Part shown: piece by piece, positions 1 to 64,000 of the stretch
Layout: each line of letters begins with the position of its first letter
How positions within the stretch are numbered: position 1 is the stretch's first letter
NCBI RefSeq assembly: GCF_014647455.2
Contig: NZ_BMPF01000008.1
Coordinates: 1 to 64,000, forward strand
From: Halarchaeum grantii
GTDB lineage: Archaea > Halobacteriota > Halobacteria > Halobacteriales > Halobacteriaceae
Direction: 5' to 3'
Length of the DNA: 64,000 nt
The notes under the pieces: generated by a model
Told to the model about the DNA's origin: nothing
Database searches by the model: none
What the model saw: only the letters and a program-made list of their open reading frames with translations
Translations under genes and position numbers: made by a program

Positions 1-122
1 TTTCGACTTTACTACCCTCGAGCGACAGCTGTGTCGTTCGGGGGTGGTTTGCATTCCTCCGAGCGGTAGCTGTCGCGATTCGTGGGGTGGCTATTACTGT
101 CTGCCGTGTGAAGCGTGTCTCG

Positions 123-317
123 ATGGCTCCGAACGCGACGTTCGAGTTGTATCGGGATGCCGCAGACGAGTGGCGGTGGCGACTCGTCGCGACGAACGGG
201 AACATCATCGCGGATAGCGGGGAGGGGTATCGCTCGAAGCAGGGTGCGGAGCGCGGTATCGCGAGCGTGAAACGCACGGCCCCCGACGCCGATATCGAGG
301 AGGTCGGGGACGAGTGA
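123..317 (+). CDS. DUF1508 (UPF0339/YegP, HVO_2922-type) small protein
   Basis: A 64-residue protein that matches the single-repeat DUF1508 domain: an FELYRD strand, a WRWRL strand, N-G-N-I-I-A-D-S-G-E-G-Y, then a conserved K/R helix (SKQGAERGIASVK). The family forms a small beta-beta-alpha dimer and its biochemical role is not established. An upstream in-frame ATG at 87 exists, but the 12 extra residues (Arg/Val-rich) are not family-like, so the ATG at 123 is preferred. An AT-rich CTATTACT stretch at about 90-98 lies roughly 28 bp upstream and would give a leaderless transcript. Nothing in the neighbours indicates a pathway. Confidence 0.85.
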   Translation: MAPNATFELYRDAADEWRWRLVATNGNIIADSGEGYRSKQGAERGIASVKRTAPDADIEEVGDE

Positions 318-492
318 GGGGCGGTTGCGGGACGCGTGTTCGCAGCCGCGAGCCACGCTGTCGCTCGCGTCGGCCGTGCGTCCCGCCCAGCACCGTATTT
401 TGCACGTACAGCCCTCGATAGGGTGGATATCGACGACGTCGGCGATATCTTGTGAATTATGGGTGATCAGGTTGTCTGGTCAGAGTGAACGA

Positions 493-1839
493 ATGCGCTC
501 TTGGGTCCGTCATCCGTTGGTCGCGGTCGGTTTCGCGCTCGCCGTCACACTCCCGTGGATCGGGTTAGTGCTCTCGGCCGGAGGGTACAGCGCGATTCAT
601 CCGGGTGAGAACATTTCGGCTGTCATGGCTGTCGCCGTCGCGGGGGTCGCGATCCTCGGTGGGGCGTTCTTGCTGGCGTGGGCGGCGGAGATCGCGGAGA
701 AGGACGTTCCGCGCGCGTTCGCGATCGCGGTGTTGGCGGTGTTGGCGGTCGCGCCGGAGTACGCGGTGGACGCGCTGTATGCGTGGCGCGCCGGTGCGGG
801 GGACGCCCAGGCCGCGAATCTGGCAGTCGCGAACATGACGGGGGCGAACCGCATCCTCATCGGACTCGGGTGGGCGGGAATCGCGCTGTTCAGCATCTAT
901 CGCGCGACGCGGACGTCGGATCCGGCGATACGGCGCCGCGAGGGGACGCTCACGGACGCCGTGACGCTCGATCGGGACATCTCCATCGAGATCACGTTCC
1001 TGCTCGCGGCGACTGCGTTCGCGTTCTTCGTCCCGCTGAATGGCGGTATCGGCCCGCTCGACACGCTCTTTCTGGTGGGTCTCTACGTCTGCTATCTCGT
1101 CGTGGTGGTTCGCGGTGACGTGGAGGAACCGGAGGCACACGTGGGGGTCCCGGCGTACTTCCAAGGTCTCGCGAGGGTGCCGCGGGTGCTCTTCGTTCTC
1201 GCGGGATTCGCGTTCTCGGGTGCGATAATCTTCACTGCGGTGCATCCGTTCGCGGAGGGCCTGGAGACGCTCGGCCTCCAGTACGGTATTCCGGAGTTCT
1301 TCATGATCCAGTGGGTCGCACCGCTCGCCTCGGAGAGTCCGGAGCTCGTCATCGTGGCGTATCTGGTGAATAAGGCTCGCTCGACGGCCGGGTTCAACGC
1401 GCTGATATCCTCGAAGCTGAACCAGTGGACGCTGCTGATCGGCACGCTCGCGGTGGTCTACTCGATTTCGGCGGGAGCGATCGGAACGCTGCCGTTCGAC
1501 GGGAAGCAGGCGGCGGAGATCTGGATCACGGCCGCGCAGAGCCTCTTCGCGGTGGCGATCCTGACGAACTTCGAGATCAGCGTCCGTGAGGCGCTCGTGC
1601 TCTTCGGGTTGTTCGCCTCACAGGTGCTCGCGGAGTTCTACGTGATTCGGACGTACGCGGAGCCGACGGCGACGTCGATCAGCGTCACGATCCTCTACGC
1701 GTACACGGCGCTCTATCTCGTGCTCGCGGTGTGGCTGTTCGTGAAGCGTCGGGAGAGCGTCCAGCGCCTCCTCCGGCGAACGCTCTCGGACGTTCGGGGG
1801 GCGTTCAGTTCGAGTGGCCGGCCGGAGCACTCCGAGTGA
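493..1839 (+). CDS. Sodium/calcium exchanger (CaCA superfamily) membrane protein
   Basis: A 448-aa polytopic membrane protein of about 10-11 helices. It carries the two inverted alpha-repeats of cation/Ca2+ antiporters: A-P-E-Y-A-V-D-A-L near residues 87-96, and S-E-S-P-E-L-V-I near residues 278-286, where the acidic residues coordinate cations. The expected role is Na+/Ca2+ or H+/Ca2+ antiport at the cytoplasmic membrane; the true ion cannot be read from sequence. The frame is open upstream from 325, but that stretch is Ser/Arg-rich and looks non-coding. The ATG at 493 starts a positively charged N-terminus followed by the first helix. An AATTATGG element near 452-460 may serve as the promoter. 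The gene stands alone and is convergent with the next one. Confidence 0.9.
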   Translation: MRSWVRHPLVAVGFALAVTLPWIGLVLSAGGYSAIHPGENISAVMAVAVAGVAILGGAFLLAWAAEIAEKDVPRAFAIAVLAVLAVAPEYAVDALYAWRAGAGDAQAANLAVANMTGANRILIGLGWAGIALFSIYRATRTSDPAIRRREGTLTDAVTLDRDISIEITFLLAATAFAFFVPLNGGIGPLDTLFLVGLYVCYLVVVVRGDVEEPEAHVGVPAYFQGLARVPRVLFVLAGFAFSGAIIFTAVHPFAEGLETLGLQYGIPEFFMIQWVAPLASESPELVIVAYLVNKARSTAGFNALISSKLNQWTLLIGTLAVVYSISAGAIGTLPFDGKQAAEIWITAAQSLFAVAILTNFEISVREALVLFGLFASQVLAEFYVIRTYAEPTATSISVTILYAYTALYLVLAVWLFVKRRESVQRLLRRTLSDVRGAFSSSGRPEHSE

Positions 1840-1951
1840 GGCGTGGGTGGACTGCGGTGGGCGTCGTGGCGTTTCGCGTTCCCCGTGGTCGGTCGATGGG
1901 CTGGCTTCGGGACCAGCGTCGCGTCTCGAGCGAGGCGTCCGCGCGCCTCGC

Positions 1952-3025
1952 TCATTCGGCTTCTTCGTCGTCGGCCATCCAGCGCTGGCCGTAGGAGCGG
2001 TAGCCGTCGAACTCGCCCTGCGTGATCTCGCGCTCGATCTCTTCGCGGGTTTCGGGGGTGATACGGACGAGGTGGCAGATGGGGTGGCCGGGGAGCGCGA
2101 CGGGGTTCTCGAGGACGCCGACGATGAGGCCGGTGAACGGCGCTTCGACGACGTGTTCTTCGTCCTTGAAATGGTCGGAGATCGTGCAGATGGGGTCGCC
2201 TTCGTGGACGAGCGGGCTGGGCCCCCACTGCATCTCGACGAGGCCGCCGGTGTCGGCGCGGATCCAGCGTTTCTCTTCGGTGGGACCCATTACTTTCCGC
2301 CACGATGGCTCGCTCACGTCGCCGTCGGGGTAGACGCCGTAGTCGGCGAGGACGTTCTCGACGCCGTCGAGGGCTTTTTCGATGAGTGCGGGTTGGAAGC
2401 GGTGGGCTTTGCCCATCTCGATGGTTATCGTGGGGGTACCGTTCCGGGTGGCGACGGCGCGTAGCGACCCGTCGTCGCCTTCGCCGGAGAGGATGACGTT
2501 GGTGCCGAAGACTTCGGCGAGATGCTCGACGTCGGGGTTGCCGACGTCGGCGCGCGCGTGGTACATGGTGGTGCGGTTGCGCGTAGAGGTGTGGAAGTCG
2601 AGGCCGAGGTCGCATTTGCTGATGAACTGCTGGTAGACGTGGTGAGCCATGCGCCCGGCGGTGTTGGAGCGTTCCTTCCCGGGGAAGGAGCGATTGAGGT
2701 CTTGGTCGTAGATGGGGAGGTAGCGCTGTTGGGCCTGATAGCCCGGGACGTTGACGACGTGCAGGAGGACGAGGGTGCCGTGGATCTCGTGCGGTGTGTA
2801 GCGGTCGGCGACTTCTTGGAGGACTTTGACGCCGTTGAGCTCGTCGCCGTGGACGGCGGCGGTCATGACGACGTGGGGGCCGTCGTGTTCGCCGTTGATG
2901 ACGGTGACGGGGATTTCGACGGCGTCACCGAGGTAGGTCTCGCCGACTTCGTAGCGGAACTGTCGTTTCTCGCCGGGATCGACGGCGGCGTCGTACTGGA
3001 AGGACTCGGGGTCGGTCTCGCTCAT
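1952..3025 (-). CDS. Succinylglutamate desuccinylase/aspartoacylase-family zinc hydrolase
   Basis: A 357-aa M14-like amidohydrolase of the AstE/AspA group. The zinc signature H-G-D-E (H59, E62) is followed by the D-L-N-R-S-F-P-G motif (about residues 109-116) and the third metal ligand in D-F-H-T-S (H145). The C-terminal third (about 250-340) has the biotinyl-lipoyl-like barrel typical of these proteins (VHEGDPICTI, VEAPFTGLIVGV). The family hydrolyses N-acyl amino acids; the substrate here is unknown. The start lies 25 bp downstream of the DtxR-like gene on the same strand, so the two are probably cotranscribed and would share the promoter carrying the two iron-box-like operators. Confidence 0.88.
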   Translation of the reverse strand: MSETDPESFQYDAAVDPGEKRQFRYEVGETYLGDAVEIPVTVINGEHDGPHVVMTAAVHGDELNGVKVLQEVADRYTPHEIHGTLVLLHVVNVPGYQAQQRYLPIYDQDLNRSFPGKERSNTAGRMAHHVYQQFISKCDLGLDFHTSTRNRTTMYHARADVGNPDVEHLAEVFGTNVILSGEGDDGSLRAVATRNGTPTITIEMGKAHRFQPALIEKALDGVENVLADYGVYPDGDVSEPSWRKVMGPTEEKRWIRADTGGLVEMQWGPSPLVHEGDPICTISDHFKDEEHVVEAPFTGLIVGVLENPVALPGHPICHLVRITPETREEIEREITQGEFDGYRSYGQRWMADDEEAE

Positions 3026-3050
3026 GTGTCGAGATAGGGCGCTCCCTGCA

Positions 3051-3341
3051 TTAGTCTCGCTGCCCGTGCGGTCGATCCGGCGAGTCGTCGGGTGGGGGGA
3101 TGACGGTTTCGTCGAGGCGCTGGAGGACGTCCGCGCTGACGACGTCGAGGAGGGTGGCGGCTTCCTCGTCGGGGTCGTCGATATGGAGGACGCCGTCGAG
3201 GAAGCGCCGGAGGGTCTCGTACTCCTCGTGGAGGGCGGCGGGCGAGCGCTCGACGGCGTCGGCGAGCGCGCCGGTTCCGACGCGCTCGTCTGGGTCGTCG
3301 GTGAGCCGATAGACGGCGCGCAGGTAGTGGTGTGCGTCCAC
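3051..3341 (-). CDS. DtxR/SirR-like regulator with the winged-helix core deleted
   Basis: A 96-aa protein with a GTG start. Residues 1-35 match the N-terminal helices of haloarchaeal DtxR/SirR regulators (HYLRAVYRL, ALADAVERSPAA). Residues 36-84 match the dimerisation and metal-binding segment (LHEEYETLRRFL, then VVSADVLQRLDE). From memory of the family, the roughly 35 residues in between, which normally hold the recognition helix, the wing and the start of the dimer domain, are absent although the frame is kept. It could be a non-DNA-binding partner of a full-length DtxR, or a decayed copy without a frameshift. It precedes the aspartoacylase-like gene by 25 bp. Family assignment is moderate; the deletion is inferred from an alignment recalled by eye. 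Confidence 0.6.
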   Translation of the reverse strand: MDAHHYLRAVYRLTDDPDERVGTGALADAVERSPAALHEEYETLRRFLDGVLHIDDPDEEAATLLDVVSADVLQRLDETVIPPPDDSPDRPHGQRD

Positions 3342-3492
3342 GGGGAGTCACGTCCGGTGGATGGATTCGGGAATCGTTTGGTCGGGCATCGCTATCCGGA
3401 ATCACCGCTGTGGGTAGTGGCCGGTGGGCCGGCGGCGGGGCTGTCGCGGCGGGTGCGTGGTCGGCCGTGTCGGTCGCTTCTCGCCATGGGAT

Positions 3493-3506
3493 TTAGGCTA
3501 GCCTAA
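3493..3506. promoter_or_regulatory. DtxR-type iron box 1 (perfect palindrome)
   Basis: TTAGGCTAGCCTAA is a perfect 14-bp palindrome that closely matches the TTAGG...CCTAA core recognised by DtxR/IdeR/SirR metalloregulators. It lies just downstream, on the minus strand, of a TATA-like element at about 3508-3516. There it would overlap the transcription start of a leftward transcript toward the DtxR-like and aspartoacylase-like genes. Repression by a metal-loaded regulator is the likely effect. Confidence 0.8.
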
Positions 3507-3507
3507 T

Positions 3508-3516
3508 ACTGTATAA
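3508..3516. promoter_or_regulatory. TATA-like element between the two iron boxes
   Basis: An AT-rich stretch (ACTGTATAAC) between the two operators can be read as a TATA-like element on either strand. A start about 25 bp away falls inside or beside box 1 leftward and box 2 rightward. This suggests a compact divergent promoter in which each box blocks one direction. Archaeal TATA calls by eye are weak evidence. Confidence 0.4.
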
Positions 3517-3528
3517 CTCCTTCGGGTT

Positions 3529-3542
3529 TTAGGCCACCCTAA
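3529..3542. promoter_or_regulatory. DtxR-type iron box 2
   Basis: TTAGGCCACCCTAA has perfect TTAGG/CCTAA arms around four bases, and the symmetry extends outward (TTTTAGG...CCTAAAA, 3527-3544). It lies 36 bp from box 1 (same-base spacing) on the other side of the TATA-like element. It is positioned to control rightward transcription toward the NAD-binding protein starting at 3629. Confidence 0.75.
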
Positions 3543-3628
3543 AAATGTCCGTGTCCGGCCGGCTGTGAAAACGAGCGAGGCAGGCCGTTTGGCAAAGCGC
3601 TATCAGGTTCTCCACGAAACAGTCACGT

Positions 3629-4270
3629 ATGGACACACTCCTCTTCGGTGCGAGCGGTCGAATCGGCCAGCGCGTCGCGACCGAACTGCTCTCTCGCGGC
3701 CACCGTGTTACCGGTGTCTCCCGGTCGGGAAGCGTCGACGGTGTCGAGGACGAGGACTTCGTCGCCGTCGCCGGTGACGCGCGCGACGCCGACGACGTGA
3801 CGAAACTCGCGACGGGCCACGATGCCGTCGCGTCCGCGCTCGGGCCGAGCGGCGAGGAGGACCCGGCCGTCCTGCCGGAGATGATGGCCACCGTCGTCGA
3901 GGGCATGGAGCGGGCGGGCGTCGAGCGCCTCGTCTGGACGGGCGGCGCCGGCGGCCTCAAGGTCGGCCCCGACACTCGCCTCGTCGAGACCGACGAGTTC
4001 CCCGAGGAGTGGGAGGCACTCGCGCGCGAGGCCATCGACGCCTACGACGTCCTCGAAGCCGAGGGCGACGACCTCCGCTGGACGTACCTCGCCCCGGCCG
4101 CGATGATCGAACCCGGCGAGCGAACCGGCGACTACCGGACCGCCGCGGGCGAACTCGTCGCCGACGAGGACGGCGAGAGCTACATCTCGATGGAGGACTT
4201 CGCGGTCGCGCTCGCCGACGAACTCGAGGAGGGCAACGCGATTCACACCTACCTCGGCACCGGCTACTGA
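3629..4270 (+). CDS. NAD(P)-binding protein, atypical SDR (SDR_a5/NmrA-like)
   Basis: A 213-aa single-domain Rossmann protein. It has the nucleotide-binding motif G-A-S-G-R-I-G at residues 7-13, an acidic patch after beta-2, and the central strand followed by VWTGGAGGL typical of the atypical SDR 'NAD(P)H-binding' family. There is no Y-x3-K catalytic pair, as expected for this branch. These proteins are redox sensors, NADPH-dependent reductases or epimerase-like enzymes; the substrate is unknown. The gene begins about 87 bp downstream of iron box 2, so metal-dependent control is possible but unproven. Confidence 0.82.
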   Translation: MDTLLFGASGRIGQRVATELLSRGHRVTGVSRSGSVDGVEDEDFVAVAGDARDADDVTKLATGHDAVASALGPSGEEDPAVLPEMMATVVEGMERAGVERLVWTGGAGGLKVGPDTRLVETDEFPEEWEALAREAIDAYDVLEAEGDDLRWTYLAPAAMIEPGERTGDYRTAAGELVADEDGESYISMEDFAVALADELEEGNAIHTYLGTGY

Positions 4271-4357
4271 GAGCGGACACCGCGAGGAAAGATCCGCAAT
4301 CCGGTTTTTCGCGACAGCGCGAGAGACCCAGCGACGTGACGGGCGTCGACCGCCGCG

Positions 4358-6625
4358 TCAGTCCTCCTCGGGCGTGAGTCCCTCACGGATTCCGCGAACG
4401 ATGGCCTCCAAGTCCTCGGAGTCGGCGTCGATGTCGAGGTCGAGCGAGAGGGCGTGTGGCTGTGTCGCCGGTTCGGAACCGTCGGTGCCGCCGTCGTCCC
4501 CGGACGCCCGCTGTGCGACGGCCTGTGCCCGCTCGGCGGCCTCACGCGCGTCGCGTGCCGCCTCCTTGGCCTCGACGGCGGCCTCCGCGACGGCTTCGAC
4601 GAGTTCTTCGGTCGACTCGACGTCCGCGAACTCCTCGACGGCCGGTCCCTCCCCGCCACCGCCGGATTCTTCGTCGGGGCTCTCATCGGCCGCTGCCTCG
4701 TCGGCCGCCGCTTCGCCCTCGGTGGCCGCCTCTGAAGCGGCCTCCGCTTCCGCAGCGCCCTCTCCTTCGGCGGTCTCACCGCCCTCCTCGGCCTCTTCGC
4801 CGGACCCAGCTGCTTCCCCGGTCTCGTCTTCGGCTCCCTCGGTGGCCGCTTCGTCCTCGGCCTCTCCCTCGTCCGCGTCGCTGACGTCGATGGTGATGCT
4901 GGGGCCGGACTCGATGTCGATGTGGACGGTTTCGTCGTCCTCGCCCAGCGATATCGTCCCGCCGTCGGTCATCGGGCTCTCGACGCCGCCGTCGGTTTCG
5001 AGGTCGGAGTCATCCGGCGACGACCCCTCTCCGGTTTCGAGTCGGACGCCCTCGGGGAGGTCGACGTCCGCGACGTCGACGTCGCGGTCGACGCGAATCT
5101 CGGCGCCGGAGTCCTCCCCGACGTCGATGGTGAGGCCGGGTTCGCCGTCGAACGTGATCTCTATCTCGCCGTCGTCACCCACGAGCTCTCGCGTCATCTC
5201 CTCGGCGGCCCGTTCGACGTCGTCCGCCGTCCCGTTCGTCGCCTCAGCGAGCGCTCGCTCCGCGAACTCGCCCGACTCCGAGTGCTCGTCGCCATCGCTC
5301 GCGGTCTCGGCGTCCGCGGCCGCGGCTTCATCGGGTGCCGGTTCCTCGACGGCCGATTCGGCACCGTCCGCCGCCTGTGCCGCCGTCTCCTCGCGCTCCT
5401 CGCTGTCCTCCGGCGTGACGCCCGCCGTCGCGGTGATTCCGCGCTCGGCGTACTGGGCGATGTCCTCGACCGCCTCGGCGGCGTCCGCGGCCGTTTCGGC
5501 CGCCCGCTCCACCTCGTCTGCCGTTTCCTCCACGACATCGTGCGCCGTTTCCTCGGCGGTCTCCCGAGCGATTTCCTCCGCCACGTCCTGTGCGACGCCG
5601 CCGGCGCGGCGTTGGGCGGCCTCTTCGGCAACCTCCCGGGCGGCGGCCTCGGCCGTCTCGCGGGCGGTCGACTGCGCGACCTCGCTGGCGACGTCCCGGG
5701 CCTCCCGCGCTGCGACCTCCTCGGCGACCTCGCGCGCGGCCGCCTGTGCCGTCTCCTCGACGGCCTCGCTATCGACGGCTTCCGCGACCTCGTTCGCCGT
5801 TTTCGCGGCGTCTTCGGCCGTTTCGGCCGCCTCTTCGACGTCGTCGGCCGTTCCCTCGACGACACGTTCGGCCGTCTCCGTGGCGACGTCCTCGGCGACG
5901 TTGCGGGCCGTCTGCTCGGCGGCCTCGGTGGCCGCTTCGTGCGCGACGTCGCGCGCCGCTTCCGCCACCGTCCGCTCGGCCACGTCCTCGATGGTCCGCT
6001 CGAGCGTTTCGAGCGCCTCCGGTGGCTCTGTGGCCGTCGCCTCCGCCCCGCCGGCCCCCTCGGCCTCGGTCGCTTCTTCGTCGACGGCCTCGCCGGGCCC
6101 CGTATCGCCCTCGCCCGACTCGACCTCGCGCTCGGGGAGGCGGTAGCGGCCGTCCGCGTCGCGCTCGAGGAGGCCCGCCCACTCGTAGAGGTCGAGGAGC
6201 GTCCCGATGCCGGTGTCCACGCGACTCGTCTCGAGGTCGTGCTCGGCGAGGTCGGCGACGATAGGTGCGAGGACCCCCTCGTCCATCGGGTTCCCTTCGA
6301 GGACGCCCCGGACGTCCTCTGTGAGCGCCCAGTCCCGGAGGAGCTCGCGCGCTCGCGCACTCGCGACCTCCTCGTCTCCGTCGCGCAGCGCCGCTGCCAG
6401 CTCCTCGCCAGCGTCGGTCAGGCGGTGTTTCTGCCGATGCGGTTCGAGCACGCCGATCTCCTCGAGGAACCGGGTCTGCCGTCCGACGGCGTCGCTAACG
6501 CTCGTTTCCTCCTCGACGTCCGACGTGTACTGTGGCTCCTCGTCGGCCCCGACCGCTCCCCAACCGGCGATGACCTCCTGAAGCGTGTCGAGGCTGACAC
6601 CCTTCGGGATGTGGTGTCCGGACAT
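4358..6625 (-). CDS. 755-aa Ala/Glu-rich amphipathic-helix repeat protein with winged-helix-like N-terminus
   Basis: I do not recognise a named family. Residues 1-165 look like one or two winged-helix-type modules (VGRQTRFLEEIGVLEP, HRLTDAGEELAAAL, then LLDLYEWAGLLERDADGRYR). Residues about 200-400 are an almost uninterrupted helix built from A/E/V/T/R repeats with roughly 11-residue spacing of VA.E.A units (such as REVAEEVAAR), resembling LEA- or apolipoprotein-type amphipathic repeats. Residues about 460-580 contain acidic beta-rich pieces (IEITFDGEPGLTIDV, VHIDIESGPSITIDV). A Glu/Ala/Gly-rich stretch follows, then a C-terminal helix (KEAARDAREAAERAQ). The net charge is extremely negative. 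No signal peptide or membrane segment is visible. A CATTTTTG stretch about 25 bp upstream of the ATG suggests a leaderless promoter. The long open frames on the opposite strand are a codon-bias effect. Confidence 0.75.
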   Translation of the reverse strand: MSGHHIPKGVSLDTLQEVIAGWGAVGADEEPQYTSDVEEETSVSDAVGRQTRFLEEIGVLEPHRQKHRLTDAGEELAAALRDGDEEVASARARELLRDWALTEDVRGVLEGNPMDEGVLAPIVADLAEHDLETSRVDTGIGTLLDLYEWAGLLERDADGRYRLPEREVESGEGDTGPGEAVDEEATEAEGAGGAEATATEPPEALETLERTIEDVAERTVAEAARDVAHEAATEAAEQTARNVAEDVATETAERVVEGTADDVEEAAETAEDAAKTANEVAEAVDSEAVEETAQAAAREVAEEVAAREARDVASEVAQSTARETAEAAAREVAEEAAQRRAGGVAQDVAEEIARETAEETAHDVVEETADEVERAAETAADAAEAVEDIAQYAERGITATAGVTPEDSEEREETAAQAADGAESAVEEPAPDEAAAADAETASDGDEHSESGEFAERALAEATNGTADDVERAAEEMTRELVGDDGEIEITFDGEPGLTIDVGEDSGAEIRVDRDVDVADVDLPEGVRLETGEGSSPDDSDLETDGGVESPMTDGGTISLGEDDETVHIDIESGPSITIDVSDADEGEAEDEAATEGAEDETGEAAGSGEEAEEGGETAEGEGAAEAEAASEAATEGEAAADEAAADESPDEESGGGGEGPAVEEFADVESTEELVEAVAEAAVEAKEAARDAREAAERAQAVAQRASGDDGGTDGSEPATQPHALSLDLDIDADSEDLEAIVRGIREGLTPEED

Positions 6626-6746
6626 GAGTGATAGGTTCGGTGAAACTACGCAAAAATGATGTGGCCGTCCGACGCCGCGAGGTGTGTGTCGGCCGCGACC
6701 GGCCGCCGCGGAGGCGACGCGCTCTCCGACGACTATCGCGTCCGCG

Positions 6747-8234
6747 TCAGAACGGGTAGTCGCGCGCGTCGTGCTGGATGCTGATCCACTTCGTCTCCGT
6801 CACCTCGTCGAGGAAGGCGTCGCTGTTGTAGTGGCCCATGCCGGAGGCGCCGATGCCGCTGAAGGGGACGTGGGCCTCGTCGTTGATGGGCTGGTCGTTG
6901 ATGTGGACGTTCCCGGTCTCCATGCGGTCGGCGATGTCCTTCGCGACCTCGAGGTCGCCAGCGTGGACGGCGCCGGAGAGGCCGAACTCGGTGTCGTTCG
7001 CGAGCTCGACGGCCTCGTCGACGTCGCTGAAGGGGATGACGGGCGCGATGGGGCCGAAGTGCTCGTTCGCGGCGGCGGGCATGTCGTTCGTGACGCCCGA
7101 GAGCACGGTCGGCTTCACGACGAGCGAGTCCTCGACGCCGTCGAGGTCCTTCGTCTCGCCGCCGGTTTCGAGCGTCGCGCCGGCCTCGACGGTGTCCGCG
7201 ACGTAGTCGAGCATCTCGTCGCGCTGGCTCTCGCTGATTATCGGGCCGACGACGGTGTCGCCGTCGTGCGCGCTCCCGACGGGGAGCTCCTCGGCGCGCT
7301 CGGTGAGGCGCTCGACGTATTCGTCGTAGACGTCCTCGTGGACGATGTGGCGATTGATGGAGATGCAGACCTGGCCCTGGTGGACGAACGAGCCGAAGGT
7401 CGCGCCGTCGATGGCGCGGTCGAGGTCGGCGTCAGCGGTGACGACGTGCGCGTTGTTGCCGCCGAGCTCCATCGCGGGCACCGCGAGGTTCTGCGCGGCG
7501 AGGCCGGCGACGTGCTGGCCGACCTCGGTCGAGCCGGTGAACGCGACGACGTCGCTCTCCGGGTGGGAGGCGACGCGGTCACCGATGTCGGAGCCCTTCC
7601 CGGTGACGACGTTGATGACGCCGTCGGGGAGGTCGGTCTCCTCGAAGAGCTTCGCGAAGAGCAACCCGCCCGAGACGGGGGAGTTCGTGGAGGGCTTGAG
7701 CACCACCGCGTTGCCGGCGGCGATGGCGGGCGCGACGGCGCGCATCGAGAGGTTCAGCGGGAAGTTCCACGGTGAGATGACGGTGACGACGCCCTTCGGG
7801 CCGCGCTGGAGGACGTTCTCCTTCCCGGGGATGTTGGAGGCGGCGTGCTCGCCCTTCAGGCGTCGGGGGAGCGTCGCGGCCTCGCTCGCGTGGTCGCTCG
7901 CGATCTGGATGGACGTCTCGCCCATGATGCGCGAGCCGCCGACCTCGTGTTCGAGGACCTCGATGATCTCCTCCTCGTGCTCGTGGAGGGCGTCGTGGAA
8001 CTGCTCGATGACGGCTTGACGCTGTGCGGGCGGGGCCTCCGCCCACTCGTCTTGGGCGTCGGCGGCGACCTCGTAGGCGCGGTCGACGTCGGCCTCGGTC
8101 GCGGCCGCGACCTCGGTGACGGTCTCGCGCGTCGAGGGGTCGTCGACGGGGATGGTCTCGCCGCTCTCGCTCGGCGTCCACTCGCCGTCGATGTAGAGCT
8201 CGTCCCAGTCGGCGTCGGGTGCGATTTCGCTCAT
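6747..8234 (-). CDS. NAD(P)-dependent aldehyde dehydrogenase
   Basis: A 495-aa enzyme of the ALDH superfamily with every hallmark in order: the SPWNFPL motif, VLKPSTNSP for cofactor binding, FTGSTEVGQ, MELGGNN with the general-base Glu near residue 255, GQVCIS with the nucleophilic Cys near residue 290, and EHFGPIAPV. It oxidises an aldehyde to a carboxylate in the cytoplasm. The layout resembles benzaldehyde/vanillin-type ALDHs, but the substrate is not assignable. The ATG at 8234 is chosen because the upstream in-frame extension to 8300 is unlike the family. It is divergent from the aldo/keto reductase at 8400, sharing a 165-bp intergenic region, which suggests joint control of an aldehyde-related function. 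Confidence 0.95.
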   Translation of the reverse strand: MSEIAPDADWDELYIDGEWTPSESGETIPVDDPSTRETVTEVAAATEADVDRAYEVAADAQDEWAEAPPAQRQAVIEQFHDALHEHEEEIIEVLEHEVGGSRIMGETSIQIASDHASEAATLPRRLKGEHAASNIPGKENVLQRGPKGVVTVISPWNFPLNLSMRAVAPAIAAGNAVVLKPSTNSPVSGGLLFAKLFEETDLPDGVINVVTGKGSDIGDRVASHPESDVVAFTGSTEVGQHVAGLAAQNLAVPAMELGGNNAHVVTADADLDRAIDGATFGSFVHQGQVCISINRHIVHEDVYDEYVERLTERAEELPVGSAHDGDTVVGPIISESQRDEMLDYVADTVEAGATLETGGETKDLDGVEDSLVVKPTVLSGVTNDMPAAANEHFGPIAPVIPFSDVDEAVELANDTEFGLSGAVHAGDLEVAKDIADRMETGNVHINDQPINDEAHVPFSGIGASGMGHYNSDAFLDEVTETKWISIQHDARDYPF

Positions 8235-8399
8235 CTCTACGTGACCGAACGGCCCATTCACGGAAAAGGTGCGAGGTGGAAGCACACGCCACCGATACAC
8301 ACGACGCGGCGAGGAGCACCGATACTCCGGTATTCGGGTGTGTCAGCGACATCACCCGGGAGACGTAGGCTTTTGTCGCGCCGTCGGCCACCTGCGGGC

Positions 8400-9395
8400 A
8401 TGGACGAACGACCCCTCGGCAGCACCGGCATGGACGTCACGGAAGTCGGCCTCGGCACGTGGAACGTCGGCCCCGTCTGGGGCGACGTCACGGACGAGGC
8501 GGCCCGCGAGGCGATTCGGACGGCGCTCGACGCGGGGTCGAACTTCCTCGACACCGCGGAAGTGTACGGCGACGGGCGCGCCGAGCGCCTCATCGGCGAC
8601 GTCCTCGACGAACGGGATAGCGGCGACGAGCGCGTCTACGTGGCGACGAAGGCCGCACCGGACGCGGACGAACGGCACTCCGAGAGCGGCCTCCGTGAGT
8701 CCGTTCGCGGGTCACGCGAGCGCCTCGGCGTCGACACGCTCGACCTCGTCCAGCTCCACTGCCCGGAGACGGCGGCGTTCTACGAGCCGGAGACGTTCGC
8801 GGTCCTCGAGGATCTCAAGGCGGAGGGCGAAATCGCACACGCCGGCGTCTCCGTCGAGCGCGTCGAGGAGGCGCTGAAGGCCATCGAGTACGACGTCGTC
8901 GAGTCCGTCCAGATCATCTTCAACCCGCTCCGCCAGCGGCCCGCCGAGCGCTTCTTCGAGCGCGCGAAACGTGCGGACGTCGGCGTCATCGTGCGCGTCC
9001 CCCTCGCCTCCGGGCTGCTCGCGGACGCCTTCGACGGCGCCGAGGACTTCGAGGAGGACGACCACCGGCACGCGGCCGCGACCGAGGGCGTCGAGGCGGG
9101 CGTCGGCCGGAAGGGCGGCGAGACGTTCGCGGGCGCCCCCTTCGACGCCGGCCTCGCCGCCGTCGACGACATGCGACGCCTCGTCCCCGAGGAGGCGACG
9201 ATGGCGCAGTTCACACTCCGGTGGATCCTCGACCACGACGCGGTGTCGACCGTCATCCCGGGGAGCACGTCGTCCGAGCACGTCGCGCAGAACGTCGCAG
9301 CCGCCGACCTCGACCCGCTCAGTCACGAGACGCACGGCGCGGTCCGCGACGCCTATGAGGCGCACGTGAAGGAGTACGTCCACCACCGCTGGTAG
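8400..9395 (+). CDS. Aldo/keto reductase
   Basis: A 331-aa TIM-barrel oxidoreductase. The catalytic tetrad is complete: D51 and Y56 in L-D-T-A-E-V-Y-G, K84 in V-A-T-K-A, and H120 in V-Q-L-H-C-P. The C-terminal cofactor segment VIPGSTSSEHVAQN is present. It reduces aldehydes or ketones with NAD(P)H; the branch resembles YajO/general stress AKRs, and the substrate is unknown. The ATG at 8400 starts directly at the conserved R-P-L-G-S-T-G strand. It is divergent from the aldehyde dehydrogenase, so the pair may process the same aldehyde in opposite redox directions. Confidence 0.93.
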   Translation: MDERPLGSTGMDVTEVGLGTWNVGPVWGDVTDEAAREAIRTALDAGSNFLDTAEVYGDGRAERLIGDVLDERDSGDERVYVATKAAPDADERHSESGLRESVRGSRERLGVDTLDLVQLHCPETAAFYEPETFAVLEDLKAEGEIAHAGVSVERVEEALKAIEYDVVESVQIIFNPLRQRPAERFFERAKRADVGVIVRVPLASGLLADAFDGAEDFEEDDHRHAAATEGVEAGVGRKGGETFAGAPFDAGLAAVDDMRRLVPEEATMAQFTLRWILDHDAVSTVIPGSTSSEHVAQNVAAADLDPLSHETHGAVRDAYEAHVKEYVHHRW

Positions 9396-9438
9396 GCGCG
9401 GCCGAAGATTGAGGGGGCGCGCTCGCACACGTCCGCGT

Positions 9439-10320
9439 GTGTCCGCGCCCTCCACGCCGGACGACGACCGCGATGCGTCGTCAGACGACCACGACCCAGC
9501 ATCGCCCGCCGACCACACGCCGGAGTCGCGCCCGGACCCCTCGAGTTCCACTCACTCCCCGGATCCGCCCGACGGCCGGCTCTCGCGCGCGCTCGAGACA
9601 ACGCGACGCTCGCTCCCCCTCGCAGTCCTCCCCTTCCTCGCGTCCGTGCTCGCGCCCGCGAAGGTCGCGACCGTGCTCTCCTCGACGATGGACGCCGGCG
9701 TGACGTTCTCGTTCCCGTCCGGGCTGCCGACGCTCTGGTCGTTCGTGCAGGCGAACGGCATCACGCTCTCCGGCCCGGGCGGTCTCGCGCTCGCGACGTG
9801 GCTCCCGCTCGCCGCCGTCGGCCTGCTCGTCTCCGCCGTCCTCGAGGCGGCGTTCGTCGGCGGCATCTCGAACCGCGTCGACGGCGAGGACGCGTCGCTC
9901 GCGGCGAACGCACGGCGCTACGGGCCCCGGATGGTCGGCGTGAACCTCGTTCGGTTCGCCGTCGTCCTCGTGGCGCTCCCGTTCGCGCTCCTCGGTCCAC
10001 TCGTCCTCCTGCCCGTTCTCGTCCTCGGCTACCTCACCTACGGACTGCCGTTCGTCCTCGTCGTCGAGGACGTCGGTGTCGGCGCAGCGCTCTCCCGGTC
10101 GGTCTCCGACGCGGTCGCCGGCGGGGCGTACGCGCGGTTCGGCGTCGCGTACCTCCTCGCGATGCTCGTTCCGTCCTTCGTGCTGACGGTGGTGGTCTAC
10201 GGGTCGGGACTCCTCGGCGTCGTTCTCGGGGCGGCACTGGTCGCCGTGCCCGCCGTCTTCGTCGTCGCGTACGGCGTCCTCGTCTTCCGCGCACTCGCGT
10301 CGCCGAACGGGGCGCCGTGA
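9439..10320 (+). CDS. Multi-pass membrane protein (DUF4013-like), unknown function
   Basis: About 293 aa. The first roughly 55 residues are an Asp/Pro/Ser-rich disordered tail, followed by five or six hydrophobic helices: LPLAVLPFLASVL, LPLAAVGLLVSAVLEAAFVGG, FAVVLVALPFALLGPLVLLP, VLVVEDVGVG as an amphipathic segment, YLLAMLVPSFVLTVV and LGVVLGAALVAVPAVFVV. The segment VVEDVGVGAALSRSVSDAVAG is typical of haloarchaeal DUF4013-type proteins, in which a re-entrant helix is followed by an R-S-x3-A stretch. GTG at 9439 is preferred over the TTG at 9409 because the ten extra residues are Arg-rich. No function is implied by the neighbours. Confidence 0.75.
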   Translation: MSAPSTPDDDRDASSDDHDPASPADHTPESRPDPSSSTHSPDPPDGRLSRALETTRRSLPLAVLPFLASVLAPAKVATVLSSTMDAGVTFSFPSGLPTLWSFVQANGITLSGPGGLALATWLPLAAVGLLVSAVLEAAFVGGISNRVDGEDASLAANARRYGPRMVGVNLVRFAVVLVALPFALLGPLVLLPVLVLGYLTYGLPFVLVVEDVGVGAALSRSVSDAVAGGAYARFGVAYLLAMLVPSFVLTVVVYGSGLLGVVLGAALVAVPAVFVVAYGVLVFRALASPNGAP

Positions 10321-10392
10321 GTCACTGAGAGTATTCGACGATTGACGACCCATCTGTTCGACAAACTTTACTACACATCCAGTTAGCACACT

Positions 10393-10398
10393 TTTATA
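10393..10398 (+). promoter_or_regulatory. TATA box of pckA
   Basis: TTTATA lies about 26 bp upstream of the pckA ATG within an AT-rich stretch, the spacing expected for a leaderless haloarchaeal transcript. Confidence 0.6.
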
Positions 10399-10421
10399 CC
10401 CTATTTTCGCCATCTGTCTAC

Positions 10422-11933
10422 ATGATGCCACGGCAGACGTCGGCGACGGAGCAGTTTGTCGCCTCGCTCCCCGACCCGGAGCGGGCCGATAACGTGGTGT
10501 ACAACCCCACGACCGACGAGCTTCGGGCGTACTCCGAGCACCTCGAGACGACGACGGAGTTCGGCTCGCCGTCCTACGTCAGCGAGGACCGCTCGCGGAA
10601 GTCCGAGCAGACGAAGAACACGGTCGACGACGCGTTCGACGACGCCGACGAGGCGCTCGTCGCGGACGTCACCGACGCCGCGTCCGAGACCGACCTCGTC
10701 TGCGTCGACCGGCGGGTCGGACGCCACCCCGAGCACTCCTACGTCTGTCGCTACTACGTTCCCGAGGAGTACGGCCGCATCGCGCTCAGCCTCTGCAAGC
10801 TCCTCGAGCCCGCGCCCGAGGGCGCCGAGCCGGACTTCTACACCGTCCAGCTCCCCGACTGGGAGGAGACGGGTATTCGTGTTCTTCCCGACGCCGGCTA
10901 CACCGTCGTCGCGGGCAGCGACTACACGGGCGAGGCGAAGAAGTCCTTCCTCCGGCTCTTCATGCTCGAGGCGAAGCGCGCTGGCGGCCTCGGCCTGCAC
11001 GCCGGCAGCAAGCGCGTCACCCTCGAGACCGAGGACGGCGACCTCACGGACGTCGGCCAGCTCTTCCTCGGGCTCTCGGGCACCGGGAAGTCGACGCTCA
11101 CCGCACACGACCTCTGGCTCGACGAGCCCGAGGACGCGACGATGCTTCAGGACGACGTCTGCGCGCTCCTCCCGGACGGGAGCGTCGCCGGCAGCGAGGG
11201 CGAGGGTCTCTTCGTGAAGACGTACGGCCTCGACCCCGAGACCGAGCCCGCGATGTACGACGCCGTCACCGACGAGACGGCGGTCCTCGAGAACGTCGAC
11301 GTCGACGCGGACGGCACCGTCGACTTCGACAGCGACAAGTACACGACGAACGGCCGCGCGGTCATCGAGCGCGACCAGCTGTCCTCGGCGGGCGAGGAGA
11401 TCGACCTGCCGGGCGTCGACCAGATCTTCTTCATCACGCGCAACCCCGCGATGCCGCCGGTCGCGAAGCTCACCCCCGAGGAGGCCGCCGTCGCGTTCAT
11501 GCTCGGTGAGTCCGTCCAGACGAGCGCGGGCGACCCGAGCGCGGCCGGCGAGTCCATCCGCGTCGTCGGCACGAACCCGTTCATCGTCGGCTCCGAGGGC
11601 GAGGAGGGCAATCGCTTCCGCGACCTCATCGCGGACCTCGACGTGGACTGCTACGTCCTCAACACCGGCCGCGTCGGCACGCGCGACGTCGGCGTCGACG
11701 ACACCATCACGCTGCTGCGCGCGATCTCGCGCGGCAGCGTCTCGTGGACGCACGACGACGCCACCGACCTCACCGTCCCCCGCGACGTCCCCGGGATGGA
11801 CGTGAGCGAGTTCGACGTTGCCGCGAACCTCCCCGACCACGAGGCCGAGCTCTCGACCCTCCGCGCCGAGCGCGAAGCCTACCTCGAGCGCTTCGACGCC
11901 CTCGACGACGACATCACCGACGCGCGCTACTGA
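10422..11933 (+). CDS. pckA: Phosphoenolpyruvate carboxykinase (ATP)
   Basis: A 503-aa cytoplasmic enzyme that converts oxaloacetate plus ATP to phosphoenolpyruvate and CO2, the entry step of gluconeogenesis. The P-loop L-G-L-S-G-T-G-K-S-T-L lies near residues 215-225. The metal-site segment M-L-Q-D-D-V (about 240) replaces the bacterial GDDE-type sequence, and FFITRNPAMPPV is the C-terminal nucleotide and substrate region. The length is slightly below the bacterial ATP-type norm of about 530. Two consecutive ATG codons begin the frame; the first is leaderless relative to the TATA box. A T-run (CGTTTTTCC) about 23 bp after the stop could terminate transcription. Its position next to a sugar-catabolic cluster fits central-carbon control but they are separate units. 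Confidence 0.92.
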   Translation: MMPRQTSATEQFVASLPDPERADNVVYNPTTDELRAYSEHLETTTEFGSPSYVSEDRSRKSEQTKNTVDDAFDDADEALVADVTDAASETDLVCVDRRVGRHPEHSYVCRYYVPEEYGRIALSLCKLLEPAPEGAEPDFYTVQLPDWEETGIRVLPDAGYTVVAGSDYTGEAKKSFLRLFMLEAKRAGGLGLHAGSKRVTLETEDGDLTDVGQLFLGLSGTGKSTLTAHDLWLDEPEDATMLQDDVCALLPDGSVAGSEGEGLFVKTYGLDPETEPAMYDAVTDETAVLENVDVDADGTVDFDSDKYTTNGRAVIERDQLSSAGEEIDLPGVDQIFFITRNPAMPPVAKLTPEEAAVAFMLGESVQTSAGDPSAAGESIRVVGTNPFIVGSEGEEGNRFRDLIADLDVDCYVLNTGRVGTRDVGVDDTITLLRAISRGSVSWTHDDATDLTVPRDVPGMDVSEFDVAANLPDHEAELSTLRAEREAYLERFDALDDDITDARY

Positions 11934-12203
11934 CCCACCACTCGTCCCCCGCATTCCGTTTTTCCGGCCGTCTCCGAGTCACTTTCCCGCCAGCGACGCG
12001 GACCCCCGCGCTCGCGGGTCGGCCGCGACGTCTGACCGCGTTCCACAACGCACTTGTACGCGGGTGTCTTAGATGGTTGTAGATACTTCTTATTTTAAAT
12101 TGTGTCCTCAACTAGAGGTCACGATTCTATTCGGTGACGTCTCGGGCCGTTCGCGCGCGACGAGCGTGGGGCGGCGGTCAAGGCCGCCGCGTCCGCCGAC
12201 CGG
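11934..12203. other. Intergenic region between convergent genes
   Basis: These 270 bp lie between the 3' ends of pckA and the first SDR. They hold a T-run near 11958-11963 that is a likely archaeal terminator and an AT-rich patch at about 12075-12105 (CTTCTTATTTTAAATTG). I see no credible gene: the open frames crossing the region lack haloarchaeal composition. Confidence 0.5.
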
Positions 12204-12983
12204 TCAGCGGTTGTCGTACTTCCAGGAATCGATCGGGACCTGTCCGCCGTCGACGCGGAGCTCGTGGCCGTTGACGTAGTCGCTGGCGGGGGTGGCGAGG
12301 AAGGTGACGGCGTCGGCGATCTCTTCGGGTTGAGCGAACCGGTCGAACGGGTTGAGGTCGCGGATCTGCTCCTTCGTGCGCTCGGAGAACCCCTCGACCA
12401 TTCGGGTGTCGACCCAGCCGGGCGCGACGGCGTTCACGCGCACGCCTTCGCGCCCGAGTTCGAGCGCGAGGCTCTTCGTGAGGCCGAGGAGGCTGAACTT
12501 CCCGACGTCGTACTCGGGGCTCATCCCGACACCGTTCTTCGTGTGGATCGAGGTGATGTTGATGATCTTCCCGTAGCCCTGTTCGACCATGTCGTCGACG
12601 ACGGCGTCGGTGCAGTTGAGACTCCCCCAGAAATGGACGTCGAGGTTCAACTCGAAGCGACCGTTGTCCTCCCTCTCGAGGAACGGGCCCGCGTCGCCGA
12701 CGCCGGCGTTGTTGACGAGGACATCGATAGTCCCGACTTCGCCGGTCGCCTCCTCGACCATCGCCGTCACTTCGTCCTCCTCGGAGACGTCGGCGGTGAC
12801 GGCGACGGCGTCGCCGCCGGCCTCGCGTATCTCCTCGGCGGTCCGCTCGGCGGGATCCGCTTCCAGGTCGTTCACGACGACGGTCGCACCGTGCTCAGCC
12901 AACTGCGTCGCTATCGCGCGGCCGTTCCCACGGCCCGCGCCGGTCACGAGCGCCGTTCGGTCGCTGAGGTCTGTGTTCAGCAT
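12204..12983 (-). CDS. Short-chain dehydrogenase/reductase (classical SDR)
   Basis: A 259-aa Rossmann enzyme. It has the cofactor motif T-G-A-G-R-G-N-G near residues 13-20 (the usual G-I-G is G-N-G), the N-N-A-G motif, the catalytic Ser in I-T-S-I-H, and Y-D-V-G-K containing the Tyr/Lys pair. The C-terminal V-N-G-H-E-L-R-V-D-G-G is typical. It oxidises or reduces a sugar, sugar acid or polyol alcohol group. The start at 12983 puts the Rossmann strand at the usual distance and lies about 28 bp from a TTAAATA box on this strand, giving a leaderless mRNA. Upstream lie two inverted 17-bp sites and a palindrome, so it is probably the main target of the adjacent IclR-type regulator. Confidence 0.92.
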   Translation of the reverse strand: MLNTDLSDRTALVTGAGRGNGRAIATQLAEHGATVVVNDLEADPAERTAEEIREAGGDAVAVTADVSEEDEVTAMVEEATGEVGTIDVLVNNAGVGDAGPFLEREDNGRFELNLDVHFWGSLNCTDAVVDDMVEQGYGKIINITSIHTKNGVGMSPEYDVGKFSLLGLTKSLALELGREGVRVNAVAPGWVDTRMVEGFSERTKEQIRDLNPFDRFAQPEEIADAVTFLATPASDYVNGHELRVDGGQVPIDSWKYDNR

Positions 12984-13007
12984 GCACGCACACCCTCGTC
13001 TCCTCAC

Positions 13008-13014
13008 TATTTAA
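13008..13014 (-). promoter_or_regulatory. TATA box of the first SDR gene
   Basis: TTAAATA on the minus strand is centred about 28 bp upstream of the ATG at 12983, matching leaderless haloarchaeal spacing. The 17-bp site at 13023-13039 begins nine bases upstream of it. Confidence 0.6.
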
Positions 13015-13022
13015 TCGTGTAG

Positions 13023-13039
13023 GTTTAGCGATGGCGAAC
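13023..13039 (-). promoter_or_regulatory. Putative IclR-type operator, site A
   Basis: On the minus strand this reads GTTCGCCATCGCTAAAC. It matches site B (13129-13145, plus strand) at 16 of 17 positions in inverted orientation, and ends in GTT/AAC. It abuts the TATA region of the SDR promoter, a position used by archaeal activators. Confidence 0.5.
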
Positions 13040-13096
13040 GGACGCCGCTCCCAGACGGCCCGACCGGACCGGTTCGTCTCCCGTCTCACTCGGGGA

Positions 13097-13116
13097 TTAC
13101 ACGCATAACCGTGTAA
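13097..13116. promoter_or_regulatory. 20-bp interrupted palindrome
   Basis: TTACACG-CATAAC-CGTGTAA has perfect 7-bp arms around six bases. It lies between sites A and B in the control region of the SDR. A further CGTGTA half-site occurs at about 13016-13021 beside the TATA box. It is probably an operator for a second, dimeric regulator. Confidence 0.5.
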
Positions 13117-13128
13117 ACAGCCGACTGG

Positions 13129-13145
13129 GTTCGGCATCGCTAAAC
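13129..13145 (+). promoter_or_regulatory. Putative IclR-type operator, site B
   Basis: GTTCGGCATCGCTAAAC, followed by GCG, is the inverted partner of site A. The centres are 106 bp apart, about ten helical turns. It lies just downstream of the IclR gene's stop codon. Confidence 0.5.
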
Positions 13146-13159
13146 GCGAACCCGTGCCC

Positions 13160-13888
13160 TCAGTCCGTCTCCTCGATGGCGATCTCGATCCGCTTCACCG
13201 TGCTCAACAGCAGCCCCGTGACGTCTTCCTCGAGTCGGCGGCCGGTCAGGTGGCGGGCGTCGCCGGACACCTCGACGACGAGCGTGGGATCGGTGTCCGC
13301 GTCCACGACGGTCGCGACCCCCCGGAAGTTCTCGCCGTGTTCGGCCTTGCCAAACAAAATGCCGTTCTCGCGCGCCCGCGACACCGACTCCTCGACGGCC
13401 GCCGCATCCGGGACGTCCTCGATCAGCGCCGACACGTCGTCGTCGTCCCACCGGGAGAGCGCCACACACCCCGCGACCGTCTCGTGAATCGGGAAGCGGT
13501 CGCCGATGTCGAACCACCGGTCGGCGCGGTTCCCGTACGCGAGCGCACAGACCGTGTGTTCGTCCTCGATGGCGAGCAAACTCACGGATTCACCCGTCGC
13601 CGCCTGTAGTTCGGTGAGTTCGTCCTCGATAGCGGCGAGGGCAGGGACGCGCTCGCGCGCCCGTCGACCGAGGGCGAGAAAGCGCATTCCGAGCGTGTAC
13701 TCCCCGTCGCTTCGGGTGACGTACCCCATCGCCTCGAGCGTCGAGAGGTGGTTGTACGCCGTCGCCTTCGAGACGTCGACGCGGTCGGCGAGCGCGGTGA
13801 CACCGAGCGTACCGGCGTGCTCTAACTCCTCGAGAATCGCGAACGACCGCCGTGTCGCCTTCACCGGGTGTCGTGGGTCGCGTGCCAT
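13160..13888 (-). CDS. IclR-family transcriptional regulator
   Basis: A 242-aa protein. The N-terminal winged helix (about residues 14-75) contains the helix-turn-helix LADRVDVSKATAYNHL and the wing GYVTRSDGEYTLG. The C-terminal effector-binding GAF-like domain (about 85-240) has ESVSLLAIEDEHTV and the small-molecule pocket region IHETVAGCVAL. Haloarchaeal IclR proteins such as XacR control pentose and other sugar catabolic genes. The ATG at 13888 is preferred over 13912 because it starts at the family's basic arm. It is divergent from the sorbitol-dehydrogenase-like gene and tandem with the SDR, with similar 17-bp sites on both sides, so it is the likely local regulator responding to a sugar-derived effector. 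Confidence 0.93.
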   Translation of the reverse strand: MARDPRHPVKATRRSFAILEELEHAGTLGVTALADRVDVSKATAYNHLSTLEAMGYVTRSDGEYTLGMRFLALGRRARERVPALAAIEDELTELQAATGESVSLLAIEDEHTVCALAYGNRADRWFDIGDRFPIHETVAGCVALSRWDDDDVSALIEDVPDAAAVEESVSRARENGILFGKAEHGENFRGVATVVDADTDPTLVVEVSGDARHLTGRRLEEDVTGLLLSTVKRIEIAIEETD

Positions 13889-13920
13889 GGTCCCCTGTTG
13901 GCGAGCGTGCACCTAAATCT

Positions 13921-13937
13921 GTTCACCGATACAAAAC
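13921..13937 (+). promoter_or_regulatory. Putative IclR-type operator, site C
   Basis: GTTCACCGATACAAAAC, followed by GCG, keeps the GTTC...AAAC ends and spacing of sites A and B (about 11 of 17 identical to A). It lies in the divergent promoter between the IclR gene and the dehydrogenase at 14007. The match is weaker than A to B. Confidence 0.35.
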
Positions 13938-13945
13938 GCGTTCGA

Positions 13946-13961
13946 CGGGGTCGCGACCCCG
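13946..13961. promoter_or_regulatory. 16-bp perfect palindrome in the divergent promoter
   Basis: CGGGGTCGCGACCCCG is a perfect palindrome about 10 bp upstream of the ATATTTAC TATA-like element at 13973-13980 that serves the dehydrogenase gene. It may be an operator, but high GC makes such palindromes more likely by chance. Confidence 0.35.
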
Positions 13962-14006
13962 GATGGCCGAAGATATTTACGGACCCTCGCTAGTCGGTCA
14001 CGTACA

Positions 14007-15047
14007 ATGAGGAGCGTCCTCCTGACGGACACGAACACCTTCGAGCACGTCACTCGCGAACGCCCCGACCCCGACCCGGACGAAGCGCTCGTCCGCGTCA
14101 CGGACGTCGGCATCTGCGGGTCGGACGTCCACTACTACGAACACGGTCGGATCGGCGACCACGTCGTCGAAGACCCCCTCGTCCTCGGCCACGAGAGCGC
14201 GGGCGTCGTCGACGCCGTCGGCGCCGACGTCGAGGGCCTCACGGCGGGTGATCGCGTCGCCATCGAACCGGGTGTCCCCTGCCGGCGCTGTCGGTTCTGC
14301 ACGCGCGGCGACTACCACCTCTGCCCGGACGTGTCGTTCATGGCGACGCCGCCGGTCGACGGCGCGTTCGCCGAGTACGTCGCGTGGCCGGCCGACTACT
14401 GCCATCCGCTCCCCGAGTCGGTGTCGACACGCGAGGGCGCGCTCTGCGAACCCCTCAGCGTCGCCCTCCACGCCGCGGAGCGCGGGGATGTCGGCGTCGG
14501 CGACACCGTTCTCGTCACGGGCGCCGGCCCGATCGGCCTGCTCGTCGCCGAAGCCGTCCGCGCCGCCGGCGCGACGGACGTCGTCGTCACCGACGTCGTC
14601 CCGGAGAAACTCGCCCGCGCGGAGGCGCGCGGCGCCGACGCCACGGTGAACGTCGCCGAGGAGGACCTCGAAGCGCGCGTCCGAACGTACACCGACGGCG
14701 ACGGCGTGGACGTCGCCATCGAGGCGTCCGGCGCCGAACCCGCCGTCGCTGCCCTCCCGGACGTCGTCCGCCGCGGCGGGACGGCCGTCCTCGTCGGCCT
14801 CCCCACGGTCGAGGAGGTGCCGTTCGACGTCCACGCGGTCATCGACGGCGAACTCGACGTCCACGGGTCGTTCCGCTTCGAGAACACCTACCCGGACGCC
14901 GTCTCCCTGCTCGCCGACGGCGCCGTCGACGTCGCCGGTATCGTCGACTTCACCGAACCGCTCGACCGCCTCGACACCGCGTTCGAGCGCGCGCAGGACC
15001 CGACGACGGTGAAGGGGATGGTTCGCGTCGCCGACGTGGGGGACTGA
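14007..15047 (+). CDS. Zinc-dependent sorbitol/xylitol dehydrogenase-like MDR enzyme
   Basis: A 346-aa medium-chain dehydrogenase. The catalytic zinc ligands are Cys in G-I-C-G-S-D and His-Glu in L-G-H-E-S-A-G. The four-Cys structural zinc loop is C-R-R-C-R-F-C followed by C near residue 110, and the Rossmann motif V-T-G-A-G-P-I-G-L lies near 171-179. The overall pattern is closest to sorbitol/xylitol/L-idonate dehydrogenases, which oxidise a polyol to a ketose with NAD+. It leads the kinase gene by one base, so the two are surely cotranscribed. The TATA-like ATATTTAC about 31 bp upstream predicts a very short leader. The likely role is to supply the ketose phosphorylated by the next gene product; the substrate is inferred. 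Confidence 0.9.
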   Translation: MRSVLLTDTNTFEHVTRERPDPDPDEALVRVTDVGICGSDVHYYEHGRIGDHVVEDPLVLGHESAGVVDAVGADVEGLTAGDRVAIEPGVPCRRCRFCTRGDYHLCPDVSFMATPPVDGAFAEYVAWPADYCHPLPESVSTREGALCEPLSVALHAAERGDVGVGDTVLVTGAGPIGLLVAEAVRAAGATDVVVTDVVPEKLARAEARGADATVNVAEEDLEARVRTYTDGDGVDVAIEASGAEPAVAALPDVVRRGGTAVLVGLPTVEEVPFDVHAVIDGELDVHGSFRFENTYPDAVSLLADGAVDVAGIVDFTEPLDRLDTAFERAQDPTTVKGMVRVADVGD

Positions 15048-15048
15048 G

Positions 15049-16518
15049 ATGCGGCACGTCGCAGTCGACATCGGCGCGAACGGCGGAACGGTCTACGCTG
15101 GCGGGCGGGACGGCGACGCGTTCGCCGTTGAGGAGGTCGCGCGCTTCGACAACCGGCCGGTCGAACGGGACGGCCGGCACGTCTGGGACGTCGAGGGCCT
15201 CCTCGCGGACGTCCGTGCCGGCGTTCGGGCGGCCCGCGAGACGGGGCCCGTCGACACCGTCGGCATCGACACGTGGGGGCTCGACTTCGGGCTGCTCCGG
15301 GATGGCGACCTCCTGCGGGCGCCCTACGCCTATCGCGACCCTGCGGTGTCGTCGACACGAGACGCGATACTGGAGTGCGTCGAACCCCGGATGCTCTTCG
15401 AGAGCACCGGTATCAACCACTGGAACACGCCGAACACGCTCTGGCAGTACCACTACTTGGCCCGCGAGGAGCGCGACCTGCTCGAGCGCGCCGACCGCCT
15501 GCTCATGATGCCCCAGTTGCTCACCTACCTGCTCGGTGGCGCCCCCGTCGTCGAGGAGACCGTGGCGTCGACGACGCAGATGTTCGACCCCGTCTCGCGG
15601 GCGTGGACGGGTGGCCTCCTCGAAACGCTCGGCCTCCCGACCGACCTCCTGCCGCCGGTCGAGCCTGCGGGGACGCGCGTCGGCACGTACGACCCCGTCG
15701 AGCCGTGGGCGGACCCGCCGGCCCTCGTGTTGCCCGCGAGCCACGACACGGCGGCGGCCGTGGCCGGCCTCCCCCTTACGGACGAGTCGCGCGCCTTCCT
15801 CAACACGGGGACGTGGTTCCTCGGCGGCGTCGAGCTCGAGACGCCGGACCGCTCCCAGCGCGCGTTCGCGGGCGGCATCTCGAACGAACTCGGCGTCGAC
15901 GGCACGGTTCGCTTCCTCCGGAACGTCACGGGGTTCTTCCTCCTCGAGGAGTGTCGGGTGGCGTGGCGCGAACGGGGCGAGCCCGTGGACTACGAGACGC
16001 TCCTCGACGCGGCGCGCGAGGCGGAGGCGTTCGGGCCGCTCGTCGACCCGGACGCGGACGCCTTCGACATCACGGGGTCGATGCCGGCGCAGTTGCGTTC
16101 GTACTGCGAGGCGACCGGTCAGCCGGTCCCCGACGACCGGGGCGAGCTCGTCCGGTGCGTCGTCGAGAGCCTCGTGGCGAAGACGGCGGTGACGCTGGAG
16201 GACGTGTTCGAGACGGCGGAGGTCGACCCCGACGCCGTCCACGTCGGTGGCGGCGGCGTGGAGAACGAGCTGTTCTGCCGGATGCTCGCCGACGCCCTCG
16301 ACCGGCGCGTGGAAGCGGGGCCGGTCGAAGCGACCGCCATCGGGAACCTGCTGACGCAGGCGATGGCGGCCGACACCGTCGACTCACTCGATTCCGGGCG
16401 GCGTCTGGTCGCGGACTCCGTCGCGGTGACGACGTACGAGCCGACGGCCGACGGGGCGTGGGCGGACGCGCTCGAGCAGATGCGACGACTCGAGGGCGAC
16501 GCTCAGCGGACGGTGTAG
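15049..16518 (+). CDS. Rhamnulokinase-like FGGY carbohydrate kinase
   Basis: A 489-aa ASKHA-fold kinase. Phosphate loop 1 is D-I-G-A-N-G-G, the catalytic region is G-I-D-T-W-G-L-D-F, phosphate loop 2 is N-T-G-T-W-F-L-G-G, and the adenosine loop is G-G-G-G-V-E-N-E-L. The segments RFDNRPV, YRDPAVSSTRD and PASHDTAAAV follow E. coli RhaB closely, so the expected reaction is L-rhamnulose (or the related ketose L-fuculose or D-ribulose) to its 1-phosphate. It begins one base after the stop of the polyol-dehydrogenase-like gene. Together with the class II aldolase at 22941 it forms a ketose-1-phosphate route. The 3' end overlaps the convergent SDR gene by 16 bp. Confidence 0.88.
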   Translation: MRHVAVDIGANGGTVYAGGRDGDAFAVEEVARFDNRPVERDGRHVWDVEGLLADVRAGVRAARETGPVDTVGIDTWGLDFGLLRDGDLLRAPYAYRDPAVSSTRDAILECVEPRMLFESTGINHWNTPNTLWQYHYLAREERDLLERADRLLMMPQLLTYLLGGAPVVEETVASTTQMFDPVSRAWTGGLLETLGLPTDLLPPVEPAGTRVGTYDPVEPWADPPALVLPASHDTAAAVAGLPLTDESRAFLNTGTWFLGGVELETPDRSQRAFAGGISNELGVDGTVRFLRNVTGFFLLEECRVAWRERGEPVDYETLLDAAREAEAFGPLVDPDADAFDITGSMPAQLRSYCEATGQPVPDDRGELVRCVVESLVAKTAVTLEDVFETAEVDPDAVHVGGGGVENELFCRMLADALDRRVEAGPVEATAIGNLLTQAMAADTVDSLDSGRRLVADSVAVTTYEPTADGAWADALEQMRRLEGDAQRTV

Positions 16519-17279
16519 CCGCCGTCGAAGGAGACGATTTCGCCGTTCATGAACGACGCCGCCTCGGAGGCGAGGAACACGGCGACCGGTCCGAGTTCTT
16601 CGGGGCGGCCGAGACGACCCATGGGGGTGTACTCGCGCCACGTCTCCGCCATCTCGGGGTCGGATTCGAGGACGTCCTCGACGAGGTCGGTCTTCATGTA
16701 GCCGGGCGCGATGGAGTTCACGCGGACGCCGCGATCCGCCCACTCGGAGGCGAGCGAGCGCGTGAGCATGATGACGCCGGCTTTCGAGGCGTTGTACGCG
16801 ACCTGCGGTTGGGGGTAGTTCGCGACGAGGCCGGACATCGAGGAGATGTTGACGATGCTTCCCGACTCCTGTTCGAGCATGTGTCTCCCGACGTGCTTCG
16901 AGCAGAGGAAGACGCCGGTGAGGTTCACGTCGATGGTGCGCTGGAACTCCTCGAGACCCATCTCCTCGGCGGGCGTGTTGGAGACGATTCCGGCGTTGTT
17001 CAACAGGACGTCTATTCGGCCGAACTCCTCGACGACGGTGTCGGCCACCGCCTCGACCTCGTCCTCGTCGGTGACGTCGGCGGCGATGGCGGTGGTCTGG
17101 ACGCCGTCGTCGCTGAGTTCGTCGGCGGTCTGTTCGGCGTTCTCGGCGTCGATGTCGACGATGGCGACGTCCGCGCCGGCGTCGGCGTAGGCGCTCGCCA
17201 TCTGTTTGCCGAGGCCGCGGCCGGCACCGGTGACGACCGCGCTCTGTCCGTCGAGCGAGAACTGGTCTAACACTGCCAT
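16503..17279 (-). CDS. Short-chain dehydrogenase/reductase (FabG-like)
   Basis: A 258-aa classical SDR with T-G-A-G-R-G-L-G near residues 14-21, N-N-A-G, I-S-S-M-S carrying the catalytic Ser, and Y-N-A-S-K with the Tyr/Lys pair. The C-terminus G-E-I-V-S-F-D-G-G is standard. It probably acts on a sugar, sugar lactone or sugar-acid intermediate of the cluster. ATG 17279 is chosen because the upstream in-frame residues are not conserved in type, and an ATTATGTA element lies about 30 bp upstream on this strand. It is divergent from the alcohol dehydrogenase at 17378, sharing a 98-bp promoter region, and its 3' end overlaps the kinase gene. Confidence 0.92.
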   Translation of the reverse strand: MAVLDQFSLDGQSAVVTGAGRGLGKQMASAYADAGADVAIVDIDAENAEQTADELSDDGVQTTAIAADVTDEDEVEAVADTVVEEFGRIDVLLNNAGIVSNTPAEEMGLEEFQRTIDVNLTGVFLCSKHVGRHMLEQESGSIVNISSMSGLVANYPQPQVAYNASKAGVIMLTRSLASEWADRGVRVNSIAPGYMKTDLVEDVLESDPEMAETWREYTPMGRLGRPEELGPVAVFLASEAASFMNGEIVSFDGGYTVR

Positions 17280-17377
17280 GGCGGGTAGTGTGGTTTGACA
17301 ACTCCATACATAATTGTTCCGCACCATTTATCGGGAAAGAGTTAACACGCCGGTTCCCCCTCCATAGAAACGGACGC

Positions 17378-18403
17378 ATGAGAGCCGCTGTACTCACTGC
17401 GCAGGGCAGTATCGACGTCGAAGAACGCTCCGCCCCGACGCCGGGTAGCGACGACGTCGTGGTGGACGTCGCCGCCTGCGGCGTCTGCAAGACGGACTAC
17501 CACATGTACCACGGCGCCTTCGACATCGACTACCCGCAAGTGCTCGGCCACGAGGCCGCGGGCACCGTCACGGCCGTCGGCGAGGACGTCCGGCGCGTCG
17601 AGGTCGGCGACCGGGTCGCGCTCAACCCGACGGTTCCCTGTGGGGACTGCTCGTACTGCAAGGCCGGCCGAGAGACGCTCTGCGAGGACCTCACCTCCAT
17701 CGGCGGCGCTGCGGACACCGTCCTCGATGGGGCGTTTGCGGAGAAGGTGCGGGCGCCCGCGGGGAACGTCGAGCGCATCGGCGACCTCGACTTCGAGACG
17801 GCGGCGCTCGCCGAACCGCTCGCGTGCTGCGTGCACGGCGTCGAGCGCGCGGCTCTCGACCACGGCGACTCCGTAGTCGTCATCGGCGCCGGGCCCATCG
17901 GGCTCCTGTTGACGCAGACGCTGCGGGACGCGGGCGCCGGCGAGATTCTCGTCTCCGAACCGGTCGCCGAGCGGCGCACGCTCGCGCTGGAACTCGGGGC
18001 GGACTACGTGAACGACCCGACGGAGACGGCCGTCACCGACGCCGCCTCGGAGACGCTGGGCGCGGTGGACCTCGCGGTGGAGGTCGTCGGCTTCGAGGCG
18101 ACCGTCCAGCAGGCCATCGACCTCACGTCGCCCGGTGGGCGGACGCTCGTCTTCGGCGTCCCGCCGGAGGACGCGACGGTCGAAGTCCGGCCGTTCGACT
18201 ACTTCTACGACGAGGTGGAGCTCACGGGGACGTACTCGCTTCGGCCCGCGGACTTCGAGGTGGCGGTCGGCCTCCTCCGTCAGGGTCGCGTCGACGTCGA
18301 CCCGCTCGTCACGGACGAACTGCCGCTCGCGGACCTCCCGACGGCGTTCGAGCGCATCGATAACTCCGTCGGGATGAAGAAAATCGTCCATCCGGGCGAG
18401 TGA
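17378..18403 (+). CDS. Zinc-dependent alcohol/polyol dehydrogenase (MDR family)
   Basis: A 341-aa enzyme of the same fold as the one at 14007. The catalytic zinc site is G-V-C-K-T-D and L-G-H-E-A-A-G, the structural zinc loop C-G-D-C-S-Y-C is followed by C, and V-I-G-A-G-P-I-G-L binds NAD. Sequence detail is closer to threonine/sorbitol-type dehydrogenases than to simple alcohol dehydrogenases. The substrate may be a polyol, a sugar or the lactaldehyde expected from a deoxyhexulose aldolase step. The ATG at 17378 gives the canonical N-terminus (M-R-A-A-V-L). TTTATC at 17326-17331 is a plausible TATA box with a leader of about 24 nt. It directly precedes the ABC transporter genes. Confidence 0.9.
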   Translation: MRAAVLTAQGSIDVEERSAPTPGSDDVVVDVAACGVCKTDYHMYHGAFDIDYPQVLGHEAAGTVTAVGEDVRRVEVGDRVALNPTVPCGDCSYCKAGRETLCEDLTSIGGAADTVLDGAFAEKVRAPAGNVERIGDLDFETAALAEPLACCVHGVERAALDHGDSVVVIGAGPIGLLLTQTLRDAGAGEILVSEPVAERRTLALELGADYVNDPTETAVTDAASETLGAVDLAVEVVGFEATVQQAIDLTSPGGRTLVFGVPPEDATVEVRPFDYFYDEVELTGTYSLRPADFEVAVGLLRQGRVDVDPLVTDELPLADLPTAFERIDNSVGMKKIVHPGE

Positions 18404-18479
18404 GCTCTTCTAATTAGTATGATTAATAGGAAAAGATATAAGCCATTGTGTTTGATTGTCTGCGACGTACGCCACAACC

Positions 18480-19907
18480 ATGCCTAGCAATACCAATCGG
18501 CGACGGTTCCTGAAGTACGCGGGCGTCGGCACGACCATCGGTCTCGCCGGCTGTACGCGCGGCGGTAGCTCGGACGCATCACCCAGCACCAACGGTAGCG
18601 ACGGCGGCCAAACCACGGCCGGCAACCTCCCCGTCGACCCCGCCGAGTACACGGACGCCAGCATCGACTGGACGCAGTTCGAGGGCTCCCAGATCAACAT
18701 CGGCGCGGTCAACCACGCCTGGGTGAAGAAGGTGAAGCCCCTCGTTCCCGTCTTCGAGGAGCTGACGGGTATCGACGTCGTCTGGAACGTCCTCCCGGAG
18801 CAGAAGTTCCGGACGAAGCGCCTGACCGACGTCTCCACGGGCGCCGGGAAGTTCGACGCGTTCTTCATGGGCCACGTCGTCAACCAGTTCCGCGAGGCCG
18901 GGTGGCTCCAGCCGCTCGACCCCTACATGCAGGACGACTCGCTCTTCGACGAGGAGTGGTACGCGCCGAACGACCTCACGTCGCTCGCCCGTCAGTGGGG
19001 GCACGGCTCCGGGCTGACCGACAAGTGGACCGGCCTCCCCATCACGATCGAGGTCCAGACCACCTTCTACCGGAAGGACCTCTACGAGAAACACGGCCTC
19101 TCGGTCCCCGAGACGGCGTCCGACCTGATGCACAACGCGAAGGTCATCCACGAGAACGAGGACGACGTCGTCGGCGCGCTCGGCCGCGGCCAGAAGGGGT
19201 ACGGGATGAACATCTACATCATGAACAACTGGCTCCGCCAGTTCGGCGGCGAGATCTGGACGGACTACCTCACCGATTCCGGACTCGACTCCCAAGCCGC
19301 CCTCGACGCCGGCCACTACTACGTCGACATGCTCCAGCAGTACGGCCCCGACGGTGTCGCGAGCATGACGTGGTCGGACGTCCTCTCGGCGATGCAGCAG
19401 GGGCAGGCCGGCCACATCGTCTCGGACGCGAACCTCTTCTGGGGTAGCCTGACCGACCCGTCCTCCTCGGAGGTCGCCGAGGACATCGGCGTCGCGAAAG
19501 TGCCCGTCCCGGACACGGAGGGCGGCCAGTTCGGGCCGAACGGGTTCGCGTGGACGCTCTCGACGTCGAAGGCGGCGGCGAACTCGGAGGCGGCGTTCCT
19601 CTTCATGGTCTGGGCGACCTCGAAACCCACGCAGCGCTACATGGCCATCCAGGAGGAGGCGCCGTTCATGACGCGCTCCTCCATCTGGGCGGACAGCGAC
19701 TACAAGGACATCGTGGGGACGGAGTTCGCCGAGGTGTCCCTCGCGTCGCTGAAGGCCGGGAAGTCCACGCCGAACGACGCGAAGTTCCCCGAATGGGGGC
19801 AGGAGTACTCGGTTCAGCTCCAGCAGGCCATCGGCGGCAGCAAGTCCGTGACGGACGCGCTCACGGAAGCCGCGAAAACAGCCGAGAGCGTCGTCTCCTC
19901 GGAGTGA
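18480..19907 (+). CDS. Sugar ABC transporter substrate-binding lipoprotein (CUT1 type)
   Basis: A 475-aa secreted binding protein. A twin-arginine motif R-R-R-F-L-K at residues 7-12 and the lipobox L-A-G-C with Cys25 indicate Tat export and lipid anchoring, the haloarchaeal norm. A Ser/Gly/Thr-rich linker (26-55) leads to a type I periplasmic-binding fold of the MalE/UgpB class (VWNVLPEQKFRTKRLTDVS, FDAFFMGHVVNQFREAGWLQPLDPY). It captures an oligosaccharide, monosaccharide or polyol outside the membrane. The AAAAGATATA element (18431-18440) is a likely TATA region about 40 bp upstream of the ATG. It heads an operon with two permeases, the ATPase and the aldolase. Confidence 0.93.
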   Translation: MPSNTNRRRFLKYAGVGTTIGLAGCTRGGSSDASPSTNGSDGGQTTAGNLPVDPAEYTDASIDWTQFEGSQINIGAVNHAWVKKVKPLVPVFEELTGIDVVWNVLPEQKFRTKRLTDVSTGAGKFDAFFMGHVVNQFREAGWLQPLDPYMQDDSLFDEEWYAPNDLTSLARQWGHGSGLTDKWTGLPITIEVQTTFYRKDLYEKHGLSVPETASDLMHNAKVIHENEDDVVGALGRGQKGYGMNIYIMNNWLRQFGGEIWTDYLTDSGLDSQAALDAGHYYVDMLQQYGPDGVASMTWSDVLSAMQQGQAGHIVSDANLFWGSLTDPSSSEVAEDIGVAKVPVPDTEGGQFGPNGFAWTLSTSKAAANSEAAFLFMVWATSKPTQRYMAIQEEAPFMTRSSIWADSDYKDIVGTEFAEVSLASLKAGKSTPNDAKFPEWGQEYSVQLQQAIGGSKSVTDALTEAAKTAESVVSSE

Positions 19908-19929
19908 TGACCTCGCACCCTGAGACACC

Positions 19930-20871
19930 ATGAGCTACGGATCCGAGAACGCGACCGGGACGACCACCAGTAGCGTGGGCAGTCGCCTCCGAGAGCTCTG
20001 GAACGACTACCTCCCGGTGTGGCTCTCCGCCCCGATGGTGCTCGTGATGCTGCTCATCACGGTCTTCCCGGGCGTCTACGACCTCTACTTGAGTCTCGTC
20101 CACTACAAGCAAACCAACCCCCAGCAGATCGGCGAGTTCGCCGGCCTCGCGAACTTCGCGGCGGTCTTCAGTGACCCATCGACGTGGCACTCCATCGGGG
20201 TCACGCTCACGTTCGTCGGCGGGTCGCTCGCGCTCGAAACCGCCCTCGGCTTCACGCTCGCCGCGCTCGTCACGAACGTCTCGAACGACTACGCCCGCGA
20301 GTTCTACCGCGTCGCGTTCATCCTCCCGATGGCGGTCGCGCCCGTCAGCCTCGCGACCATCGGCCGGATCATGCTCAACAGCCAGGTCGGCGTCATCCCG
20401 TACGTCGTCGCGACGTACACGCCGTTCGCGGCGCCGAACTTCCTCGCGGAGTTCCCGCTCGCGACCGTCATCGCGATGGACACCTGGCACTGGACGCCGT
20501 TCATGTTCATCATCTTCTACGCCGGCCTCTCCTCGGTGCCTGAGCAGCTCCTCGAGGCGAGTCGCGTCGACGGCGCGCCGCTCTGGCGGCGATACGTCCA
20601 CATCGTCATCCCGTACATGAAGCCGGTCATCTTCGTGGCCGTGCTCATTCGCCTCATCGACCTCTTCCGCACGTTCGGCACCGTTTACAGCCTCACGCAG
20701 GGCGGTCCCGGGACGGCGACGCAACTCGTCTCCATCCAGATCTTCCAGACCGGATTCAAGTACGTCAATCTCGGGCAGGCGAGCGCACTCGCTATCGCCT
20801 ACCTCGTGGGCATCCTCGTGATCTGTAACGTGGTCATCCGCTACTTCGGCTTCGGGGGGGTGTGGGACTAA
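19930..20871 (+). CDS. ABC sugar transporter permease (MalF/UgpA-like)
   Basis: A 313-aa inner-membrane subunit with six predicted helices, the first at LSAPMVLVMLLITVFPGVYDLYLSL. The cytoplasmic EAA coupling loop reads L-E-A-S-R-V-D-G-A near residues 208-216, followed by W-R-R-Y-V-H-I-V-I-P. It pairs with the next permease to form the translocation channel. It starts 22 bp after the binding-protein stop, and its stop overlaps the next start in a TAATG junction, indicating translational coupling. Confidence 0.93.
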   Translation: MSYGSENATGTTTSSVGSRLRELWNDYLPVWLSAPMVLVMLLITVFPGVYDLYLSLVHYKQTNPQQIGEFAGLANFAAVFSDPSTWHSIGVTLTFVGGSLALETALGFTLAALVTNVSNDYAREFYRVAFILPMAVAPVSLATIGRIMLNSQVGVIPYVVATYTPFAAPNFLAEFPLATVIAMDTWHWTPFMFIIFYAGLSSVPEQLLEASRVDGAPLWRRYVHIVIPYMKPVIFVAVLIRLIDLFRTFGTVYSLTQGGPGTATQLVSIQIFQTGFKYVNLGQASALAIAYLVGILVICNVVIRYFGFGGVWD

Positions 20872-21719
20872 TGGCGCTCCTCGAGAGCCGACAGACCCGC
20901 GACCGCATCAAGGAAGCCGTCCGGCATCTCGTCCTGCTCTGCTGGACGGTCGCCGTGCTCTTCCCGCTCTACTGGATCGCCTCGATGTCGCTGAAGCCGC
21001 CGTCCGAGGCGCTCCAGCTCCCGCCGAACTGGCTGTTCCTCCCGACGGTCTACAACTACCTGCAGCTGTTCGGGGAGCCGTCGTTCGTCTCCGCGCTCGG
21101 GAACAGTATCCTGATGGTGAGCGCGTCCGTCCTGCTCGTCCTCTTACTCGGCGTGCCGGGCGCGTACGTGCTCTCTCGCTACGACGTCCCGAAGAAGCAG
21201 GACGTCCTCATCTGGATCCTCTCCTCGCGGATGCTGCCGCCGATCGCGGTCGTCATCCCGTTCTTCGTCATCTTCCGCACCTTCAACCTCTACGACACCC
21301 GAATCGGGATGGTGTTCATGTACCTCACCATCAACATCTCGCTGGTCGTCTGGGTGATGAAGGCGTTCTTCGACGGCATCCCCGTGTCCCTGGAGGAGGC
21401 AGCGATGACCGACGGCGCGACGCGCTTCCAGGCGTTCCGCAAGGTGATCCTGCCGTCGGCGCTGCCCGGGATCATCTCCGTCGCCATCATCAGCTTCATC
21501 TTCGCGTGGATCGAGATGCTCTTCTCGCTCATCCTCACGAACCAGCGCGCCGTGACGGTGTCCATGCAGGTCTTCAAGTTCATCGGGTCGCGCAGCATCG
21601 AGTGGTCGATGCTCGCCGCGGCGTCGGTGATCGTCATCCTCCCGAACCTGCTGTTCGTCGTCTTCGTGAACCGCTATCTCGCGTCGGGGCTCAGCTTCGG
21701 CGTGGTCCTCAAGGAGTGA
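20871..21719 (+). CDS. ABC sugar transporter permease (MalG/UgpE-like)
   Basis: A 282-aa six-helix permease. The EAA loop is E-E-A-A-M-T-D-G-A near residues 174-182, followed by FRKVILPSALPG. The characteristic N-terminal periplasmic stretch (SLKPPSEALQLPPNW) marks the MalG branch. The ATG at 20871 shares its A with the upstream TAA stop; a GTG three codons earlier is possible but less economical. It forms the membrane heterodimer with the upstream permease. Confidence 0.93.
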   Translation: MALLESRQTRDRIKEAVRHLVLLCWTVAVLFPLYWIASMSLKPPSEALQLPPNWLFLPTVYNYLQLFGEPSFVSALGNSILMVSASVLLVLLLGVPGAYVLSRYDVPKKQDVLIWILSSRMLPPIAVVIPFFVIFRTFNLYDTRIGMVFMYLTINISLVVWVMKAFFDGIPVSLEEAAMTDGATRFQAFRKVILPSALPGIISVAIISFIFAWIEMLFSLILTNQRAVTVSMQVFKFIGSRSIEWSMLAAASVIVILPNLLFVVFVNRYLASGLSFGVVLKE

Positions 21720-21724
21720 CCCTC

Positions 21725-21775
21725 ATGTACGACCCTAACGATTATCCCACGACGCTCGTAAGGAGTGAACGATAA
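21725..21775 (+). CDS. Possible 16-residue micro-ORF between permease and ATPase
   Basis: An ATG six bases after the permease stop opens a 16-codon frame whose TAA overlaps the ATPase start in a TAATG junction, the same coupling used between the two permeases. The peptide starts M-Y-D-P-N-D-Y and contains no motif. It may only keep ribosomes moving to the ATPase start, where a GGAG stretch (21761-21764) also lies. Evidence is positional only. Confidence 0.35.
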   Translation: MYDPNDYPTTLVRSER

Positions 21776-22944
21776 TGGCACGCATCGAACTCGACGACAT
21801 CCGAAAGACGTTCCAAGACGCCGGTAGCGAAATCGTCGCGACGGACGACGTCTCCCTCGACATCGAGGACGGCGAGTTCCTCGTGCTCGTCGGCCCGTCC
21901 GGGTCGGGGAAGTCGACGTTGCTGCGAATGATCGCCGGGCTCGAACGCCAGACCGACGGCGACATACACATCGGCGACACCCTCGTGAACGACCTCGAAC
22001 CCCGCGAGCGCGACATCGCGATGGTGTTCCAGAACTACGCGCTCTACCCGAACATGACGGTTCGCGAGAACATGAGCTTCGGGCTGAAGATGTCCACCGA
22101 CCTCTCGAAGGACGAAATCGACGAGCGCGTCGAGTCGGCCGCGGAGACGATGGGCATCCACTTGCTGCTCGATAGCACGCCCGAGCAGATGTCGGGCGGG
22201 GAGAAACAGCGCGCGGCGCTCGGGCGCGCGATCGTCCGCGACCCGAACGTCTTCCTGATGGACGAACCGCTCAGCAACCTGGACGCGAAACTCCGCTCGG
22301 TCATGCGTACGGAGATCAAGCGCCTCCAGCGCGAACTCGGTGTCACCACGGTGTACGTGACGCACGACCAGACGGAGGCGATGACGATGAGCGACCGCCT
22401 CGCCATCCTCGACGGTGGCAACCTCCAGCAGCTGGGGACGCCGCTCGAGTGCTTCTACCGGCCGGCGAACACGTTCGTCGCGGGATTCATCGGCGACCCG
22501 TCGATGAACTTCTTCGACGTCACCCACGAGGACGGCCGACTGGTCGCACAGGACCTCGACTACGACCTCTCCGAGGACGCGGCGGCGTCCGCCACGGGCC
22601 ACGACGAGCTCGTCTTCGGCGTCCGGCCCGAGGACATCGACCTCCGCGAGGACCGCGGCGAGAACGACTTCGAAGTCGAGGTCGACGTCGTCGAGCCGAT
22701 GGGGAGTCTGAAGTACGCCTACGTGAAGCGCCCCGGGAGCGACGACGAGGAGACGTACATCGTCGAGGTGAACGGCCAGCGCCCCATCGACGTCGGCGAC
22801 ACCCTCTACGCCCACGTGCCACACGGCGAGTTCCACCTCTTCGACCGCCGGAGTCGGGAAGCCGTCCACCACCGCGACCTCCGAGAGAACACGGAAGAGG
22901 AACTGCTCGAGAAGATGAACGATACGCAGGCCGCCACCTCATGA
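21775..22944 (+). CDS. ABC sugar transporter ATP-binding protein (MalK/UgpC-like)
   Basis: A 389-aa ATPase. Walker A is G-P-S-G-S-G-K-S-T near residues 40-48, the Q-loop is F-Q-N-Y-A-L-Y, the signature is M-S-G-G-E-K-Q-R (variant of L-S-G-G-Q), Walker B is V-F-L-M-D-E-P, the D-loop is S-N-L-D and the switch His is in Y-V-T-H-D-Q. A C-terminal TOBE/OB regulatory region (about 240-375) marks the CUT1 class. It energises uptake through the two permeases. The TGA stop overlaps the aldolase start (ATGA), tying transport to catabolism. Confidence 0.95.
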   Translation: MARIELDDIRKTFQDAGSEIVATDDVSLDIEDGEFLVLVGPSGSGKSTLLRMIAGLERQTDGDIHIGDTLVNDLEPRERDIAMVFQNYALYPNMTVRENMSFGLKMSTDLSKDEIDERVESAAETMGIHLLLDSTPEQMSGGEKQRAALGRAIVRDPNVFLMDEPLSNLDAKLRSVMRTEIKRLQRELGVTTVYVTHDQTEAMTMSDRLAILDGGNLQQLGTPLECFYRPANTFVAGFIGDPSMNFFDVTHEDGRLVAQDLDYDLSEDAAASATGHDELVFGVRPEDIDLREDRGENDFEVEVDVVEPMGSLKYAYVKRPGSDDEETYIVEVNGQRPIDVGDTLYAHVPHGEFHLFDRRSREAVHHRDLRENTEEELLEKMNDTQAATS

Positions 22945-23594
22945 CCACGACACTCCCGCACGCGGACGTCCGCGAAGAGATAGCCGAGTACGGCGTCGAG
23001 TTGCTCGAACAGGGCCTCACGGAGGGGACCGGGGGGAACCTGAGCGCGCGCGTCGACGACGACCACCTCGCGATCAGTCCGACCGGCATCCCCTACGGGG
23101 ACGTCGAGCCGAGTTCGGTGTCCGTCGTGGACTTCGACGGCACCGTCGCCGAGGGCGGGGAGCCGTCCTCGGAACTGGCGATGCACTCCCAGATCTACGA
23201 GGAGCGCGACGACGTCGGTGGCGTCGTCCACACGCACTCGCCGTACGCCACCGGCTTCGCGGTGGCGAACGAGCCGATTCCGGCCTCGCACTACCTCGTC
23301 TCCTACGCGGGCGACCGGATTCCCGTCGCGGACTACGAGACGTACGGCACTCCGGCGCTCGGCCAGCGCGCGGTCGAGGCGCTCGGCGACGACTACGACG
23401 CGTGTCTGCTGAAGAACCACGGCGTCATCGCCGTCGGGGACTCGCTCGGCCGGGCGTTCGAGGTCGCGCTGATGGTCGAGTACTGCGCGCGCGTCCACCA
23501 CCACGCGAGCGTCGTCGGCGAGCCGACCCATCTCTCCGAGTCGGAGATGGCGGACGCGAAGGCGAAGATCGACGACTACGGCCAGCACACGTAG
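22941..23594 (+). CDS. Class II aldolase (L-fuculose/L-rhamnulose-1-phosphate aldolase-like)
   Basis: A 217-aa zinc aldolase of the class II aldolase/adducin family. G-G-N-L-S-A-R (about 31-37) binds phosphate, S-S-E-L-A-M-H holds the catalytic Glu78, V-H-T-H-S supplies zinc ligands H97 and H99, and K-N-H-G supplies H160. The expected reaction is retro-aldol cleavage of a ketose-1-phosphate to dihydroxyacetone phosphate plus L-lactaldehyde or glycolaldehyde. It is translationally coupled to the transporter ATPase by an ATGA overlap. With the rhamnulokinase-like gene at 15049 it makes a two-step route, although no isomerase is present. The length matches FucA (about 215 aa) rather than RhaD (about 275). 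Confidence 0.9.
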   Translation: MTTTLPHADVREEIAEYGVELLEQGLTEGTGGNLSARVDDDHLAISPTGIPYGDVEPSSVSVVDFDGTVAEGGEPSSELAMHSQIYEERDDVGGVVHTHSPYATGFAVANEPIPASHYLVSYAGDRIPVADYETYGTPALGQRAVEALGDDYDACLLKNHGVIAVGDSLGRAFEVALMVEYCARVHHHASVVGEPTHLSESEMADAKAKIDDYGQHT

Positions 23595-23665
23595 CCGGCG
23601 AGCGTCGGGGCGTTCGACGACCTCCCGCGACGGCCGTTCTCGGCGCGACGCCGGTGACCGCACGA

Positions 23666-23688
23666 GTTATGCGCCCCGGTGGCATAGC
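23666..23688. promoter_or_regulatory. Imperfect inverted repeat upstream of the dehydratase gene
   Basis: GTTATGC and GCATAGC (six of seven complementary) flank nine bases, 100 bp upstream of the dehydratase gene at 23788. The surrounding 193-bp gap separates this gene from the transporter operon, so it probably has its own regulated promoter. The operator role is a guess. Confidence 0.3.
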
Positions 23689-23787
23689 ACCCCTCCGGAG
23701 CTGCGATTCCGTCGACAGAGCGCCGAAACCGGCGATATCCTCCGTAAGCACTATGGGTGCGCTCGCTGTCCACACGAGAGATAGAGG

Positions 23788-24942
23788 ATGCGCATCACGG
23801 ACTACGAACTCTTCGAGGTGCCGCCGCGATGGCTGTTCCTCAGATTGGAGACGAACGACGGCGTCGTCGGGTGGGGTGAGCCGGTCGTCCAGGGGCGCGC
23901 GCGCACGGTTCGCACCGCCGTCGAGGAACTCCTCGACAACTACCTCGTCGGCGAGGACCCGCTCCCGATCGAACACCACTGGCAGCGGATGTACCGTGGT
24001 GACTTCTATCGGGGCGGGCCCGTGCTGATGAGCGCCATCGCGGGCATCGACCAGGCGCTCTGGGACATCAAGGGCAAGCACTACGGCGCGCCGGTGTACG
24101 AACTCCTCGGCGGATACGCCCGCGAGCGCGTGCGCGTCCACCACTGGCTCGGCTTCGAGACGGCGGACGACATCGGGACGCTCGCGCGCTCGCTCGTCGA
24201 GGAGCACGGCTTCACCGCCCTGAAGATGAACGCCACCGCGGAGCTCGAGCGCATCGACACGCCACGCGCCGTCAAAGAGGCGAGCGCACGCCTCGGCCGC
24301 GTCCGCGACGCCGTCGGCGACGATGTCGACATCGGTATCGACTTCCACGGGCGGGCGTCGAAGTCGATGGCGAAACGCCTCGTCACGGCCTTCGAGGAAC
24401 ACGACCCCATGTTCTACGAGAAGCCGGTCCTCCCCGAGCACAACGACGTCCTCGGTGATCTTGCCCAGCGGACGTCCGTCCCGATTTCGACGGGTGAGCG
24501 TCTCTACACGCGCTGGGACTTCAAGCCGGTCGTCCGCGAAGGCCACGTCGACATCATCCAACCGGACCTCTCGCACGCCGGCGGTATCACCGAAGTGCGG
24601 AAGATCGCGACGATGGCCGAGGCCTTCGACATCACGGTGATGCCCCACTGCCCGCTCGGGCCGATCGCGCTCGCGTCCTGCCTGCAGGTCGACGCCTGCT
24701 CGCCGAACGCCATCCTCCAGGAGCAGGGTCTCGACTTGCACCTCGAGGAGGCGAATCAGGCGCTGCGCTATCTCTCCGACCCCTCGGTGTTCGACTACGA
24801 GGACGGCTACCTCTCCCTCCCGGCGGAACCCGGCCTCGGCGTCGACATCGACGAGAGCGCGGTTCGCGACGCCGCCGACCACTCCGTCGACTGGCACAAC
24901 CCCGTCTGGTACCACCGCGACGGCAGCGTCGCGGAGTGGTGA
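23788..24942 (+). CDS. D-galactonate dehydratase-like enolase-superfamily enzyme
   Basis: A 384-aa MR/MLE enzyme that tracks E. coli DgoD along its length (PPRWLFLRLETNDGVVGWGEP, SAIAGIDQALWDIKG). The metal ligands are present as Asp in I-D-F-H-G-R, Glu in F-Y-E-K-P and Glu in T-G-E-R-L. The base His is in the same I-D-F-H motif and the second His in M-P-H-C-P-L-G-P. It ends W-H-N-P-V-W-Y-H followed by S-V-A-E-W like DgoD. The reaction is dehydration of an aldonate to the 2-keto-3-deoxy acid; galactonate, fuconate or rhamnonate are candidates. It lies 193 bp after the aldolase and before a PfkB kinase. This is a non-phosphorylative type of step that differs from the kinase/aldolase route of the same cluster. 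Confidence 0.88.
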   Translation: MRITDYELFEVPPRWLFLRLETNDGVVGWGEPVVQGRARTVRTAVEELLDNYLVGEDPLPIEHHWQRMYRGDFYRGGPVLMSAIAGIDQALWDIKGKHYGAPVYELLGGYARERVRVHHWLGFETADDIGTLARSLVEEHGFTALKMNATAELERIDTPRAVKEASARLGRVRDAVGDDVDIGIDFHGRASKSMAKRLVTAFEEHDPMFYEKPVLPEHNDVLGDLAQRTSVPISTGERLYTRWDFKPVVREGHVDIIQPDLSHAGGITEVRKIATMAEAFDITVMPHCPLGPIALASCLQVDACSPNAILQEQGLDLHLEEANQALRYLSDPSVFDYEDGYLSLPAEPGLGVDIDESAVRDAADHSVDWHNPVWYHRDGSVAEW

Positions 24943-25024
24943 GCGTCTCCGCCGTCACAATCGTTTTACGGTCGCTCCGACGCCGTACGTGTATGGGCCA
25001 CACGACGCATTCGGAGGGAGACGC

Positions 25025-26146
25025 ATGGTCGAACTGAGCGCGGAGACGCGCGACGCCGTCGCGGCCGCCCGTGCCGGCCTCCCCGAGACCGTGGGCGGCG
25101 AGCGCGTGGTGTTCGGTTTCGACGGCTTCGTCGATCGCGTGCGGACGGTCGTCGAGGACCGCCACGGCCGCGAGGCGTTCGAGACGCTCGACTCGCTCGC
25201 CGAGTTGGGCGCGCGCATCAGCGCCTCGGCGGCGTCGAACAGCTCGCTCTCCTTCGAGTGGCTCCAAGACGATGTCCGGACGGGCGGGCACACCTGCCAC
25301 CTCGCGCGTGCGTACGCGACGCTCGGGTTCGACCCCGTGATGGTCGGCCTCTACGGCGACCCCGTGCGCGACGTCTTCGCCGAGGAGTTCGCGGACGTCC
25401 CGATGCACTCGCTCGGCGACCCCGGCTCCACGGACGCCGTCGAGTTCGACGACGGCAAACTCATGCTCACCGAGTCCGGGAGCGGCACGACGCTCGACTG
25501 GGAGCGCGTCCGCGACGCGGTGGGCGTCGAGACGCTCGCCGACTACCTCGATGGGGCGTCCCTGCTCGGCGTCGGCTACGTCTCGTGGATCCCGTCGCTC
25601 CCGAGCGTCGTCGACGGCCTCCGGGAGGAGGTGTGGCCGCTGCTCGACGACCCGCCCGAGCGCGTGCTCTTCGACCCCGCCGACGTTCGCCGCCTCGACG
25701 AGGACGTGGTGTTCGCGGCGCGCGACGCCGTCGAGCGCCTCGATGCGGTCGTGGACGTCACCGTCTCCGCGAACCGCTTCGAGACGAAGGTGCTCGCCGA
25801 GCACTACGCGGGCCGCTCGGCCGAGAGCCTCCGCGCGGACGCCGAACTCGTCGCCGGGACCCTCGACGTGACGCGCTACGTCGGCCACGGCCTCCACGAG
25901 TCCGTCGTCGTCGGTGACGGAACGCACGCCGTCCGGAACCCCGTCACGGACGACCCCGCCCTCACCACCTCCTCCGGCGACCACTTCAACGCGGGGCTCG
26001 CGCTCGGCCTGCTCTGCGGCCTCGACGACGCGGCGGCGGCCGTCGTCGGGAACGCCCTCGCCGGCGTCTTCGTCCGCACCGGCGACCCGCCACGCTACGA
26101 CGACGTGCGCGATTTCGTCGACGACTACGAGGCGAAGTTCGAGTAG
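25025..26146 (+). CDS. PfkB-family carbohydrate kinase
   Basis: A 373-aa ribokinase-fold protein. The N-terminal V-V-F-G-F-D-G-F-V-D strand starts the substrate domain, GGHTCHLARAYATLG supplies the G-G motif, and the C-terminal anion-hole and catalytic motif is S-S-G-D-H-F-N-A-G near residues 316-324, with the catalytic Asp retained but the usual G-A-G-D changed to S-S-G-D. The phosphoryl acceptor is unknown; 2-keto-3-deoxy acid kinases are PfkB members, so a partner role for the upstream dehydratase is conceivable. ATG 25025 is preferred over 24989. It is 82 bp after the dehydratase stop. A T-run (GGGTTTTTAGG, about 26201-26211) after the stop is a probable terminator. Confidence 0.8.
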   Translation: MVELSAETRDAVAAARAGLPETVGGERVVFGFDGFVDRVRTVVEDRHGREAFETLDSLAELGARISASAASNSSLSFEWLQDDVRTGGHTCHLARAYATLGFDPVMVGLYGDPVRDVFAEEFADVPMHSLGDPGSTDAVEFDDGKLMLTESGSGTTLDWERVRDAVGVETLADYLDGASLLGVGYVSWIPSLPSVVDGLREEVWPLLDDPPERVLFDPADVRRLDEDVVFAARDAVERLDAVVDVTVSANRFETKVLAEHYAGRSAESLRADAELVAGTLDVTRYVGHGLHESVVVGDGTHAVRNPVTDDPALTTSSGDHFNAGLALGLLCGLDDAAAAVVGNALAGVFVRTGDPPRYDDVRDFVDDYEAKFE

Positions 26147-26357
26147 GCCGCGTTCCCTTCGGCGCGCCTCCCGTTCCCGCTCGCGCAGCCGGTCGAGACA
26201 GGGTTTTTAGGTTTGGGGTCGATACCAACTCACGAAGCCACTGCTGTAGCGATCTACATAACTCGGCCACTCCTCGACCACGCCCCCCGCTCGTGCAAAA
26301 GTCGGCAGTAGTGGCGCGATTCGGGTGGCAAATATCCGCTCTTTCCGCCATCCTCTA

Positions 26358-26837
26358 ATGGTCTCTCCGACCACTACGGGTGTGACCTACGAGAACCTCG
26401 ACGCCGAGCTGATTAACGCGTTGCTGGGGGACGGGCGGGCGAGCCTGCGGAGCCTGGCGGAGGAGCTCGACGTGTCGGTGACGACGGTGTCGAACCACCT
26501 CTCCGACCTCGAAGACGAGGGCGTCATCCGCGATTACGCGCCCATCGTGGACTACGACAAGCTGGGGTACGACGTGACGGCGATCCTGCAGTTGAAGGTC
26601 GAGGGTGGCGCGCTCCCGGACCTCACCGACCGGTTGCGCGCGCACAAGCAGATGGTGTCAGTCTACGAGGTGACCGGCGACTACGACGTCATCGCCGTCG
26701 GCAAGTTCACCGACACCGACGACATGAACACCCTCATCAAGGAGTTGCTCGGCGACGCCGACATCAACGAGTCCGCCACCAGCGTCGTCCTCGACGCCGC
26801 CGTCGAAAACCAGCAGTTCCAACTCGACGTCGCGTAA
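26358..26837 (+). CDS. AsnC/Lrp-family transcriptional regulator
   Basis: A 159-aa regulator. The N-terminal helix-turn-helix (about 10-55) contains [22 protein letters not shown]. The C-terminal RAM/effector domain (about 70-150) has the ligand-loop region [15 protein letters not shown]. Haloarchaeal members are feast/famine regulators that often control neighbouring or distant amino-acid genes as octamers. An AAATATC box (26329-26335) is centred about 26 bp upstream of ATG 26358, giving a leaderless transcript; the ATG at 26325 would precede that box and is unlikely. The KaiC-like gene follows in the same direction with a 53-bp gap. Confidence 0.92.
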
Positions 26838-26890
26838 CGGCCGAACCGACTACCAGCACAGTTTTGCTGATTGCCCAACTAATCCGAGCC

Positions 26891-28354
26891 ATGAGTGTGG
26901 AGTCCGCGCGCGAGCCAACCGGGATCGACGGCTTGGACGCGATTCTCGGCGGCGGATTACTGACCGGGCAGAACGCGCTCGTTCGGGGGCCACCCGGCGT
27001 CGGGAAGACGGTGTTCGGGCTCCACTTCCTCGCCGCCTGCGGCGACGACGAGACGAGCCTCTACATCAACCTCGGCGAACCGACGTCGTACGTCGAGCGC
27101 ACCGCCGAACAGTTCGACCTCGACTCGCCGTCGCTGCGCTTCCTCGAACTCGCGCCGACCGCCGAGGCGTTCGCGGCGGACGAGACCTACTCCGTGTTCG
27201 CCGCCGCCGAAGTCGACGGGCCCTCGCTCGTCTCGGAGATTCGCGACGCCGTCGCCGAGCACGAACCGGATCGCGTCGTCATCGACCCCATCACCGAGTT
27301 CCGCTATCTGACGACGGACGAGCGGCAGTTCCGCTCGCAGATCCTCGGCCTCCTCGACTTCCTCCGGGACGCCGGCGCCACGGTGCTGATGGCCTCGCAG
27401 TCCGCGCCGGACGAACCCGACACCGACCTCCGATTCATGACGGACGTCATCATCGACCTCGACCGGCGCCGCGACACGCTCACGGTCGACGTCCCGAAGT
27501 TCCGCGGCCCGTCGCCGACGCGCGGCCCGCACACCTACGAGATCACGGCGGCCGGCGTCGACGTCTGGCCGCGCCTCCGCCCGGACGTCGCGGAGTCGGA
27601 CTTCCCGGACGAACGCGTCTCCTCGGGCGTCCCCGAACTCGACAAGCTCCTCTGTGGCGGCCTCGAGCGCGGGACGGTGACGTTCTTCAGCGGGCCGACC
27701 GGCGCGGGGAAGACGACGACGAGCATGCAGTTCGTGAAGGAGGCGGCGGGCCGCGGGACGCACTCCGTCATCTTCTCCTTCGAGGAGTCCGAGCGCACGA
27801 TGCTGCGCCGCTCGAAGGCGCTGAACATCGGCCTCGGGGAGATGATCGAGCGAGGGAACGTCGAAATCGTCGAGGTCCGCCCCGGCGAGTACACCGCCGA
27901 CCAAGTCACGTCGATGCTGCGCTCGGCCGTCGAGGAGGAGGACGCCGGCGTCGTTCTCCTCGATGGCTTCCAGGGCTTCCAGCAGAACCTCCGTGGGTTC
28001 GACGACCACCGCGGGCCGGTCGACTACCTCGTCTCCATCGGCCGCTACCTCCGCGAGCGCGGCGTCACGACGCTCGTCACGAACGAGGTCCACGACATCA
28101 CCGGGGAGTTCCGCGTCACCGAGGAGTCGACGAGCAACCTCGCGGACAACATCGTCTTCCTGCGCTATCTGGAGTACGGTGGCTCGATGAACAAGGTCGT
28201 CGGCGTGCTGAAGATGCGCACGAGCGACTTCGAGGACACGCTGCGGCGCATCGAGTTCACCGAGTACGGCGTCACCGTCGGCGAGCCGCTCACCGGGCTC
28301 ACGGGTATTCTCACGGGGACGCCGCGCTTCGATGACCGCGGCGACTCGAGCTGA
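26891..28354 (+). CDS. KaiC-like double RecA-domain ATPase
   Basis: A 487-aa protein with two RecA/KaiC domains. Domain 1 (about 5-235) has Walker A G-P-P-G-V-G-K-T at 34-41 and Walker B R-V-V-I-D-P. Domain 2 (about 245-475) has G-P-T-G-A-G-K-T near 269-276, the S-F-E-E-S segment in the position of the catalytic glutamates, and V-V-L-L-D-G. The pair resembles circadian-clock KaiC but the family in haloarchaea usually acts in signal transduction. Its TGA overlaps the start of a histidine kinase (TGATG), so the two proteins are made together and probably function as a module. Confidence 0.9.
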   Translation: MSVESAREPTGIDGLDAILGGGLLTGQNALVRGPPGVGKTVFGLHFLAACGDDETSLYINLGEPTSYVERTAEQFDLDSPSLRFLELAPTAEAFAADETYSVFAAAEVDGPSLVSEIRDAVAEHEPDRVVIDPITEFRYLTTDERQFRSQILGLLDFLRDAGATVLMASQSAPDEPDTDLRFMTDVIIDLDRRRDTLTVDVPKFRGPSPTRGPHTYEITAAGVDVWPRLRPDVAESDFPDERVSSGVPELDKLLCGGLERGTVTFFSGPTGAGKTTTSMQFVKEAAGRGTHSVIFSFEESERTMLRRSKALNIGLGEMIERGNVEIVEVRPGEYTADQVTSMLRSAVEEEDAGVVLLDGFQGFQQNLRGFDDHRGPVDYLVSIGRYLRERGVTTLVTNEVHDITGEFRVTEESTSNLADNIVFLRYLEYGGSMNKVVGVLKMRTSDFEDTLRRIEFTEYGVTVGEPLTGLTGILTGTPRFDDRGDSS

Positions 28355-29445
28355 TGTCGGCCGCTGACATCGCCGACCTGCCGGCGAGCGGGACGGTCCT
28401 GCCGCTGGTCGCGGACGCGGCGAACCGGCGCGTGCTCGCGGAGTGGCTCGCCGAGCGCGAGCGCTATACGCTCACGGGGGACACGCCCGCCGACGCCGCC
28501 TTCGACCTCTGCATCCTCGACATCCGCGCGCTCGTCGAGAACCGGGTCGTGCTCGCCCAGCGCAAGGCGTCCTCGCGTGCGCTCCTCCCCTACTTGTTGC
28601 TCGTCCCGGACGCCAAGCGCGACGCCGTCGAGGCGTTCCGACGCGAGCACGCCGACCTCTGGCGGCTCGTCGACGGCGTCGTGCGCGTCCCGATCCGCCA
28701 GTACGACCTCGGCGACCGCGTCGAGTCCCTCCTCCGGCTGCGCGCGCAGTCGCGCGCGCTCGCCGACCGCGAGCGCGAACTCGAGATCCTCAATCGCGTC
28801 CTCCGCCACGACATCCGCAACGACATGAACGTCGTGCTCGGTTGGCTCTCGATGCTCCGCGACGACGCGACCGACGACCAGCTGCCGACGCTCGACCGCG
28901 TCGAGGCCGCCGCCGACCACGTCGTCGAGCTCACGCTCGTCGCGGCGGACATCGCGAAGACGCTCACCGGCGGCGATGCGGTCGCCCTCCGGCCGATGTC
29001 GCTCACGCGCGTCCTCAGAGCGGAAGTCGAGAAGTCCCGCGAGGCGTTCGCGTCCGCGCGCATCGAGTTCGTGGACGACCCGCCGAACGTGACGGTTGCG
29101 GCGAACGACCTCCTCGGCTCCGTCTTCCGCAACCTCCTCAACAACGCCGTCCAGCACAACGACACGGCGCACCCGGTGGTGGCGGTCGACGTCGAGGTAC
29201 GCGACGGCGTCGTGCGCGTCACCGTCACGGACAACGGCCCCGGCGTCCCCGCCGGCGTCCGCAACTCGCTCTTCGCGGAGGAGGTGAAGGGGATCGAGAG
29301 CTCGGGGACGGGGATGGGCCTCTACCTCGTCGCCGCGCTCGTCGACACGTACGACGGCGACGTCCGACTCGTCGACGACGACGCTCCGGGCGCGACGTTC
29401 GTCGTCGAACTCCCCGTCGTCGAGGACGCGACCGACGCGCGCTGA
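28354..29445 (+). CDS. Histidine kinase with N-terminal receiver-like domain
   Basis: A 363-aa cytoplasmic kinase. Residues 1-125 have receiver-like pattern with L-C-I-L-D carrying a possible phosphoacceptor Asp, but the usual acidic cluster after the first strand reads A-D-A-A-N, so it may be a degenerate sensor domain. A coiled linker leads to the dimerisation H-box V-L-R-H-D-I-R-N-D with His near residue 152. The ATPase domain has the N-box F-R-N-L-L-N-N-A-V, G1 D-N-G-P-G-V-P and G2 G-T-G-M-G-L. It is translationally coupled to the KaiC-like ATPase. No cognate response regulator lies nearby. Confidence 0.9.
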   Translation: MSAADIADLPASGTVLPLVADAANRRVLAEWLAERERYTLTGDTPADAAFDLCILDIRALVENRVVLAQRKASSRALLPYLLLVPDAKRDAVEAFRREHADLWRLVDGVVRVPIRQYDLGDRVESLLRLRAQSRALADRERELEILNRVLRHDIRNDMNVVLGWLSMLRDDATDDQLPTLDRVEAAADHVVELTLVAADIAKTLTGGDAVALRPMSLTRVLRAEVEKSREAFASARIEFVDDPPNVTVAANDLLGSVFRNLLNNAVQHNDTAHPVVAVDVEVRDGVVRVTVTDNGPGVPAGVRNSLFAEEVKGIESSGTGMGLYLVAALVDTYDGDVRLVDDDAPGATFVVELPVVEDATDAR

Positions 29446-29487
29446 ACCGCACTGTTCGGGCCGGTCGACTCGGTCGGCGGGTCCGCC

Positions 29488-30159
29488 TCAGGCCGGTTCG
29501 ACGGGGCCCTCCTCGTAGGGCTGGACGACGACGAACCCCTCCTCGCCCTCGAAGACGAGCTGGTAGCGCTCGTCTGAGGAGGAGCCGACGAGGTCGCTCA
29601 GACTCCGGTTCGACTCGACGCTCGGCGAGAGGTTGCGACTCCACGCGACGGTCGCTTCGGGGTCGGTGCGGACGGGCGGCGTGAGGACGAGCGGGTCGCC
29701 GTGCGTCGTTATCGCGACCGTCCCGGGGCCGGTGAGGAAGACGTTCGTCAGCCCGGCCGCCGACGCGCCGCCGAGGCTCCCGATGACCGAGATCTCGTAG
29801 GAGACGGCGTCCTCGAACGCGAGGACGTCGGGGCCGTTCACGGAGATGGCTTCGCCGTCATCGAGTTCGAGCAACTGCACCTCCTTGCCCTGGTCGGCGA
29901 GGTAGAGGTGGCCCTGTCCGCTGACCTCCATCACGGGCGTCCCCTCGCTCGAGGCCTTCTCCTTCAGGAACCCCATCACGCCGCCTTCGGCGGAGGATTT
30001 CCCGCTGAAGGTGAGGTCGCCGTCGAAGGCGACCATCGACCCGGCTTTCGCGATGACCGTGCCGTCGACGTCGACGTCGAGGAGCTTGCCGTTCTCGAGC
30101 TCGAAGCGCTCGCCGCTCTCCCCCGGTTCGTTCGCCTCGACGAATTCGTCTACGTCCAT
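29488..30159 (-). CDS. AIM24 (TIGR00266)-family protein
   Basis: A 223-aa beta-rich protein matching the AIM24/YaaA-type family: FELENGKLLDVDVDGTVIAKAGSM at the N-terminus, the glycine-rich DLTFSGKSS region, VMEVSGQGHLYLA and FLTGPGTVAITTHGDPLVL near the C-terminus. The family folds as stacked beta barrels. Some eukaryotic members affect mitochondrial membrane organisation, but the archaeal role is unknown. ATG 30159 gives the family N-terminus; a longer frame to 30672 runs into the antisense of the transposon and is not coding. It is convergent with the histidine kinase. Confidence 0.88.
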   Translation of the reverse strand: MDVDEFVEANEPGESGERFELENGKLLDVDVDGTVIAKAGSMVAFDGDLTFSGKSSAEGGVMGFLKEKASSEGTPVMEVSGQGHLYLADQGKEVQLLELDDGEAISVNGPDVLAFEDAVSYEISVIGSLGGASAAGLTNVFLTGPGTVAITTHGDPLVLTPPVRTDPEATVAWSRNLSPSVESNRSLSDLVGSSSDERYQLVFEGEEGFVVVQPYEEGPVEPA

Positions 30160-30315
30160 GACTACCCGAGTCGTCGCCGCGAGAACAGAAATAGCTGTCC
30201 CTGGGTCAAAGGAGTCTGTGACGGTGCCGTGGGGTGGCGCTAGATGCTCGTCCCACACTCCCGACAGACTCACGCAGCACTGGCATTTATCACCGAATAC
30301 GGTGGTACAGACCGT

Positions 30316-31653
30316 ATGGTTGTGAAGGCGCGTCGTACCGTCCGCATTCCACTCCGACTCAGCGAGGACGATCGAGACAGCCTTCACGCCACCCACGCCC
30401 CCTACCAAGACTGCCAGAACGAGACGGTCGACTATTGCTGGCCCGACCGCCCCAAACGACCAGGCGACCTCTCCACGTCGAAAGGCGACGCCGAGGCCGC
30501 CCTCTACTACCCGCTGCGCGAGCAAACCGACGACCTCCACAGCAACCTCGTGCAGAAAGCCATCAAAGACGCCGTCTCCGCCGTGAATTCGTGCCAGAGT
30601 AACTGGACGGCGGGTCGTCGCGTCTCCAAACCACACTTCGGGGACGGGCGAGAGGCCGAGTGGACGATGCACTACGACAAGCGCGCCGCCACGTACTCCC
30701 GCTACAAAGTCAGTCTCGCTACTGTGGATGGTCGCGTGGAGGCGCGATACGTCCTCCCGGCAGAGTTAGAGGGGACGCCGTACTCGACGTACGTCCTCGA
30801 CCATCGGTGGTCGTTTGCGACTTCGACGCTCGTCTACGACGGCGAGCGATTCTGGCTGCACGCCTCGATGCACCGCTCGTACACCACGGTGCCGACACCG
30901 ACGATTTTCGTCGACGCCGACGTCGATCTCGAAACGCCGGAGGATACGATCCGTGTCCTCGGCGTGGATCGCAACGTCGAGGGGAGTCTGGCTGTGACGA
31001 GTACGGGCGGCTTCTACGGGAACGCCGACGCGCTGAACGACTACCGCGCCCGACAGGAAGCCTTGCGCGGCGAACTTCAGCAGACGGGGACGCACGCCGC
31101 CCACGAGCGTATCCGGACGCGTCGTGGGCAGGAGTGGCGCCACTACGACGACCTCGTGCATCGCGTGGCGAACGCGGTCGTCCAGGATGCGCTTCGCGTG
31201 GAGGCGACGCACGTAGTGTTCGAGAACTTGACGGACATCCGTAAGCGCATCTCGAACCTGCCAAAATTCCAGCAGTGGCTCTTCTCCAAGCTCTCCGACT
31301 ATGTCGAGTACAAGCTGGAGCCGTACGGCGTTGAGGTCGACACCGTCAACCCCGCATACACGAGTCAGGGATGCAGTCGGCCGGACTGCGAGTGCGTCTC
31401 GGAGCACAATCGCCAGGACAAGACGTTCGAGTGCGTCGAGTGCGGGTATGCGGTGGACGCGGACTACAACGCCGCGCGGAACATCGGACTGCGGTATCTC
31501 GAGGAACACAGCCCGGCGAGCCACACGCGTTCGTCCGGGTGGGTCACGAGTCAGTTGGCCCTGATGTCGGGGACGCTCACCCCCGCCGGCACGTTTGTCG
31601 GCCGGAACTGGGAGTCCACTGACAAGCCCACGACTTCAGTCGTGGGTCACTGA
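30316..31653 (+). CDS. tnpB: RNA-guided endonuclease TnpB (IS605 OrfB family)
   Basis: A 445-aa protein with a full RuvC-like active site: D218 in G-V-D-R-N, E303 in V-F-E-N-L-T-D, and D383 in D-A-D-Y-N-A-A-R-N. A zinc-ribbon between the last two (C-S-R-P-D-C and C-V-E-C-G-Y) is intact. The N-terminal beta-barrel (about 1-150) covers the WED/REC region. TnpB proteins cut DNA under the guidance of an RNA transcribed from the transposon right end. All catalytic residues remain, so the protein could be active. ATG 30316 is preferred because it lies about 26 bp after the TATA box. Confidence 0.93.
   Translation: MVVKARRTVRIPLRLSEDDRDSLHATHAPYQDCQNETVDYCWPDRPKRPGDLSTSKGDAEAALYYPLREQTDDLHSNLVQKAIKDAVSAVNSCQSNWTAGRRVSKPHFGDGREAEWTMHYDKRAATYSRYKVSLATVDGRVEARYVLPAELEGTPYSTYVLDHRWSFATSTLVYDGERFWLHASMHRSYTTVPTPTIFVDADVDLETPEDTIRVLGVDRNVEGSLAVTSTGGFYGNADALNDYRARQEALRGELQQTGTHAAHERIRTRRGQEWRHYDDLVHRVANAVVQDALRVEATHVVFENLTDIRKRISNLPKFQQWLFSKLSDYVEYKLEPYGVEVDTVNPAYTSQGCSRPDCECVSEHNRQDKTFECVECGYAVDADYNAARNIGLRYLEEHSPASHTRSSGWVTSQLALMSGTLTPAGTFVGRNWESTDKPTTSVVGH
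31627..31646 (+). repeat. Right-end hairpin of the TnpB element (reRNA/omega RNA scaffold region)
   Basis: CCCACGACTTCAGTCGTGGG forms a stem of nine perfect base pairs with a two-base loop. It lies inside the last codons of tnpB, as is usual for haloarchaeal IS605-type right ends. In characterised TnpB systems the transcript of this end is the guide scaffold and the sequence just past the transposon end is the guide; here that would begin after about 31653. Confidence 0.75.
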
Positions 31654-31857
31654 CAGCGCGGGCAGAACTCGGTCTGTGTCACTATCGCTCACCCGACTCT
31701 CTCTGACACACTGTAAACTGTCTTTATAATTTCCCTCTGACACCATCCGGTGATCTACCGAGTGCTCCGTAGCCACCGGCCGTCCGTGCTCGGCGTGTCC
31801 GGTGTCGCCGCCGAGGGCGCGACTAGGTTTTTGATGCTGACGCCGGAACACCCGTGT

Positions 31858-32247
31858 ATGACGGAGCAACAGGACGACGGTGGCGCTTCGATGTCGCGAC
31901 TCGGGCGGGTCGCGCTCGGCCTCGGACTCGCCCTGCAGGCGTCGGAGGACTTCCGTGACCTCGAGGGGGCCGTCGAGTACGCGGAGTCGGAGGGCGTCCC
32001 GATGCCGTCGGTGCTCGCGCCGCTCGGGTCGGGGACGATGGTGTCGGCGGGCCTCGGCATCGCGCTCTGGAAGCTCCCGCGTCTCGCGACGGGCGCCGCC
32101 GCGACGTTCCTGACGGTAGTGACGCTGACGATGCACGACTTCTGGAACGACGACCCGGACGACCGGAGCGGCGACCGCCTCGCGTTCTTCGGGAACCTCG
32201 CGATGCTCGGCGGCGTCCTCATCGCGCTCCGCGAGGCGTGGCGCTGA
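31858..32247 (+). CDS. DoxX-family membrane protein
   Basis: A 129-aa protein with three or four hydrophobic segments: VALGLGLALQASEDF, LGSGTMVSAGLGIAL, ATGAAATFLTVVTLTM and NLAMLGGVLIAL. The conserved D-F-W-N-D after the third helix and F-F-G-N-L-A-M are typical DoxX features. Members are thought to belong to membrane oxidoreductase or quinone-related complexes; no substrate is known here. ATG 31858 is chosen because the upstream in-frame extension (from 31750) lacks haloarchaeal composition. A TTTTTGATG stretch about 25-30 bp upstream may be the promoter. A separate TTTATAAT box at about 31723-31730 is unassigned. Confidence 0.82.
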   Translation: MTEQQDDGGASMSRLGRVALGLGLALQASEDFRDLEGAVEYAESEGVPMPSVLAPLGSGTMVSAGLGIALWKLPRLATGAAATFLTVVTLTMHDFWNDDPDDRSGDRLAFFGNLAMLGGVLIALREAWR

Positions 32248-32334
32248 GCGACGCGCCCACGCTCGCGGACCGGTCCTGCAGTGTCGCCGCCGCGCGATAG
32301 GCGGCGCTTCCTCCGCACGAGCGCGGCCGTCCCG

Positions 32335-32766
32335 CTACGCCCCGCCCTTCCACGTCCAGCGCGTGTCGAGGGCGTACCGATAGAGGCCGCTGACGGCGAT
32401 CGCGCCGACGTTCGCGGCCAGATAGGGGACGCTCTGGAGTTCGACGAGCGCCGCGAGGACCGCGAGCTGGATGGGGATGGCGCTGCCCCGGACGACGTTC
32501 GTCCGCACCAGCCCCCGGAGGTACGGCCGGAGGCTTGTGTGCTGGACCGCGCGGAACGTCCACGCGTTGTTGAGGACGTAGGAGAGGACGATCGTGATCT
32601 CGATGGCGACCGCCGCGCCGACGAGATAGTCGAGGCCGCCGACGTCGACGAACGTCCAGAGGAGCGCCATCTGGATGCCCGCGGTGAGGAGGCCGACCGT
32701 GAAGAACCGCCGAAGCTGAGTCGCTCGCGGCCCCTCGTAGAGCTGGCGGAGGTACCGACGCACCAC
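32335..32766 (-). CDS. GtrA-family membrane protein
   Basis: A 143-aa four-helix protein of the GtrA/DPMS family: FFTVGLLTAGIQMALL, YLVGAAVAIEITIVLSYVLNNAW, VVRGSAIPIQLAVLAALV and LAANVGAIAVSGLYRYALD followed by W-T-W-K. The family flips or presents polyprenyl-linked sugars for surface glycosylation. The GTG start shares its first base with the TAG stop of the upstream sulfatase-like gene, so the two are translationally coupled. That supports joint action in surface polymer modification. Confidence 0.88.
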   Translation of the reverse strand: MVRRYLRQLYEGPRATQLRRFFTVGLLTAGIQMALLWTFVDVGGLDYLVGAAVAIEITIVLSYVLNNAWTFRAVQHTSLRPYLRGLVRTNVVRGSAIPIQLAVLAALVELQSVPYLAANVGAIAVSGLYRYALDTRWTWKGGA

Positions 32767-34217
32767 TAGCGGTACCCGAGCGCTTCCAGACGCGTCTCCA
32801 GATCCGAATCGACCGCGTCGTCGCCGGCCGCGTCCCCCTCGCGTTCGCGGAGACGGGCCGCGTGCGCGTCCGTTATCGGGCGGTAGCGCTCGATGACCGC
32901 GCGCGCCTCGGCGGACGGGTCGGCCGTGCGGTCGTCGTGCTGGCCGGGGTCCTCGGGCCGGTAGTAGAGCTCCTCGGCGTCCGCGTCGACGTTCCGGATG
33001 TACGTCCAGTCGCGGTCCCGGACGCTCACGAGGAGGTCGCCGTCCGCGAGCGAGCGCGGGATGGGTTGGGTGGTGACGTCCTCGCCGCGGACGGCGACGG
33101 AGACGACCGGGTCGTCCGCCGGGGCGTCCCCGTCGACGACCGTCGACGCGAGCGAGTCGCCCGTCCACTCGGGCGCGGGGTCGACGTCGAGGAGGTCGGT
33201 GACCGTCGGCGGGATGGCGTCGAGGCCGACCTGTCCCTCGACGCGGCGCGCGTCCGCGCCCGGCACGTCGACGATGAGGGGGACGCGGACGAGCTCGTCG
33301 TAGAGCTTCGGGTAGTGCGCGAGGTGGCCGTGCTCCTGGAACTCCTCGCCGTGGTCGCCGGCGACGACGACGGCGGTGTCCTCGCGGTGACCGGCATCAC
33401 CGAGCGCGTCGAGGAGGCGGCCGATGCTCGCGTCGACCTGCCGGGCGGCCGCCTGATAGAGCAGGCGGAGCTCGGTGAGCGTGCGCTCGTCGACGCCGAG
33501 GCCGAGGCCCGTGCGGGTGTGCGCGTGGAGCATTCGGTGCGTGCCGAGGAGGTCGTCGGAGACCTCGCGGATGTAGCGGGGCGCGGGGACGTACGGTGTG
33601 TGCGTGTCCATGTAGTGCACCCAGAGGAAGAACGGGCCGTCGGCGTCCGCGAGGAAGGACTGGGCGGCGTGCTCGACGTCGAAGAGCCGCGAGGTGTCGA
33701 GGAAGGGGCGGTCGTCGCTCGTCCCCCTGAGCCACGAGGAGAGGCGGCGTGCGGGCGTGGTCGCGAGCTGGATCCACGCCTCCACCGTGGGGTGCGTGGC
33801 GAGATAGCGACTGTAGAGCCCGGAGCCGACGCTCGTGACGAAGGCGTCGAACGCGTCGAAACCTCGGTCGTAGCCCCAGTGCGAGGTGAGGAAGCCGTTC
33901 GCGGCGTTATACCCGCCGGTGGCGACGCCGGCCTCCGAGAGCTGGGACGCGAGCGTCGGCGAGCTGGTGACGCCGATGTCGCCGGTGTCCGCGAAGACGG
34001 GGCGCGACGCGAGGATGGACGGGAAGGAGAACGGCGTCCAGTTCCCGGTGGCGAACGCGCGTTCGAAGACGGCGCTTCGCTCGGCGAGGCCGTCCAATAC
34101 GGGTGTGTGGCGCGAATCGTCGTACGGGCCGATCGCGTCGGCGCGGAGCGAGTCGACCGTGATGAGGACGACGTTCGCGGCGGTTCCTGAAGCCACGGTT
34201 CGTCCCCCCGTTTGCAC
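32766..34217 (-). CDS. Sulfatase/phosphatase of the alkaline-phosphatase superfamily
   Basis: A 483-aa hydrolase. V-V-L-I-T-V-D-S-L-R-A-D is the metal-binding start, V-V-A-G-D-H-G-E-E supplies further metal ligands near residue 290, and HYPKLYDELVRVPLIV is the conserved core. The position of the C-x-P-S-R formylglycine motif is T-P-F-S-F-P-S-I-L, so the nucleophile, if any, is Ser or Thr and the Arg is missing. No membrane segment is evident. It may transfer or hydrolyse phosphate or sulfate groups on surface polymers, in line with the coupled GtrA and nearby glycosyltransferase. The ATG at 34217 fits the family N-terminus closely. Confidence 0.85.
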   Translation of the reverse strand: MQTGGRTVASGTAANVVLITVDSLRADAIGPYDDSRHTPVLDGLAERSAVFERAFATGNWTPFSFPSILASRPVFADTGDIGVTSSPTLASQLSEAGVATGGYNAANGFLTSHWGYDRGFDAFDAFVTSVGSGLYSRYLATHPTVEAWIQLATTPARRLSSWLRGTSDDRPFLDTSRLFDVEHAAQSFLADADGPFFLWVHYMDTHTPYVPAPRYIREVSDDLLGTHRMLHAHTRTGLGLGVDERTLTELRLLYQAAARQVDASIGRLLDALGDAGHREDTAVVVAGDHGEEFQEHGHLAHYPKLYDELVRVPLIVDVPGADARRVEGQVGLDAIPPTVTDLLDVDPAPEWTGDSLASTVVDGDAPADDPVVSVAVRGEDVTTQPIPRSLADGDLLVSVRDRDWTYIRNVDADAEELYYRPEDPGQHDDRTADPSAEARAVIERYRPITDAHAARLREREGDAAGDDAVDSDLETRLEALGYR

Positions 34218-34368
34218 TCGGCGTAATTACCTTCATCGCCGTGACGTCGCCACTCGTGCCCTCGCGGTCGACCGGCCGCCGTCGACGCGTACCAGTCCGC
34301 CCTCTCGGACTTCCCTCGAACGCCTCACCTTCTCCCTCGCGGCGGCCGCCTCTCGTCCGTTTTGCGCG

Positions 34369-35076
34369 CTAGCTGCGTCCGGAGAGCCGGCGTTCCGCGC
34401 GCTCGACGATGTCGCGGACGGCCTCCTGCTTGTAGTAGCCGATGACGGAGAACGCGACGATGGCGCCGATGAGGACGGCGGCGGAGAGCAGTTGGCCGTT
34501 CGCCAGTTCGTCGCCGGCGTAGACCGTGATGACGTACGCTGGGAGGCGGCCGACGGCGATGACGGCGATGAACGCCCGGAGCGGCCACCTCGTGAGGCCG
34601 CTCAGGAAGCAGATCGCGTCGTCAGGGAGTCCGGGGATGATGACGAACGCGAGGAGGCCGGGGAGGCCGACGCGCTCGACGAAGCCGTCGAAGCGCCTGA
34701 GGACGTCCTCGTGGAGGATGCCCTCGACGAACGAGCGCCCGAAGCGCTTCGAGAGCGTGAACGCGACGATGCTCCCGATGAGGACGCCGGTGAGGCTGTA
34801 GACGGTGCCGGCGAGGGGGCCGAAGAGGTAGCCGGAGGTGAGCGCGAGGACCTGACCGGGGATGGGCGCGACGACGACCTGGAGGGCTTGCACGAGGACG
34901 AAGACGAGGGGGGCGAACGCGCCGAACTGCCGGATCCACGCGCGGAGCGCCTGCGGGTCGGAGAGGAACGCGCCGTAGTTGCGTACGACGACGTAGAGAG
35001 TGACGAACGCGGCGGCGACGAGACAGAGCGCGAGCAGGCCGCGACGTCGGTCACTCCGGGAGGCGAAGATCTCCAT
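34369..35076 (-). CDS. TVP38/TMEM64 (DedA-like) membrane protein
   Basis: A 235-aa integral membrane protein of the VTT domain class. Hydrophobic segments are GLLALCLVAAAFVTLYVVV, FAPLVFVLVQALQVVVAPIPG, LAGTVYSLTGVLIGSIVAF, LLAFVIIPGLPDDAICFLSGL and LSAAVLIGAIVAFSVIGYY. The V-A-P-I-P-G-Q re-entrant motif and the G-L-P-D-D-A-I motif are diagnostic. Relatives act as lipid scramblases or help recycle undecaprenyl/dolichol carriers. It is on the same strand as the sulfatase and GtrA genes with a 151-bp gap, and divergent from the zinc-ribbon/glycosyltransferase pair. Confidence 0.9.
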   Translation of the reverse strand: MEIFASRSDRRRGLLALCLVAAAFVTLYVVVRNYGAFLSDPQALRAWIRQFGAFAPLVFVLVQALQVVVAPIPGQVLALTSGYLFGPLAGTVYSLTGVLIGSIVAFTLSKRFGRSFVEGILHEDVLRRFDGFVERVGLPGLLAFVIIPGLPDDAICFLSGLTRWPLRAFIAVIAVGRLPAYVITVYAGDELANGQLLSAAVLIGAIVAFSVIGYYKQEAVRDIVERAERRLSGRS

Positions 35077-35272
35077 CTCGTAGTGGTGCGTCGGTGAGTG
35101 TCACATATGAGTCTTCTACATTCTTCTCGGTGAGTCGCGCGGGAATTTTCACCGGTCGTCGCGCCCACCTCGGTTTCCTCGGCGGGTTCGCGCCGGTCGG
35201 GTCGCGGAGCCGTGTCCCTGTAAAACAATAGTGAAGCAACATTTTTGGTACTGAAGTGTTTTGTGGCCACTA

Positions 35273-35431
35273 ATGTCACGCTATCCGAGAGGGGCCCGGA
35301 GCGCACGGTTGAAATGTATCTCGTGTAATGCGCCCGCGACCGAGACCGTCGACCAATCCTACGTCTGCGTCGGTTGTGGCCGCACGATCATCGACGGCGT
35401 GGGCGACGACGTGGTCGGTGGCCGTGACTGA
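35273..35431 (+). CDS. 52-aa zinc-ribbon microprotein
   Basis: A short protein with C-I-S-C at residues 15-18 and C-V-G-C-G at about 32-36, a CxxC-x13-CxxC ribbon. The basic N-terminus (SRYPRGARSARLK) and acidic tail fit a haloarchaeal small zinc-finger protein. It ends one base before the ATG of the glycosyltransferase, so the two are cotranscribed. The ATTTTTGG stretch at about 35241-35248 is placed about 28 bp upstream of the ATG for a leaderless start. Function unknown; a small regulator or chaperone of the glycosyltransferase operon is a guess. Confidence 0.7.
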   Translation: MSRYPRGARSARLKCISCNAPATETVDQSYVCVGCGRTIIDGVGDDVVGGRD

Positions 35432-35432
35432 C

Positions 35433-36650
35433 ATGTCGGCCGAGTACACCGACGCGACCGCGTCCGACGTCGACACGGGCGAGGTGGACGCCGGCGACGC
35501 ACTCCTCCTCGGGGCGGAGAGCGAGCAGGACCCGACGGTGAGCGTGATCATGCCGACGATGAACGAGGAGGAGGGCATCGCCGACTGCATCGAGATGGTC
35601 AAGCGCGCGCTCGCCGATTCCGGCATCACCGCCGAGATCATCCTCAGCGACGACTCCACTGACCGCACGCCCGACATCGCCCGCGAGATGGGCGCACGCG
35701 TCGTCAACCCGGACGACGAGGGCTACGGCTACGCCTACCGCTACGCCTTCGAACACGCCCGCGGCGACTACCTCGTCATCGGCGACGCCGACTGCACGTA
35801 CGACTTCGAGCAGTTCCCCGCGCTCCTCCAGCCGGTCGTCGCCGGCGAGGCCGACATGGTCATGGGGAGCCGCCTCGAGGGCGAGATTCGCGACGGCGCG
35901 ATGCCCTCTCTCCACCAGTACGTCGGCAACCCCCTCCTCACGAAGTTCCTCAACGTCTTCTACGGCGCCGGCGTCAGCGACGCCCACTCCGGCTTTCGGG
36001 TCTTCCACCGCGACGTCCTCGACACCCTCGACCTCTCCACCGACGGGATGGAGTTCGCCTCCGAGATGATCATGGACGCCGGCGCGCGCGACCTCACCAT
36101 CGAGGAGATTCCCATCACCTACCACGAACGCAAGGGCGAGGCGAAACTCGAGAGCTTTCGGGATGGGTGGCGCCACGTCCGCTTCATGCTCCTCAACGCC
36201 CCCGGCTACCTCTTCAGCATCCCCGGCACGCTCCTCGGCGTCCTCGGCGTCGCCGTCATGGCGCTCGCCGCGACCGGTCTCGACATCGACGGGGTCTCCT
36301 TCGGCCCCCACTCCATGATCGCGGGGTCGCTCCTCACCCTCGTCGGGTATCAGACCGCGAGCATGGGCGTCTTCGCCACCATCGCCGCCGACCCCATCCG
36401 CCGCCCGAACGACGCCGTCACCGCCGCCATCGTCGAACACGCCTCCCTCGAACGCGCCGCCACCGTCGGCACCGCCATCGGCGTCGCCGGCGGTGCCTAC
36501 GCGCTCTGGCTCGTCTACGAGTGGGCGACGAGCGGCTTCAGCACCCTCCCGCTCGTCAGCGCCGACATCGTCGCGTTCACCGCCATCGTTCTCGGCGTTC
36601 AGACGGTCTTCGGGGCGTTCTTCATGAGCGCCATCGCCAGCGAGAACTAG
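35433..36650 (+). CDS. Family 2 glycosyltransferase (dolichyl-phosphate sugar synthase-like) with C-terminal membrane domain
   Basis: A 405-aa protein. Residues about 35-270 form a GT-A domain: V-I-M-P-T-M-N-E-E, L-S-D-D-S-T-D-R-T, the metal motif D-A-D-C-T-Y near residues 118-123, M-G-S-R-L-E-G, and S-D-A-H-S-G-F-R. Residues 280-405 contain four hydrophobic helices. The pattern matches dolichol-phosphate-mannose/glucose synthases such as AglD/AglJ types, which load sugars onto the lipid carrier for S-layer N-glycosylation. Donor and acceptor are unknown. ATG 35433 is used because it lies one base after the zinc-ribbon stop and keeps an acidic N-terminal tail. Confidence 0.88.
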   Translation: MSAEYTDATASDVDTGEVDAGDALLLGAESEQDPTVSVIMPTMNEEEGIADCIEMVKRALADSGITAEIILSDDSTDRTPDIAREMGARVVNPDDEGYGYAYRYAFEHARGDYLVIGDADCTYDFEQFPALLQPVVAGEADMVMGSRLEGEIRDGAMPSLHQYVGNPLLTKFLNVFYGAGVSDAHSGFRVFHRDVLDTLDLSTDGMEFASEMIMDAGARDLTIEEIPITYHERKGEAKLESFRDGWRHVRFMLLNAPGYLFSIPGTLLGVLGVAVMALAATGLDIDGVSFGPHSMIAGSLLTLVGYQTASMGVFATIAADPIRRPNDAVTAAIVEHASLERAATVGTAIGVAGGAYALWLVYEWATSGFSTLPLVSADIVAFTAIVLGVQTVFGAFFMSAIASEN

Positions 36651-36746
36651 CCGCACACCGCCGCTCCAGCCCCTCTTTCGCGAGCGGGACTCGGGTTTTC
36701 CTCCGCGCCAATTCGTCCTCGCCAGCGGGAGCGTCGTCCCGTCGTC

Positions 36747-39032
36747 TCAGCTCGTTCGGACGTCCGTGAACTCGAAGCGCGCGCCGCCGCGCTCGCTCTC
36801 GGCGACGCGCACCGTCCAGCCGTGCGCGTCCGCGCAGCGCTCGGTAATCGCGAGCCCGAAGCCGGTGCCGGACTCGCTCGTCGAGTAGCCGGCGTCGAAG
36901 ACCCGCTCCCGTGCCTCCGCAGGGATGCCGGGGCCGTCGTCCGCGACGACGAACCCGTCCGGGCGCGCCGCCACGGTGACCGTCACGGCCCCCTCGTCGT
37001 CGGCGCCGGTCTCGCCCTCGCGTCGGGAGTCAGTCGAGGTGTGTTCGACGGCGTGCGCCGGCGTGGGCGACGGCGGGCCGGCCGAACCGTGCTCGACCGC
37101 GTTCCGGAAGAGGTTCTCGAGGAGCTGCTGGAGGAGGCTCCGGTCGGCGTACACCGTCGTCGTGCTCGCGACTTCGAGCGTCGCGGCCCCGGTCGGGACG
37201 TGTCGCCACGCGTCCTCCGCGACGCTCGCGAGGTCGAGCGCGGTCTCCTCGCGGACGTGGTCGCCGGTTCGTGCGAGCGTCAGGAGGTCGTCAATGAGGT
37301 CGTTCATGCGCTCGTGCGCCCGTCCGACCTCCGCGAGCGCGTCGCTATCACTCGTCTCACGCGCGAGGTCGAGGTAGCCGCTCGCGACGTTCAGCGGGTT
37401 GCGGAGGTCGTGTGACACGACGCTCGCGAACTCCTCGAGGCGCTCGTTCTGCCGCATCAACTCGCGCTCGTCGCGCTTTTGCTCCGTGACGTCCTGCACC
37501 GCGCCACGGAGGGTGACGACGTCGCCGCCCTCGAGCACGGGCACGCCCTGCACGCGCAGCCAGCGCACGTCCTCGGTCGGCGTCAGGAAGCGCACCTCGA
37601 TATCGAAGGACTCCCCGTCTTCGAGGCCGGCCTCGACGGCGTTCGCGACGGTGGCGCGGTCTTCCTCGTGGTAGACGTCGAGCGCCCCTTCGAGCGGCGG
37701 CTCCTCGTCGCCCTCGATCCCGAGGATGTCGAAGAGGTTCTCCGACCAGAAGACGTCCATCGTTTCCGCGTCTATCTCCCAGCCGCCGACGTCCGCGATT
37801 CGCTCCGTCTTCTCGAGGAGGTCGCGCACCCGCACGAGCTCGCGCTCGCGGTCCGTTCGCTCCGTGATGTCGCGGTCGGAGACGATGATCGCCGTCACGG
37901 TGCCGTCGTCGTCGCGCACCGGCCGGAAGGTGCCGCTGACGGTCCGCATCCGGTCGGTGCCCGTGATGTCGGCTTCGAACTCGACGTATTCGCCGGCCGC
38001 CGCGCGCGCCACCCACTCGTCGACGTCCGCCCGGAGCGCGTCATCGTCACCCCACCACGGCGTTTCCGCGAACGGTTCGCCGAGCACGTCGTCGAGGTCG
38101 CCCTCGATGTACTCCATCGCGGTCTGATTGACGTCCCGAACGACGCCGTCCGGCTCGAGGACGCCGACGAGGATGTTCGGGTCCTCGAACATCGCCCGGT
38201 ACTGGCGCTCGGCGCTCGCGAGCTCGCGCTCGCGTTCCGTCCGTTCGGTGACGTCGCGCGTGAATCCGCCGAGGTGCGTGACCGTGCCCGACTCGTCCGT
38301 GATCGGCTCGCCCTTGATCCAGATGTCGCGCGTCGTCCCGTCGGGCGTGACGACGCCGACCTCGATGTCCATCGACACGCCCTCCCCGAGGGCCTCAATC
38401 GCGGCTTCGAGGCGCTCGCGGTCGCCCGGCGCCACGGGCTCGAGGAACGCCCGCGGGTTCGCTTCGAGACGCTCGCGGGGCTGGCCGAAGACGTCCTCGT
38501 AGGCGTCGTTGATGAACACGACCTCCTCCCATTCGGCGCTGACCAACCAGAGGACGTCCGTCGTCCGGTCGGCGAGCTCTGAGAAGAGCCGCTGGGCGTC
38601 GTTCATCGTCGTCTCCGCGCGCTCGTGCTCGACGAGCGTCACGATGCGATTCGCCAGCACGCCGTAGTGGTCGATGCTGCCCTCCTTCTGGAGGTAGTCG
38701 CTCGCGCCCGCCGTGATGGCGTCGCTCGCGACTTCCTCGGAACCCTTCCCCGTGTAGAGGACGAACGGCACCCGGGGGTGCGTCGCGCGCAGCACCCGGA
38801 GGAACTCGATGCCGTCCCGTCCCGGCATGTCGTAGTCGGAGACGACGCAGTCGAACGTCTCGTCCGCGAGTGCGTCCAGTCCCGCGTCCGCGCTCTGGAC
38901 GGTCTCGACGCTGAGGCGGCCGTTCACGCGTTCGAGCGACGTCGCGACGAGCTCACCGAGCGCGGCGTCGTCGTCCACGTGTAGGACGCGGATCTCGTCG
39001 CTCGCCTCCCCGCCCGACACGAGGTCGTTCAT
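36747..39032 (-). CDS. Hybrid histidine kinase: receiver, three PAS domains, HisKA, HATPase
   Basis: A 761-aa cytoplasmic sensor. The receiver (about 10-130) is complete, with acidic V-D-D-D, phosphoacceptor Asp in V-S-D-Y-D-M-P, Thr in Y-T-G-K-G and Lys in L-Q-K-E. Three PAS modules follow at about 160-285, 285-410 and 420-535 (VFINDAYEDVFG; MFEDPNILVGVLEPDG; GWEIDAETMDVFWS). The H-box V-V-S-H-D-L-R-N-P precedes an ATPase domain with L-L-E-N-L-F-R-N-A, D-D-G-P-G-I-P and G-T-G-F-G-L. This receiver-first layout is common in haloarchaea. There are no membrane helices, so it senses an intracellular or diffusible signal such as light or redox. ATG 39032 is preferred over 39143. Confidence 0.93.
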   Translation of the reverse strand: MNDLVSGGEASDEIRVLHVDDDAALGELVATSLERVNGRLSVETVQSADAGLDALADETFDCVVSDYDMPGRDGIEFLRVLRATHPRVPFVLYTGKGSEEVASDAITAGASDYLQKEGSIDHYGVLANRIVTLVEHERAETTMNDAQRLFSELADRTTDVLWLVSAEWEEVVFINDAYEDVFGQPRERLEANPRAFLEPVAPGDRERLEAAIEALGEGVSMDIEVGVVTPDGTTRDIWIKGEPITDESGTVTHLGGFTRDVTERTERERELASAERQYRAMFEDPNILVGVLEPDGVVRDVNQTAMEYIEGDLDDVLGEPFAETPWWGDDDALRADVDEWVARAAAGEYVEFEADITGTDRMRTVSGTFRPVRDDDGTVTAIIVSDRDITERTDRERELVRVRDLLEKTERIADVGGWEIDAETMDVFWSENLFDILGIEGDEEPPLEGALDVYHEEDRATVANAVEAGLEDGESFDIEVRFLTPTEDVRWLRVQGVPVLEGGDVVTLRGAVQDVTEQKRDERELMRQNERLEEFASVVSHDLRNPLNVASGYLDLARETSDSDALAEVGRAHERMNDLIDDLLTLARTGDHVREETALDLASVAEDAWRHVPTGAATLEVASTTTVYADRSLLQQLLENLFRNAVEHGSAGPPSPTPAHAVEHTSTDSRREGETGADDEGAVTVTVAARPDGFVVADDGPGIPAEARERVFDAGYSTSESGTGFGLAITERCADAHGWTVRVAESERGGARFEFTDVRTS

Positions 39033-39424
39033 CGCGCCGCCCCCGGATTGCGAGCGCTGGCGCCGTCGCCTCCTGCGATGTGCTCGACCGGTTCCGCGTG
39101 TGTGTGGCGCATGCCTCGGTGTCTCCCGTCGGTCCCAGCGCATTCACTCAGCCGCGAATGGCGGCGCCCGACTGTCTCGTACTGTACGGAGTCGATTGCG
39201 GCGTAAATACCTACCTCTGAACACGACTACCGTGTGCCGTGGCGGCCACGACCAGTCGCCCCAGCCACGCCGCGCTCCCCGCGACCGCCGAGCGGATCAC
39301 CTGGCACCTCGACGACCCGGGCGACTGAGTGCCCCCCACCGACTGCGAACCGGTGCGGAATGTGATACTAACACAGCTATATGTGTTTGTGCCTTGAACA
39401 CTACTCACAGGGATCAGGAGTCCG
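39033..39424. other. 392-bp intergenic region with promoters and a possible microgene
   Basis: The segment separates the divergent hybrid kinase and zinc-ribbon microprotein. It contains a TAAATA box at 39204-39209 followed by a small open frame (39239-39328), a second AT-rich patch at about 39360-39382 (GTGATACTAACACAGCTATATGT) that is the likely promoter of the gene at 39425, and a GGAG ribosome-binding sequence at 39416-39419. The rest is ordinary GC-rich sequence with no recognised feature. Confidence 0.5.
39239..39328 (+). CDS. Possible 29-aa microprotein
   Basis: A GTG-initiated frame of 29 codons with haloarchaeal third-position bias. Its C-terminus reads R-I-T-W-H-L-D-D-P-G-D, an acidic Trp-containing tail. 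A TAAATA box lies about 32 bp upstream. No family is recognised and a chance open frame cannot be excluded. Confidence 0.35.
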   Translation: MAATTSRPSHAALPATAERITWHLDDPGD

Positions 39425-39541
39425 ATGCCAACGTGCCAGAACTGTGGTGAATTCCTCTCTTCGGAGTTCCTCGAGCGGGTCGCGCGCGACGCCGACTCCG
39501 GGGACCCGCTCTGCCCGTACTGCACGCAGCCGTTCCTCTGA
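39425..39541 (+). CDS. 38-aa zinc-ribbon microprotein
   Basis: The peptide has C-Q-N-C at residues 4-7 and C-P-Y-C at 30-33, a minimal zinc ribbon with an acidic helical middle (FLERVARDADSGD). A GGAG sequence 6 bp before the ATG is a real Shine-Dalgarno match, unusual here where most starts are leaderless. It precedes the membrane protein at 39594 by 52 bp. Similar single-ribbon microproteins are abundant in haloarchaea; several affect stress response or biofilm formation, but this one is unassigned. Confidence 0.7.
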   Translation: MPTCQNCGEFLSSEFLERVARDADSGDPLCPYCTQPFL

Positions 39542-39593
39542 CCGGCTGACCGATGCGACACCTACAAAACCCGGACTGTCGAATATCCGGCCG

Positions 39594-39869
39594 ATGACCA
39601 CGCGGCGTCGCGAGCGCTTCATCGTCGGCCACCTCGCGTGGCTCCTCGTCTCCCTCGTCGCGCTCAGCGCGCTCGACGCCCTCACGTACGAACTCTACTT
39701 CGTCGTCGGCCTCATCGGCTTCCTCGTCGTCGTCGAACTCACCGCCCCGATCGCGGTCACGCCCGCGTGGCGCCGCCGCCTCCGCTGGCTCATCGCCGTC
39801 GGCCTCCTCGTCTTCGGCTACGTCGTCGTGAAACGCATCCTCGCCATCCTCCCGCCGGGGGTGCTCTGA
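39594..39869 (+). CDS. 91-aa membrane protein leading the DUF4350/MoxR unit
   Basis: A small protein with basic N-terminus (TTRRRERF) and three hydrophobic stretches: LAWLLVSLVALSALDAL, LYFVVGLIGFLVVVELTAPIAV and LRWLIAVGLLVFGYVVV. I do not recognise a named family; similar short membrane proteins precede DUF4350/MoxR genes in haloarchaea as I recall. It is two bases from the next start, so it belongs to the same operon. Confidence 0.7.
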   Translation: MTTRRRERFIVGHLAWLLVSLVALSALDALTYELYFVVGLIGFLVVVELTAPIAVTPAWRRRLRWLIAVGLLVFGYVVVKRILAILPPGVL

Positions 39870-39871
39870 GC

Positions 39872-40930
39872 GTGGACGTGCCGTGGCGCACCGGCGCGCT
39901 CGTCGCGCTCCTCTGTGCCGTCCTCCTCACCGGCGGCTACGCCGCCGCCACGTCGACTGCGGATTTCGGCGCGTACAACCGTGGCTGGGACGGCACCAGC
40001 GACCTCCGACAGGTCGCGGCCGACGCCGGCGCGACCCCGACGGTCGTCCGCGACACCGACGAGTACGCGGGCGTCCCGGCGAACGACACCGTCGCCGTCG
40101 TGCTCTCGCCCGATCAGCCCTACACGGACGCCGAGCAGCGCACCCTCCGCCAGTTCGTCGCCGACGGCGGGACGCTCGTCGTCGCCGGCGACCGCGACGG
40201 CGAGGCAAACGCGCTCCTCGCCGCGCTCGGCGCCCGCACTCGACTCGACGGGCGCGCCCTCCGCGACCCCCGACACTACGAGCGCGGCCCCGCACTCCCT
40301 CGTCTCACGAACGTCACCGGGAGCCCGTGGACGACCGGCGTCGACACGCTCGTCTTCAACTACGGCACCGTGCTCACCCCGGCGGGCGGCCGCGTGCTCG
40401 CGACGTCCTCCCCGAACGCCTATCTCGACGCGAACGCGAACGGGACGCTCGACGCGAGCGACCCCGTCGGCCGCCACCCGGTCGTCGCCACCGAGTCCGT
40501 TCAGGCGGGACGCGTCGTCGTCGTCGCCGACGCCAGTCTGTTCCTCAACGCGATGCTCGAGCGCGGGGACAACCGCCGCTTCGCCACCGCGCTCTTCGAC
40601 GATCACCGGCACGCCCTCCTCGATTACTCGCACACGGCCGCCCTCCCGCTCGCGGTTTCGGCGCTCTACGCGCTCCGCGACTCGGCGCTCGGCCAACTCG
40701 CCGTCGCGCTCGCCGCGCTCGCCGCCGTCGCCGCGTGGCCGTACCGCCGCCGCGTCCTCGACGCCCTCGCACGGTCGGCGCCGACGGAGACCGACACGCC
40801 CCCCCGCCTTGACGCCGAGGCCATCGACGCCTACCTCGCCCGCGAGCACCCCGACTGGGACGCGGAGCGCCGCGCGCGCGTCGTGCAAGGGGTTATTACG
40901 CGCCGTCGCGAATCCCCGCGCGATGACTGA
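39872..40930 (+). CDS. DUF4350-domain membrane protein
   Basis: A 352-aa protein with GTG start. One N-terminal helix (TGALVALLCAVLLTGGYAA) is followed by an extracytoplasmic or cytoplasmic alpha/beta domain of the DUF4350/glutamine-amidotransferase-like fold (NDTVAVVLSPDQPYTDAE, FVADGGTLVVAGD, VVVVADASLFLNAML). A C-terminal helix (LAVALAALAAVAAWPY) and an acidic tail end it. DUF4350 proteins are found with MoxR, DUF58 and DUF4129 proteins in membrane-associated modules of unknown mechanism. It starts two bases after the preceding stop, and its stop overlaps the MoxR start by eight bases. Confidence 0.85.
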   Translation: MDVPWRTGALVALLCAVLLTGGYAAATSTADFGAYNRGWDGTSDLRQVAADAGATPTVVRDTDEYAGVPANDTVAVVLSPDQPYTDAEQRTLRQFVADGGTLVVAGDRDGEANALLAALGARTRLDGRALRDPRHYERGPALPRLTNVTGSPWTTGVDTLVFNYGTVLTPAGGRVLATSSPNAYLDANANGTLDASDPVGRHPVVATESVQAGRVVVVADASLFLNAMLERGDNRRFATALFDDHRHALLDYSHTAALPLAVSALYALRDSALGQLAVALAALAAVAAWPYRRRVLDALARSAPTETDTPPRLDAEAIDAYLAREHPDWDAERRARVVQGVITRRRESPRDD

Positions 40931-41894
40931 CTCGGCGGCCGCGTTCTACGAAGCGCTCCGCGACGAGATCGAAACCGTCCTCATCGGGAAGACGGACCTC
41001 GTCGAACATCTCACGCTCTCGCTGCTCAGCGACGGCCACGTCCTCATGGAGGGCGTGCCCGGCGTCGCGAAGACGACGGTCGCGAACCTCTTCGCTCGCG
41101 CGACCGGCCTCGACGTGAACCGCGTCCAGATGACGCCGGACCTGATGCCGGCCGACATCACCGGGACGCACGTCTACAACCAGACGACCGGGGAGTTCAC
41201 CCTCCAGAAAGGGCCGGTCTTCGGGAACGTCGTCGTCGCCGACGAGATCAACCGCACGACGCCGAAGACCCAGAGCGCGCTCCTGGAGGCGATGCAGGAA
41301 CGCACCGTCACCGTGCAGGGGGAGACGCTCGCGCTCCCGGAGCCGTTCTTCGTCGTCGCGACGCAGAACCCCATCGAGATGGAGGGGACGTTCGAACTCC
41401 CGGTCGCACAGCGCGACCGCTTCCAGCTCAAACTCGACGTCGGCCTCCCGACACGCGAAGAGGAACGCCGCCTCCTCGCGCGCTTCGACTCGAACCCCGA
41501 CCTCGGTCCGCAGGACGTCACGCAGGTCGTCACCCACGACGACCTCGCCGCCGCGCGCGCCGACGCCTCGAACGTCTATATCGACGAGCGCGTCGTCGAC
41601 TACGTCCTCGACATCGTCGCGGCGACCCGGGACTCCGCCGACGTCGACCACGGCGTCTCCCCGCGTGGCGCGCTCGCCCTCCAGCGAACGAGCAAGGCGC
41701 GCGCGGCGGTCGACGGCCGCGACTACGTCGTCCCGGACGACGTCAAGGCGCTCGCCGTCCCCGCGCTCAACCACCGCCTCGTGCTGAGCACGGACGCCGA
41801 AATCAGCGACGTCTCCTCGGTCGCGGTCATCGAGGACGTCCTCGACTCGGTCACTCCACCCGGTGCCGAGGACGTCCGCCCGAACGCCGCCTGA
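40923..41894 (+). CDS. MoxR-family AAA+ ATPase
   Basis: A 323-aa AAA+ chaperone-like ATPase. Walker A is E-G-V-P-G-V-A-K-T near residues 43-51, Walker B is V-V-A-D-E-I-N-R near 106-113, sensor 1 is V-A-T-Q-N-P, and the arginine-finger region is V-A-Q-R-D-R-F. The C-terminal lid has HGVSPRGALALQRTSKA. MoxR proteins remodel or mature complexes together with vWA- or DUF58-containing partners. Its partner genes lie on the other strand immediately after (DUF58 at 43245-44669). ATG 40923 overlaps the DUF4350 stop, showing coupling. Confidence 0.95.
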   Translation: MTDSAAAFYEALRDEIETVLIGKTDLVEHLTLSLLSDGHVLMEGVPGVAKTTVANLFARATGLDVNRVQMTPDLMPADITGTHVYNQTTGEFTLQKGPVFGNVVVADEINRTTPKTQSALLEAMQERTVTVQGETLALPEPFFVVATQNPIEMEGTFELPVAQRDRFQLKLDVGLPTREEERRLLARFDSNPDLGPQDVTQVVTHDDLAAARADASNVYIDERVVDYVLDIVAATRDSADVDHGVSPRGALALQRTSKARAAVDGRDYVVPDDVKALAVPALNHRLVLSTDAEISDVSSVAVIEDVLDSVTPPGAEDVRPNAA

Positions 41895-41897
41895 GCG

Positions 41898-42776
41898 TCA
41901 CTCGCGTCGACCGCCCGTTGCCTCGTCCGCCTCGAACGCCGGCCAGTCGAGGACGACGCGCTCGTCGGCGCGCTCACCGCCGTCCGTGACGCGGAGTGCG
42001 ACCGCTTCCCCGCAGTCGCGCGCGACGCCGACCGCGAGGAAGCTCGCGACCGGGTGGTCGAACGTCTCCCCGGGGCCGAACTCGACGCCGGAGAGCGCGA
42101 CGGCGAGGCGGCCGTCGCCGACCTGCTCGACGTCGCCGCTCTCGACGAGCTCGAACTGGTTCGCGAGGGCGTCGACGAGCGACTCGCCGAGGCGCTCCGG
42201 GTCGCCGTCCGCCGACGTGGTGCGCGCGCGCTCGTACTCCTCGAAGAGGCGGTCGCCGCTCGCGTGCAGGGAGACGCCGCGTTCGCGGTCGTCGTCCGTC
42301 GCGACGAAGACGGTGGCGAGCGCGTCGTCGTCGGGGCGACGCGCGGTCGCGTGCTGTGGCACGAACAGTCGCGCGCCCGCGTCCGGGTGCTCGACCGGGA
42401 CGTAGTAGCGGTGGTCGGTGAGCCCGAGTTCGCGCGCGATGTCGGCTTCGTTCTCCGCGAGCGCGCTGAACGCGCGCTCGCCGACCGTGACCGGGACGAC
42501 GTGCTCGGGCGTCAAGTAGTACGTGAGCACGCCCGCGAACACGCCGGTGCCCGCGAGCGCGAACAGCACCGTTCGCGCGTCCGCGAACGCGACTCCGAGC
42601 AGTCCGGCGAGGACGCCTAGCGCGCCGAACGCGGCGGCGCTCCGCCGATAGGAGACGCGTTTCGAGCGGGCGTACTCCTCGCGGAGGCGCCGGTTCTCCT
42701 CCTCGACCAGCTGGAGGCGCGTTTCGAGGACCGCATCGTCGTCGGCCGACTCGGCGTCGATGTCTGCATCACTCAT
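41898..42776 (-). CDS. Coiled-coil and two-helix membrane protein of the DUF58 operon
   Basis: A 292-aa protein not assigned to a named family. Residues 15-45 form a coiled coil (LETRLQLVEEENRRLREEY). Two adjacent helices follow (AAFGALGVLAGLLGVAFA and VLFALAGTGVFAGVLTYYL). Residues 90-290 are a soluble alpha/beta domain with ERAFSALAENEADIARELGL and DHRYYVPVEHPDAGARLFVP. Its ATG overlaps the stop of the membrane gene at 42769 by eight bases, making it the third gene of the DUF58 operon. It ends three bases before the convergent MoxR stop. It probably anchors or regulates the MoxR/DUF58 complex at the membrane. Confidence 0.78.
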   Translation of the reverse strand: MSDADIDAESADDDAVLETRLQLVEEENRRLREEYARSKRVSYRRSAAAFGALGVLAGLLGVAFADARTVLFALAGTGVFAGVLTYYLTPEHVVPVTVGERAFSALAENEADIARELGLTDHRYYVPVEHPDAGARLFVPQHATARRPDDDALATVFVATDDDRERGVSLHASGDRLFEEYERARTTSADGDPERLGESLVDALANQFELVESGDVEQVGDGRLAVALSGVEFGPGETFDHPVASFLAVGVARDCGEAVALRVTDGGERADERVVLDWPAFEADEATGGRRE

Positions 42777-43248
42777 GTGTTGAATCGGGGACGAGATCGA
42801 GCATGACTAGTTCGTAGCGGTGCACGCCGTAGCCGAGGAGCGCGACGGTCCCGAGGACGAGCGCCGCGAGCGTCCACGTCGGCAGGGACGCGCTGAGACC
42901 CGCGCCGAGGACGGCGAGGGCGGCGCCGCTCGCGACCGCGAACGTGGCGAGCGTGCGGACGGAGCGCGTCGCGCGCAGGAGGTGTGCGCCGAGGCCGACG
43001 CTCACGCCCCCGACGACGAGGACGAGCGTCGCGAGCGAGACGGGGCCGAGCGCGCCGAGCGCGACGGCTGCGAGGACGGTTGCGACGCGCCCGTCACGGA
43101 GGAGCCAGCAGACGCCGACGGCGAGCGCGGCGACGACGCCCGGCCCCCCGTGTCCGGTGGCGAAGCCGATGGCGACGAGGAGGAACCCGATCGCGGGGCC
43201 GGTCGCGCGCTCGGCGCGTCCGAGCAGGCGCGTGCTCGTCGCACTCAT
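42769..43248 (-). CDS. Small polytopic membrane protein (DUF7519-like)
   Basis: A 159-aa protein made almost only of hydrophobic helices: AIGFLLVAIGFATG, GVVAALAVGVCWLL, VATVLAAVALGALGPVSLATLVLVVGGV, LATFAVASGAALAVLGAGL and WTLAALVLGTVALLGYGV. It resembles the haloarchaeal DUF7519 type associated with DUF58 genes. Its ATG overlaps the DUF58 stop in ATGA, and its stop overlaps the next start. It is likely a membrane subunit of the same complex. Confidence 0.75.
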   Translation of the reverse strand: MSATSTRLLGRAERATGPAIGFLLVAIGFATGHGGPGVVAALAVGVCWLLRDGRVATVLAAVALGALGPVSLATLVLVVGGVSVGLGAHLLRATRSVRTLATFAVASGAALAVLGAGLSASLPTWTLAALVLGTVALLGYGVHRYELVMLDLVPDSTHE

Positions 43249-44669
43249 GCCGGTCGCCTCCGCTCGCGTCGCGCCGTCAGTAACGCTTCGAGCCGCTCGC
43301 CGGGCGTGACCTCGTACGCCTCGACGCGCGCGGTCTTCGCGAGCGACTCGCGGAAGGCGACGAACTCACTGTACGCCGCGTACGCCGACTCGAGGTCCGC
43401 GAGCGCGTCCGGTTCGTAGAGCGCGCGCGGCGCGATGAAGACGAGGACGTGGTCGTCGCCGTGCTGGAGGAGGTTGACCGTCCGCTGCAGCTCCGCTCGA
43501 TGTGCGTCGTCCGTGAACACGACGTGCCAGTGCTGGCCGCCGTGGCGTGTCGTGAACGTCTTCGCCGCCCGATAGAGCGGGTCGTCGGCGGTGGCGTGCT
43601 GGTGGCGGGTCGCGGTCGTGACGTAGGGGCGGAGGGTCGAGGCGTACGTGCTGTCGTCGCCACGGAGCGCCCGCGTGAGCGCGCCCGCGCCACCTCGCTC
43701 GGTCTTCGGCCACGCGACGCCGTCCCCGGTCGTCGGGGTGAGCGCGTGGAGTTTCCGCTCGATGATCGGGTACTGCGTGTGCGCGGTCGCGCTCGCCACG
43801 CGGTCGGTGACGCCGTCGTCCCCGACCGCGTAGTAGGAGAGGGGGTCCTCGGCCGCCGCTGCGCTCTCCACGACGGCGAGCGCGGCCTCCCGGAGGTAGT
43901 CGAAGGCGGTCACGCCGCTGCGGCCGACGCCGGTCGTCGCGCGGTGGTCGACGAAGACGGCGGTCTGTCGCTCTGTCGTCGCCTCCGCCTCGCGGAGAAA
44001 CGGCTCGTTCAGTCGCGCGGTCGTCAGCCAGTCGATTCGGGTCGCCGGGTCGCCGGGCTGGTACTCGCGGATGTCCGCCGGGTCGACCCCGGCACCCCAG
44101 CGCTCGGCCGTGTGACTCCCGTACGGCGTCGTCATCCGGACGTCGCCCGCGCCGACCTGCACGTCGCGTGGGAGGCGTGGCTCGACGGTCAACGCGACGG
44201 CCTCACCGATGGGGAGGGTTTCGCTGAACAGGCCGAACGCGCCCCGAACGGTCACCGTCGGGCGCGAGACCGTGTGCCGGCCCGCGACGGGGACGGTGAG
44301 CGAGAAGACGGTTCGTGCCGCGTGCTCGGCGTCCGCGAGCGAGAGCGACGCCGCGTCCGCCTCGACGTCGGCGGCCGCCGGTGGCGTGACCGCGATTTCG
44401 AGGGGGACGTCCGTCTCCTCGCGTGTCGCCGTGAGGACGACCGGCACCGATTCGTCGGTCATGAGCGTCTCTTGTGCGGGGACGATGCTGACCGAGAGGT
44501 CGCTCGTGAGCGTGCGGAGCGTCCGGACGAACGCGAGTTGCGCGGCGAGCACCCAGCCGCCGAGCAGGCAGAGGCCGAGCAGGACGAGTGGGCGGGCGAA
44601 CACCACCGCGAACCCCGCCAGAAGCGCGAGCAGGAGGAGGGCTTCGCGGCCGGTTCTGGTCACCCGCAT
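43245..44669 (-). CDS. DUF58-domain membrane protein
   Basis: A 474-aa protein with two N-terminal helices (ALLLLALLAGFAVVFARPLVLLGLCLLGGWVLAAQL in pieces). A beta-rich extracytoplasmic segment follows (about 55-190). The DUF58 signature is R-E-Y-Q-P-G-D-P-A-T-R-I-D-W near residues 203-216, then T-A-R-L-N-E-P-F. The C-terminal half has a vWA-like Rossmann core (TAVFVDHRA, WHVVFTDD, HVLVFIAP). DUF58 proteins are the vWA-type partners of MoxR ATPases. ATG 44669 is used; a GTG one codon earlier is possible. First gene of a three-gene overlapping operon, divergent from the Ig-stalk protein. Confidence 0.9.
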   Translation of the reverse strand: MRVTRTGREALLLLALLAGFAVVFARPLVLLGLCLLGGWVLAAQLAFVRTLRTLTSDLSVSIVPAQETLMTDESVPVVLTATREETDVPLEIAVTPPAAADVEADAASLSLADAEHAARTVFSLTVPVAGRHTVSRPTVTVRGAFGLFSETLPIGEAVALTVEPRLPRDVQVGAGDVRMTTPYGSHTAERWGAGVDPADIREYQPGDPATRIDWLTTARLNEPFLREAEATTERQTAVFVDHRATTGVGRSGVTAFDYLREAALAVVESAAAAEDPLSYYAVGDDGVTDRVASATAHTQYPIIERKLHALTPTTGDGVAWPKTERGGAGALTRALRGDDSTYASTLRPYVTTATRHQHATADDPLYRAAKTFTTRHGGQHWHVVFTDDAHRAELQRTVNLLQHGDDHVLVFIAPRALYEPDALADLESAYAAYSEFVAFRESLAKTARVEAYEVTPGERLEALLTARRERRRPA

Positions 44670-44815
44670 CACCGTATCGACGTATCGCGGGCCAATTGAA
44701 CCTACTGATACATTCGCGTACGCGAGCCGGTCCGTCCGTGAGACACGCCCCCATCCCGGACGTCGGCTCTCGGCTGTAGAAAGGGGTTTGTACGTCCGTG
44801 GGATACGTCACGGAC

Positions 44816-46885
44816 GTGACTTGGGTCACGCGACGGCGCGCCCGGCTCGTCTTCGCCGTGGCCGCGGCGTTCGCTCTCTGCGTCTCCGGCGTGCACGCGG
44901 GCCCAGCGGCCGAAAGCGCGGCCGCCACGCCGACCGCACAGGTGAGCGGACCCGACAACGACACCGCGAACAACTCCTCGGTGCCACACCACCGCGACCC
45001 CGCGACGTACGAGGAACCGGGTGAGATCCGGGGGCTCGAGTCGTGGCTCGATTCGCACCTCGGCGCGCGACTCGCCGCGAGCACGCGCAACGTGAGTCAG
45101 GGCCAGTACGAGGCGGCGCGCGCGGTCGTCGGCGACGCGTACAGCGACCGCCTCGACCAGTACGTCGACGTCGCCGGCGCGACCGACTACGAGAGCGACG
45201 ACCGGGCCGCCGACGAGTTCGCGCGCGCACAGGACGCCCAGCGCGAGTACGTCTCGAGCACGAGTCGCTACGAGCGCGTCCACGAGCAGTATCAGCGCGC
45301 CCGCGACGCGGGCGACGAATCGCGCGCGCGGCGCCTCGCCCGCGAGCTCCAGCGTCTCGCCACCAACGTCACCGAGCACCGCACCGCGGTCGTCGAGTCG
45401 TACCGCGCGGTCGGCAACGGGACGGCGGTCGACCTCACGGCGGCGATGCAGCGCACGAACCGGAGCACGGAGGCGGTGCTGTCGACGCAGTCGAGCGTGC
45501 GCGGCGAGACGTTCACGCACACGCGCGTGACGCTCACCCTCGACGACGCGACGCTCACGCCGACGCGACAGAGTCGCGCCACGGGCGTCCTCCGCACCGC
45601 CGACGGCGCCCCGATTCCGAACGGCACGGTCGTCCTCCGGGTCGGCGCGGACACGCTCACGACCACGACCGACGCGGACGGCCGATACGCGCTCACGTAT
45701 CGCCCGGTCGACCTCTCGACGGCGACCGAATCCGCCCGCGTCCGCTATCGGCCCGCAAGCGCGTCGCCGTACCTCGGTGCGAACGCCACCACTCCCGTCG
45801 ACGTCGCGTCCGCTCCGGCGACCGTCACGCTCACGTCGACGCCGCGAGCGGCCGCGTACGGTGAGTCACTCCGCGTTACGGGCGACGTCGACGTCGCCGG
45901 TGCGCAGTTCGCCGGTGTCCCCGTTCGCGTCACGCTCGGTGGCGATGTCGTCGCGCGCACCACGACGAACGCGAGCGGCGGCTTCACCGCCACGCCCCGT
46001 CTCGGCGCGCGACCCGCTGCCGGCACGGCGCCACTCACCGTCGAGGCCGGTCGCACGGACACCGCCATCGAACCGGGGCGCGCGGCGACGACGCTCACCG
46101 TCCGCGAGACGGCGACGTCGCTTTCGCTCACCGCGAACGCGTCCCCGTCGACGCTCGACGTCGCGACGCGACTACGCACTCCTGACGGCGGCGTCGCCGG
46201 CCAGCCGGTCGTGGTGCGCGCGAACGGGACGCGCCTCGCGACGCTCACAACCGACGGCGACGGCACCGCGAACGCCACGCTCACGCTCCCGTCGCGTCTC
46301 CAACCGACGACCGGGGCGCGCACGCTGACGATAACGGCCGCGTACGCGGCGTCCGGAACGAACCTCGAGGCGGCGTCCGCTCGCACGGCCGTCACCGTCT
46401 CGCCACCGCCCGCGTCGTCGAGCGGCGTCACGCTGACGCAGGCGTGGATCCTGCTCGGCGCCGTCCTCGTCGCGAGCCTCCTGTTCGCGCTCGCGTACGC
46501 GCTCTGGCGTCGCGACCTCGAAGCCGACGACGACGTGCCCGAGCCGACGCCGGACCCGGAGCCCGACCCGGCGACGCCCGCGCTCGCCGACCGCCTGCTC
46601 GCCACGGCGCGCGCCTCGCTCGACGACGCCGAGGCCGCGACGACGGTCGAGACGGCGTACGCCGCCGTCCGTCGCGCGTTCGACGAGGACGACGCCCGCC
46701 TCCGCCAGCGCACGCACTGGGAGTTCTACACGACGCTCAGCGACACGCTCGGGGAGGACGAACGCGCCGCGCTCGAAACGCTGACGTCGACCTACGAGCA
46801 CGCGACCTTCGCCGGGCGTCCGGTCTCGCGCGCGGACGCCGAGGCCGCGCTCGCCGCCGCCGAACGCCTCGTCGAGGACGCGTAA
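44816..46885 (+). CDS. Secreted Ig-like stalk protein with C-terminal membrane anchor and DUF4129-like tail
   Basis: About 689 aa. The N-terminus is a signal peptide (TRRRARLVFAVAAAFALCVSG). A helical, Arg/Gln/Glu-rich region (about 55-215) is followed by three beta-sandwich repeats: LRTADGAPIPNGTVVLRV, VTGDVDVAGAQFAGVPVRVTL and RTPDGGVAGQPVVVRANG, typical of bacterial Ig/transthyretin-like modules. A single helix near residues 553-575 (AWILLGAVLVASLLFALAYAL) leads to an acidic cytosolic tail with RTHWEFYTTLSDTL, as in DUF4129 proteins of MoxR/DUF58 loci. GTG 44816 is preferred to GTG 44798. It is divergent from the DUF58 operon and completes the module across both strands. Confidence 0.8.
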   Translation: MTWVTRRRARLVFAVAAAFALCVSGVHAGPAAESAAATPTAQVSGPDNDTANNSSVPHHRDPATYEEPGEIRGLESWLDSHLGARLAASTRNVSQGQYEAARAVVGDAYSDRLDQYVDVAGATDYESDDRAADEFARAQDAQREYVSSTSRYERVHEQYQRARDAGDESRARRLARELQRLATNVTEHRTAVVESYRAVGNGTAVDLTAAMQRTNRSTEAVLSTQSSVRGETFTHTRVTLTLDDATLTPTRQSRATGVLRTADGAPIPNGTVVLRVGADTLTTTTDADGRYALTYRPVDLSTATESARVRYRPASASPYLGANATTPVDVASAPATVTLTSTPRAAAYGESLRVTGDVDVAGAQFAGVPVRVTLGGDVVARTTTNASGGFTATPRLGARPAAGTAPLTVEAGRTDTAIEPGRAATTLTVRETATSLSLTANASPSTLDVATRLRTPDGGVAGQPVVVRANGTRLATLTTDGDGTANATLTLPSRLQPTTGARTLTITAAYAASGTNLEAASARTAVTVSPPPASSSGVTLTQAWILLGAVLVASLLFALAYALWRRDLEADDDVPEPTPDPEPDPATPALADRLLATARASLDDAEAATTVETAYAAVRRAFDEDDARLRQRTHWEFYTTLSDTLGEDERAALETLTSTYEHATFAGRPVSRADAEAALAAAERLVEDA

Positions 46886-46933
46886 TCGCGGTTCCGACTG
46901 CCTTTTCACCCTCTATCGCCAACCCCGGCACGC

Positions 46934-47920
46934 ATGAGCGACGCCCCGGACTGGACGCGCCTCCTCCCGCGGCCGCTGCGCCGCCTCCCGGCGGACATCG
47001 CGGCCACCGTCGCGCTCACGCTCGTCGGCGTCCTCCTCCCGGTTCTCCCCGTGCTGAAGGAGACGCCGCTGCGCGTCCTCTTCGGCCTCCCGCTCGTCCT
47101 CTTCCTCCCCGGGTACGCGCTCGTCGCCGCGCTCTTCCCCGAGGCCGGGAGCGACGACGCGGGCATCGACGGCGTCGAGCGCGTCGCGCTCTCCTTCGGC
47201 CTGAGCATCGCCGTCACGCCGCTTCTGGGACTGGTGCTCAACTTCACGCCGTGGGGAATTCGACTGATCCCGATTCTCGTCGCCGTCGGCGGGTTCACGC
47301 TCGTCGCGGCCGGTGTCGCGGCCGTCCGCCGCTGGGAGACGCCGAGCGAGGAGCGCTTTCGCGTTCCCTATCGCGAGTGGGCGAGCGACGCGCGCGTCGA
47401 ACTCCTCGAACCCGACACCACGACGGACGCCGCGCTGAACGTCCTCCTCGCGGTGAGCGTCCTCGTCGCCGTCGCGAGCGTCGGCTACGCCGTCACCGTC
47501 CCCCAGCAGGGCGAGGCGTTCACCGAGTTCTACTACCTCACGTACGGCGAGGACGGCGACCTCGTCGCGGACGACTACCCCTCCGAGATGGTCGTGAACG
47601 AGTCCGCGCCGCTCGTCGTCGGCGTCGGCAACCACGAGCACCGCGCGCAGAACTACACGTGGGTGCTCCTCGAACAGCAGGTGCACGTCGAGAACAACAC
47701 GACGCTCGTGGACCGATCGGTGCGACTCGAGACGCATCGCCTCCGCCTCGCCGCCAACGAGACGCGCCACACGAACGTCACCATCACGCCGGCGTTCGCG
47801 GGCGAGCGCCAGCGCTTCGCCTTCGTGCTCTACAAGGGCGAACCGCCCGCCGACCCGAGTGTCGAGAGCGCGTACCGCGAGGTCCACCTCTGGGCGAACG
47901 TCACCGAGGCGTCCGCCTAG
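46934..47920 (+). CDS. DUF1616 membrane protein
   Basis: A 328-aa protein with DUF1616 hallmarks: four N-terminal helices (IAATVALTLVGVLLPVLP; LRVLFGLPLVLFLPGYALVAALFP; ERVALSFGLSIAVTPLLGLVL; IPILVAVGGFTLVAAGVAAV), where L-F-L-P-G-Y is diagnostic. A fifth helix (NVLLAVSVLVAVASVGYAV) is followed by an extracellular beta domain (about 195-328) rich in N-x-T sites (NYTW, NNTT). The family often accompanies S-layer or glycosylation genes in archaea; its function is unknown. It lies 48 bp downstream of the Ig-stalk protein on the same strand. Confidence 0.88.
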   Translation: MSDAPDWTRLLPRPLRRLPADIAATVALTLVGVLLPVLPVLKETPLRVLFGLPLVLFLPGYALVAALFPEAGSDDAGIDGVERVALSFGLSIAVTPLLGLVLNFTPWGIRLIPILVAVGGFTLVAAGVAAVRRWETPSEERFRVPYREWASDARVELLEPDTTTDAALNVLLAVSVLVAVASVGYAVTVPQQGEAFTEFYYLTYGEDGDLVADDYPSEMVVNESAPLVVGVGNHEHRAQNYTWVLLEQQVHVENNTTLVDRSVRLETHRLRLAANETRHTNVTITPAFAGERQRFAFVLYKGEPPADPSVESAYREVHLWANVTEASA

Positions 47921-47945
47921 ACGACGCGCGTCCTCCCGCGCTCGG

Positions 47946-48299
47946 TCACTCGTGGCCCTTCGACGGCGAGGCGTTCGCGGACGCGCTCGGCGTCGGGGCG
48001 CGCGATAGCGCCGCCTCGGCAACCGGCGTCTTCGTGAGGCCGCCCTGACAGCCCTGACAGAGGTCGTCCTGCCACGCGACCGTCGAGACCGTCTCCCGCT
48101 CACCCCCACAGTACTGACAGTACTGCGTCGTCGTCGGCGCGATTCGCGACGACAGCTCGGCCGGGCCGTCAGCGTCGTGCGCCGATGGGACGCCGGTCCC
48201 GCAGGTCCGGCAGATGTCACGTTGCCAGCCCACGGTCTTCGCTACTTCCCGCTCCGAGTCACAGGTCGGGCAGTATGACCGCTCCGCTCCCCCTCTCAT
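47946..48299 (-). CDS. Tandem zinc-ribbon protein (internal duplication)
   Basis: A 117-aa protein with two similar zinc ribbons. Repeat 1 (about 9-34) has C-P-T-C, TVGWQRDIC and C-R-T-C-G. Repeat 2 (about 60-86) has C-Q-Y-C-G, TVAWQDDLC and C-Q-G-C. The shared core is CxxC-S/G-x-E-R-E-x5-V-x-W-Q-x-D-x-C-x2-C, so an internal duplication is evident. The linker and tail are low-complexity. Such proteins bind nucleic acid or partner proteins; the role is unknown. TTTTAG on the minus strand (about 48327-48332) could be the TATA box of a leaderless transcript. It is convergent with DUF1616. Confidence 0.8.
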   Translation of the reverse strand: MRGGAERSYCPTCDSEREVAKTVGWQRDICRTCGTGVPSAHDADGPAELSSRIAPTTTQYCQYCGGERETVSTVAWQDDLCQGCQGGLTKTPVAEAALSRAPTPSASANASPSKGHE

Positions 48300-48522
48300 A
48301 CATAAACGTACTGGCCAACTCAGTAACTAAAACTGGTTTATCGTTCACATAATCAACACCAGGAAGAAAAGTTGACTTACGAACAGGTGTCCTGACTAAC
48401 TACCACACGCCGGTTTCCCGTGCCCCGCTCACCATCGTCGCGCGTCGCTCACGCCCGTCGACGGCCGTCCGCTGACCAACTTCATCGCTGACGGTGCGAC
48501 CCGCGAGCAACGCCCCACTGCC

Positions 48523-49149
48523 TCACGCGTCACCCCGTTGCGACACGAGGGCGCGAACGCGCCCGCTGTACTCACGGTGGAGGCCGTCCGCACCGAGGTG
48601 GCTGAGGAACCCGAGGAGGAACGCCGCGCTCTCGGTGAGCGCCACGGCACGAACCGGCGCTCCGACCGACCCGTCCGTGCCGAGGAGGAGGCTCACGACT
48701 GCGCCGACGCAGAGCGCGACGACGACGCCCGTCGAGAGCCGGTGCGTGACCGTTCGATGCGTCGGGCGCAACACCGGGAAGAGCCGCCGCGTCCCGACCC
48801 ACGCGCCCCACGCGAGCGACGCGACGACGACGCCGCCGAGGAACGCCCCCGGCCGCCCGGTCGCTCGCGTGACCGTCGCCGCGATGGCCGGGCGATAGCG
48901 GAGGCCGACGACGAGCGCGACCGCGGCGACGAGCACCGGACAGACGTCCGCCCCGTAGCGATGCGGGATCGACGCCGGGTGGTCGAGGTCGGGGAAGAGC
49001 GCGCCGGCGAGCGTCGCCGGGAGGCTCACACACACGAGCGCGAGCGGGCCGAGCGAGCACGCGCCGAGGAGGTAGGCGCTCGCGGTCGCGGCGACGAGGA
49101 CGGCATGGGTTGCGAGCCCCCATCGGAGATGCGTCTCGAAGCCGCTCAT
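48523..49149 (-). CDS. YdjM/DUF457-type membrane-bound metal-dependent hydrolase
   Basis: A 208-aa integral membrane protein. His residues of the DUF457 type are seen in T-H-L-R-W-G-L-A-T-H at the N-terminus, F-P-D-L-D-H (about residues 49-54), and R-P-T-H-R-T-V-T-H-R near 122-130, with D/H pattern F-L-S-H-L-G-A-D-G near 182-190. Five or six helices separate these motifs. The family is predicted to hydrolyse phosphoesters in the membrane and includes the LexA-regulated YdjM. ATG 49149 matches the family start. It is the last gene downstream of the tubulin-like operon, 81 bp after the membrane protein. Confidence 0.8.
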   Translation of the reverse strand: MSGFETHLRWGLATHAVLVAATASAYLLGACSLGPLALVCVSLPATLAGALFPDLDHPASIPHRYGADVCPVLVAAVALVVGLRYRPAIAATVTRATGRPGAFLGGVVVASLAWGAWVGTRRLFPVLRPTHRTVTHRLSTGVVVALCVGAVVSLLLGTDGSVGAPVRAVALTESAAFLLGFLSHLGADGLHREYSGRVRALVSQRGDA

Positions 49150-49230
49150 GCGTGCCCGGCACACCCCCGTGAGTCTCGCGGCCCCTGCTGGGCTGCGCTC
49201 GCGCGCGACCGCCAGCGGCGCGTCGACGTC

Positions 49231-50055
49231 TCAGTCATCGAGATCGAGCGCGATGCTCTCGGTGCCCGGGTCGTCGCCCGTCCCGGTCGTCGTCTTCGTG
49301 GCGCCCGACCGGTCGTCGCGCGTCGACCCGCCGAGACTTCGGATGGCGTCCGCGACGGCGCGCTCGGCGCTGGCGGTGAGCGGCTGGTCGGCGACCGACT
49401 GGAGCGTCGAGCGCGTGGCCGCCCGGAGGCGGCGCCGATAGATGGCGCCGGCGACGAGCGCGAGCGCCCCCATCGATGCGGCGCCGATGGCGCCGCTGGT
49501 CAGCGGGGAGAGCGTCGGCGTGATGCCGTAGGCGGCGTGCTCGGCCGTGACGGTGGGCGCGACGCGCTTCGAGGTCTCGACGACGCGCTGCGTCCGCGCG
49601 AACTGCGTTTCGACGTGGACCGTCGCGAGCGTCTCGCCCTGCGGGAGCACGGACTTCGGGTAGACGCGGAAGCTGATGGAGGCGGTCTCGCCGGGTTCGA
49701 GGCGACCGAGGTCGAAGGTCGGCGGCCGGTCGACGGTTCGGTCGATGACCTGCTCGCCACCCGTGGTCTCGCTCGTCGAGATGGACGACGGCGCGATGAA
49801 CGCCGCGCGGTCGGTGGCGAGCGTGAGCTCGGTGGCGTTGATGGGGCCCGTGCGCTCGGTCGGCGCGACCGTCACCGTCACCGCGACCGCGTGGTCGGCG
49901 TCGGCCGAGGTCCCGACGAACGTCTCCTCGACGCCCACGGGCGCGTCCGGCACGCCCTCGCTGGCGCTGGCGTCCACGCTGACGATGGCGACGCCCCCGA
50001 CGACCACCGCGACGACGAGGCAGGCGGCGACGAACGCGCGGGTGCGCTCAGTCAT
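49231..50055 (-). CDS. Secreted, single-pass membrane protein of the tubulin-like operon
   Basis: A 274-aa protein without a recognised named family. A signal peptide or N-terminal helix (AFVAACLVVAVVVGGVAIV) is followed by an extracellular beta domain (about 30-170). The NEW3/COG1361-like sentence FDLGRLEPGETASISFRVYPKSVLP marks a domain that binds or stacks with other surface domains. A second helix (GAIGAASMGALALVAGAIYRRRL) is followed by an acidic, helical cytosolic tail of about 70 residues with STLQSVADQPLTASAERAV. Its ATG overlaps the stop of the tubulin-like GTPase by eight bases, so it is the strongest candidate membrane partner of that protein. Confidence 0.78.
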   Translation of the reverse strand: MTERTRAFVAACLVVAVVVGGVAIVSVDASASEGVPDAPVGVEETFVGTSADADHAVAVTVTVAPTERTGPINATELTLATDRAAFIAPSSISTSETTGGEQVIDRTVDRPPTFDLGRLEPGETASISFRVYPKSVLPQGETLATVHVETQFARTQRVVETSKRVAPTVTAEHAAYGITPTLSPLTSGAIGAASMGALALVAGAIYRRRLRAATRSTLQSVADQPLTASAERAVADAIRSLGGSTRDDRSGATKTTTGTGDDPGTESIALDLDD

Positions 50056-52522
50056 CGTCCTCACCCCACTCGGGGAGGGTCGCATTCTCGATTTGGCTAC
50101 GCATCGACACCGGGTGGCTGGCCGGCAGGAGCTCCGGGTAGGCGTAGCACTCGGCGAGCGGGATGGGGGTCCCCCAGAGGGTGGGCTGGCCGCGCTCGAG
50201 CGACGCCCGGAGCGCGCCGTGGTCGAAGTCGTCGAGCGCGAGGCCGCCGTGGTAGGCGAGCAGGCCGATTCGCTGGTCGTCGTTGCAGACGACCGCCCGG
50301 GACTGTTTGTCGAACTCGTCTTCCGCGACCGTCTTCGGGGCGTTCCCGGTGGCGCCGTCCTGCCAGATGCGCTCGCGGACGGCCTGCGTGCAGAAGACGA
50401 CGGGGCGGTCGCGACTCGGTGTCCGCGACTCGTTGCGGGTCTCGAGGCGCGCGCCGAGGACGCCGTCGTCGTGGTTGTCGAGCGTCTCCCGGAGGAGCGT
50501 CGCGACGCGCTCGCTCTCCATCACGCCGTCGTCGATGAGCGCGGTGATGCCGGCGTCCTCCGCGACGCGCTCGCCGTCGAGTTCGACCCCGCTGGCGACC
50601 GGGAGCGTGACGAACCGGCCGAGCGGCGCTTCCCGGATCACCTCGATCTTGTCCTCCATCTTCGACTTCGCAGCGTCTCGCTGTTGCGTCGCGGTCCCCC
50701 GGTTGCTTACCGCCGTCTCGCGGGCGTCGTCCAGCGCCGCACGCCGCGCCTCCAGCGTCTCGATGACGTCGTCGCGTTCGGCCGCGATGTCCTCGGCGAG
50801 GCTCGCGAGGCGGTCGCGCTCTTCGAGGGCCTCGCGGAGCCGCTGGAGGTTCTCGCGGGTGCGTTCGAGGTCCTCCTTGCAGTTGGTGTACGTCGCGCGG
50901 TCGGTGATGCGCGCGCTCATCCCGAGGTCGTCGAGCTCGCTCGACAGTGACGCGACCTGGTCCTCGAGCATCGGCTCGATGGTCTGGACGAACTGCGTCT
51001 TCGCGCTGTCCGTCTCGTCGAACGCGGGGTCGAACGCCTCGATCTCGTCCCCGCGACGCTCGACGTACTGGTCGACGAGCGCGCGGAACCGGTGGCTCCG
51101 AAGCTCCATCGCGGTCTCGCGGTACATCGCGGCCATGAAGACCGCGCGCTGGATGCGGTCGGCGTCCACGCGGTCGTGGAACGTGTGCGTGCGGCGGTTC
51201 TGGTGCTCGCCGAGCTCGGTCTCGATACCGTCGAGGCGCGTGGAATGCGGGTCGATGTTCCCGGCGATCTGGCGCGCGCGCTCGAACTCCGTGACCATCG
51301 CTTCGGGAACGGCCGTCACGTCCTCACCGTCCGCGTTCTCCGCGACCTCGGCGACGAGGTCGCCCTCGCCACGGAGGTGGTCGTCGGCGTCGATGGCGGC
51401 GTCGAGCTGTGCGCGCGCCGCGTCGAGCGCCTCGATCTCCGCGCTCAGTTCCTCGACGGTTTCGTCGTGCGCCTGGTAGTCGCGCTTATCGTCGAGGAGC
51501 GTGTCGATCTTGTCGACCGGGACCTCGAAGTCCGCGCCGCGCACCTCGTAGAAGGTGTGTTCGAGGGCCTTGGCCTCGTTCTCGACGTCGACGAACTGGG
51601 GTTGGCCCTTGCGCATCCACTCGACGACGACGCGGGCCGCCGTGCGGTCGACGCCCTCGCGGTATTCGGCGTCGTCGCTGCGGTCCTGGTCGTAGCGCAG
51701 GAGGAAGACCCCGGAGAAGGGGTTCTCGGTGATGGTGTAGGCCGAGCGTCGGTTGTTCGCTTGGTCCCGCGAGGCGAGCAGCGGGATGCGCAGCGGGTAC
51801 TCCGTGTCGCCGTCGTAGTCGGTGATGGCGCGCAGTTCGTCGAGGAGCGCGAGCGAGTTCGCGGGGTAGCGCCAGTGGACGTCCGGGGCGTCGCCGCCGC
51901 CGTCGAAGTCCTCGGTGCTGGCGAGGCTGCAGACCGCCCAGTGCTCGAAGCCGGGCTGGACCTCCCCGTCGAGGTCCTTCAGCACCTCGTGGAGCAGGCC
52001 GGTGACGAGCGGGGCGATTCCGGAGCCGGTCCCCCCGCCTGCACCGACGAGGTGGAAGACGTTGACCGCGCTCGGGCCGCTGACGTCCGGATCGGACTCG
52101 AAGTGCTCGACGAACTCGCTGATAGCCCGGCGGATCTTGTCCTCGTGGCTGCCGACGCGCTCGGGGTTGTCGAAGTAGTAGCGCCCGAGGCAGGGGTCGC
52201 GGCCAGCGCCGTCGCCGCCGTCGATGGTGATGTCGTCGCGGAGGTAGTGTCGGTTGCGTTTGTCGTGGTCGTGGAAGCGCCGGTCGGGCGTCTTCAGCGT
52301 GACCGTCTCGATGTCGTCGCCGAGGTCGCTGAACTTCTCGGTGCCGGAGTTGATGGCGACCATCCGCACGCGCTCGGCGATGCCCTCGCGCTCGGCGAGG
52401 TCGAGCACGGCGTTCCCCATCTCGATGCCGCCGTCGCCGCCGCAGACGAGGACGGTCGGGGTCTCGGTCAGGATCGATTCGTCGTCGTCGTCCGGGATGC
52501 TGACTGTGGTGGTGTCGGGCAT
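50048..52522 (-). CDS. Tubulin/FtsZ-superfamily GTPase with long coiled coil (Tubulin_2-like)
   Basis: An 824-aa protein. The N-terminal Rossmann start V-L-V-C-G-G-D-G-G-I-E-M-G-N-A (about 22-36) matches the FtsZ/tubulin G1 loop, and the signature loop L-V-G-A-G-G-G-T-G-S-G lies near residues 157-167. Between them are strands like VRMVAINSG. I find no canonical N-x-D-x-x-D/E T7 motif, so GTP hydrolysis through polymer contacts is doubtful or different. Residues about 360-680 are a long charged coiled coil, with helices such as ERTRENLQRLREALEERD, and the C-terminal third is a mixed domain. This agrees with the large 'tubulin-like' group noted as FtsZ-like proteins in membrane-remodelling loci. 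ATG 52522 is preferred over 52576. A GATATAGG box (about 52583-52590) may drive it. Confidence 0.85.
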   Translation of the reverse strand: MPDTTTVSIPDDDDESILTETPTVLVCGGDGGIEMGNAVLDLAEREGIAERVRMVAINSGTEKFSDLGDDIETVTLKTPDRRFHDHDKRNRHYLRDDITIDGGDGAGRDPCLGRYYFDNPERVGSHEDKIRRAISEFVEHFESDPDVSGPSAVNVFHLVGAGGGTGSGIAPLVTGLLHEVLKDLDGEVQPGFEHWAVCSLASTEDFDGGGDAPDVHWRYPANSLALLDELRAITDYDGDTEYPLRIPLLASRDQANNRRSAYTITENPFSGVFLLRYDQDRSDDAEYREGVDRTAARVVVEWMRKGQPQFVDVENEAKALEHTFYEVRGADFEVPVDKIDTLLDDKRDYQAHDETVEELSAEIEALDAARAQLDAAIDADDHLRGEGDLVAEVAENADGEDVTAVPEAMVTEFERARQIAGNIDPHSTRLDGIETELGEHQNRRTHTFHDRVDADRIQRAVFMAAMYRETAMELRSHRFRALVDQYVERRGDEIEAFDPAFDETDSAKTQFVQTIEPMLEDQVASLSSELDDLGMSARITDRATYTNCKEDLERTRENLQRLREALEERDRLASLAEDIAAERDDVIETLEARRAALDDARETAVSNRGTATQQRDAAKSKMEDKIEVIREAPLGRFVTLPVASGVELDGERVAEDAGITALIDDGVMESERVATLLRETLDNHDDGVLGARLETRNESRTPSRDRPVVFCTQAVRERIWQDGATGNAPKTVAEDEFDKQSRAVVCNDDQRIGLLAYHGGLALDDFDHGALRASLERGQPTLWGTPIPLAECYAYPELLPASHPVSMRSQIENATLPEWGEDDD

Positions 52523-52683
52523 GGTCGGGGTCGAGAGCGACGCGGGGCCGCGCCGCGCCGTTCTCACTCCCAACAAGCGCCCCCTATATCACCATCCTAT
52601 CACTTTTTCCGGGCGCGGTGTGCGCTCTCGCGAGGGGAGGCGTTCCACGCGTGGAATCGGTCCCGGCGCTCCATCGGCCGCCT

Positions 52684-53229
52684 TCAGAACGGCGAGGACG
52701 GCATGAAGCCCGGATTTCGGGACACCAGCTCGCCGACGTCCTCGTCCGGCCCCTCGTCGTCTATCTCGGGGAACATCCGCATGAACTGCGTCCACGAGAG
52801 CACCCACGCCGAGGGGTTGTCGTCGCTCAGCATCTCCGCGCTCGCGAGGAAGACGACGTGCGTTCCCTCGACCTCGAAGCGCTCGACGACGGCGTCCGGG
52901 AGTTTCCCCGGCGCGCGAATCCGGGCGTTCTCGCCCGGATAGCCGTCGACGACGTTCCAGTCCGCATACCGGTACTCGGACTTGCGCGCGGGCGAGCGCG
53001 AGATGAAGACGAACTGCGAGCCCGCGTCGTAGTTCCAGTGGACGATTGCGTCCTCGCCGTCGTCGACGACGTACTCCTGTGCGAGTTCCGGCAACTGCAC
53101 GCGGCGGTTGCTCTGCACGGCGCGTGGCTCCTGAAGCGGCCACGGCTCGTCGAACGCCGCCGCATCTATGGGGCTCGCGTCTCCACCCGACCCGTCAGTG
53201 GCCGCTCTCCCGGCCTCGTCTCCGCGCAC
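52684..53229 (-). CDS. Unrecognised 181-aa protein upstream of the tubulin-like gene
   Basis: GTG start. No membrane segment or signal peptide. Residues about 40-75 (SNRRVQLPELAQEYVVDDG) recall an AbrB-type swapped-hairpin, but the match is only a pattern. The rest includes DAGSQFVFISRSP, RYADWNVVDGYPG and a Trp-rich WVLSWTQFMRMFP near 150. It is the first gene of the minus-strand unit, 161 bp before the tubulin-like ATG, and divergent from the metallopeptidase at 53326 with 96 bp between. It could be a local regulator or adaptor. Confidence 0.6.
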   Translation of the reverse strand: MRGDEAGRAATDGSGGDASPIDAAAFDEPWPLQEPRAVQSNRRVQLPELAQEYVVDDGEDAIVHWNYDAGSQFVFISRSPARKSEYRYADWNVVDGYPGENARIRAPGKLPDAVVERFEVEGTHVVFLASAEMLSDDNPSAWVLSWTQFMRMFPEIDDEGPDEDVGELVSRNPGFMPSSPF

Positions 53230-53325
53230 GTCTGCTCACCTGTCAGCGCGTATCCACGGCATCGGTATAATCCCACCGCCGCCTGCGGGCGAACGCTTTA
53301 GTCGCCCTCGCCGATAGCACGCCGT

Positions 53326-55245
53326 GTGCGCTCGCCAGTCGCCCTCACAGGACTCCTCGCACGCCTCCGCGACCCCTTCGACGTCTACGAGATCCGGTGG
53401 GCGACGGCCCTCCCCCGCCCCACCGTCGAGTCCCGCCTCGACGACGCCTTCGAGCGGACCGCTGACGACGCGACCGGCTGGCGACACGACCACACGCTCG
53501 TCTACACCGACCGCCTCTCGGTCACGGACGACGGCGAGGTCCGCATCGTCCGCCGCTGGCCCGCCGCCGTCCGCCTCGCCGTCCTCGGCCTCGTCCTCCT
53601 CGCGCCGCTCGTCACCGCCTCCGTCTGGTCGGTCTTCCTCTACTTCGGCCTCGCGGCCCTCCTCCAAGGACATCCGGACACCGACCCGCCCCTGCAGGGC
53701 TGCGTCGAGACGACACGCGAGGCCGCCAACGGGCTCGTCGGCGTCACGATGCTTCTCTCGGTCGTCGCGGCGCTCCGGCACTTCGACGCCACGGTCGATT
53801 CGTGGCTCGTCACACCGCTCGCCGTCGCCGTGCTCCTCCTCGTCCTCGTGAACGCCTATCTGGAGGACTCCCTCCCCTTCGTCACGCCCGACCTCAGCAA
53901 GCGCGTCCTCCTCATCCCGTACAACTTCCTCGCGCTCGCCGGCCCCGTCCTCATGCTCTTCTTCCCCATCGTCGTGTTCTCCGCGTGGGTCTCCCGGACG
54001 GGCGACCGACTCGCCGCGTACACCTCGGAGACCCTCAACCGCGCGTCGCGCTCAGTGCTCTCCGACATGCTCGGCACCAGCCTCCCCGCGACCGGGCAGA
54101 TCGACGCGGAGACGATTCGCCACCTCGTCATGCAACTGTTCGTCCCGTACGCGCGGATCGCCCTGCTCGCCGCCGCCATCTCGCTCTTCCTCTGGGTGCA
54201 CACGTCACGCACGACGGTTCGCGCGCTCCACCGCTATCGCCTCGACCGCTTCGCCTCAGACGCGCGACGCGCGGTCGTCTTCCTCCTCTACGCCGCGTTC
54301 ACCGCGCTCCTCTACACCGTCACCGCCGTCGCCGTCGCCATCCTCGCCTTCGGCGTGACCGGCGTCTACCCCCTCCCCGACGCCACGCTCCAGCCGCTCC
54401 TCACGCTCCTCCCCGCCGACACGCAGCCGACGCCGACCGCCTTCCTCGTGGACCTCTACCGCACCCTCGACTACACCTTCCGCGACGCCGGCCTCCCCGC
54501 CCGCGCCGTCGGCATCGGCTATCTCTGCCTCCTCCTCTGGCCGTTCGTCTTCGTCGCGCTCGGCACTGTCACCGAACTGCTCGCCCGCCCGATCCGCGTC
54601 GCGACCGTCTTCCTGCGCTCGTCGTCGCTCCCCGAAGACGACGGCCAAGACCTCCTCCCCGACGCCGTCGAGGTCCGCCGCATCGACCGCGCCGGCTTCC
54701 CCGCCCTCCGCCCGCTCTCGCTCCCCCTCGGTCTCGGCCACTACGTCTTCGTGAGCGACGTCCTCGTCGCGGAATGCAGTCGCGCGGAACTGCACGCGCT
54801 CCTCGAGCACGAACACTACCACATCCGCGAGCGCAGCCTCGGCGTCGGCGCGACCGTCCTCTCCTCGCTCCTCGGTGGCACCACCCTCCTCCCGGCCTTC
54901 TACGACTACCGCGAGAGCGAGCGCGCCGCCGACGCCGCCGCCGCTGCCGTGCTCGACGCACGCACCGTTCGCGACGCCATCCGGCGGATATACGAACTGC
55001 GCGCCCGCACCGACGGTACGCCCCTCGCGCTCCCCCACCCCGGTATCGTCGGTGCCGACACGCGCACGCCGCAGGGCGACGCCACCGCCGTCGACTCGCT
55101 CCGCGACGCCGTCGAGCGCCTCCGCACGACCGTCTACGCGTACGGCACGGCACCATATCGGCTCTACTTCGGGAGCGTGCTCGTCGACACCGCGCACCTC
55201 CGGAAACGCGAGCGGCTCGACGCGCTCCGCGACCTCGAGGACTAG
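53326..55245 (+). CDS. Multi-pass membrane metallopeptidase (M48/M56-like), copy 1
   Basis: A 639-aa protein with a GTG start. Residues 1-85 form a soluble N-terminal domain (ALPRPTVESRLDDAFER). About seven or eight helices span residues 85-440. The C-terminal zinc-peptidase domain has L-L-E-H-E-H-Y-H with the HExxH motif near residues 495-499 and E-S-E-R-A-A-D as the third-ligand helix; the tail carries H-L-R-K-R-E-R-L-D-A-L like the M48 end motif. It would cleave membrane or surface proteins, possibly as regulated proteolysis. GCTTTAGT at 53295-53302 is placed for a leaderless start. The 3' end overlaps the second peptidase by four bases. Confidence 0.82.
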   Translation: MRSPVALTGLLARLRDPFDVYEIRWATALPRPTVESRLDDAFERTADDATGWRHDHTLVYTDRLSVTDDGEVRIVRRWPAAVRLAVLGLVLLAPLVTASVWSVFLYFGLAALLQGHPDTDPPLQGCVETTREAANGLVGVTMLLSVVAALRHFDATVDSWLVTPLAVAVLLLVLVNAYLEDSLPFVTPDLSKRVLLIPYNFLALAGPVLMLFFPIVVFSAWVSRTGDRLAAYTSETLNRASRSVLSDMLGTSLPATGQIDAETIRHLVMQLFVPYARIALLAAAISLFLWVHTSRTTVRALHRYRLDRFASDARRAVVFLLYAAFTALLYTVTAVAVAILAFGVTGVYPLPDATLQPLLTLLPADTQPTPTAFLVDLYRTLDYTFRDAGLPARAVGIGYLCLLLWPFVFVALGTVTELLARPIRVATVFLRSSSLPEDDGQDLLPDAVEVRRIDRAGFPALRPLSLPLGLGHYVFVSDVLVAECSRAELHALLEHEHYHIRERSLGVGATVLSSLLGGTTLLPAFYDYRESERAADAAAAAVLDARTVRDAIRRIYELRARTDGTPLALPHPGIVGADTRTPQGDATAVDSLRDAVERLRTTVYAYGTAPYRLYFGSVLVDTAHLRKRERLDALRDLED

Positions 55246-57062
55246 CCGTCGTCGCGCTCGAGGCGACGCACCGCCGCGATCCGCTCCTCGTTCGACGGAT
55301 GCACCCCACCAGCGAAATACCCGAAGAGGAAGTCGAACACCCGATTCAGGCCCGCGACGGCGCGGCTATCGCCCATCTGCATCGTTGGGAGGAACGTGAC
55401 CGCCGACTCCTCGAGTACGTCCCACTCCTCGCGGGCGAACCGCTCGAGCACGCCGACGAGGACGTCCGCGCCATCGGCCCCCGGGACGGCCTCGTCGACG
55501 CGGCGCACCGCACGCTCGTCCGCCGTCAGCTCGCGCGCGTGGAAGTCGTAGATGCTGTACACGACGTTCTTCCCCATCAACGCGAACGTCGGTAGGCACG
55601 CGAGCACGAACTGGAGGTACGCCCCACGATGCTCGAAGTGACTCTCCTCGTGTGCGATCACCGCCGCGCGCTCCGCCGGGTCGAGCGCGGCCAGCGCCCC
55701 CTCCGAGAGCACGATCGCGCGAGCACACGGGTCCCAGTACGCCCCCGCGTAGAACTCCTCGCGCGGCAGCACCCACACGGGATACGCGGGCTCGAACGGC
55801 ACGGCGTCCGCCGACAGGCCGCTCCGGTCACAGCGGCGTCGCACCGCCCACACCATGCCGGCCAGCCGAGCGAGCTGATAGCCGGCCCCGCAGACCAGAT
55901 AGACCGTCGGCAGCGCGAGCGAGACGCCGAGCAGCCAGACGCTCGGCGATGCGCCCGCCGTCGCGAGCCGCCACCCGAGCACGACCGACCCGAGCACCAC
56001 CGCGAGCAGCGTCCCCGCAGCCGTGATCATCGCGTACGCCGACACCGCCGCCACGCGTGTCGACACCGTCCGCCCCTCGCTCGTGAACCGACGCCGCGTC
56101 GCGTCGCTCGACGCGAACAGCCAGCGCCAGCCAGCGACCCAGACACCGCTCACCGACACCGCGCTCGCGACGACGGCACCCGAATCGACGAGGGACGTCA
56201 CGGGGAGCGGCCGAACCGTGATGGCGAGGTGCCACGGGACCGAGAGCACGAGCAGCCCCGTGAGCGCCGCCGCCGTCACGACCTGTAGTGGCACGAGCCG
56301 CCGCGACCCCTGTCGGCCGAGCAGCACCGCGACGAGCAGAGCGCCGCCCCCGAAGACGCCACACGACACCAGCGGCCGACGCACCGTGACGGCCGTGTTC
56401 AGCGCGGCGAACGCCACTAGCCCCACGCTCGCCGCCGCCGTCACCGCCACGTACCGGCTCGCCACCGGCGGCAGCGTGCGCAGCCACGCCGTCCCCACGG
56501 CCGATACGCCAGCGCACACCGACTCGACCCGCCGTGTCCAGCCGTGGACCGCCCACAGCACACACCCCACGCTCGCACACAGTACACCGACTCGCCCCCC
56601 GCCGGCCAGCGAGCCAGCGACACAGAGCCACACGACGGCCAGCGGCCCCACCTGCGGGTACCGCGTCCGCGACACCGACACCTGTCCGTCCGGCAGTCGA
56701 CTCCCCGCCACCGTCGCGCTCGTCCCACCAACCACACCGAGGACGCCCAGCGCCCACAGCCACAGCGCGCCCGTCCCACCGCCCAGCCGCGACGCCAGCG
56801 CGCCGAGCAGCACCGCGACGACGCCGGCGAGCACGCACAGATACCACGCCCGCGTCATCCGAACCGTCTCCGTCACCCGCGTTTCCGCCGCGCCGCGCTC
56901 GACCGTCCACGTCGTCCGCCGCGCTAGGAGCCCCGCGAGCGGCTCCGCAACGTGCTCGTACGCGACATCAGCGTCCCCCTCGTCGTCGAGGTTCCGCGAG
57001 AACACGACGGCGGGCACCCGAAGCGTCCCCGCCCGTTCGGCGACCGCGAACGACTCCCGCAT
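55242..57062 (-). CDS. Multi-pass membrane metallopeptidase (M48/M56-like), copy 2
   Basis: About 606 aa (a longer start at 57155 is possible but adds a non-family Arg/Ser-rich stretch). Layout matches copy 1: an N-terminal soluble domain (about 1-75), eight or nine helices, then a zinc-peptidase domain with V-I-A-H-E-E-S-H (HExxH near residue 472) and the third-ligand segment H-A-R-E-L-T-A-D-E. The end motif V-H-P-S-N-E-E-R-I-A-A-V-R is the classic M48 C-terminal signature. The pair is tail-to-tail and overlaps by four bases. Sequence similarity between the copies is low by eye, so they are old paralogs with distinct substrates. Confidence 0.82.
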   Translation of the reverse strand: MRESFAVAERAGTLRVPAVVFSRNLDDEGDADVAYEHVAEPLAGLLARRTTWTVERGAAETRVTETVRMTRAWYLCVLAGVVAVLLGALASRLGGGTGALWLWALGVLGVVGGTSATVAGSRLPDGQVSVSRTRYPQVGPLAVVWLCVAGSLAGGGRVGVLCASVGCVLWAVHGWTRRVESVCAGVSAVGTAWLRTLPPVASRYVAVTAAASVGLVAFAALNTAVTVRRPLVSCGVFGGGALLVAVLLGRQGSRRLVPLQVVTAAALTGLLVLSVPWHLAITVRPLPVTSLVDSGAVVASAVSVSGVWVAGWRWLFASSDATRRRFTSEGRTVSTRVAAVSAYAMITAAGTLLAVVLGSVVLGWRLATAGASPSVWLLGVSLALPTVYLVCGAGYQLARLAGMVWAVRRRCDRSGLSADAVPFEPAYPVWVLPREEFYAGAYWDPCARAIVLSEGALAALDPAERAAVIAHEESHFEHRGAYLQFVLACLPTFALMGKNVVYSIYDFHARELTADERAVRRVDEAVPGADGADVLVGVLERFAREEWDVLEESAVTFLPTMQMGDSRAVAGLNRVFDFLFGYFAGGVHPSNEERIAAVRRLERDDG

Positions 57063-57169
57063 ACCTCGCGCTGACACACTCGACGCCCAAAGCCGTTCGC
57101 CGTCCGGCGCACGACACGCGACCCGCACCGATGCTTTACCCGTCCGGGCACCCAAGTCGGAGAGACACG

Positions 57170-57589
57170 ATGCCTCCGGGTGATGGTCCAGCGCGCCAGC
57201 ACGAGCACCGAGCCGACCATCCGCCGGTCGCGTGTGACGCCTGTGAAGACGTCCTCCGCGCCCGTGGCTCGCACTCGCCCTCGTTTCTCCTGCTGGACAC
57301 GCTCAGAGTCCCCGTCCTCGGCTGCGACGACCACCTCGAACAGTTCACGACGATCTGTGGCTACACGACCACCGAGACGCCCGCGCTCCTCGACCATCGC
57401 CCGGCCGGCGGCGTCTCCTGTCCGAGTTGCGGGCTCGCCCCGCACACCCCCGGACAGCCGGTCATCCCCGTCCACGACGGCGCCGTCGCCACGCTCTTGT
57501 GCCCGGAACATCAGGCCGCCCTCGTCTCGCGCTTCCAGACCGGCCTCGACACACACCACCAGCTCACCGAGTCGCTCGACACGCCGTAG
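57170..57589 (+). CDS. Small protein with two CxxC/CxxH zinc units
   Basis: A 139-aa protein with a duplicated zinc-binding pattern: unit 1 has C-D-A-C-E and C-D-D-H, unit 2 has C-P-S-C-G and C-P-E-H. Between them are VPVLGCDDHLEQF and PVIPVHDGAVATLLCPEH, so both units share the V-x-V-L/T-x-L/G-C-x-x-H strand. It is cytoplasmic and its function unknown. A GGAGA sequence 7 bp before ATG 57170 supports that start over the ATG at 57131. It is divergent from the second metallopeptidase. Confidence 0.75.
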   Translation: MPPGDGPARQHEHRADHPPVACDACEDVLRARGSHSPSFLLLDTLRVPVLGCDDHLEQFTTICGYTTTETPALLDHRPAGGVSCPSCGLAPHTPGQPVIPVHDGAVATLLCPEHQAALVSRFQTGLDTHHQLTESLDTP

Positions 57590-57696
57590 GGCGCGGTGGT
57601 CTTCCGCCGAGTCGCGTACTACCGGCGCTACCAGCACCACGGCGAACGCTTTTCCGGAACAGATAGCGTTTACATTCTCCTCGTCGGCCCTCCTGT

Positions 57697-58968
57697 ATGC
57701 CGGGTGCCCGACTGCGCGACCTGAGCGAAGCCGTCGAGGAGCAGACGGCACTCGTCGTCGGACTGATCAGCGGCTCGCAGTTCTTCAACCACGCCTTCCT
57801 CGTTCTCCTCCCGCCGATCCTCCCGATCCTCTCGCGCGACCTGCAGGTCTCCATCGGGCTGTTGGGGCTCGCGCTCGGCGCGCAGGCGCTCGTCAACACC
57901 GCGTTCCAGTTGCCCTTCGGCTATCTCGCCGACCACTACGACCGCACGATCACGCTCGGCCTCTCCTCGGTCCTCGGCGCGGTCGGCGCGCTCGCCACGG
58001 CGCTCGCGACCACTTTCCCCGAACTCGTCCTCGGGCAGGTCGTCCTCGGCCTCGGCGTCGCCGGCCACCACCCCGCACACTACCCGCTCCTCACCGACGC
58101 GACGAGCGACGACACGCGCGGGCGCGCGTTCGGCGTCTACAACTTCGGCGGCAGCCTCGGCTTCGCGACGCCGCCCGTCGTCATCACCGCCATCCTCGCC
58201 GTCCCCGGGTTCACGTGGCGACACGGCGTCGGCCTCATCGGCGCCGTCGGCCTCCTGTACGCCGTCGTCGTCACCGTGCTCGTCGGCTGGCGCGTCGACG
58301 ACGCCATCACGGCACCGAACGTCGCGGCGAGCGCGAGCGGGACGCCGCTTCGCGAGCGCGTCGCGGCGGAGCTCCGGGGGCTCGTCGCCGAACCCGGAAT
58401 CCTCGCCGTCGCCCTGCTCACGCTCTTCTCCTCGACGGCGAACTGGGGCGTGACGACGTACGCCGTCGTCTTCCTGACGGACGTCTACGGCGTCTCGCTG
58501 GGGGTCGCGAACCTCACGCTCACCGGCATCTTCGTCGTCGGCGCGGGGGCGATTCTCCTCGGTGGCTACCTGACCGACCGGTTCAGCGGCGGATACATCC
58601 TCGTCGCCAGCTTCGGCGGCTTCACGCTCCTCGTCGCCGTCGTCGCCGCGAACGTCGTCCCGGCGGTGCTCGCGGTCGGGCTGTTCTTGCTCCTGGGTGC
58701 GGTCAGGAGCATGGCCGGGCCCGCGCGCGACCAGCTCACCGAGCGCTTGGCCGCCCACGGGACGGTCGCGAAGAGCTTCGCCATCGTCACCATCGGCATC
58801 ATGCTCGGGAGCACGGTCGCGCCGCCCGTGTTCGGCTACCTCATCCAGCGCGTCGGCGTGCAGGTCACGTTCTTCGCCGTCGCGGCGGTCGGGCTCGCGA
58901 CGACAGCGCTCGCCCTGCTCGTCCTGACGCGCTTCGTCGACGGCCACGCCGGTGTAGGAGCGGTGTGA
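57697..58968 (+). CDS. MFS transporter
   Basis: A 423-aa protein with about twelve helices in two halves. The first half has the MFS loop motif G-Y-L-A-D-H-Y-D-R (after helix 2), matching G-x-L-a-D-r-x-G-R/K. Helix 4/5 has the conserved GLGVAGHHPAHYPLL segment and the second half shows GYLTDRFSGGYI in the equivalent position. Substrate unknown; closest types are small metabolite or drug exporters. GTTTACA (57666-57672) is centred 28 bp upstream of the ATG, giving a leaderless mRNA. It is the last intact chromosomal gene before the degenerate region. Confidence 0.9.
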   Translation: MPGARLRDLSEAVEEQTALVVGLISGSQFFNHAFLVLLPPILPILSRDLQVSIGLLGLALGAQALVNTAFQLPFGYLADHYDRTITLGLSSVLGAVGALATALATTFPELVLGQVVLGLGVAGHHPAHYPLLTDATSDDTRGRAFGVYNFGGSLGFATPPVVITAILAVPGFTWRHGVGLIGAVGLLYAVVVTVLVGWRVDDAITAPNVAASASGTPLRERVAAELRGLVAEPGILAVALLTLFSSTANWGVTTYAVVFLTDVYGVSLGVANLTLTGIFVVGAGAILLGGYLTDRFSGGYILVASFGGFTLLVAVVAANVVPAVLAVGLFLLLGAVRSMAGPARDQLTERLAAHGTVAKSFAIVTIGIMLGSTVAPPVFGYLIQRVGVQVTFFAVAAVGLATTALALLVLTRFVDGHAGVGAV

Positions 58969-59054
58969 GAACTGCACGACTGCCCCGTGACTGGCCTCGT
59001 TGTTGCGTTCCCGATCGGCTCCGAGATGGTCACCGCTGCTCCATACACAGCCAA

Positions 59055-59229
59055 CTAGTGTGCGAGCGTTCAACGGCTAATTCCGCTAAGATCGGTGTTG
59101 TCTCTCAGAGGAACAACCGGTCTCGTGGAGACGGACGGCGAACGCTCTGACGGGTGTCGCCGTCCACTCGTTCTTCCACGCTTCTTCTAAATCAGCATTA
59201 TAGAACTCGCTAAGCAGGTCTGCGAGCAT
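59055..59229 (-). pseudogene. N-terminal remnant of an IS6-type haloarchaeal transposase
   Basis: On the minus strand from ATG 59229 a 47-codon frame reads M-L-A-D-L-L-S-E-F-Y, then LEEAWKNEWTATPVRAFAVR and L-H-E-T-G-C-S, the typical start of haloarchaeal IS6-like transposases as I recall them. The frame then shifts; the continuation ETTPILAELAVERSH is visible in the next frame down to about 59055, after which similarity is lost. The catalytic DDE region is missing. It is a decayed fragment, presumably left at the border of the integrated element. Confidence 0.6.
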
Positions 59230-59235
59230 CTTGGC

Positions 59236-59524
59236 CGATTAACTCAACGACCCGCTCACTTCCCAAACTAACTCAACCATAATATTCCTAAACTAAACAG
59301 TATATATACATAGAGTATTTATTTATCTGTCATATACTCAGCAGAAGATTTTTAATTTTGATTTGGATACAACAGATTGGATGCATTACATACGGGCCCG
59401 TAATCCCGCGATTTCGCCTGCTTCGGGCGGGCGGTATCGGAATGACCGCTCTCCAGCGTTCCTTTCACGACCACTTACCAGCGGCTCGCGGCCCGCCACC
59501 ACCCACTCCTACCCAACACAATTC
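59236..59524. other. AT-rich border region without recognisable genes
   Basis: About 290 bp lacking a gene. The first half (59261-59370) is strongly AT-rich with runs such as AAACAGTATATATACAT and ATTTTTAATTTTGATTT, in sharp contrast with the rest of the window. The second half has a GCCTGC-TTCGG-GCGGGC stem-loop (59418-59434). It separates the transposase remnant from the VirB4 pseudogene and is a plausible junction or old replication/regulatory region of an integrated element. No direct repeats or tRNA end were seen. Confidence 0.45.
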
Positions 59525-60605
59525 GTGACCGACCCACCCTCTCCCGCTGACGAGTTGCTCCCGCCGACTCACACTGTATTGCCGCGGACATCCTCAACGG
59601 GGATACCCTTGAGGAAGGTAAGGCGGAGGGCCCCCCTTCAGTGATATCGCAGAGTCACACAAGACGGCGATCGAACCGGCCGCATCGTGTACGAGACGCA
59701 CGCGGCACATCTCAGCGAGCAGTGGACGAGAGCCCTCTACGTCGCCGAATACCCCGACCACTCCAATGATCAGTACCTCAGCGACCTCTTCGAACTTACT
59801 GACATCGAGTTCGACCTCACTGCACACATCACCCCGAAGAACCAAGAACAGGCGCGGAACGAACTTGAGGAAATCGCCGACGACCTCTAGGCCGACGCGG
59901 ACCTCGCACAGAGTGTTCGGGGTGCCGACCTCCAAGAGCGCGCTGATGAGGCGGCAGCGACGTACAAGGCCGTCGAGAGCGGCACGAACGTCTTCGACCA
60001 AGGCTTCTTCATCACGCCGTGCCGACGCGAAGAACGACCTGCAGGACGCTGTCCGCACCGTGAAGCGCATGCTCCGCGATGAGCCCGTAAGCCTCACGCC
60101 GAAGACGGCGATCTGCCGGCAGGACGGTGCCCTCCAGTCCGCTGCACCCATCGGCGACAATGAGTTCGGCATCCAGAAGGACAACCAGAGCCCCGTCGTC
60201 ATCGACCCCTTCGCACGTGACAACGGCTACGCCATGTTCACCGTTGGCGGTACGGGATCTGAGAAGTCCTTTGGCTCGAAGCAGAACTTCACCCGGTCGA
60301 TCGATCAGGACCGCGACCGAATCGGCATCATCCTTGAATCCTTCAACAACTGGGCGGGCGTCTCTGAGGCCCTCGTCGGCGTCGACGGCGAGTGGCGTGG
60401 CATCCAGCTCGAAGCCATGCCCAAAGAAAAGCGGGCCATCGACTTCGACCACACCACCCAGCCCCGCGACGAACCCCCCGGCGCTACCAGCGACGAAGCC
60501 GATTCAGAGAGGGAGTCCATCCAGCAGCAACTTGCCGAACAGGCCATCCAATCGGGCGATGACACGAAACAAGCTGCAGAGACGGACGGTGGTCGCGATG
60601 CGTGA
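59525..60605 (+). pseudogene. Decayed VirB4/TraC-like conjugation ATPase
   Basis: Pieces of one protein occur in successive frames. T-D-P-P-S-P-A-D-E-L and then A-D-I-L-N-G-D-T-L-E-E are N-terminal; T-G-R-I-V-Y-E-T-H-A-A-H-L-S-E continues into EYPDHSNDQYLSDLFELTD and AHITPKNQEQARNELEEIAD. An in-frame TAG at 59888-59890 stops it, ADLAQSVRGADLQERADEA resumes, and a frameshift near 60010 precedes ADAKNDLQDAVRTVKRML. The Walker A region reads G-G-T-G-S-E-K-S (normally G-S-G-K-S). The C-terminal ATPase core is then deleted, with a tail ERESIQQQLAEQAIQSGDD. Its last codons overlap the next gene by eight bases, showing the ancestral operon. It can no longer make a working ATPase. Confidence 0.75.
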
Positions 60606-63600
60606 GTACCTCCGTGTGACGCCGACGTCCGAGACGCTGGATCCGACGGGGATTCCGCGGCTCCTCGAAAGCCTCCACAAACTCACCACCGAGGACTCGG
60701 GATTCGGATCGAAGCTGAACCCGCTGTCGTCGTCGATACCGCCGCGCTTCGAGTTCCTCGCGCTCAGCGAGGGCGAAGACGCGCCCGTCGAGTTCTACTA
60801 CGGCGCGGACGACCACCTCGACACCGTTGAGGAGCGTTTGCGGTCTGTCTATCCGGAGACGTTCGACCTCGAACGCGTCGAACTCGACGTCGCCTCCTGC
60901 CTCGTCCAGCCCGTCGAGTACTCGCGCGAGGAGTTCGTTGACGCTTACCAGCAAGGGGATCTCGAGTATGAGTTTGAGGATGAGGAGCAGTACGCGCTCA
61001 CCGACGATGGCGAGATAGGGACTCGCGACGGTGAGGTGACTGCGGACAGGGTGGTGTGCATCGACGAGACGGCACTCGAACTCGCCGACGGAGACGACAC
61101 ACCGATTGAGAAGCCGACTGTGACCGAGGACGGGACGATTCTCGCACGGCCGGCGACTGACACAGTCTCGCCGTACGGTGTGCGCTGGCAGGGTGCTGCC
61201 ACGCGAAAGAAGGACTGGATGACGTCGCTGACGCCGTTCACGGACGGCGAGGACGAGGAGTCGCTGTCGGCGGTCGATCAGCCGGGCGCCGCGCTCGCGT
61301 CCCTCATCGACCACGTCAATGACGCGACCGAACCGCTCGCCTTCCAGGTCGTGTTCCAGCGGCGCGAGAGCTGGCAGTCGGATGCCGAACTCCGCAAGGA
61401 AGACCTGATCGACGGCCGAGACACATGGTCGCAACGCCTCATCGGCGACCTCCTCGAGTTCGAGGAGTACGAACACGACCACGACGAACGCGAGTTGAGC
61501 GACATCGTCGTCCGCCGGTTGAACGCGATCGAGGCGACGAATCCACAACGCTCGTTCACCGCGAACGTTCGCGCGATCGGCGTGCCCACGAGCGACGACG
61601 GCGAGGAACCGCTGGACGAGCGGCTGTCGTCGCTTGCGCCCGTCTTCGACCCGCTCGACGGTCCCTTCTACGACGTTGAGGCCGAACGAGTCCGGTCGAG
61701 TGGCTTCCGGGAGGCGAAGAAGGAGAAGAACGCGCGAAAGGCACTCCAACGACTCCTCAACCAAGAGATAATCACGGGGCGCGGGAAGACACGACCCGAC
61801 TTCGTGCTGAGTGGGCGTGAGCTCGCGAACTTCCTGCTCATTCCGTCCTCCGAACAGCTCTCGATCGAGGGATCGCGTGGGACGCGCGCGGAACAGCAGA
61901 GTCGGAACCCGCTCACACGCCCCGATCCCGATCTCCTGAGCGAGTTCCGCGCGGGGATGGCCGTCGGCTACGCCCTCGACGAGACCGGCGAACCCGAGGA
62001 CGAACCGATTCGGATCCCGCCGAGTCTCCTCCCGACCCACTACGGGCGCTTCGGGACGACCGGCGCCGGGAAGTCGAAAGCCCAGATCAACGAGCTGCTC
62101 TCCCTCTACGCGAACACGACGGGACCGACCATCCACATCGAGCCGAAGGGGGACGGGATGACGGAGAACTACATGCGTGCCCATGCCGCCCGCTTCGGGC
62201 TCGATGATCTCGAAGAGAATGTCATCCACTTCTCGATTCCCGAGGACCTCCCGGGGTTCTCCTTCTTCAACATCCAGCCCGCCCTCGAGAACGGCGTGCG
62301 GCGTGAGGACGCCGTCCAGAAGAAGGCCGACCACTACGAGGAGATCCTCAAACTCGTCATGGGCCAGGAGCGCTACGAGCGCGCGACTGTCGCCCCCGGC
62401 CTGATCAAGACGCTCATCAAGGCGCTCTTCGACGAGGAGCACGGCCGCGAGAACGGCCAGTATCGCGAATCGACCGAGTACTTCGCGCACCGCCAACTCG
62501 AGAACGCGCTCGACCAGCTCTGGGAGGCCGGCCCGCCACAGCCCGACTTGAGCGCGGCGCCGCAGTCGACCGACGAGGCGGTCACGCGCTCGCTGCGCCG
62601 GCAGTTGCAGGCGGACAAGACGACGTTCTCGAACATCATGGGCGGCGTCAGCAACCGCCTCGCGATGGTCTCCGACGACGCGACCCTCCGCCGCATCTTC
62701 AACAACACTGACCCGCAGTTCGACTTCCGCGATCTCCTTGACGAGGACACGGTCATCCTCTTCGACCTCGGTGATCTTCGCGAGGACGCCGCCCGCATCA
62801 TGACCGGCGTCATCCTCACCAACCTCGAAGCCGCCCTCCAAGAGGAGAATCAAGACGTCGCGACCCGCCACGATGATTACGTCGTGAACCTCCTGATCGA
62901 CGAGGCGGCGTCGGTCGCCGTCTCGGACGTGATGAACAACCTCCTCGAGCAGGGCCGGAGTTTCCGGCTCTCGGTCGGGTTGTCGATGCAGTTCCCCGAG
63001 CAGATGAAAGCCGAAGGCGGCCGTCGCGCCTACCTGAACGTCCTGAACAACGTCGGCAGCCCGCTCGTCGGGAAGATCAGCGTCGACCGCGAACTCGCCC
63101 AGGCGATGGCTCACGAGGAGATGGACCCGGAGGACTTCGCGAACCGCATCCGGTCGCTCCCACGCGGTGAGTGGATCGCGAACCTCCCCAGTCCCGTCTT
63201 CGGAGAGACCGGGCCGTATCCGTTCAGTCTCGCGCCACTCCCGATCCCGACGGGCCATCCGGAGAGCGACCAGCCACTGACGAGCGACGAGGAGGCACGC
63301 TTCGAGGAAGCGCTCACGCGGCTCCACGATCACGTTGAGGACGCCTATGGCGTGGCGGAGGACGAGACGCCGACGACGCAGACGCCCGAGGAACTCGGTG
63401 AGGTCCTTGACGTCGCGGACGGCGAGTTGGATGTCGCGCTCGCGAAAGTCGTTCGCAGCGTCCAGTTGCGAACCAGGAGTCGGGAGGGGAACGACTGGGT
63501 GGCGGTCGAGACAGTTGACGACGAACTCCGCCGTCTCTTCGAGGACGCCGATGCGGACGCGCCGACGTACGAGGAACTCTCGTCGATCCGGCAGCGCTCG

Positions 63601-64000
63601 CGCTTCCTCGAGACGACCGTCGACATGGACGCTGACGAACTCGTGATCCGCCTTACCAACGACGGCGAAGACGTCGCGACGCCCGAAACCGGGTCGGTAC
63701 AGTCGGCCGGGAGTGAGAAGCACGACACAGCCCTCGAACAGATCGAGCAGGAGTTGACCGCGCAGGGATTCACCGTCTCCATCCTCACCCAGGACGGCAG
63801 CGAAAAACCGGACGCCCGGGCGACCCATCCCGACTTCGAGGAGCCGTTCGCGATCGAGGTAGAGACCACAACACCAGAGAACCCCGCGAAGGTGCTGGTG
63901 AACCTCCGGAAAGCACAGGATGAAGGTGAATTCCCGCTCTTCGTCGTTCGCCCCGGGTCGTCGCAGACTGAGTGGGCAGAGCGCGTCGAGCAGATACTCA
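60598..64000 (+). CDS. Conjugative HerA/VirD4-type coupling ATPase, C-terminally truncated by the window edge
   Basis: An open frame of more than 1,130 codons that runs off the right edge. Residues 1-460 are a large N-terminal region seen in haloarchaeal plasmid transfer ATPases (RLLESLHKLTTEDSGFG). Walker A is F-G-T-T-G-A-G-K-S near residues 485-493, Walker B is V-N-L-L-I-D-E-A near 763-770, and the sensor-like Gln is in G-L-S-M-Q-F-P-E. D-L-G-D-L-R-E-D-A lies before Walker B. Residues about 1070-1105 have a possible PD-(D/E)xK-like pattern (K-P-D-A; A-I-E-V-E-T-T-T-P; N-L-R-K-A). It follows the VirB4 remnant with an eight-base overlap. It would pump DNA or protein through a transfer channel. 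The minus-strand open frame here is a shadow. Confidence 0.85.
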   Translation, partial: MREYLRVTPTSETLDPTGIPRLLESLHKLTTEDSGFGSKLNPLSSSIPPRFEFLALSEGEDAPVEFYYGADDHLDTVEERLRSVYPETFDLERVELDVASCLVQPVEYSREEFVDAYQQGDLEYEFEDEEQYALTDDGEIGTRDGEVTADRVVCIDETALELADGDDTPIEKPTVTEDGTILARPATDTVSPYGVRWQGAATRKKDWMTSLTPFTDGEDEESLSAVDQPGAALASLIDHVNDATEPLAFQVVFQRRESWQSDAELRKEDLIDGRDTWSQRLIGDLLEFEEYEHDHDERELSDIVVRRLNAIEATNPQRSFTANVRAIGVPTSDDGEEPLDERLSSLAPVFDPLDGPFYDVEAERVRSSGFREAKKEKNARKALQRLLNQEIITGRGKTRPDFVLSGRELANFLLIPSSEQLSIEGSRGTRAEQQSRNPLTRPDPDLLSEFRAGMAVGYALDETGEPEDEPIRIPPSLLPTHYGRFGTTGAGKSKAQINELLSLYANTTGPTIHIEPKGDGMTENYMRAHAARFGLDDLEENVIHFSIPEDLPGFSFFNIQPALENGVRREDAVQKKADHYEEILKLVMGQERYERATVAPGLIKTLIKALFDEEHGRENGQYRESTEYFAHRQLENALDQLWEAGPPQPDLSAAPQSTDEAVTRSLRRQLQADKTTFSNIMGGVSNRLAMVSDDATLRRIFNNTDPQFDFRDLLDEDTVILFDLGDLREDAARIMTGVILTNLEAALQEENQDVATRHDDYVVNLLIDEAASVAVSDVMNNLLEQGRSFRLSVGLSMQFPEQMKAEGGRRAYLNVLNNVGSPLVGKISVDRELAQAMAHEEMDPEDFANRIRSLPRGEWIANLPSPVFGETGPYPFSLAPLPIPTGHPESDQPLTSDEEARFEEALTRLHDHVEDAYGVAEDETPTTQTPEELGEVLDVADGELDVALAKVVRSVQLRTRSREGNDWVAVETVDDELRRLFEDADADAPTYEELSSIRQRSRFLETTVDMDADELVIRLTNDGEDVATPETGSVQSAGSEKHDTALEQIEQELTAQGFTVSILTQDGSEKPDARATHPDFEEPFAIEVETTTPENPAKVLVNLRKAQDEGEFPLFVVRPGSSQTEWAERVEQIL

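Follow-up and report, generated by a model that had tools for sequence, protein, structure and literature searches.

A T7-less FtsZl1 protein of the tubulin superfamily and its membrane partner in a transferred six-gene cassette of haloarchaea

Organization of the TubL locus

As summarized in Table 1, the 64,000-nucleotide stretch of Halarchaeum grantii DNA analyzed herein (the window; contig 8 of 13 in a genome of approximately 3.02 Mb) carries the gene of a tubulin-superfamily protein, TubL, next to genes for a membrane protein (MemP), a YdjM/DUF457 protein, a small soluble protein (P4), and two membrane proteins with HExxH motifs (M48a and M48b). An initial annotation made from the letters alone had named TubL, MemP, and the DUF457 protein, all of which were found as placed, but it had passed over P4 within the same span and both M48 genes beyond it; the conserved unit comprises six genes and extends to position 57062. 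The proposed eight-base overlap of tubL and memP proved exact, and the expected DUF457 gene follows memP after a gap of 81 bp, its product matching PF04307 with 30.6 bits (cut-off, 29), with the hydrolase activity being a prediction. The M48a and M48b genes are convergent and overlap by 4 bp.

Table 1. Positions of the genes and sequence features of the TubL locus in the window
Feature	Position	Strand	Description
YdjM/DUF457	48523..49149	-	208-aa polytopic membrane protein, predicted metal-dependent hydrolase
MemP	49231..50055	-	274 aa; characterized by translation, AlphaFold, Foldseek, hydropathy, and linkage
tubL/memP overlap	50048..50055	-	Exactly 8 bp, ATGACTGA
TubL	50048..52522	-	824-aa FtsZl1/Tubulin_2 protein
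AYPE motif	50132..50143	-	TubL residues 794-797, near the C-terminus
TubL Asn222	51857..51859	-	YPANSLALLDEL; aligns with the CetZ/FtsZ H6 asparagine (hhalign)
T4 glycine loop	52019..52045	-	GAGGGTGSG, TubL residues 160-168
P4	52684..53229	-	181-aa acidic soluble protein of an undescribed family; upstream of TubL
M48b	53326..55245	+	639-aa polytopic membrane protein, HEHYH (HExxH); divergent from P4
M48a	55242..57062	-	606-aa polytopic membrane M48 peptidase, HEESH (HExxH)

The nearest named relative at the TubL locus is Halarchaeum sp. CBA1220 (95.5% identity). Comparison with its orthologs gave dN/dS values of 0.30 for TubL, 0.44 for MemP, 0.19 for YdjM, 0.03 for P4, and 0.30 and 0.33 for the two peptidases, and since all of these fall between 0.03 and 0.44, the six frames were judged to be genuine genes and not chance frames. 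The overlap of tubL and memP is likewise 8 bp in Halarchaeum sp. CBA1220 and Halorientalis and 4 bp in Haloferax sp. Q22, and translation of the two genes in the window is likely coupled through the 8-bp overlap.

TubL as a short-class FtsZl1 protein lacking the T7 region

The assignment of the 824-aa product to the tubulin/FtsZ superfamily in the initial annotation was borne out by profile searches. TubL matched PF13809 (Tubulin_2) over residues 64-342 with 51 bits (53 bits in the genome search; cut-off, 27), and stayed below the cut-off for PF00091, the FtsZ/tubulin family proper (23.8 bits vs 33), while the Pfam search gave no match for the FtsZ_C/Tubulin_C domain. Among solved structures, the best match of a profile built from 15 haloarchaeal relatives was the CetZ/FtsZ chain 4b45 (E 8.4e-8), with both T1 and T4 covered. 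Furthermore, hhalign of the TubL profile to the FtsZ1, FtsZ2, and CetZ proteins of the same genome gave an E value of 1.9e-8 over residues 21-232, a similarity reaching past the glycine loop.

The stretch so aligned runs from S1/T1 via T4 to the T5-H6 region containing Asn222 and ends there, and the FtsZl1 family alignment contained no conserved acidic T7 pair. Because the FtsZ/CetZ alignment stops at residue 232 and the profile holds no counterpart of T7, this region, which had already escaped detection by eye, is absent and was not simply overlooked; without it, TubL cannot perform the usual longitudinal catalysis. In T1, cysteine replaces the first glycine (VCGGDGG). The glycine loop itself is variant or degenerate in several TubL relatives, and GTP turnover may thus be dispensable.

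In its architecture, TubL combines a tubulin-like N-terminal domain, a long helical (coiled-coil) middle, and a C-terminal domain. The AlphaFold model, built from four alignment rows and poor overall (pLDDT 47), was confident only for the initial half of the tubulin fold and for the long helices (336-395, 454-533, and 542-630), so that the coiled coil of about 300 residues described at the outset is plausible as read from predicted helices within 336-630, and the C-terminal 190 residues are modeled with low confidence. FtsZ1, FtsZ2, and CetZ are all encoded separately in the genome, in keeping with the earlier view that TubL differs from each of them: it shares with these proteins the superfamily fold, the T1/T4 loops, and the H6 asparagine, but lacks both T7 and the FtsZ/tubulin C-terminal domain and possesses an additional coiled coil.

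Judged by its sequence, TubL is clearly a member of the known FtsZl1 family, which was described with a FtsZ-like N-terminal domain carrying GGGTG(S/T)G, an extended coiled coil, a mostly helical C-terminus, and an unrecognizable T6-H7 region, and which included a member from Halorhabdus (Makarova and Koonin, 2010; PMC2875224). The same authors noted membrane proteins as neighbors of FtsZl1 and predicted a role in membrane remodeling, as the initial annotation had stated. Loop, coiled coil, missing T6-H7, and membrane neighbors all recur in the TubL system, and the architecture is therefore not that of a new kind of protein. Most, though not all, of the published FtsZl1 operons contain a vWA protein, a kinase, or a membrane GTPase (PMC2875224). 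None of these three is encoded in the cassette of the window, and since they are frequent companions and not a defining feature, their absence does not exclude TubL from the family. A later study of the superfamily took the Tubulin_2 group as its divergent outgroup (PMC9871819); no experimental work on any FtsZl1 protein was found in the literature.

A tree of 29 haloarchaeal FtsZl1 members split with 100/100 support into a short class (23 rows, about 750-960 aa; 735-960 aa for the class as a whole), to which TubL belongs, and a long class (6 rows, about 1,050-1,190 aa). Ten residues were invariant in 19 short FtsZl1 proteins (L76, L94, G105, R114, G163, G164, T165, G168, N222, and Y795). The last of these lies in the AYPE motif, of which A794 and P796 were each present in at least 90% of the 19 sequences, and on the evidence of this alignment the motif is a mark of the short class. 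Short-class proteins differ from the long class in having AYPE and MemP, whereas the latter pair with a polytopic GTPase-like protein. Such a polytopic membrane partner was seen at eight long-class loci, and that of one of them (L119) gave a weak DO-GTPase2 match (E 3.8e-5). Four loci carry two or three diverged FtsZl1 paralogs together with one MemP, which suggests mixed assemblies.

MemP as the dedicated membrane partner of TubL

Hydropathy analysis placed an N-terminal hydrophobic segment at residues 7-25 of MemP and a transmembrane segment at about 187-207, followed by a short acidic cytosolic tail ending in DLDD. In the AlphaFold model, residues from about 40 to 165 form an Ig-like β-sandwich, and the Foldseek matches of this predicted ectodomain were Ig-like adhesin, pilin, and cohesin domains. 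The single-pass topology, outside domain, and acidic tail proposed earlier were thus retained, but the NEW3 assignment was not: the Pfam NEW3 model gave no match up to E 1, and the ectodomain is simply Ig-like according to the model. The tails of MemP proteins are short and poorly conserved.

The genome searches covered an order-level sample of 392 genomes and a phylum-level sample of 130 genomes. Within the order, nine of the 392 genomes contained MemP relatives. The eight relatives other than that of the window genome all adjoin a Tubulin_2 gene within 2 kb (gaps of 30 to 1,962 bp, measured between the matched stretches), for which the chance under random placement is on the order of 1e-22. 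A less biased count, in which short-class loci were selected by TubL alone, gave a MemP relative at eight of nine loci (absent from L067) and at none of the seven long-FtsZl1 loci. MemP may lie downstream of, upstream of, or convergent to TubL, and because the proximity has been kept through such rearranged gene orders, the linkage is taken to be selected and not merely inherited. These observations strongly supported MemP as a true, dedicated partner of TubL; it may be equivalent to one of the unnamed associated families A1 and A2 of PMC2875224.

The pair invites comparison with SepF-FtsZ (for SepF, PMC8178401, PMC8187382) and ZipA/FtsA-FtsZ, in which a dedicated protein tethers a tubulin-superfamily protein to the membrane. 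The likeness would be one of working principle only, since MemP, which crosses the membrane once and exposes an Ig-like domain at the surface, does not have the SepF or ZipA architecture, and TubL is not a division FtsZ.

Surface partners of FtsZl1 in other archaea

At six of six loci outside the class Halobacteria (L112-L117), FtsZl1 of an 861-911-aa type is directly followed by a gene for a protein of about 345 aa, which has a signal segment, an ectodomain, one transmembrane helix near residue 250, and a cytosolic tail that is helical and conserved. In five of these loci the gene pair shares a 4-bp overlap, and in the sixth the genes abut. Homology of this protein to MemP was considered and rejected, as the match (E 0.059) covered the transmembrane segment only. 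A true MemP relative (E 1.9e-35) was found at another locus outside the order (L118), and the long-class locus L119 carries a single-pass protein whose gene lies upstream of FtsZl1 with a 4-bp overlap. Archaeal FtsZl1 thus seems generally to require a transmembrane partner at the cell surface, a requirement met by different proteins.

One of the six loci also encodes, in the same operon as FtsZl1, a 300-aa second tubulin-superfamily protein (L116:10722-11660, - strand; PF00091, 35 bits), and similar proteins occur in L112 and L115; these are possibly heteropolymer partners of FtsZl1.

Distribution, transfer, and decay of the cassette

The gene neighborhood of TubL proved to be conserved in other genera. 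Haloferax sp. Q22 possesses all six genes in identical order and orientation, with identities of 61% (M48a), 44% (M48b), 59% (P4), 59% (TubL), about 45% (MemP), and 49% (YdjM); its M48a gene lies at a contig edge, and the flanks are unrelated and include an ArdC-like protein. All six are likewise found, with their order kept, in Halarchaeum sp. CBA1220, on the 603-kb megaplasmid pCBA1220-01. Halorientalis pallida retains P4-TubL-MemP-YdjM, with an IS transposase upstream and a contig end about 3 kb away, and its TubL gene is interrupted by an in-frame stop immediately ahead of the glycine loop. On the 117-kb plasmid p117 of Halorubrum sp. BOL3-1, IS5 cuts TubL, MemP is intact, and YdjM persists as a remnant. 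TubL relatives occurred in 10 of the 392 genomes of the order, and none was found in three other sampled members of the genus of the window. Taken together, the sporadic presence, plasmid location, and decay indicate an accessory, transferred unit. A viral origin of the cassette was also considered and was unsupported, as neither scans of viral contigs nor tblastn against phage records returned a relative.

Membrane peptidases, P4, and YdjM

M48a matched PF01435 with 31.7 bits (cut-off, 20.3) and carries HEESH; M48b has HEHYH and a weak match (13.7 bits, under the cut-off), and its ortholog in Haloferax sp. Q22 retains HExxH as HELYH. P4 gave no Pfam match, and a PDB search with its profile was empty even at E 10; a double AbrB/MraZ-like domain, suggested by eye from the pattern RxPLPxxV...WNYE, received no support from profile searches. 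Relatives of P4 at five loci elsewhere (best cases) all directly adjoin M48/M56-type membrane peptidases (5/5), in one instance (L089) with a 4-bp gene overlap, and we regard P4 as a new family of small proteins that accompany M48/M56-type membrane peptidases in haloarchaea at large. Since these P4-peptidase pairs lack TubL, the cassette appears to combine two modules, one of peptidases (M48a, M48b, and P4) and one forming the scaffold (TubL, MemP, and YdjM). YdjM adjoins MemP in Haloferax sp. Q22, Halorientalis pallida, and Halarchaeum sp. CBA1220.

The polytopic organization and HExxH motifs of M48a and M48b, with M48/M56 matches ranging from weak to good, suggest a likeness to BlaR1 (M56) and HtpX (M48). 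BlaR1 is, however, paired with BlaI, whereas the cassette peptidases are paired with P4, which has no recognized fold, and lie inside the TubL cassette.

Membrane proteins and metallopeptidases recur near short FtsZl1 genes. Short FtsZl1/MemP loci often include a gene for an M61-like metallopeptidase, a soluble protein with zinc ribbons at its C-terminus, which was seen at four of them (L058, L061, L064, and L065). Two others (L054 and L060) contain vWA, Hsp70, GrpE, and transglutaminase-like genes, a content pointing to a chaperone link, and L058 contains vWA, Ser/Thr kinase-FHA, and zinc ribbon-FHA genes.

Possible function of the cassette

The reading that we tentatively prefer, albeit with somewhat less than even confidence, is that the cassette encodes a membrane-tethered GTPase scaffold, a horizontally moving haloarchaeal version of FtsZl1, that positions membrane-modifying hydrolases. 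TubL would act as a cytoplasmic GTP-binding protein assembling via its tubulin-like domain and long coiled coil, and MemP, whether signal-anchored or signal-cleaved, would use its short cytosolic tail to hold TubL against the inside of the membrane. The scaffold so formed would position the membrane-embedded hydrolases, namely YdjM and, together with P4, the two M48-type peptidases, at those sites of the envelope that the MemP ectodomain senses or binds, and the envelope would be locally reshaped or repaired. The coupled translation and constant proximity suggest a TubL-MemP complex, and the scaffold is favored because the rest of the cassette, P4 apart, consists of membrane-embedded predicted hydrolases. 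Counting against it are the missing T7, the degenerate glycine loops of some relatives, the short and poorly conserved MemP tails, the limitation of the link between TubL and the YdjM and M48 proteins to one subclade, and the occurrence of P4 with a peptidase where TubL is absent.

The family and its predicted role in remodeling date from 2010. The assignment of TubL to that family, the lack of T7, the status of MemP as a dedicated neighbor, the conserved and transferred cassette, and the peptidase motifs are observations, whereas GTP binding, assembly, contact between TubL and MemP, the part played by the hydrolases, and the outcome for the cell are inferred. To a reviewer of the original proposal, a complex between an FtsZ-like protein of the cytoplasm and its mostly extracytoplasmic neighbors had seemed impossible (PMC2875224), and a partner such as MemP, nearly always adjacent, often translationally coupled, and constant in its single-pass topology, is a candidate for the link that answers this objection. 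The pair also makes the proposed membrane role directly testable with two genes in genetically tractable haloarchaea. If the proposal is correct, FtsZl1 would represent a membrane-bound branch of the tubulin superfamily that works without the T7 catalytic loop. A broader generalization, possible but doubtful at this stage, is that archaeal FtsZl1 forms a two-component transmembrane cytoskeleton consisting of a T7-less tubulin-like GTPase and, as its obligatory second component, a single-pass surface protein that may change freely in sequence (MemP or the unrelated 345-aa protein) but not in topology; the haloarchaeal cassette would then link such a scaffold with membrane peptidases and with a predicted metal-dependent hydrolase, and would spread by gene transfer.

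Two rivals have to be taken seriously. According to the first, the system would carry out envelope-stress proteolysis, in which MemP senses damaged or misfolded surface proteins, TubL serves as a GTP-dependent cytosolic switch and not as a filament, P4 and the two M48/M56-like peptidases execute the response by a BlaR1/HtpX logic, and YdjM treats lipids. The intact HExxH motifs of both cassette peptidases, the constant company that P4 relatives keep with such peptidases, and the Hsp70, GrpE, MoxR, vWA, and M61-like peptidase genes in the vicinity of other short FtsZl1 members are all in line with this idea. The peptidases are, however, confined to one short-FtsZl1 subclade, with most MemP-TubL loci having none, and control of the peptidases by TubL would have to be assumed. 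We consider this explanation rather unlikely.

The second rival, less probable still, is an anti-virus or anti-plasmid defence island, in which MemP or TubL would detect infection at the envelope and the hydrolases would kill or seal the cell. Its appeal lies in the sporadic occurrence of TubL relatives, their transfer between genera, their plasmid location, and the frequency of broken copies (IS5 in the Halorubrum TubL and the in-frame stop in that of Halorientalis), but such patchiness is equally normal for accessory envelope genes. Moreover, PADLOC returned no match for six genes tested apart from coiled-coil noise, the neighbors in the window are not defence genes, and housekeeping-like genes surround FtsZl1 in other archaeal families. 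A TubZ-like plasmid segregation system, which the occurrence of a tubulin-superfamily protein on a megaplasmid and on a 117-kb plasmid might suggest, is highly unlikely, as the cassette showed no DNA-binding TubR-like partner, the partner that is conserved is a membrane protein of the surface, TubL lacks T7, and other members lie on chromosome-sized contigs.

Genes flanking the cassette

Genes for DUF4350, MoxR, DUF58, DUF4129, and DUF1616 proteins lie directly beside the cassette (window positions 39872-47920). DUF4350-MoxR-DUF58 clusters have been predicted to function in secretion or remodeling (PMC5898192), and this cluster adjoins the TubL cassette in both Halarchaeum genomes; it was rejected as a part of the cassette since it does not lie beside it in Haloferax sp. 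Q22 or Halorientalis. Positions 60589-63999 encode a 1,137-aa protein with similarity to type IV coupling proteins (TrwB/TraG), which suggests a plasmid or an integrated conjugative element beside the cassette.
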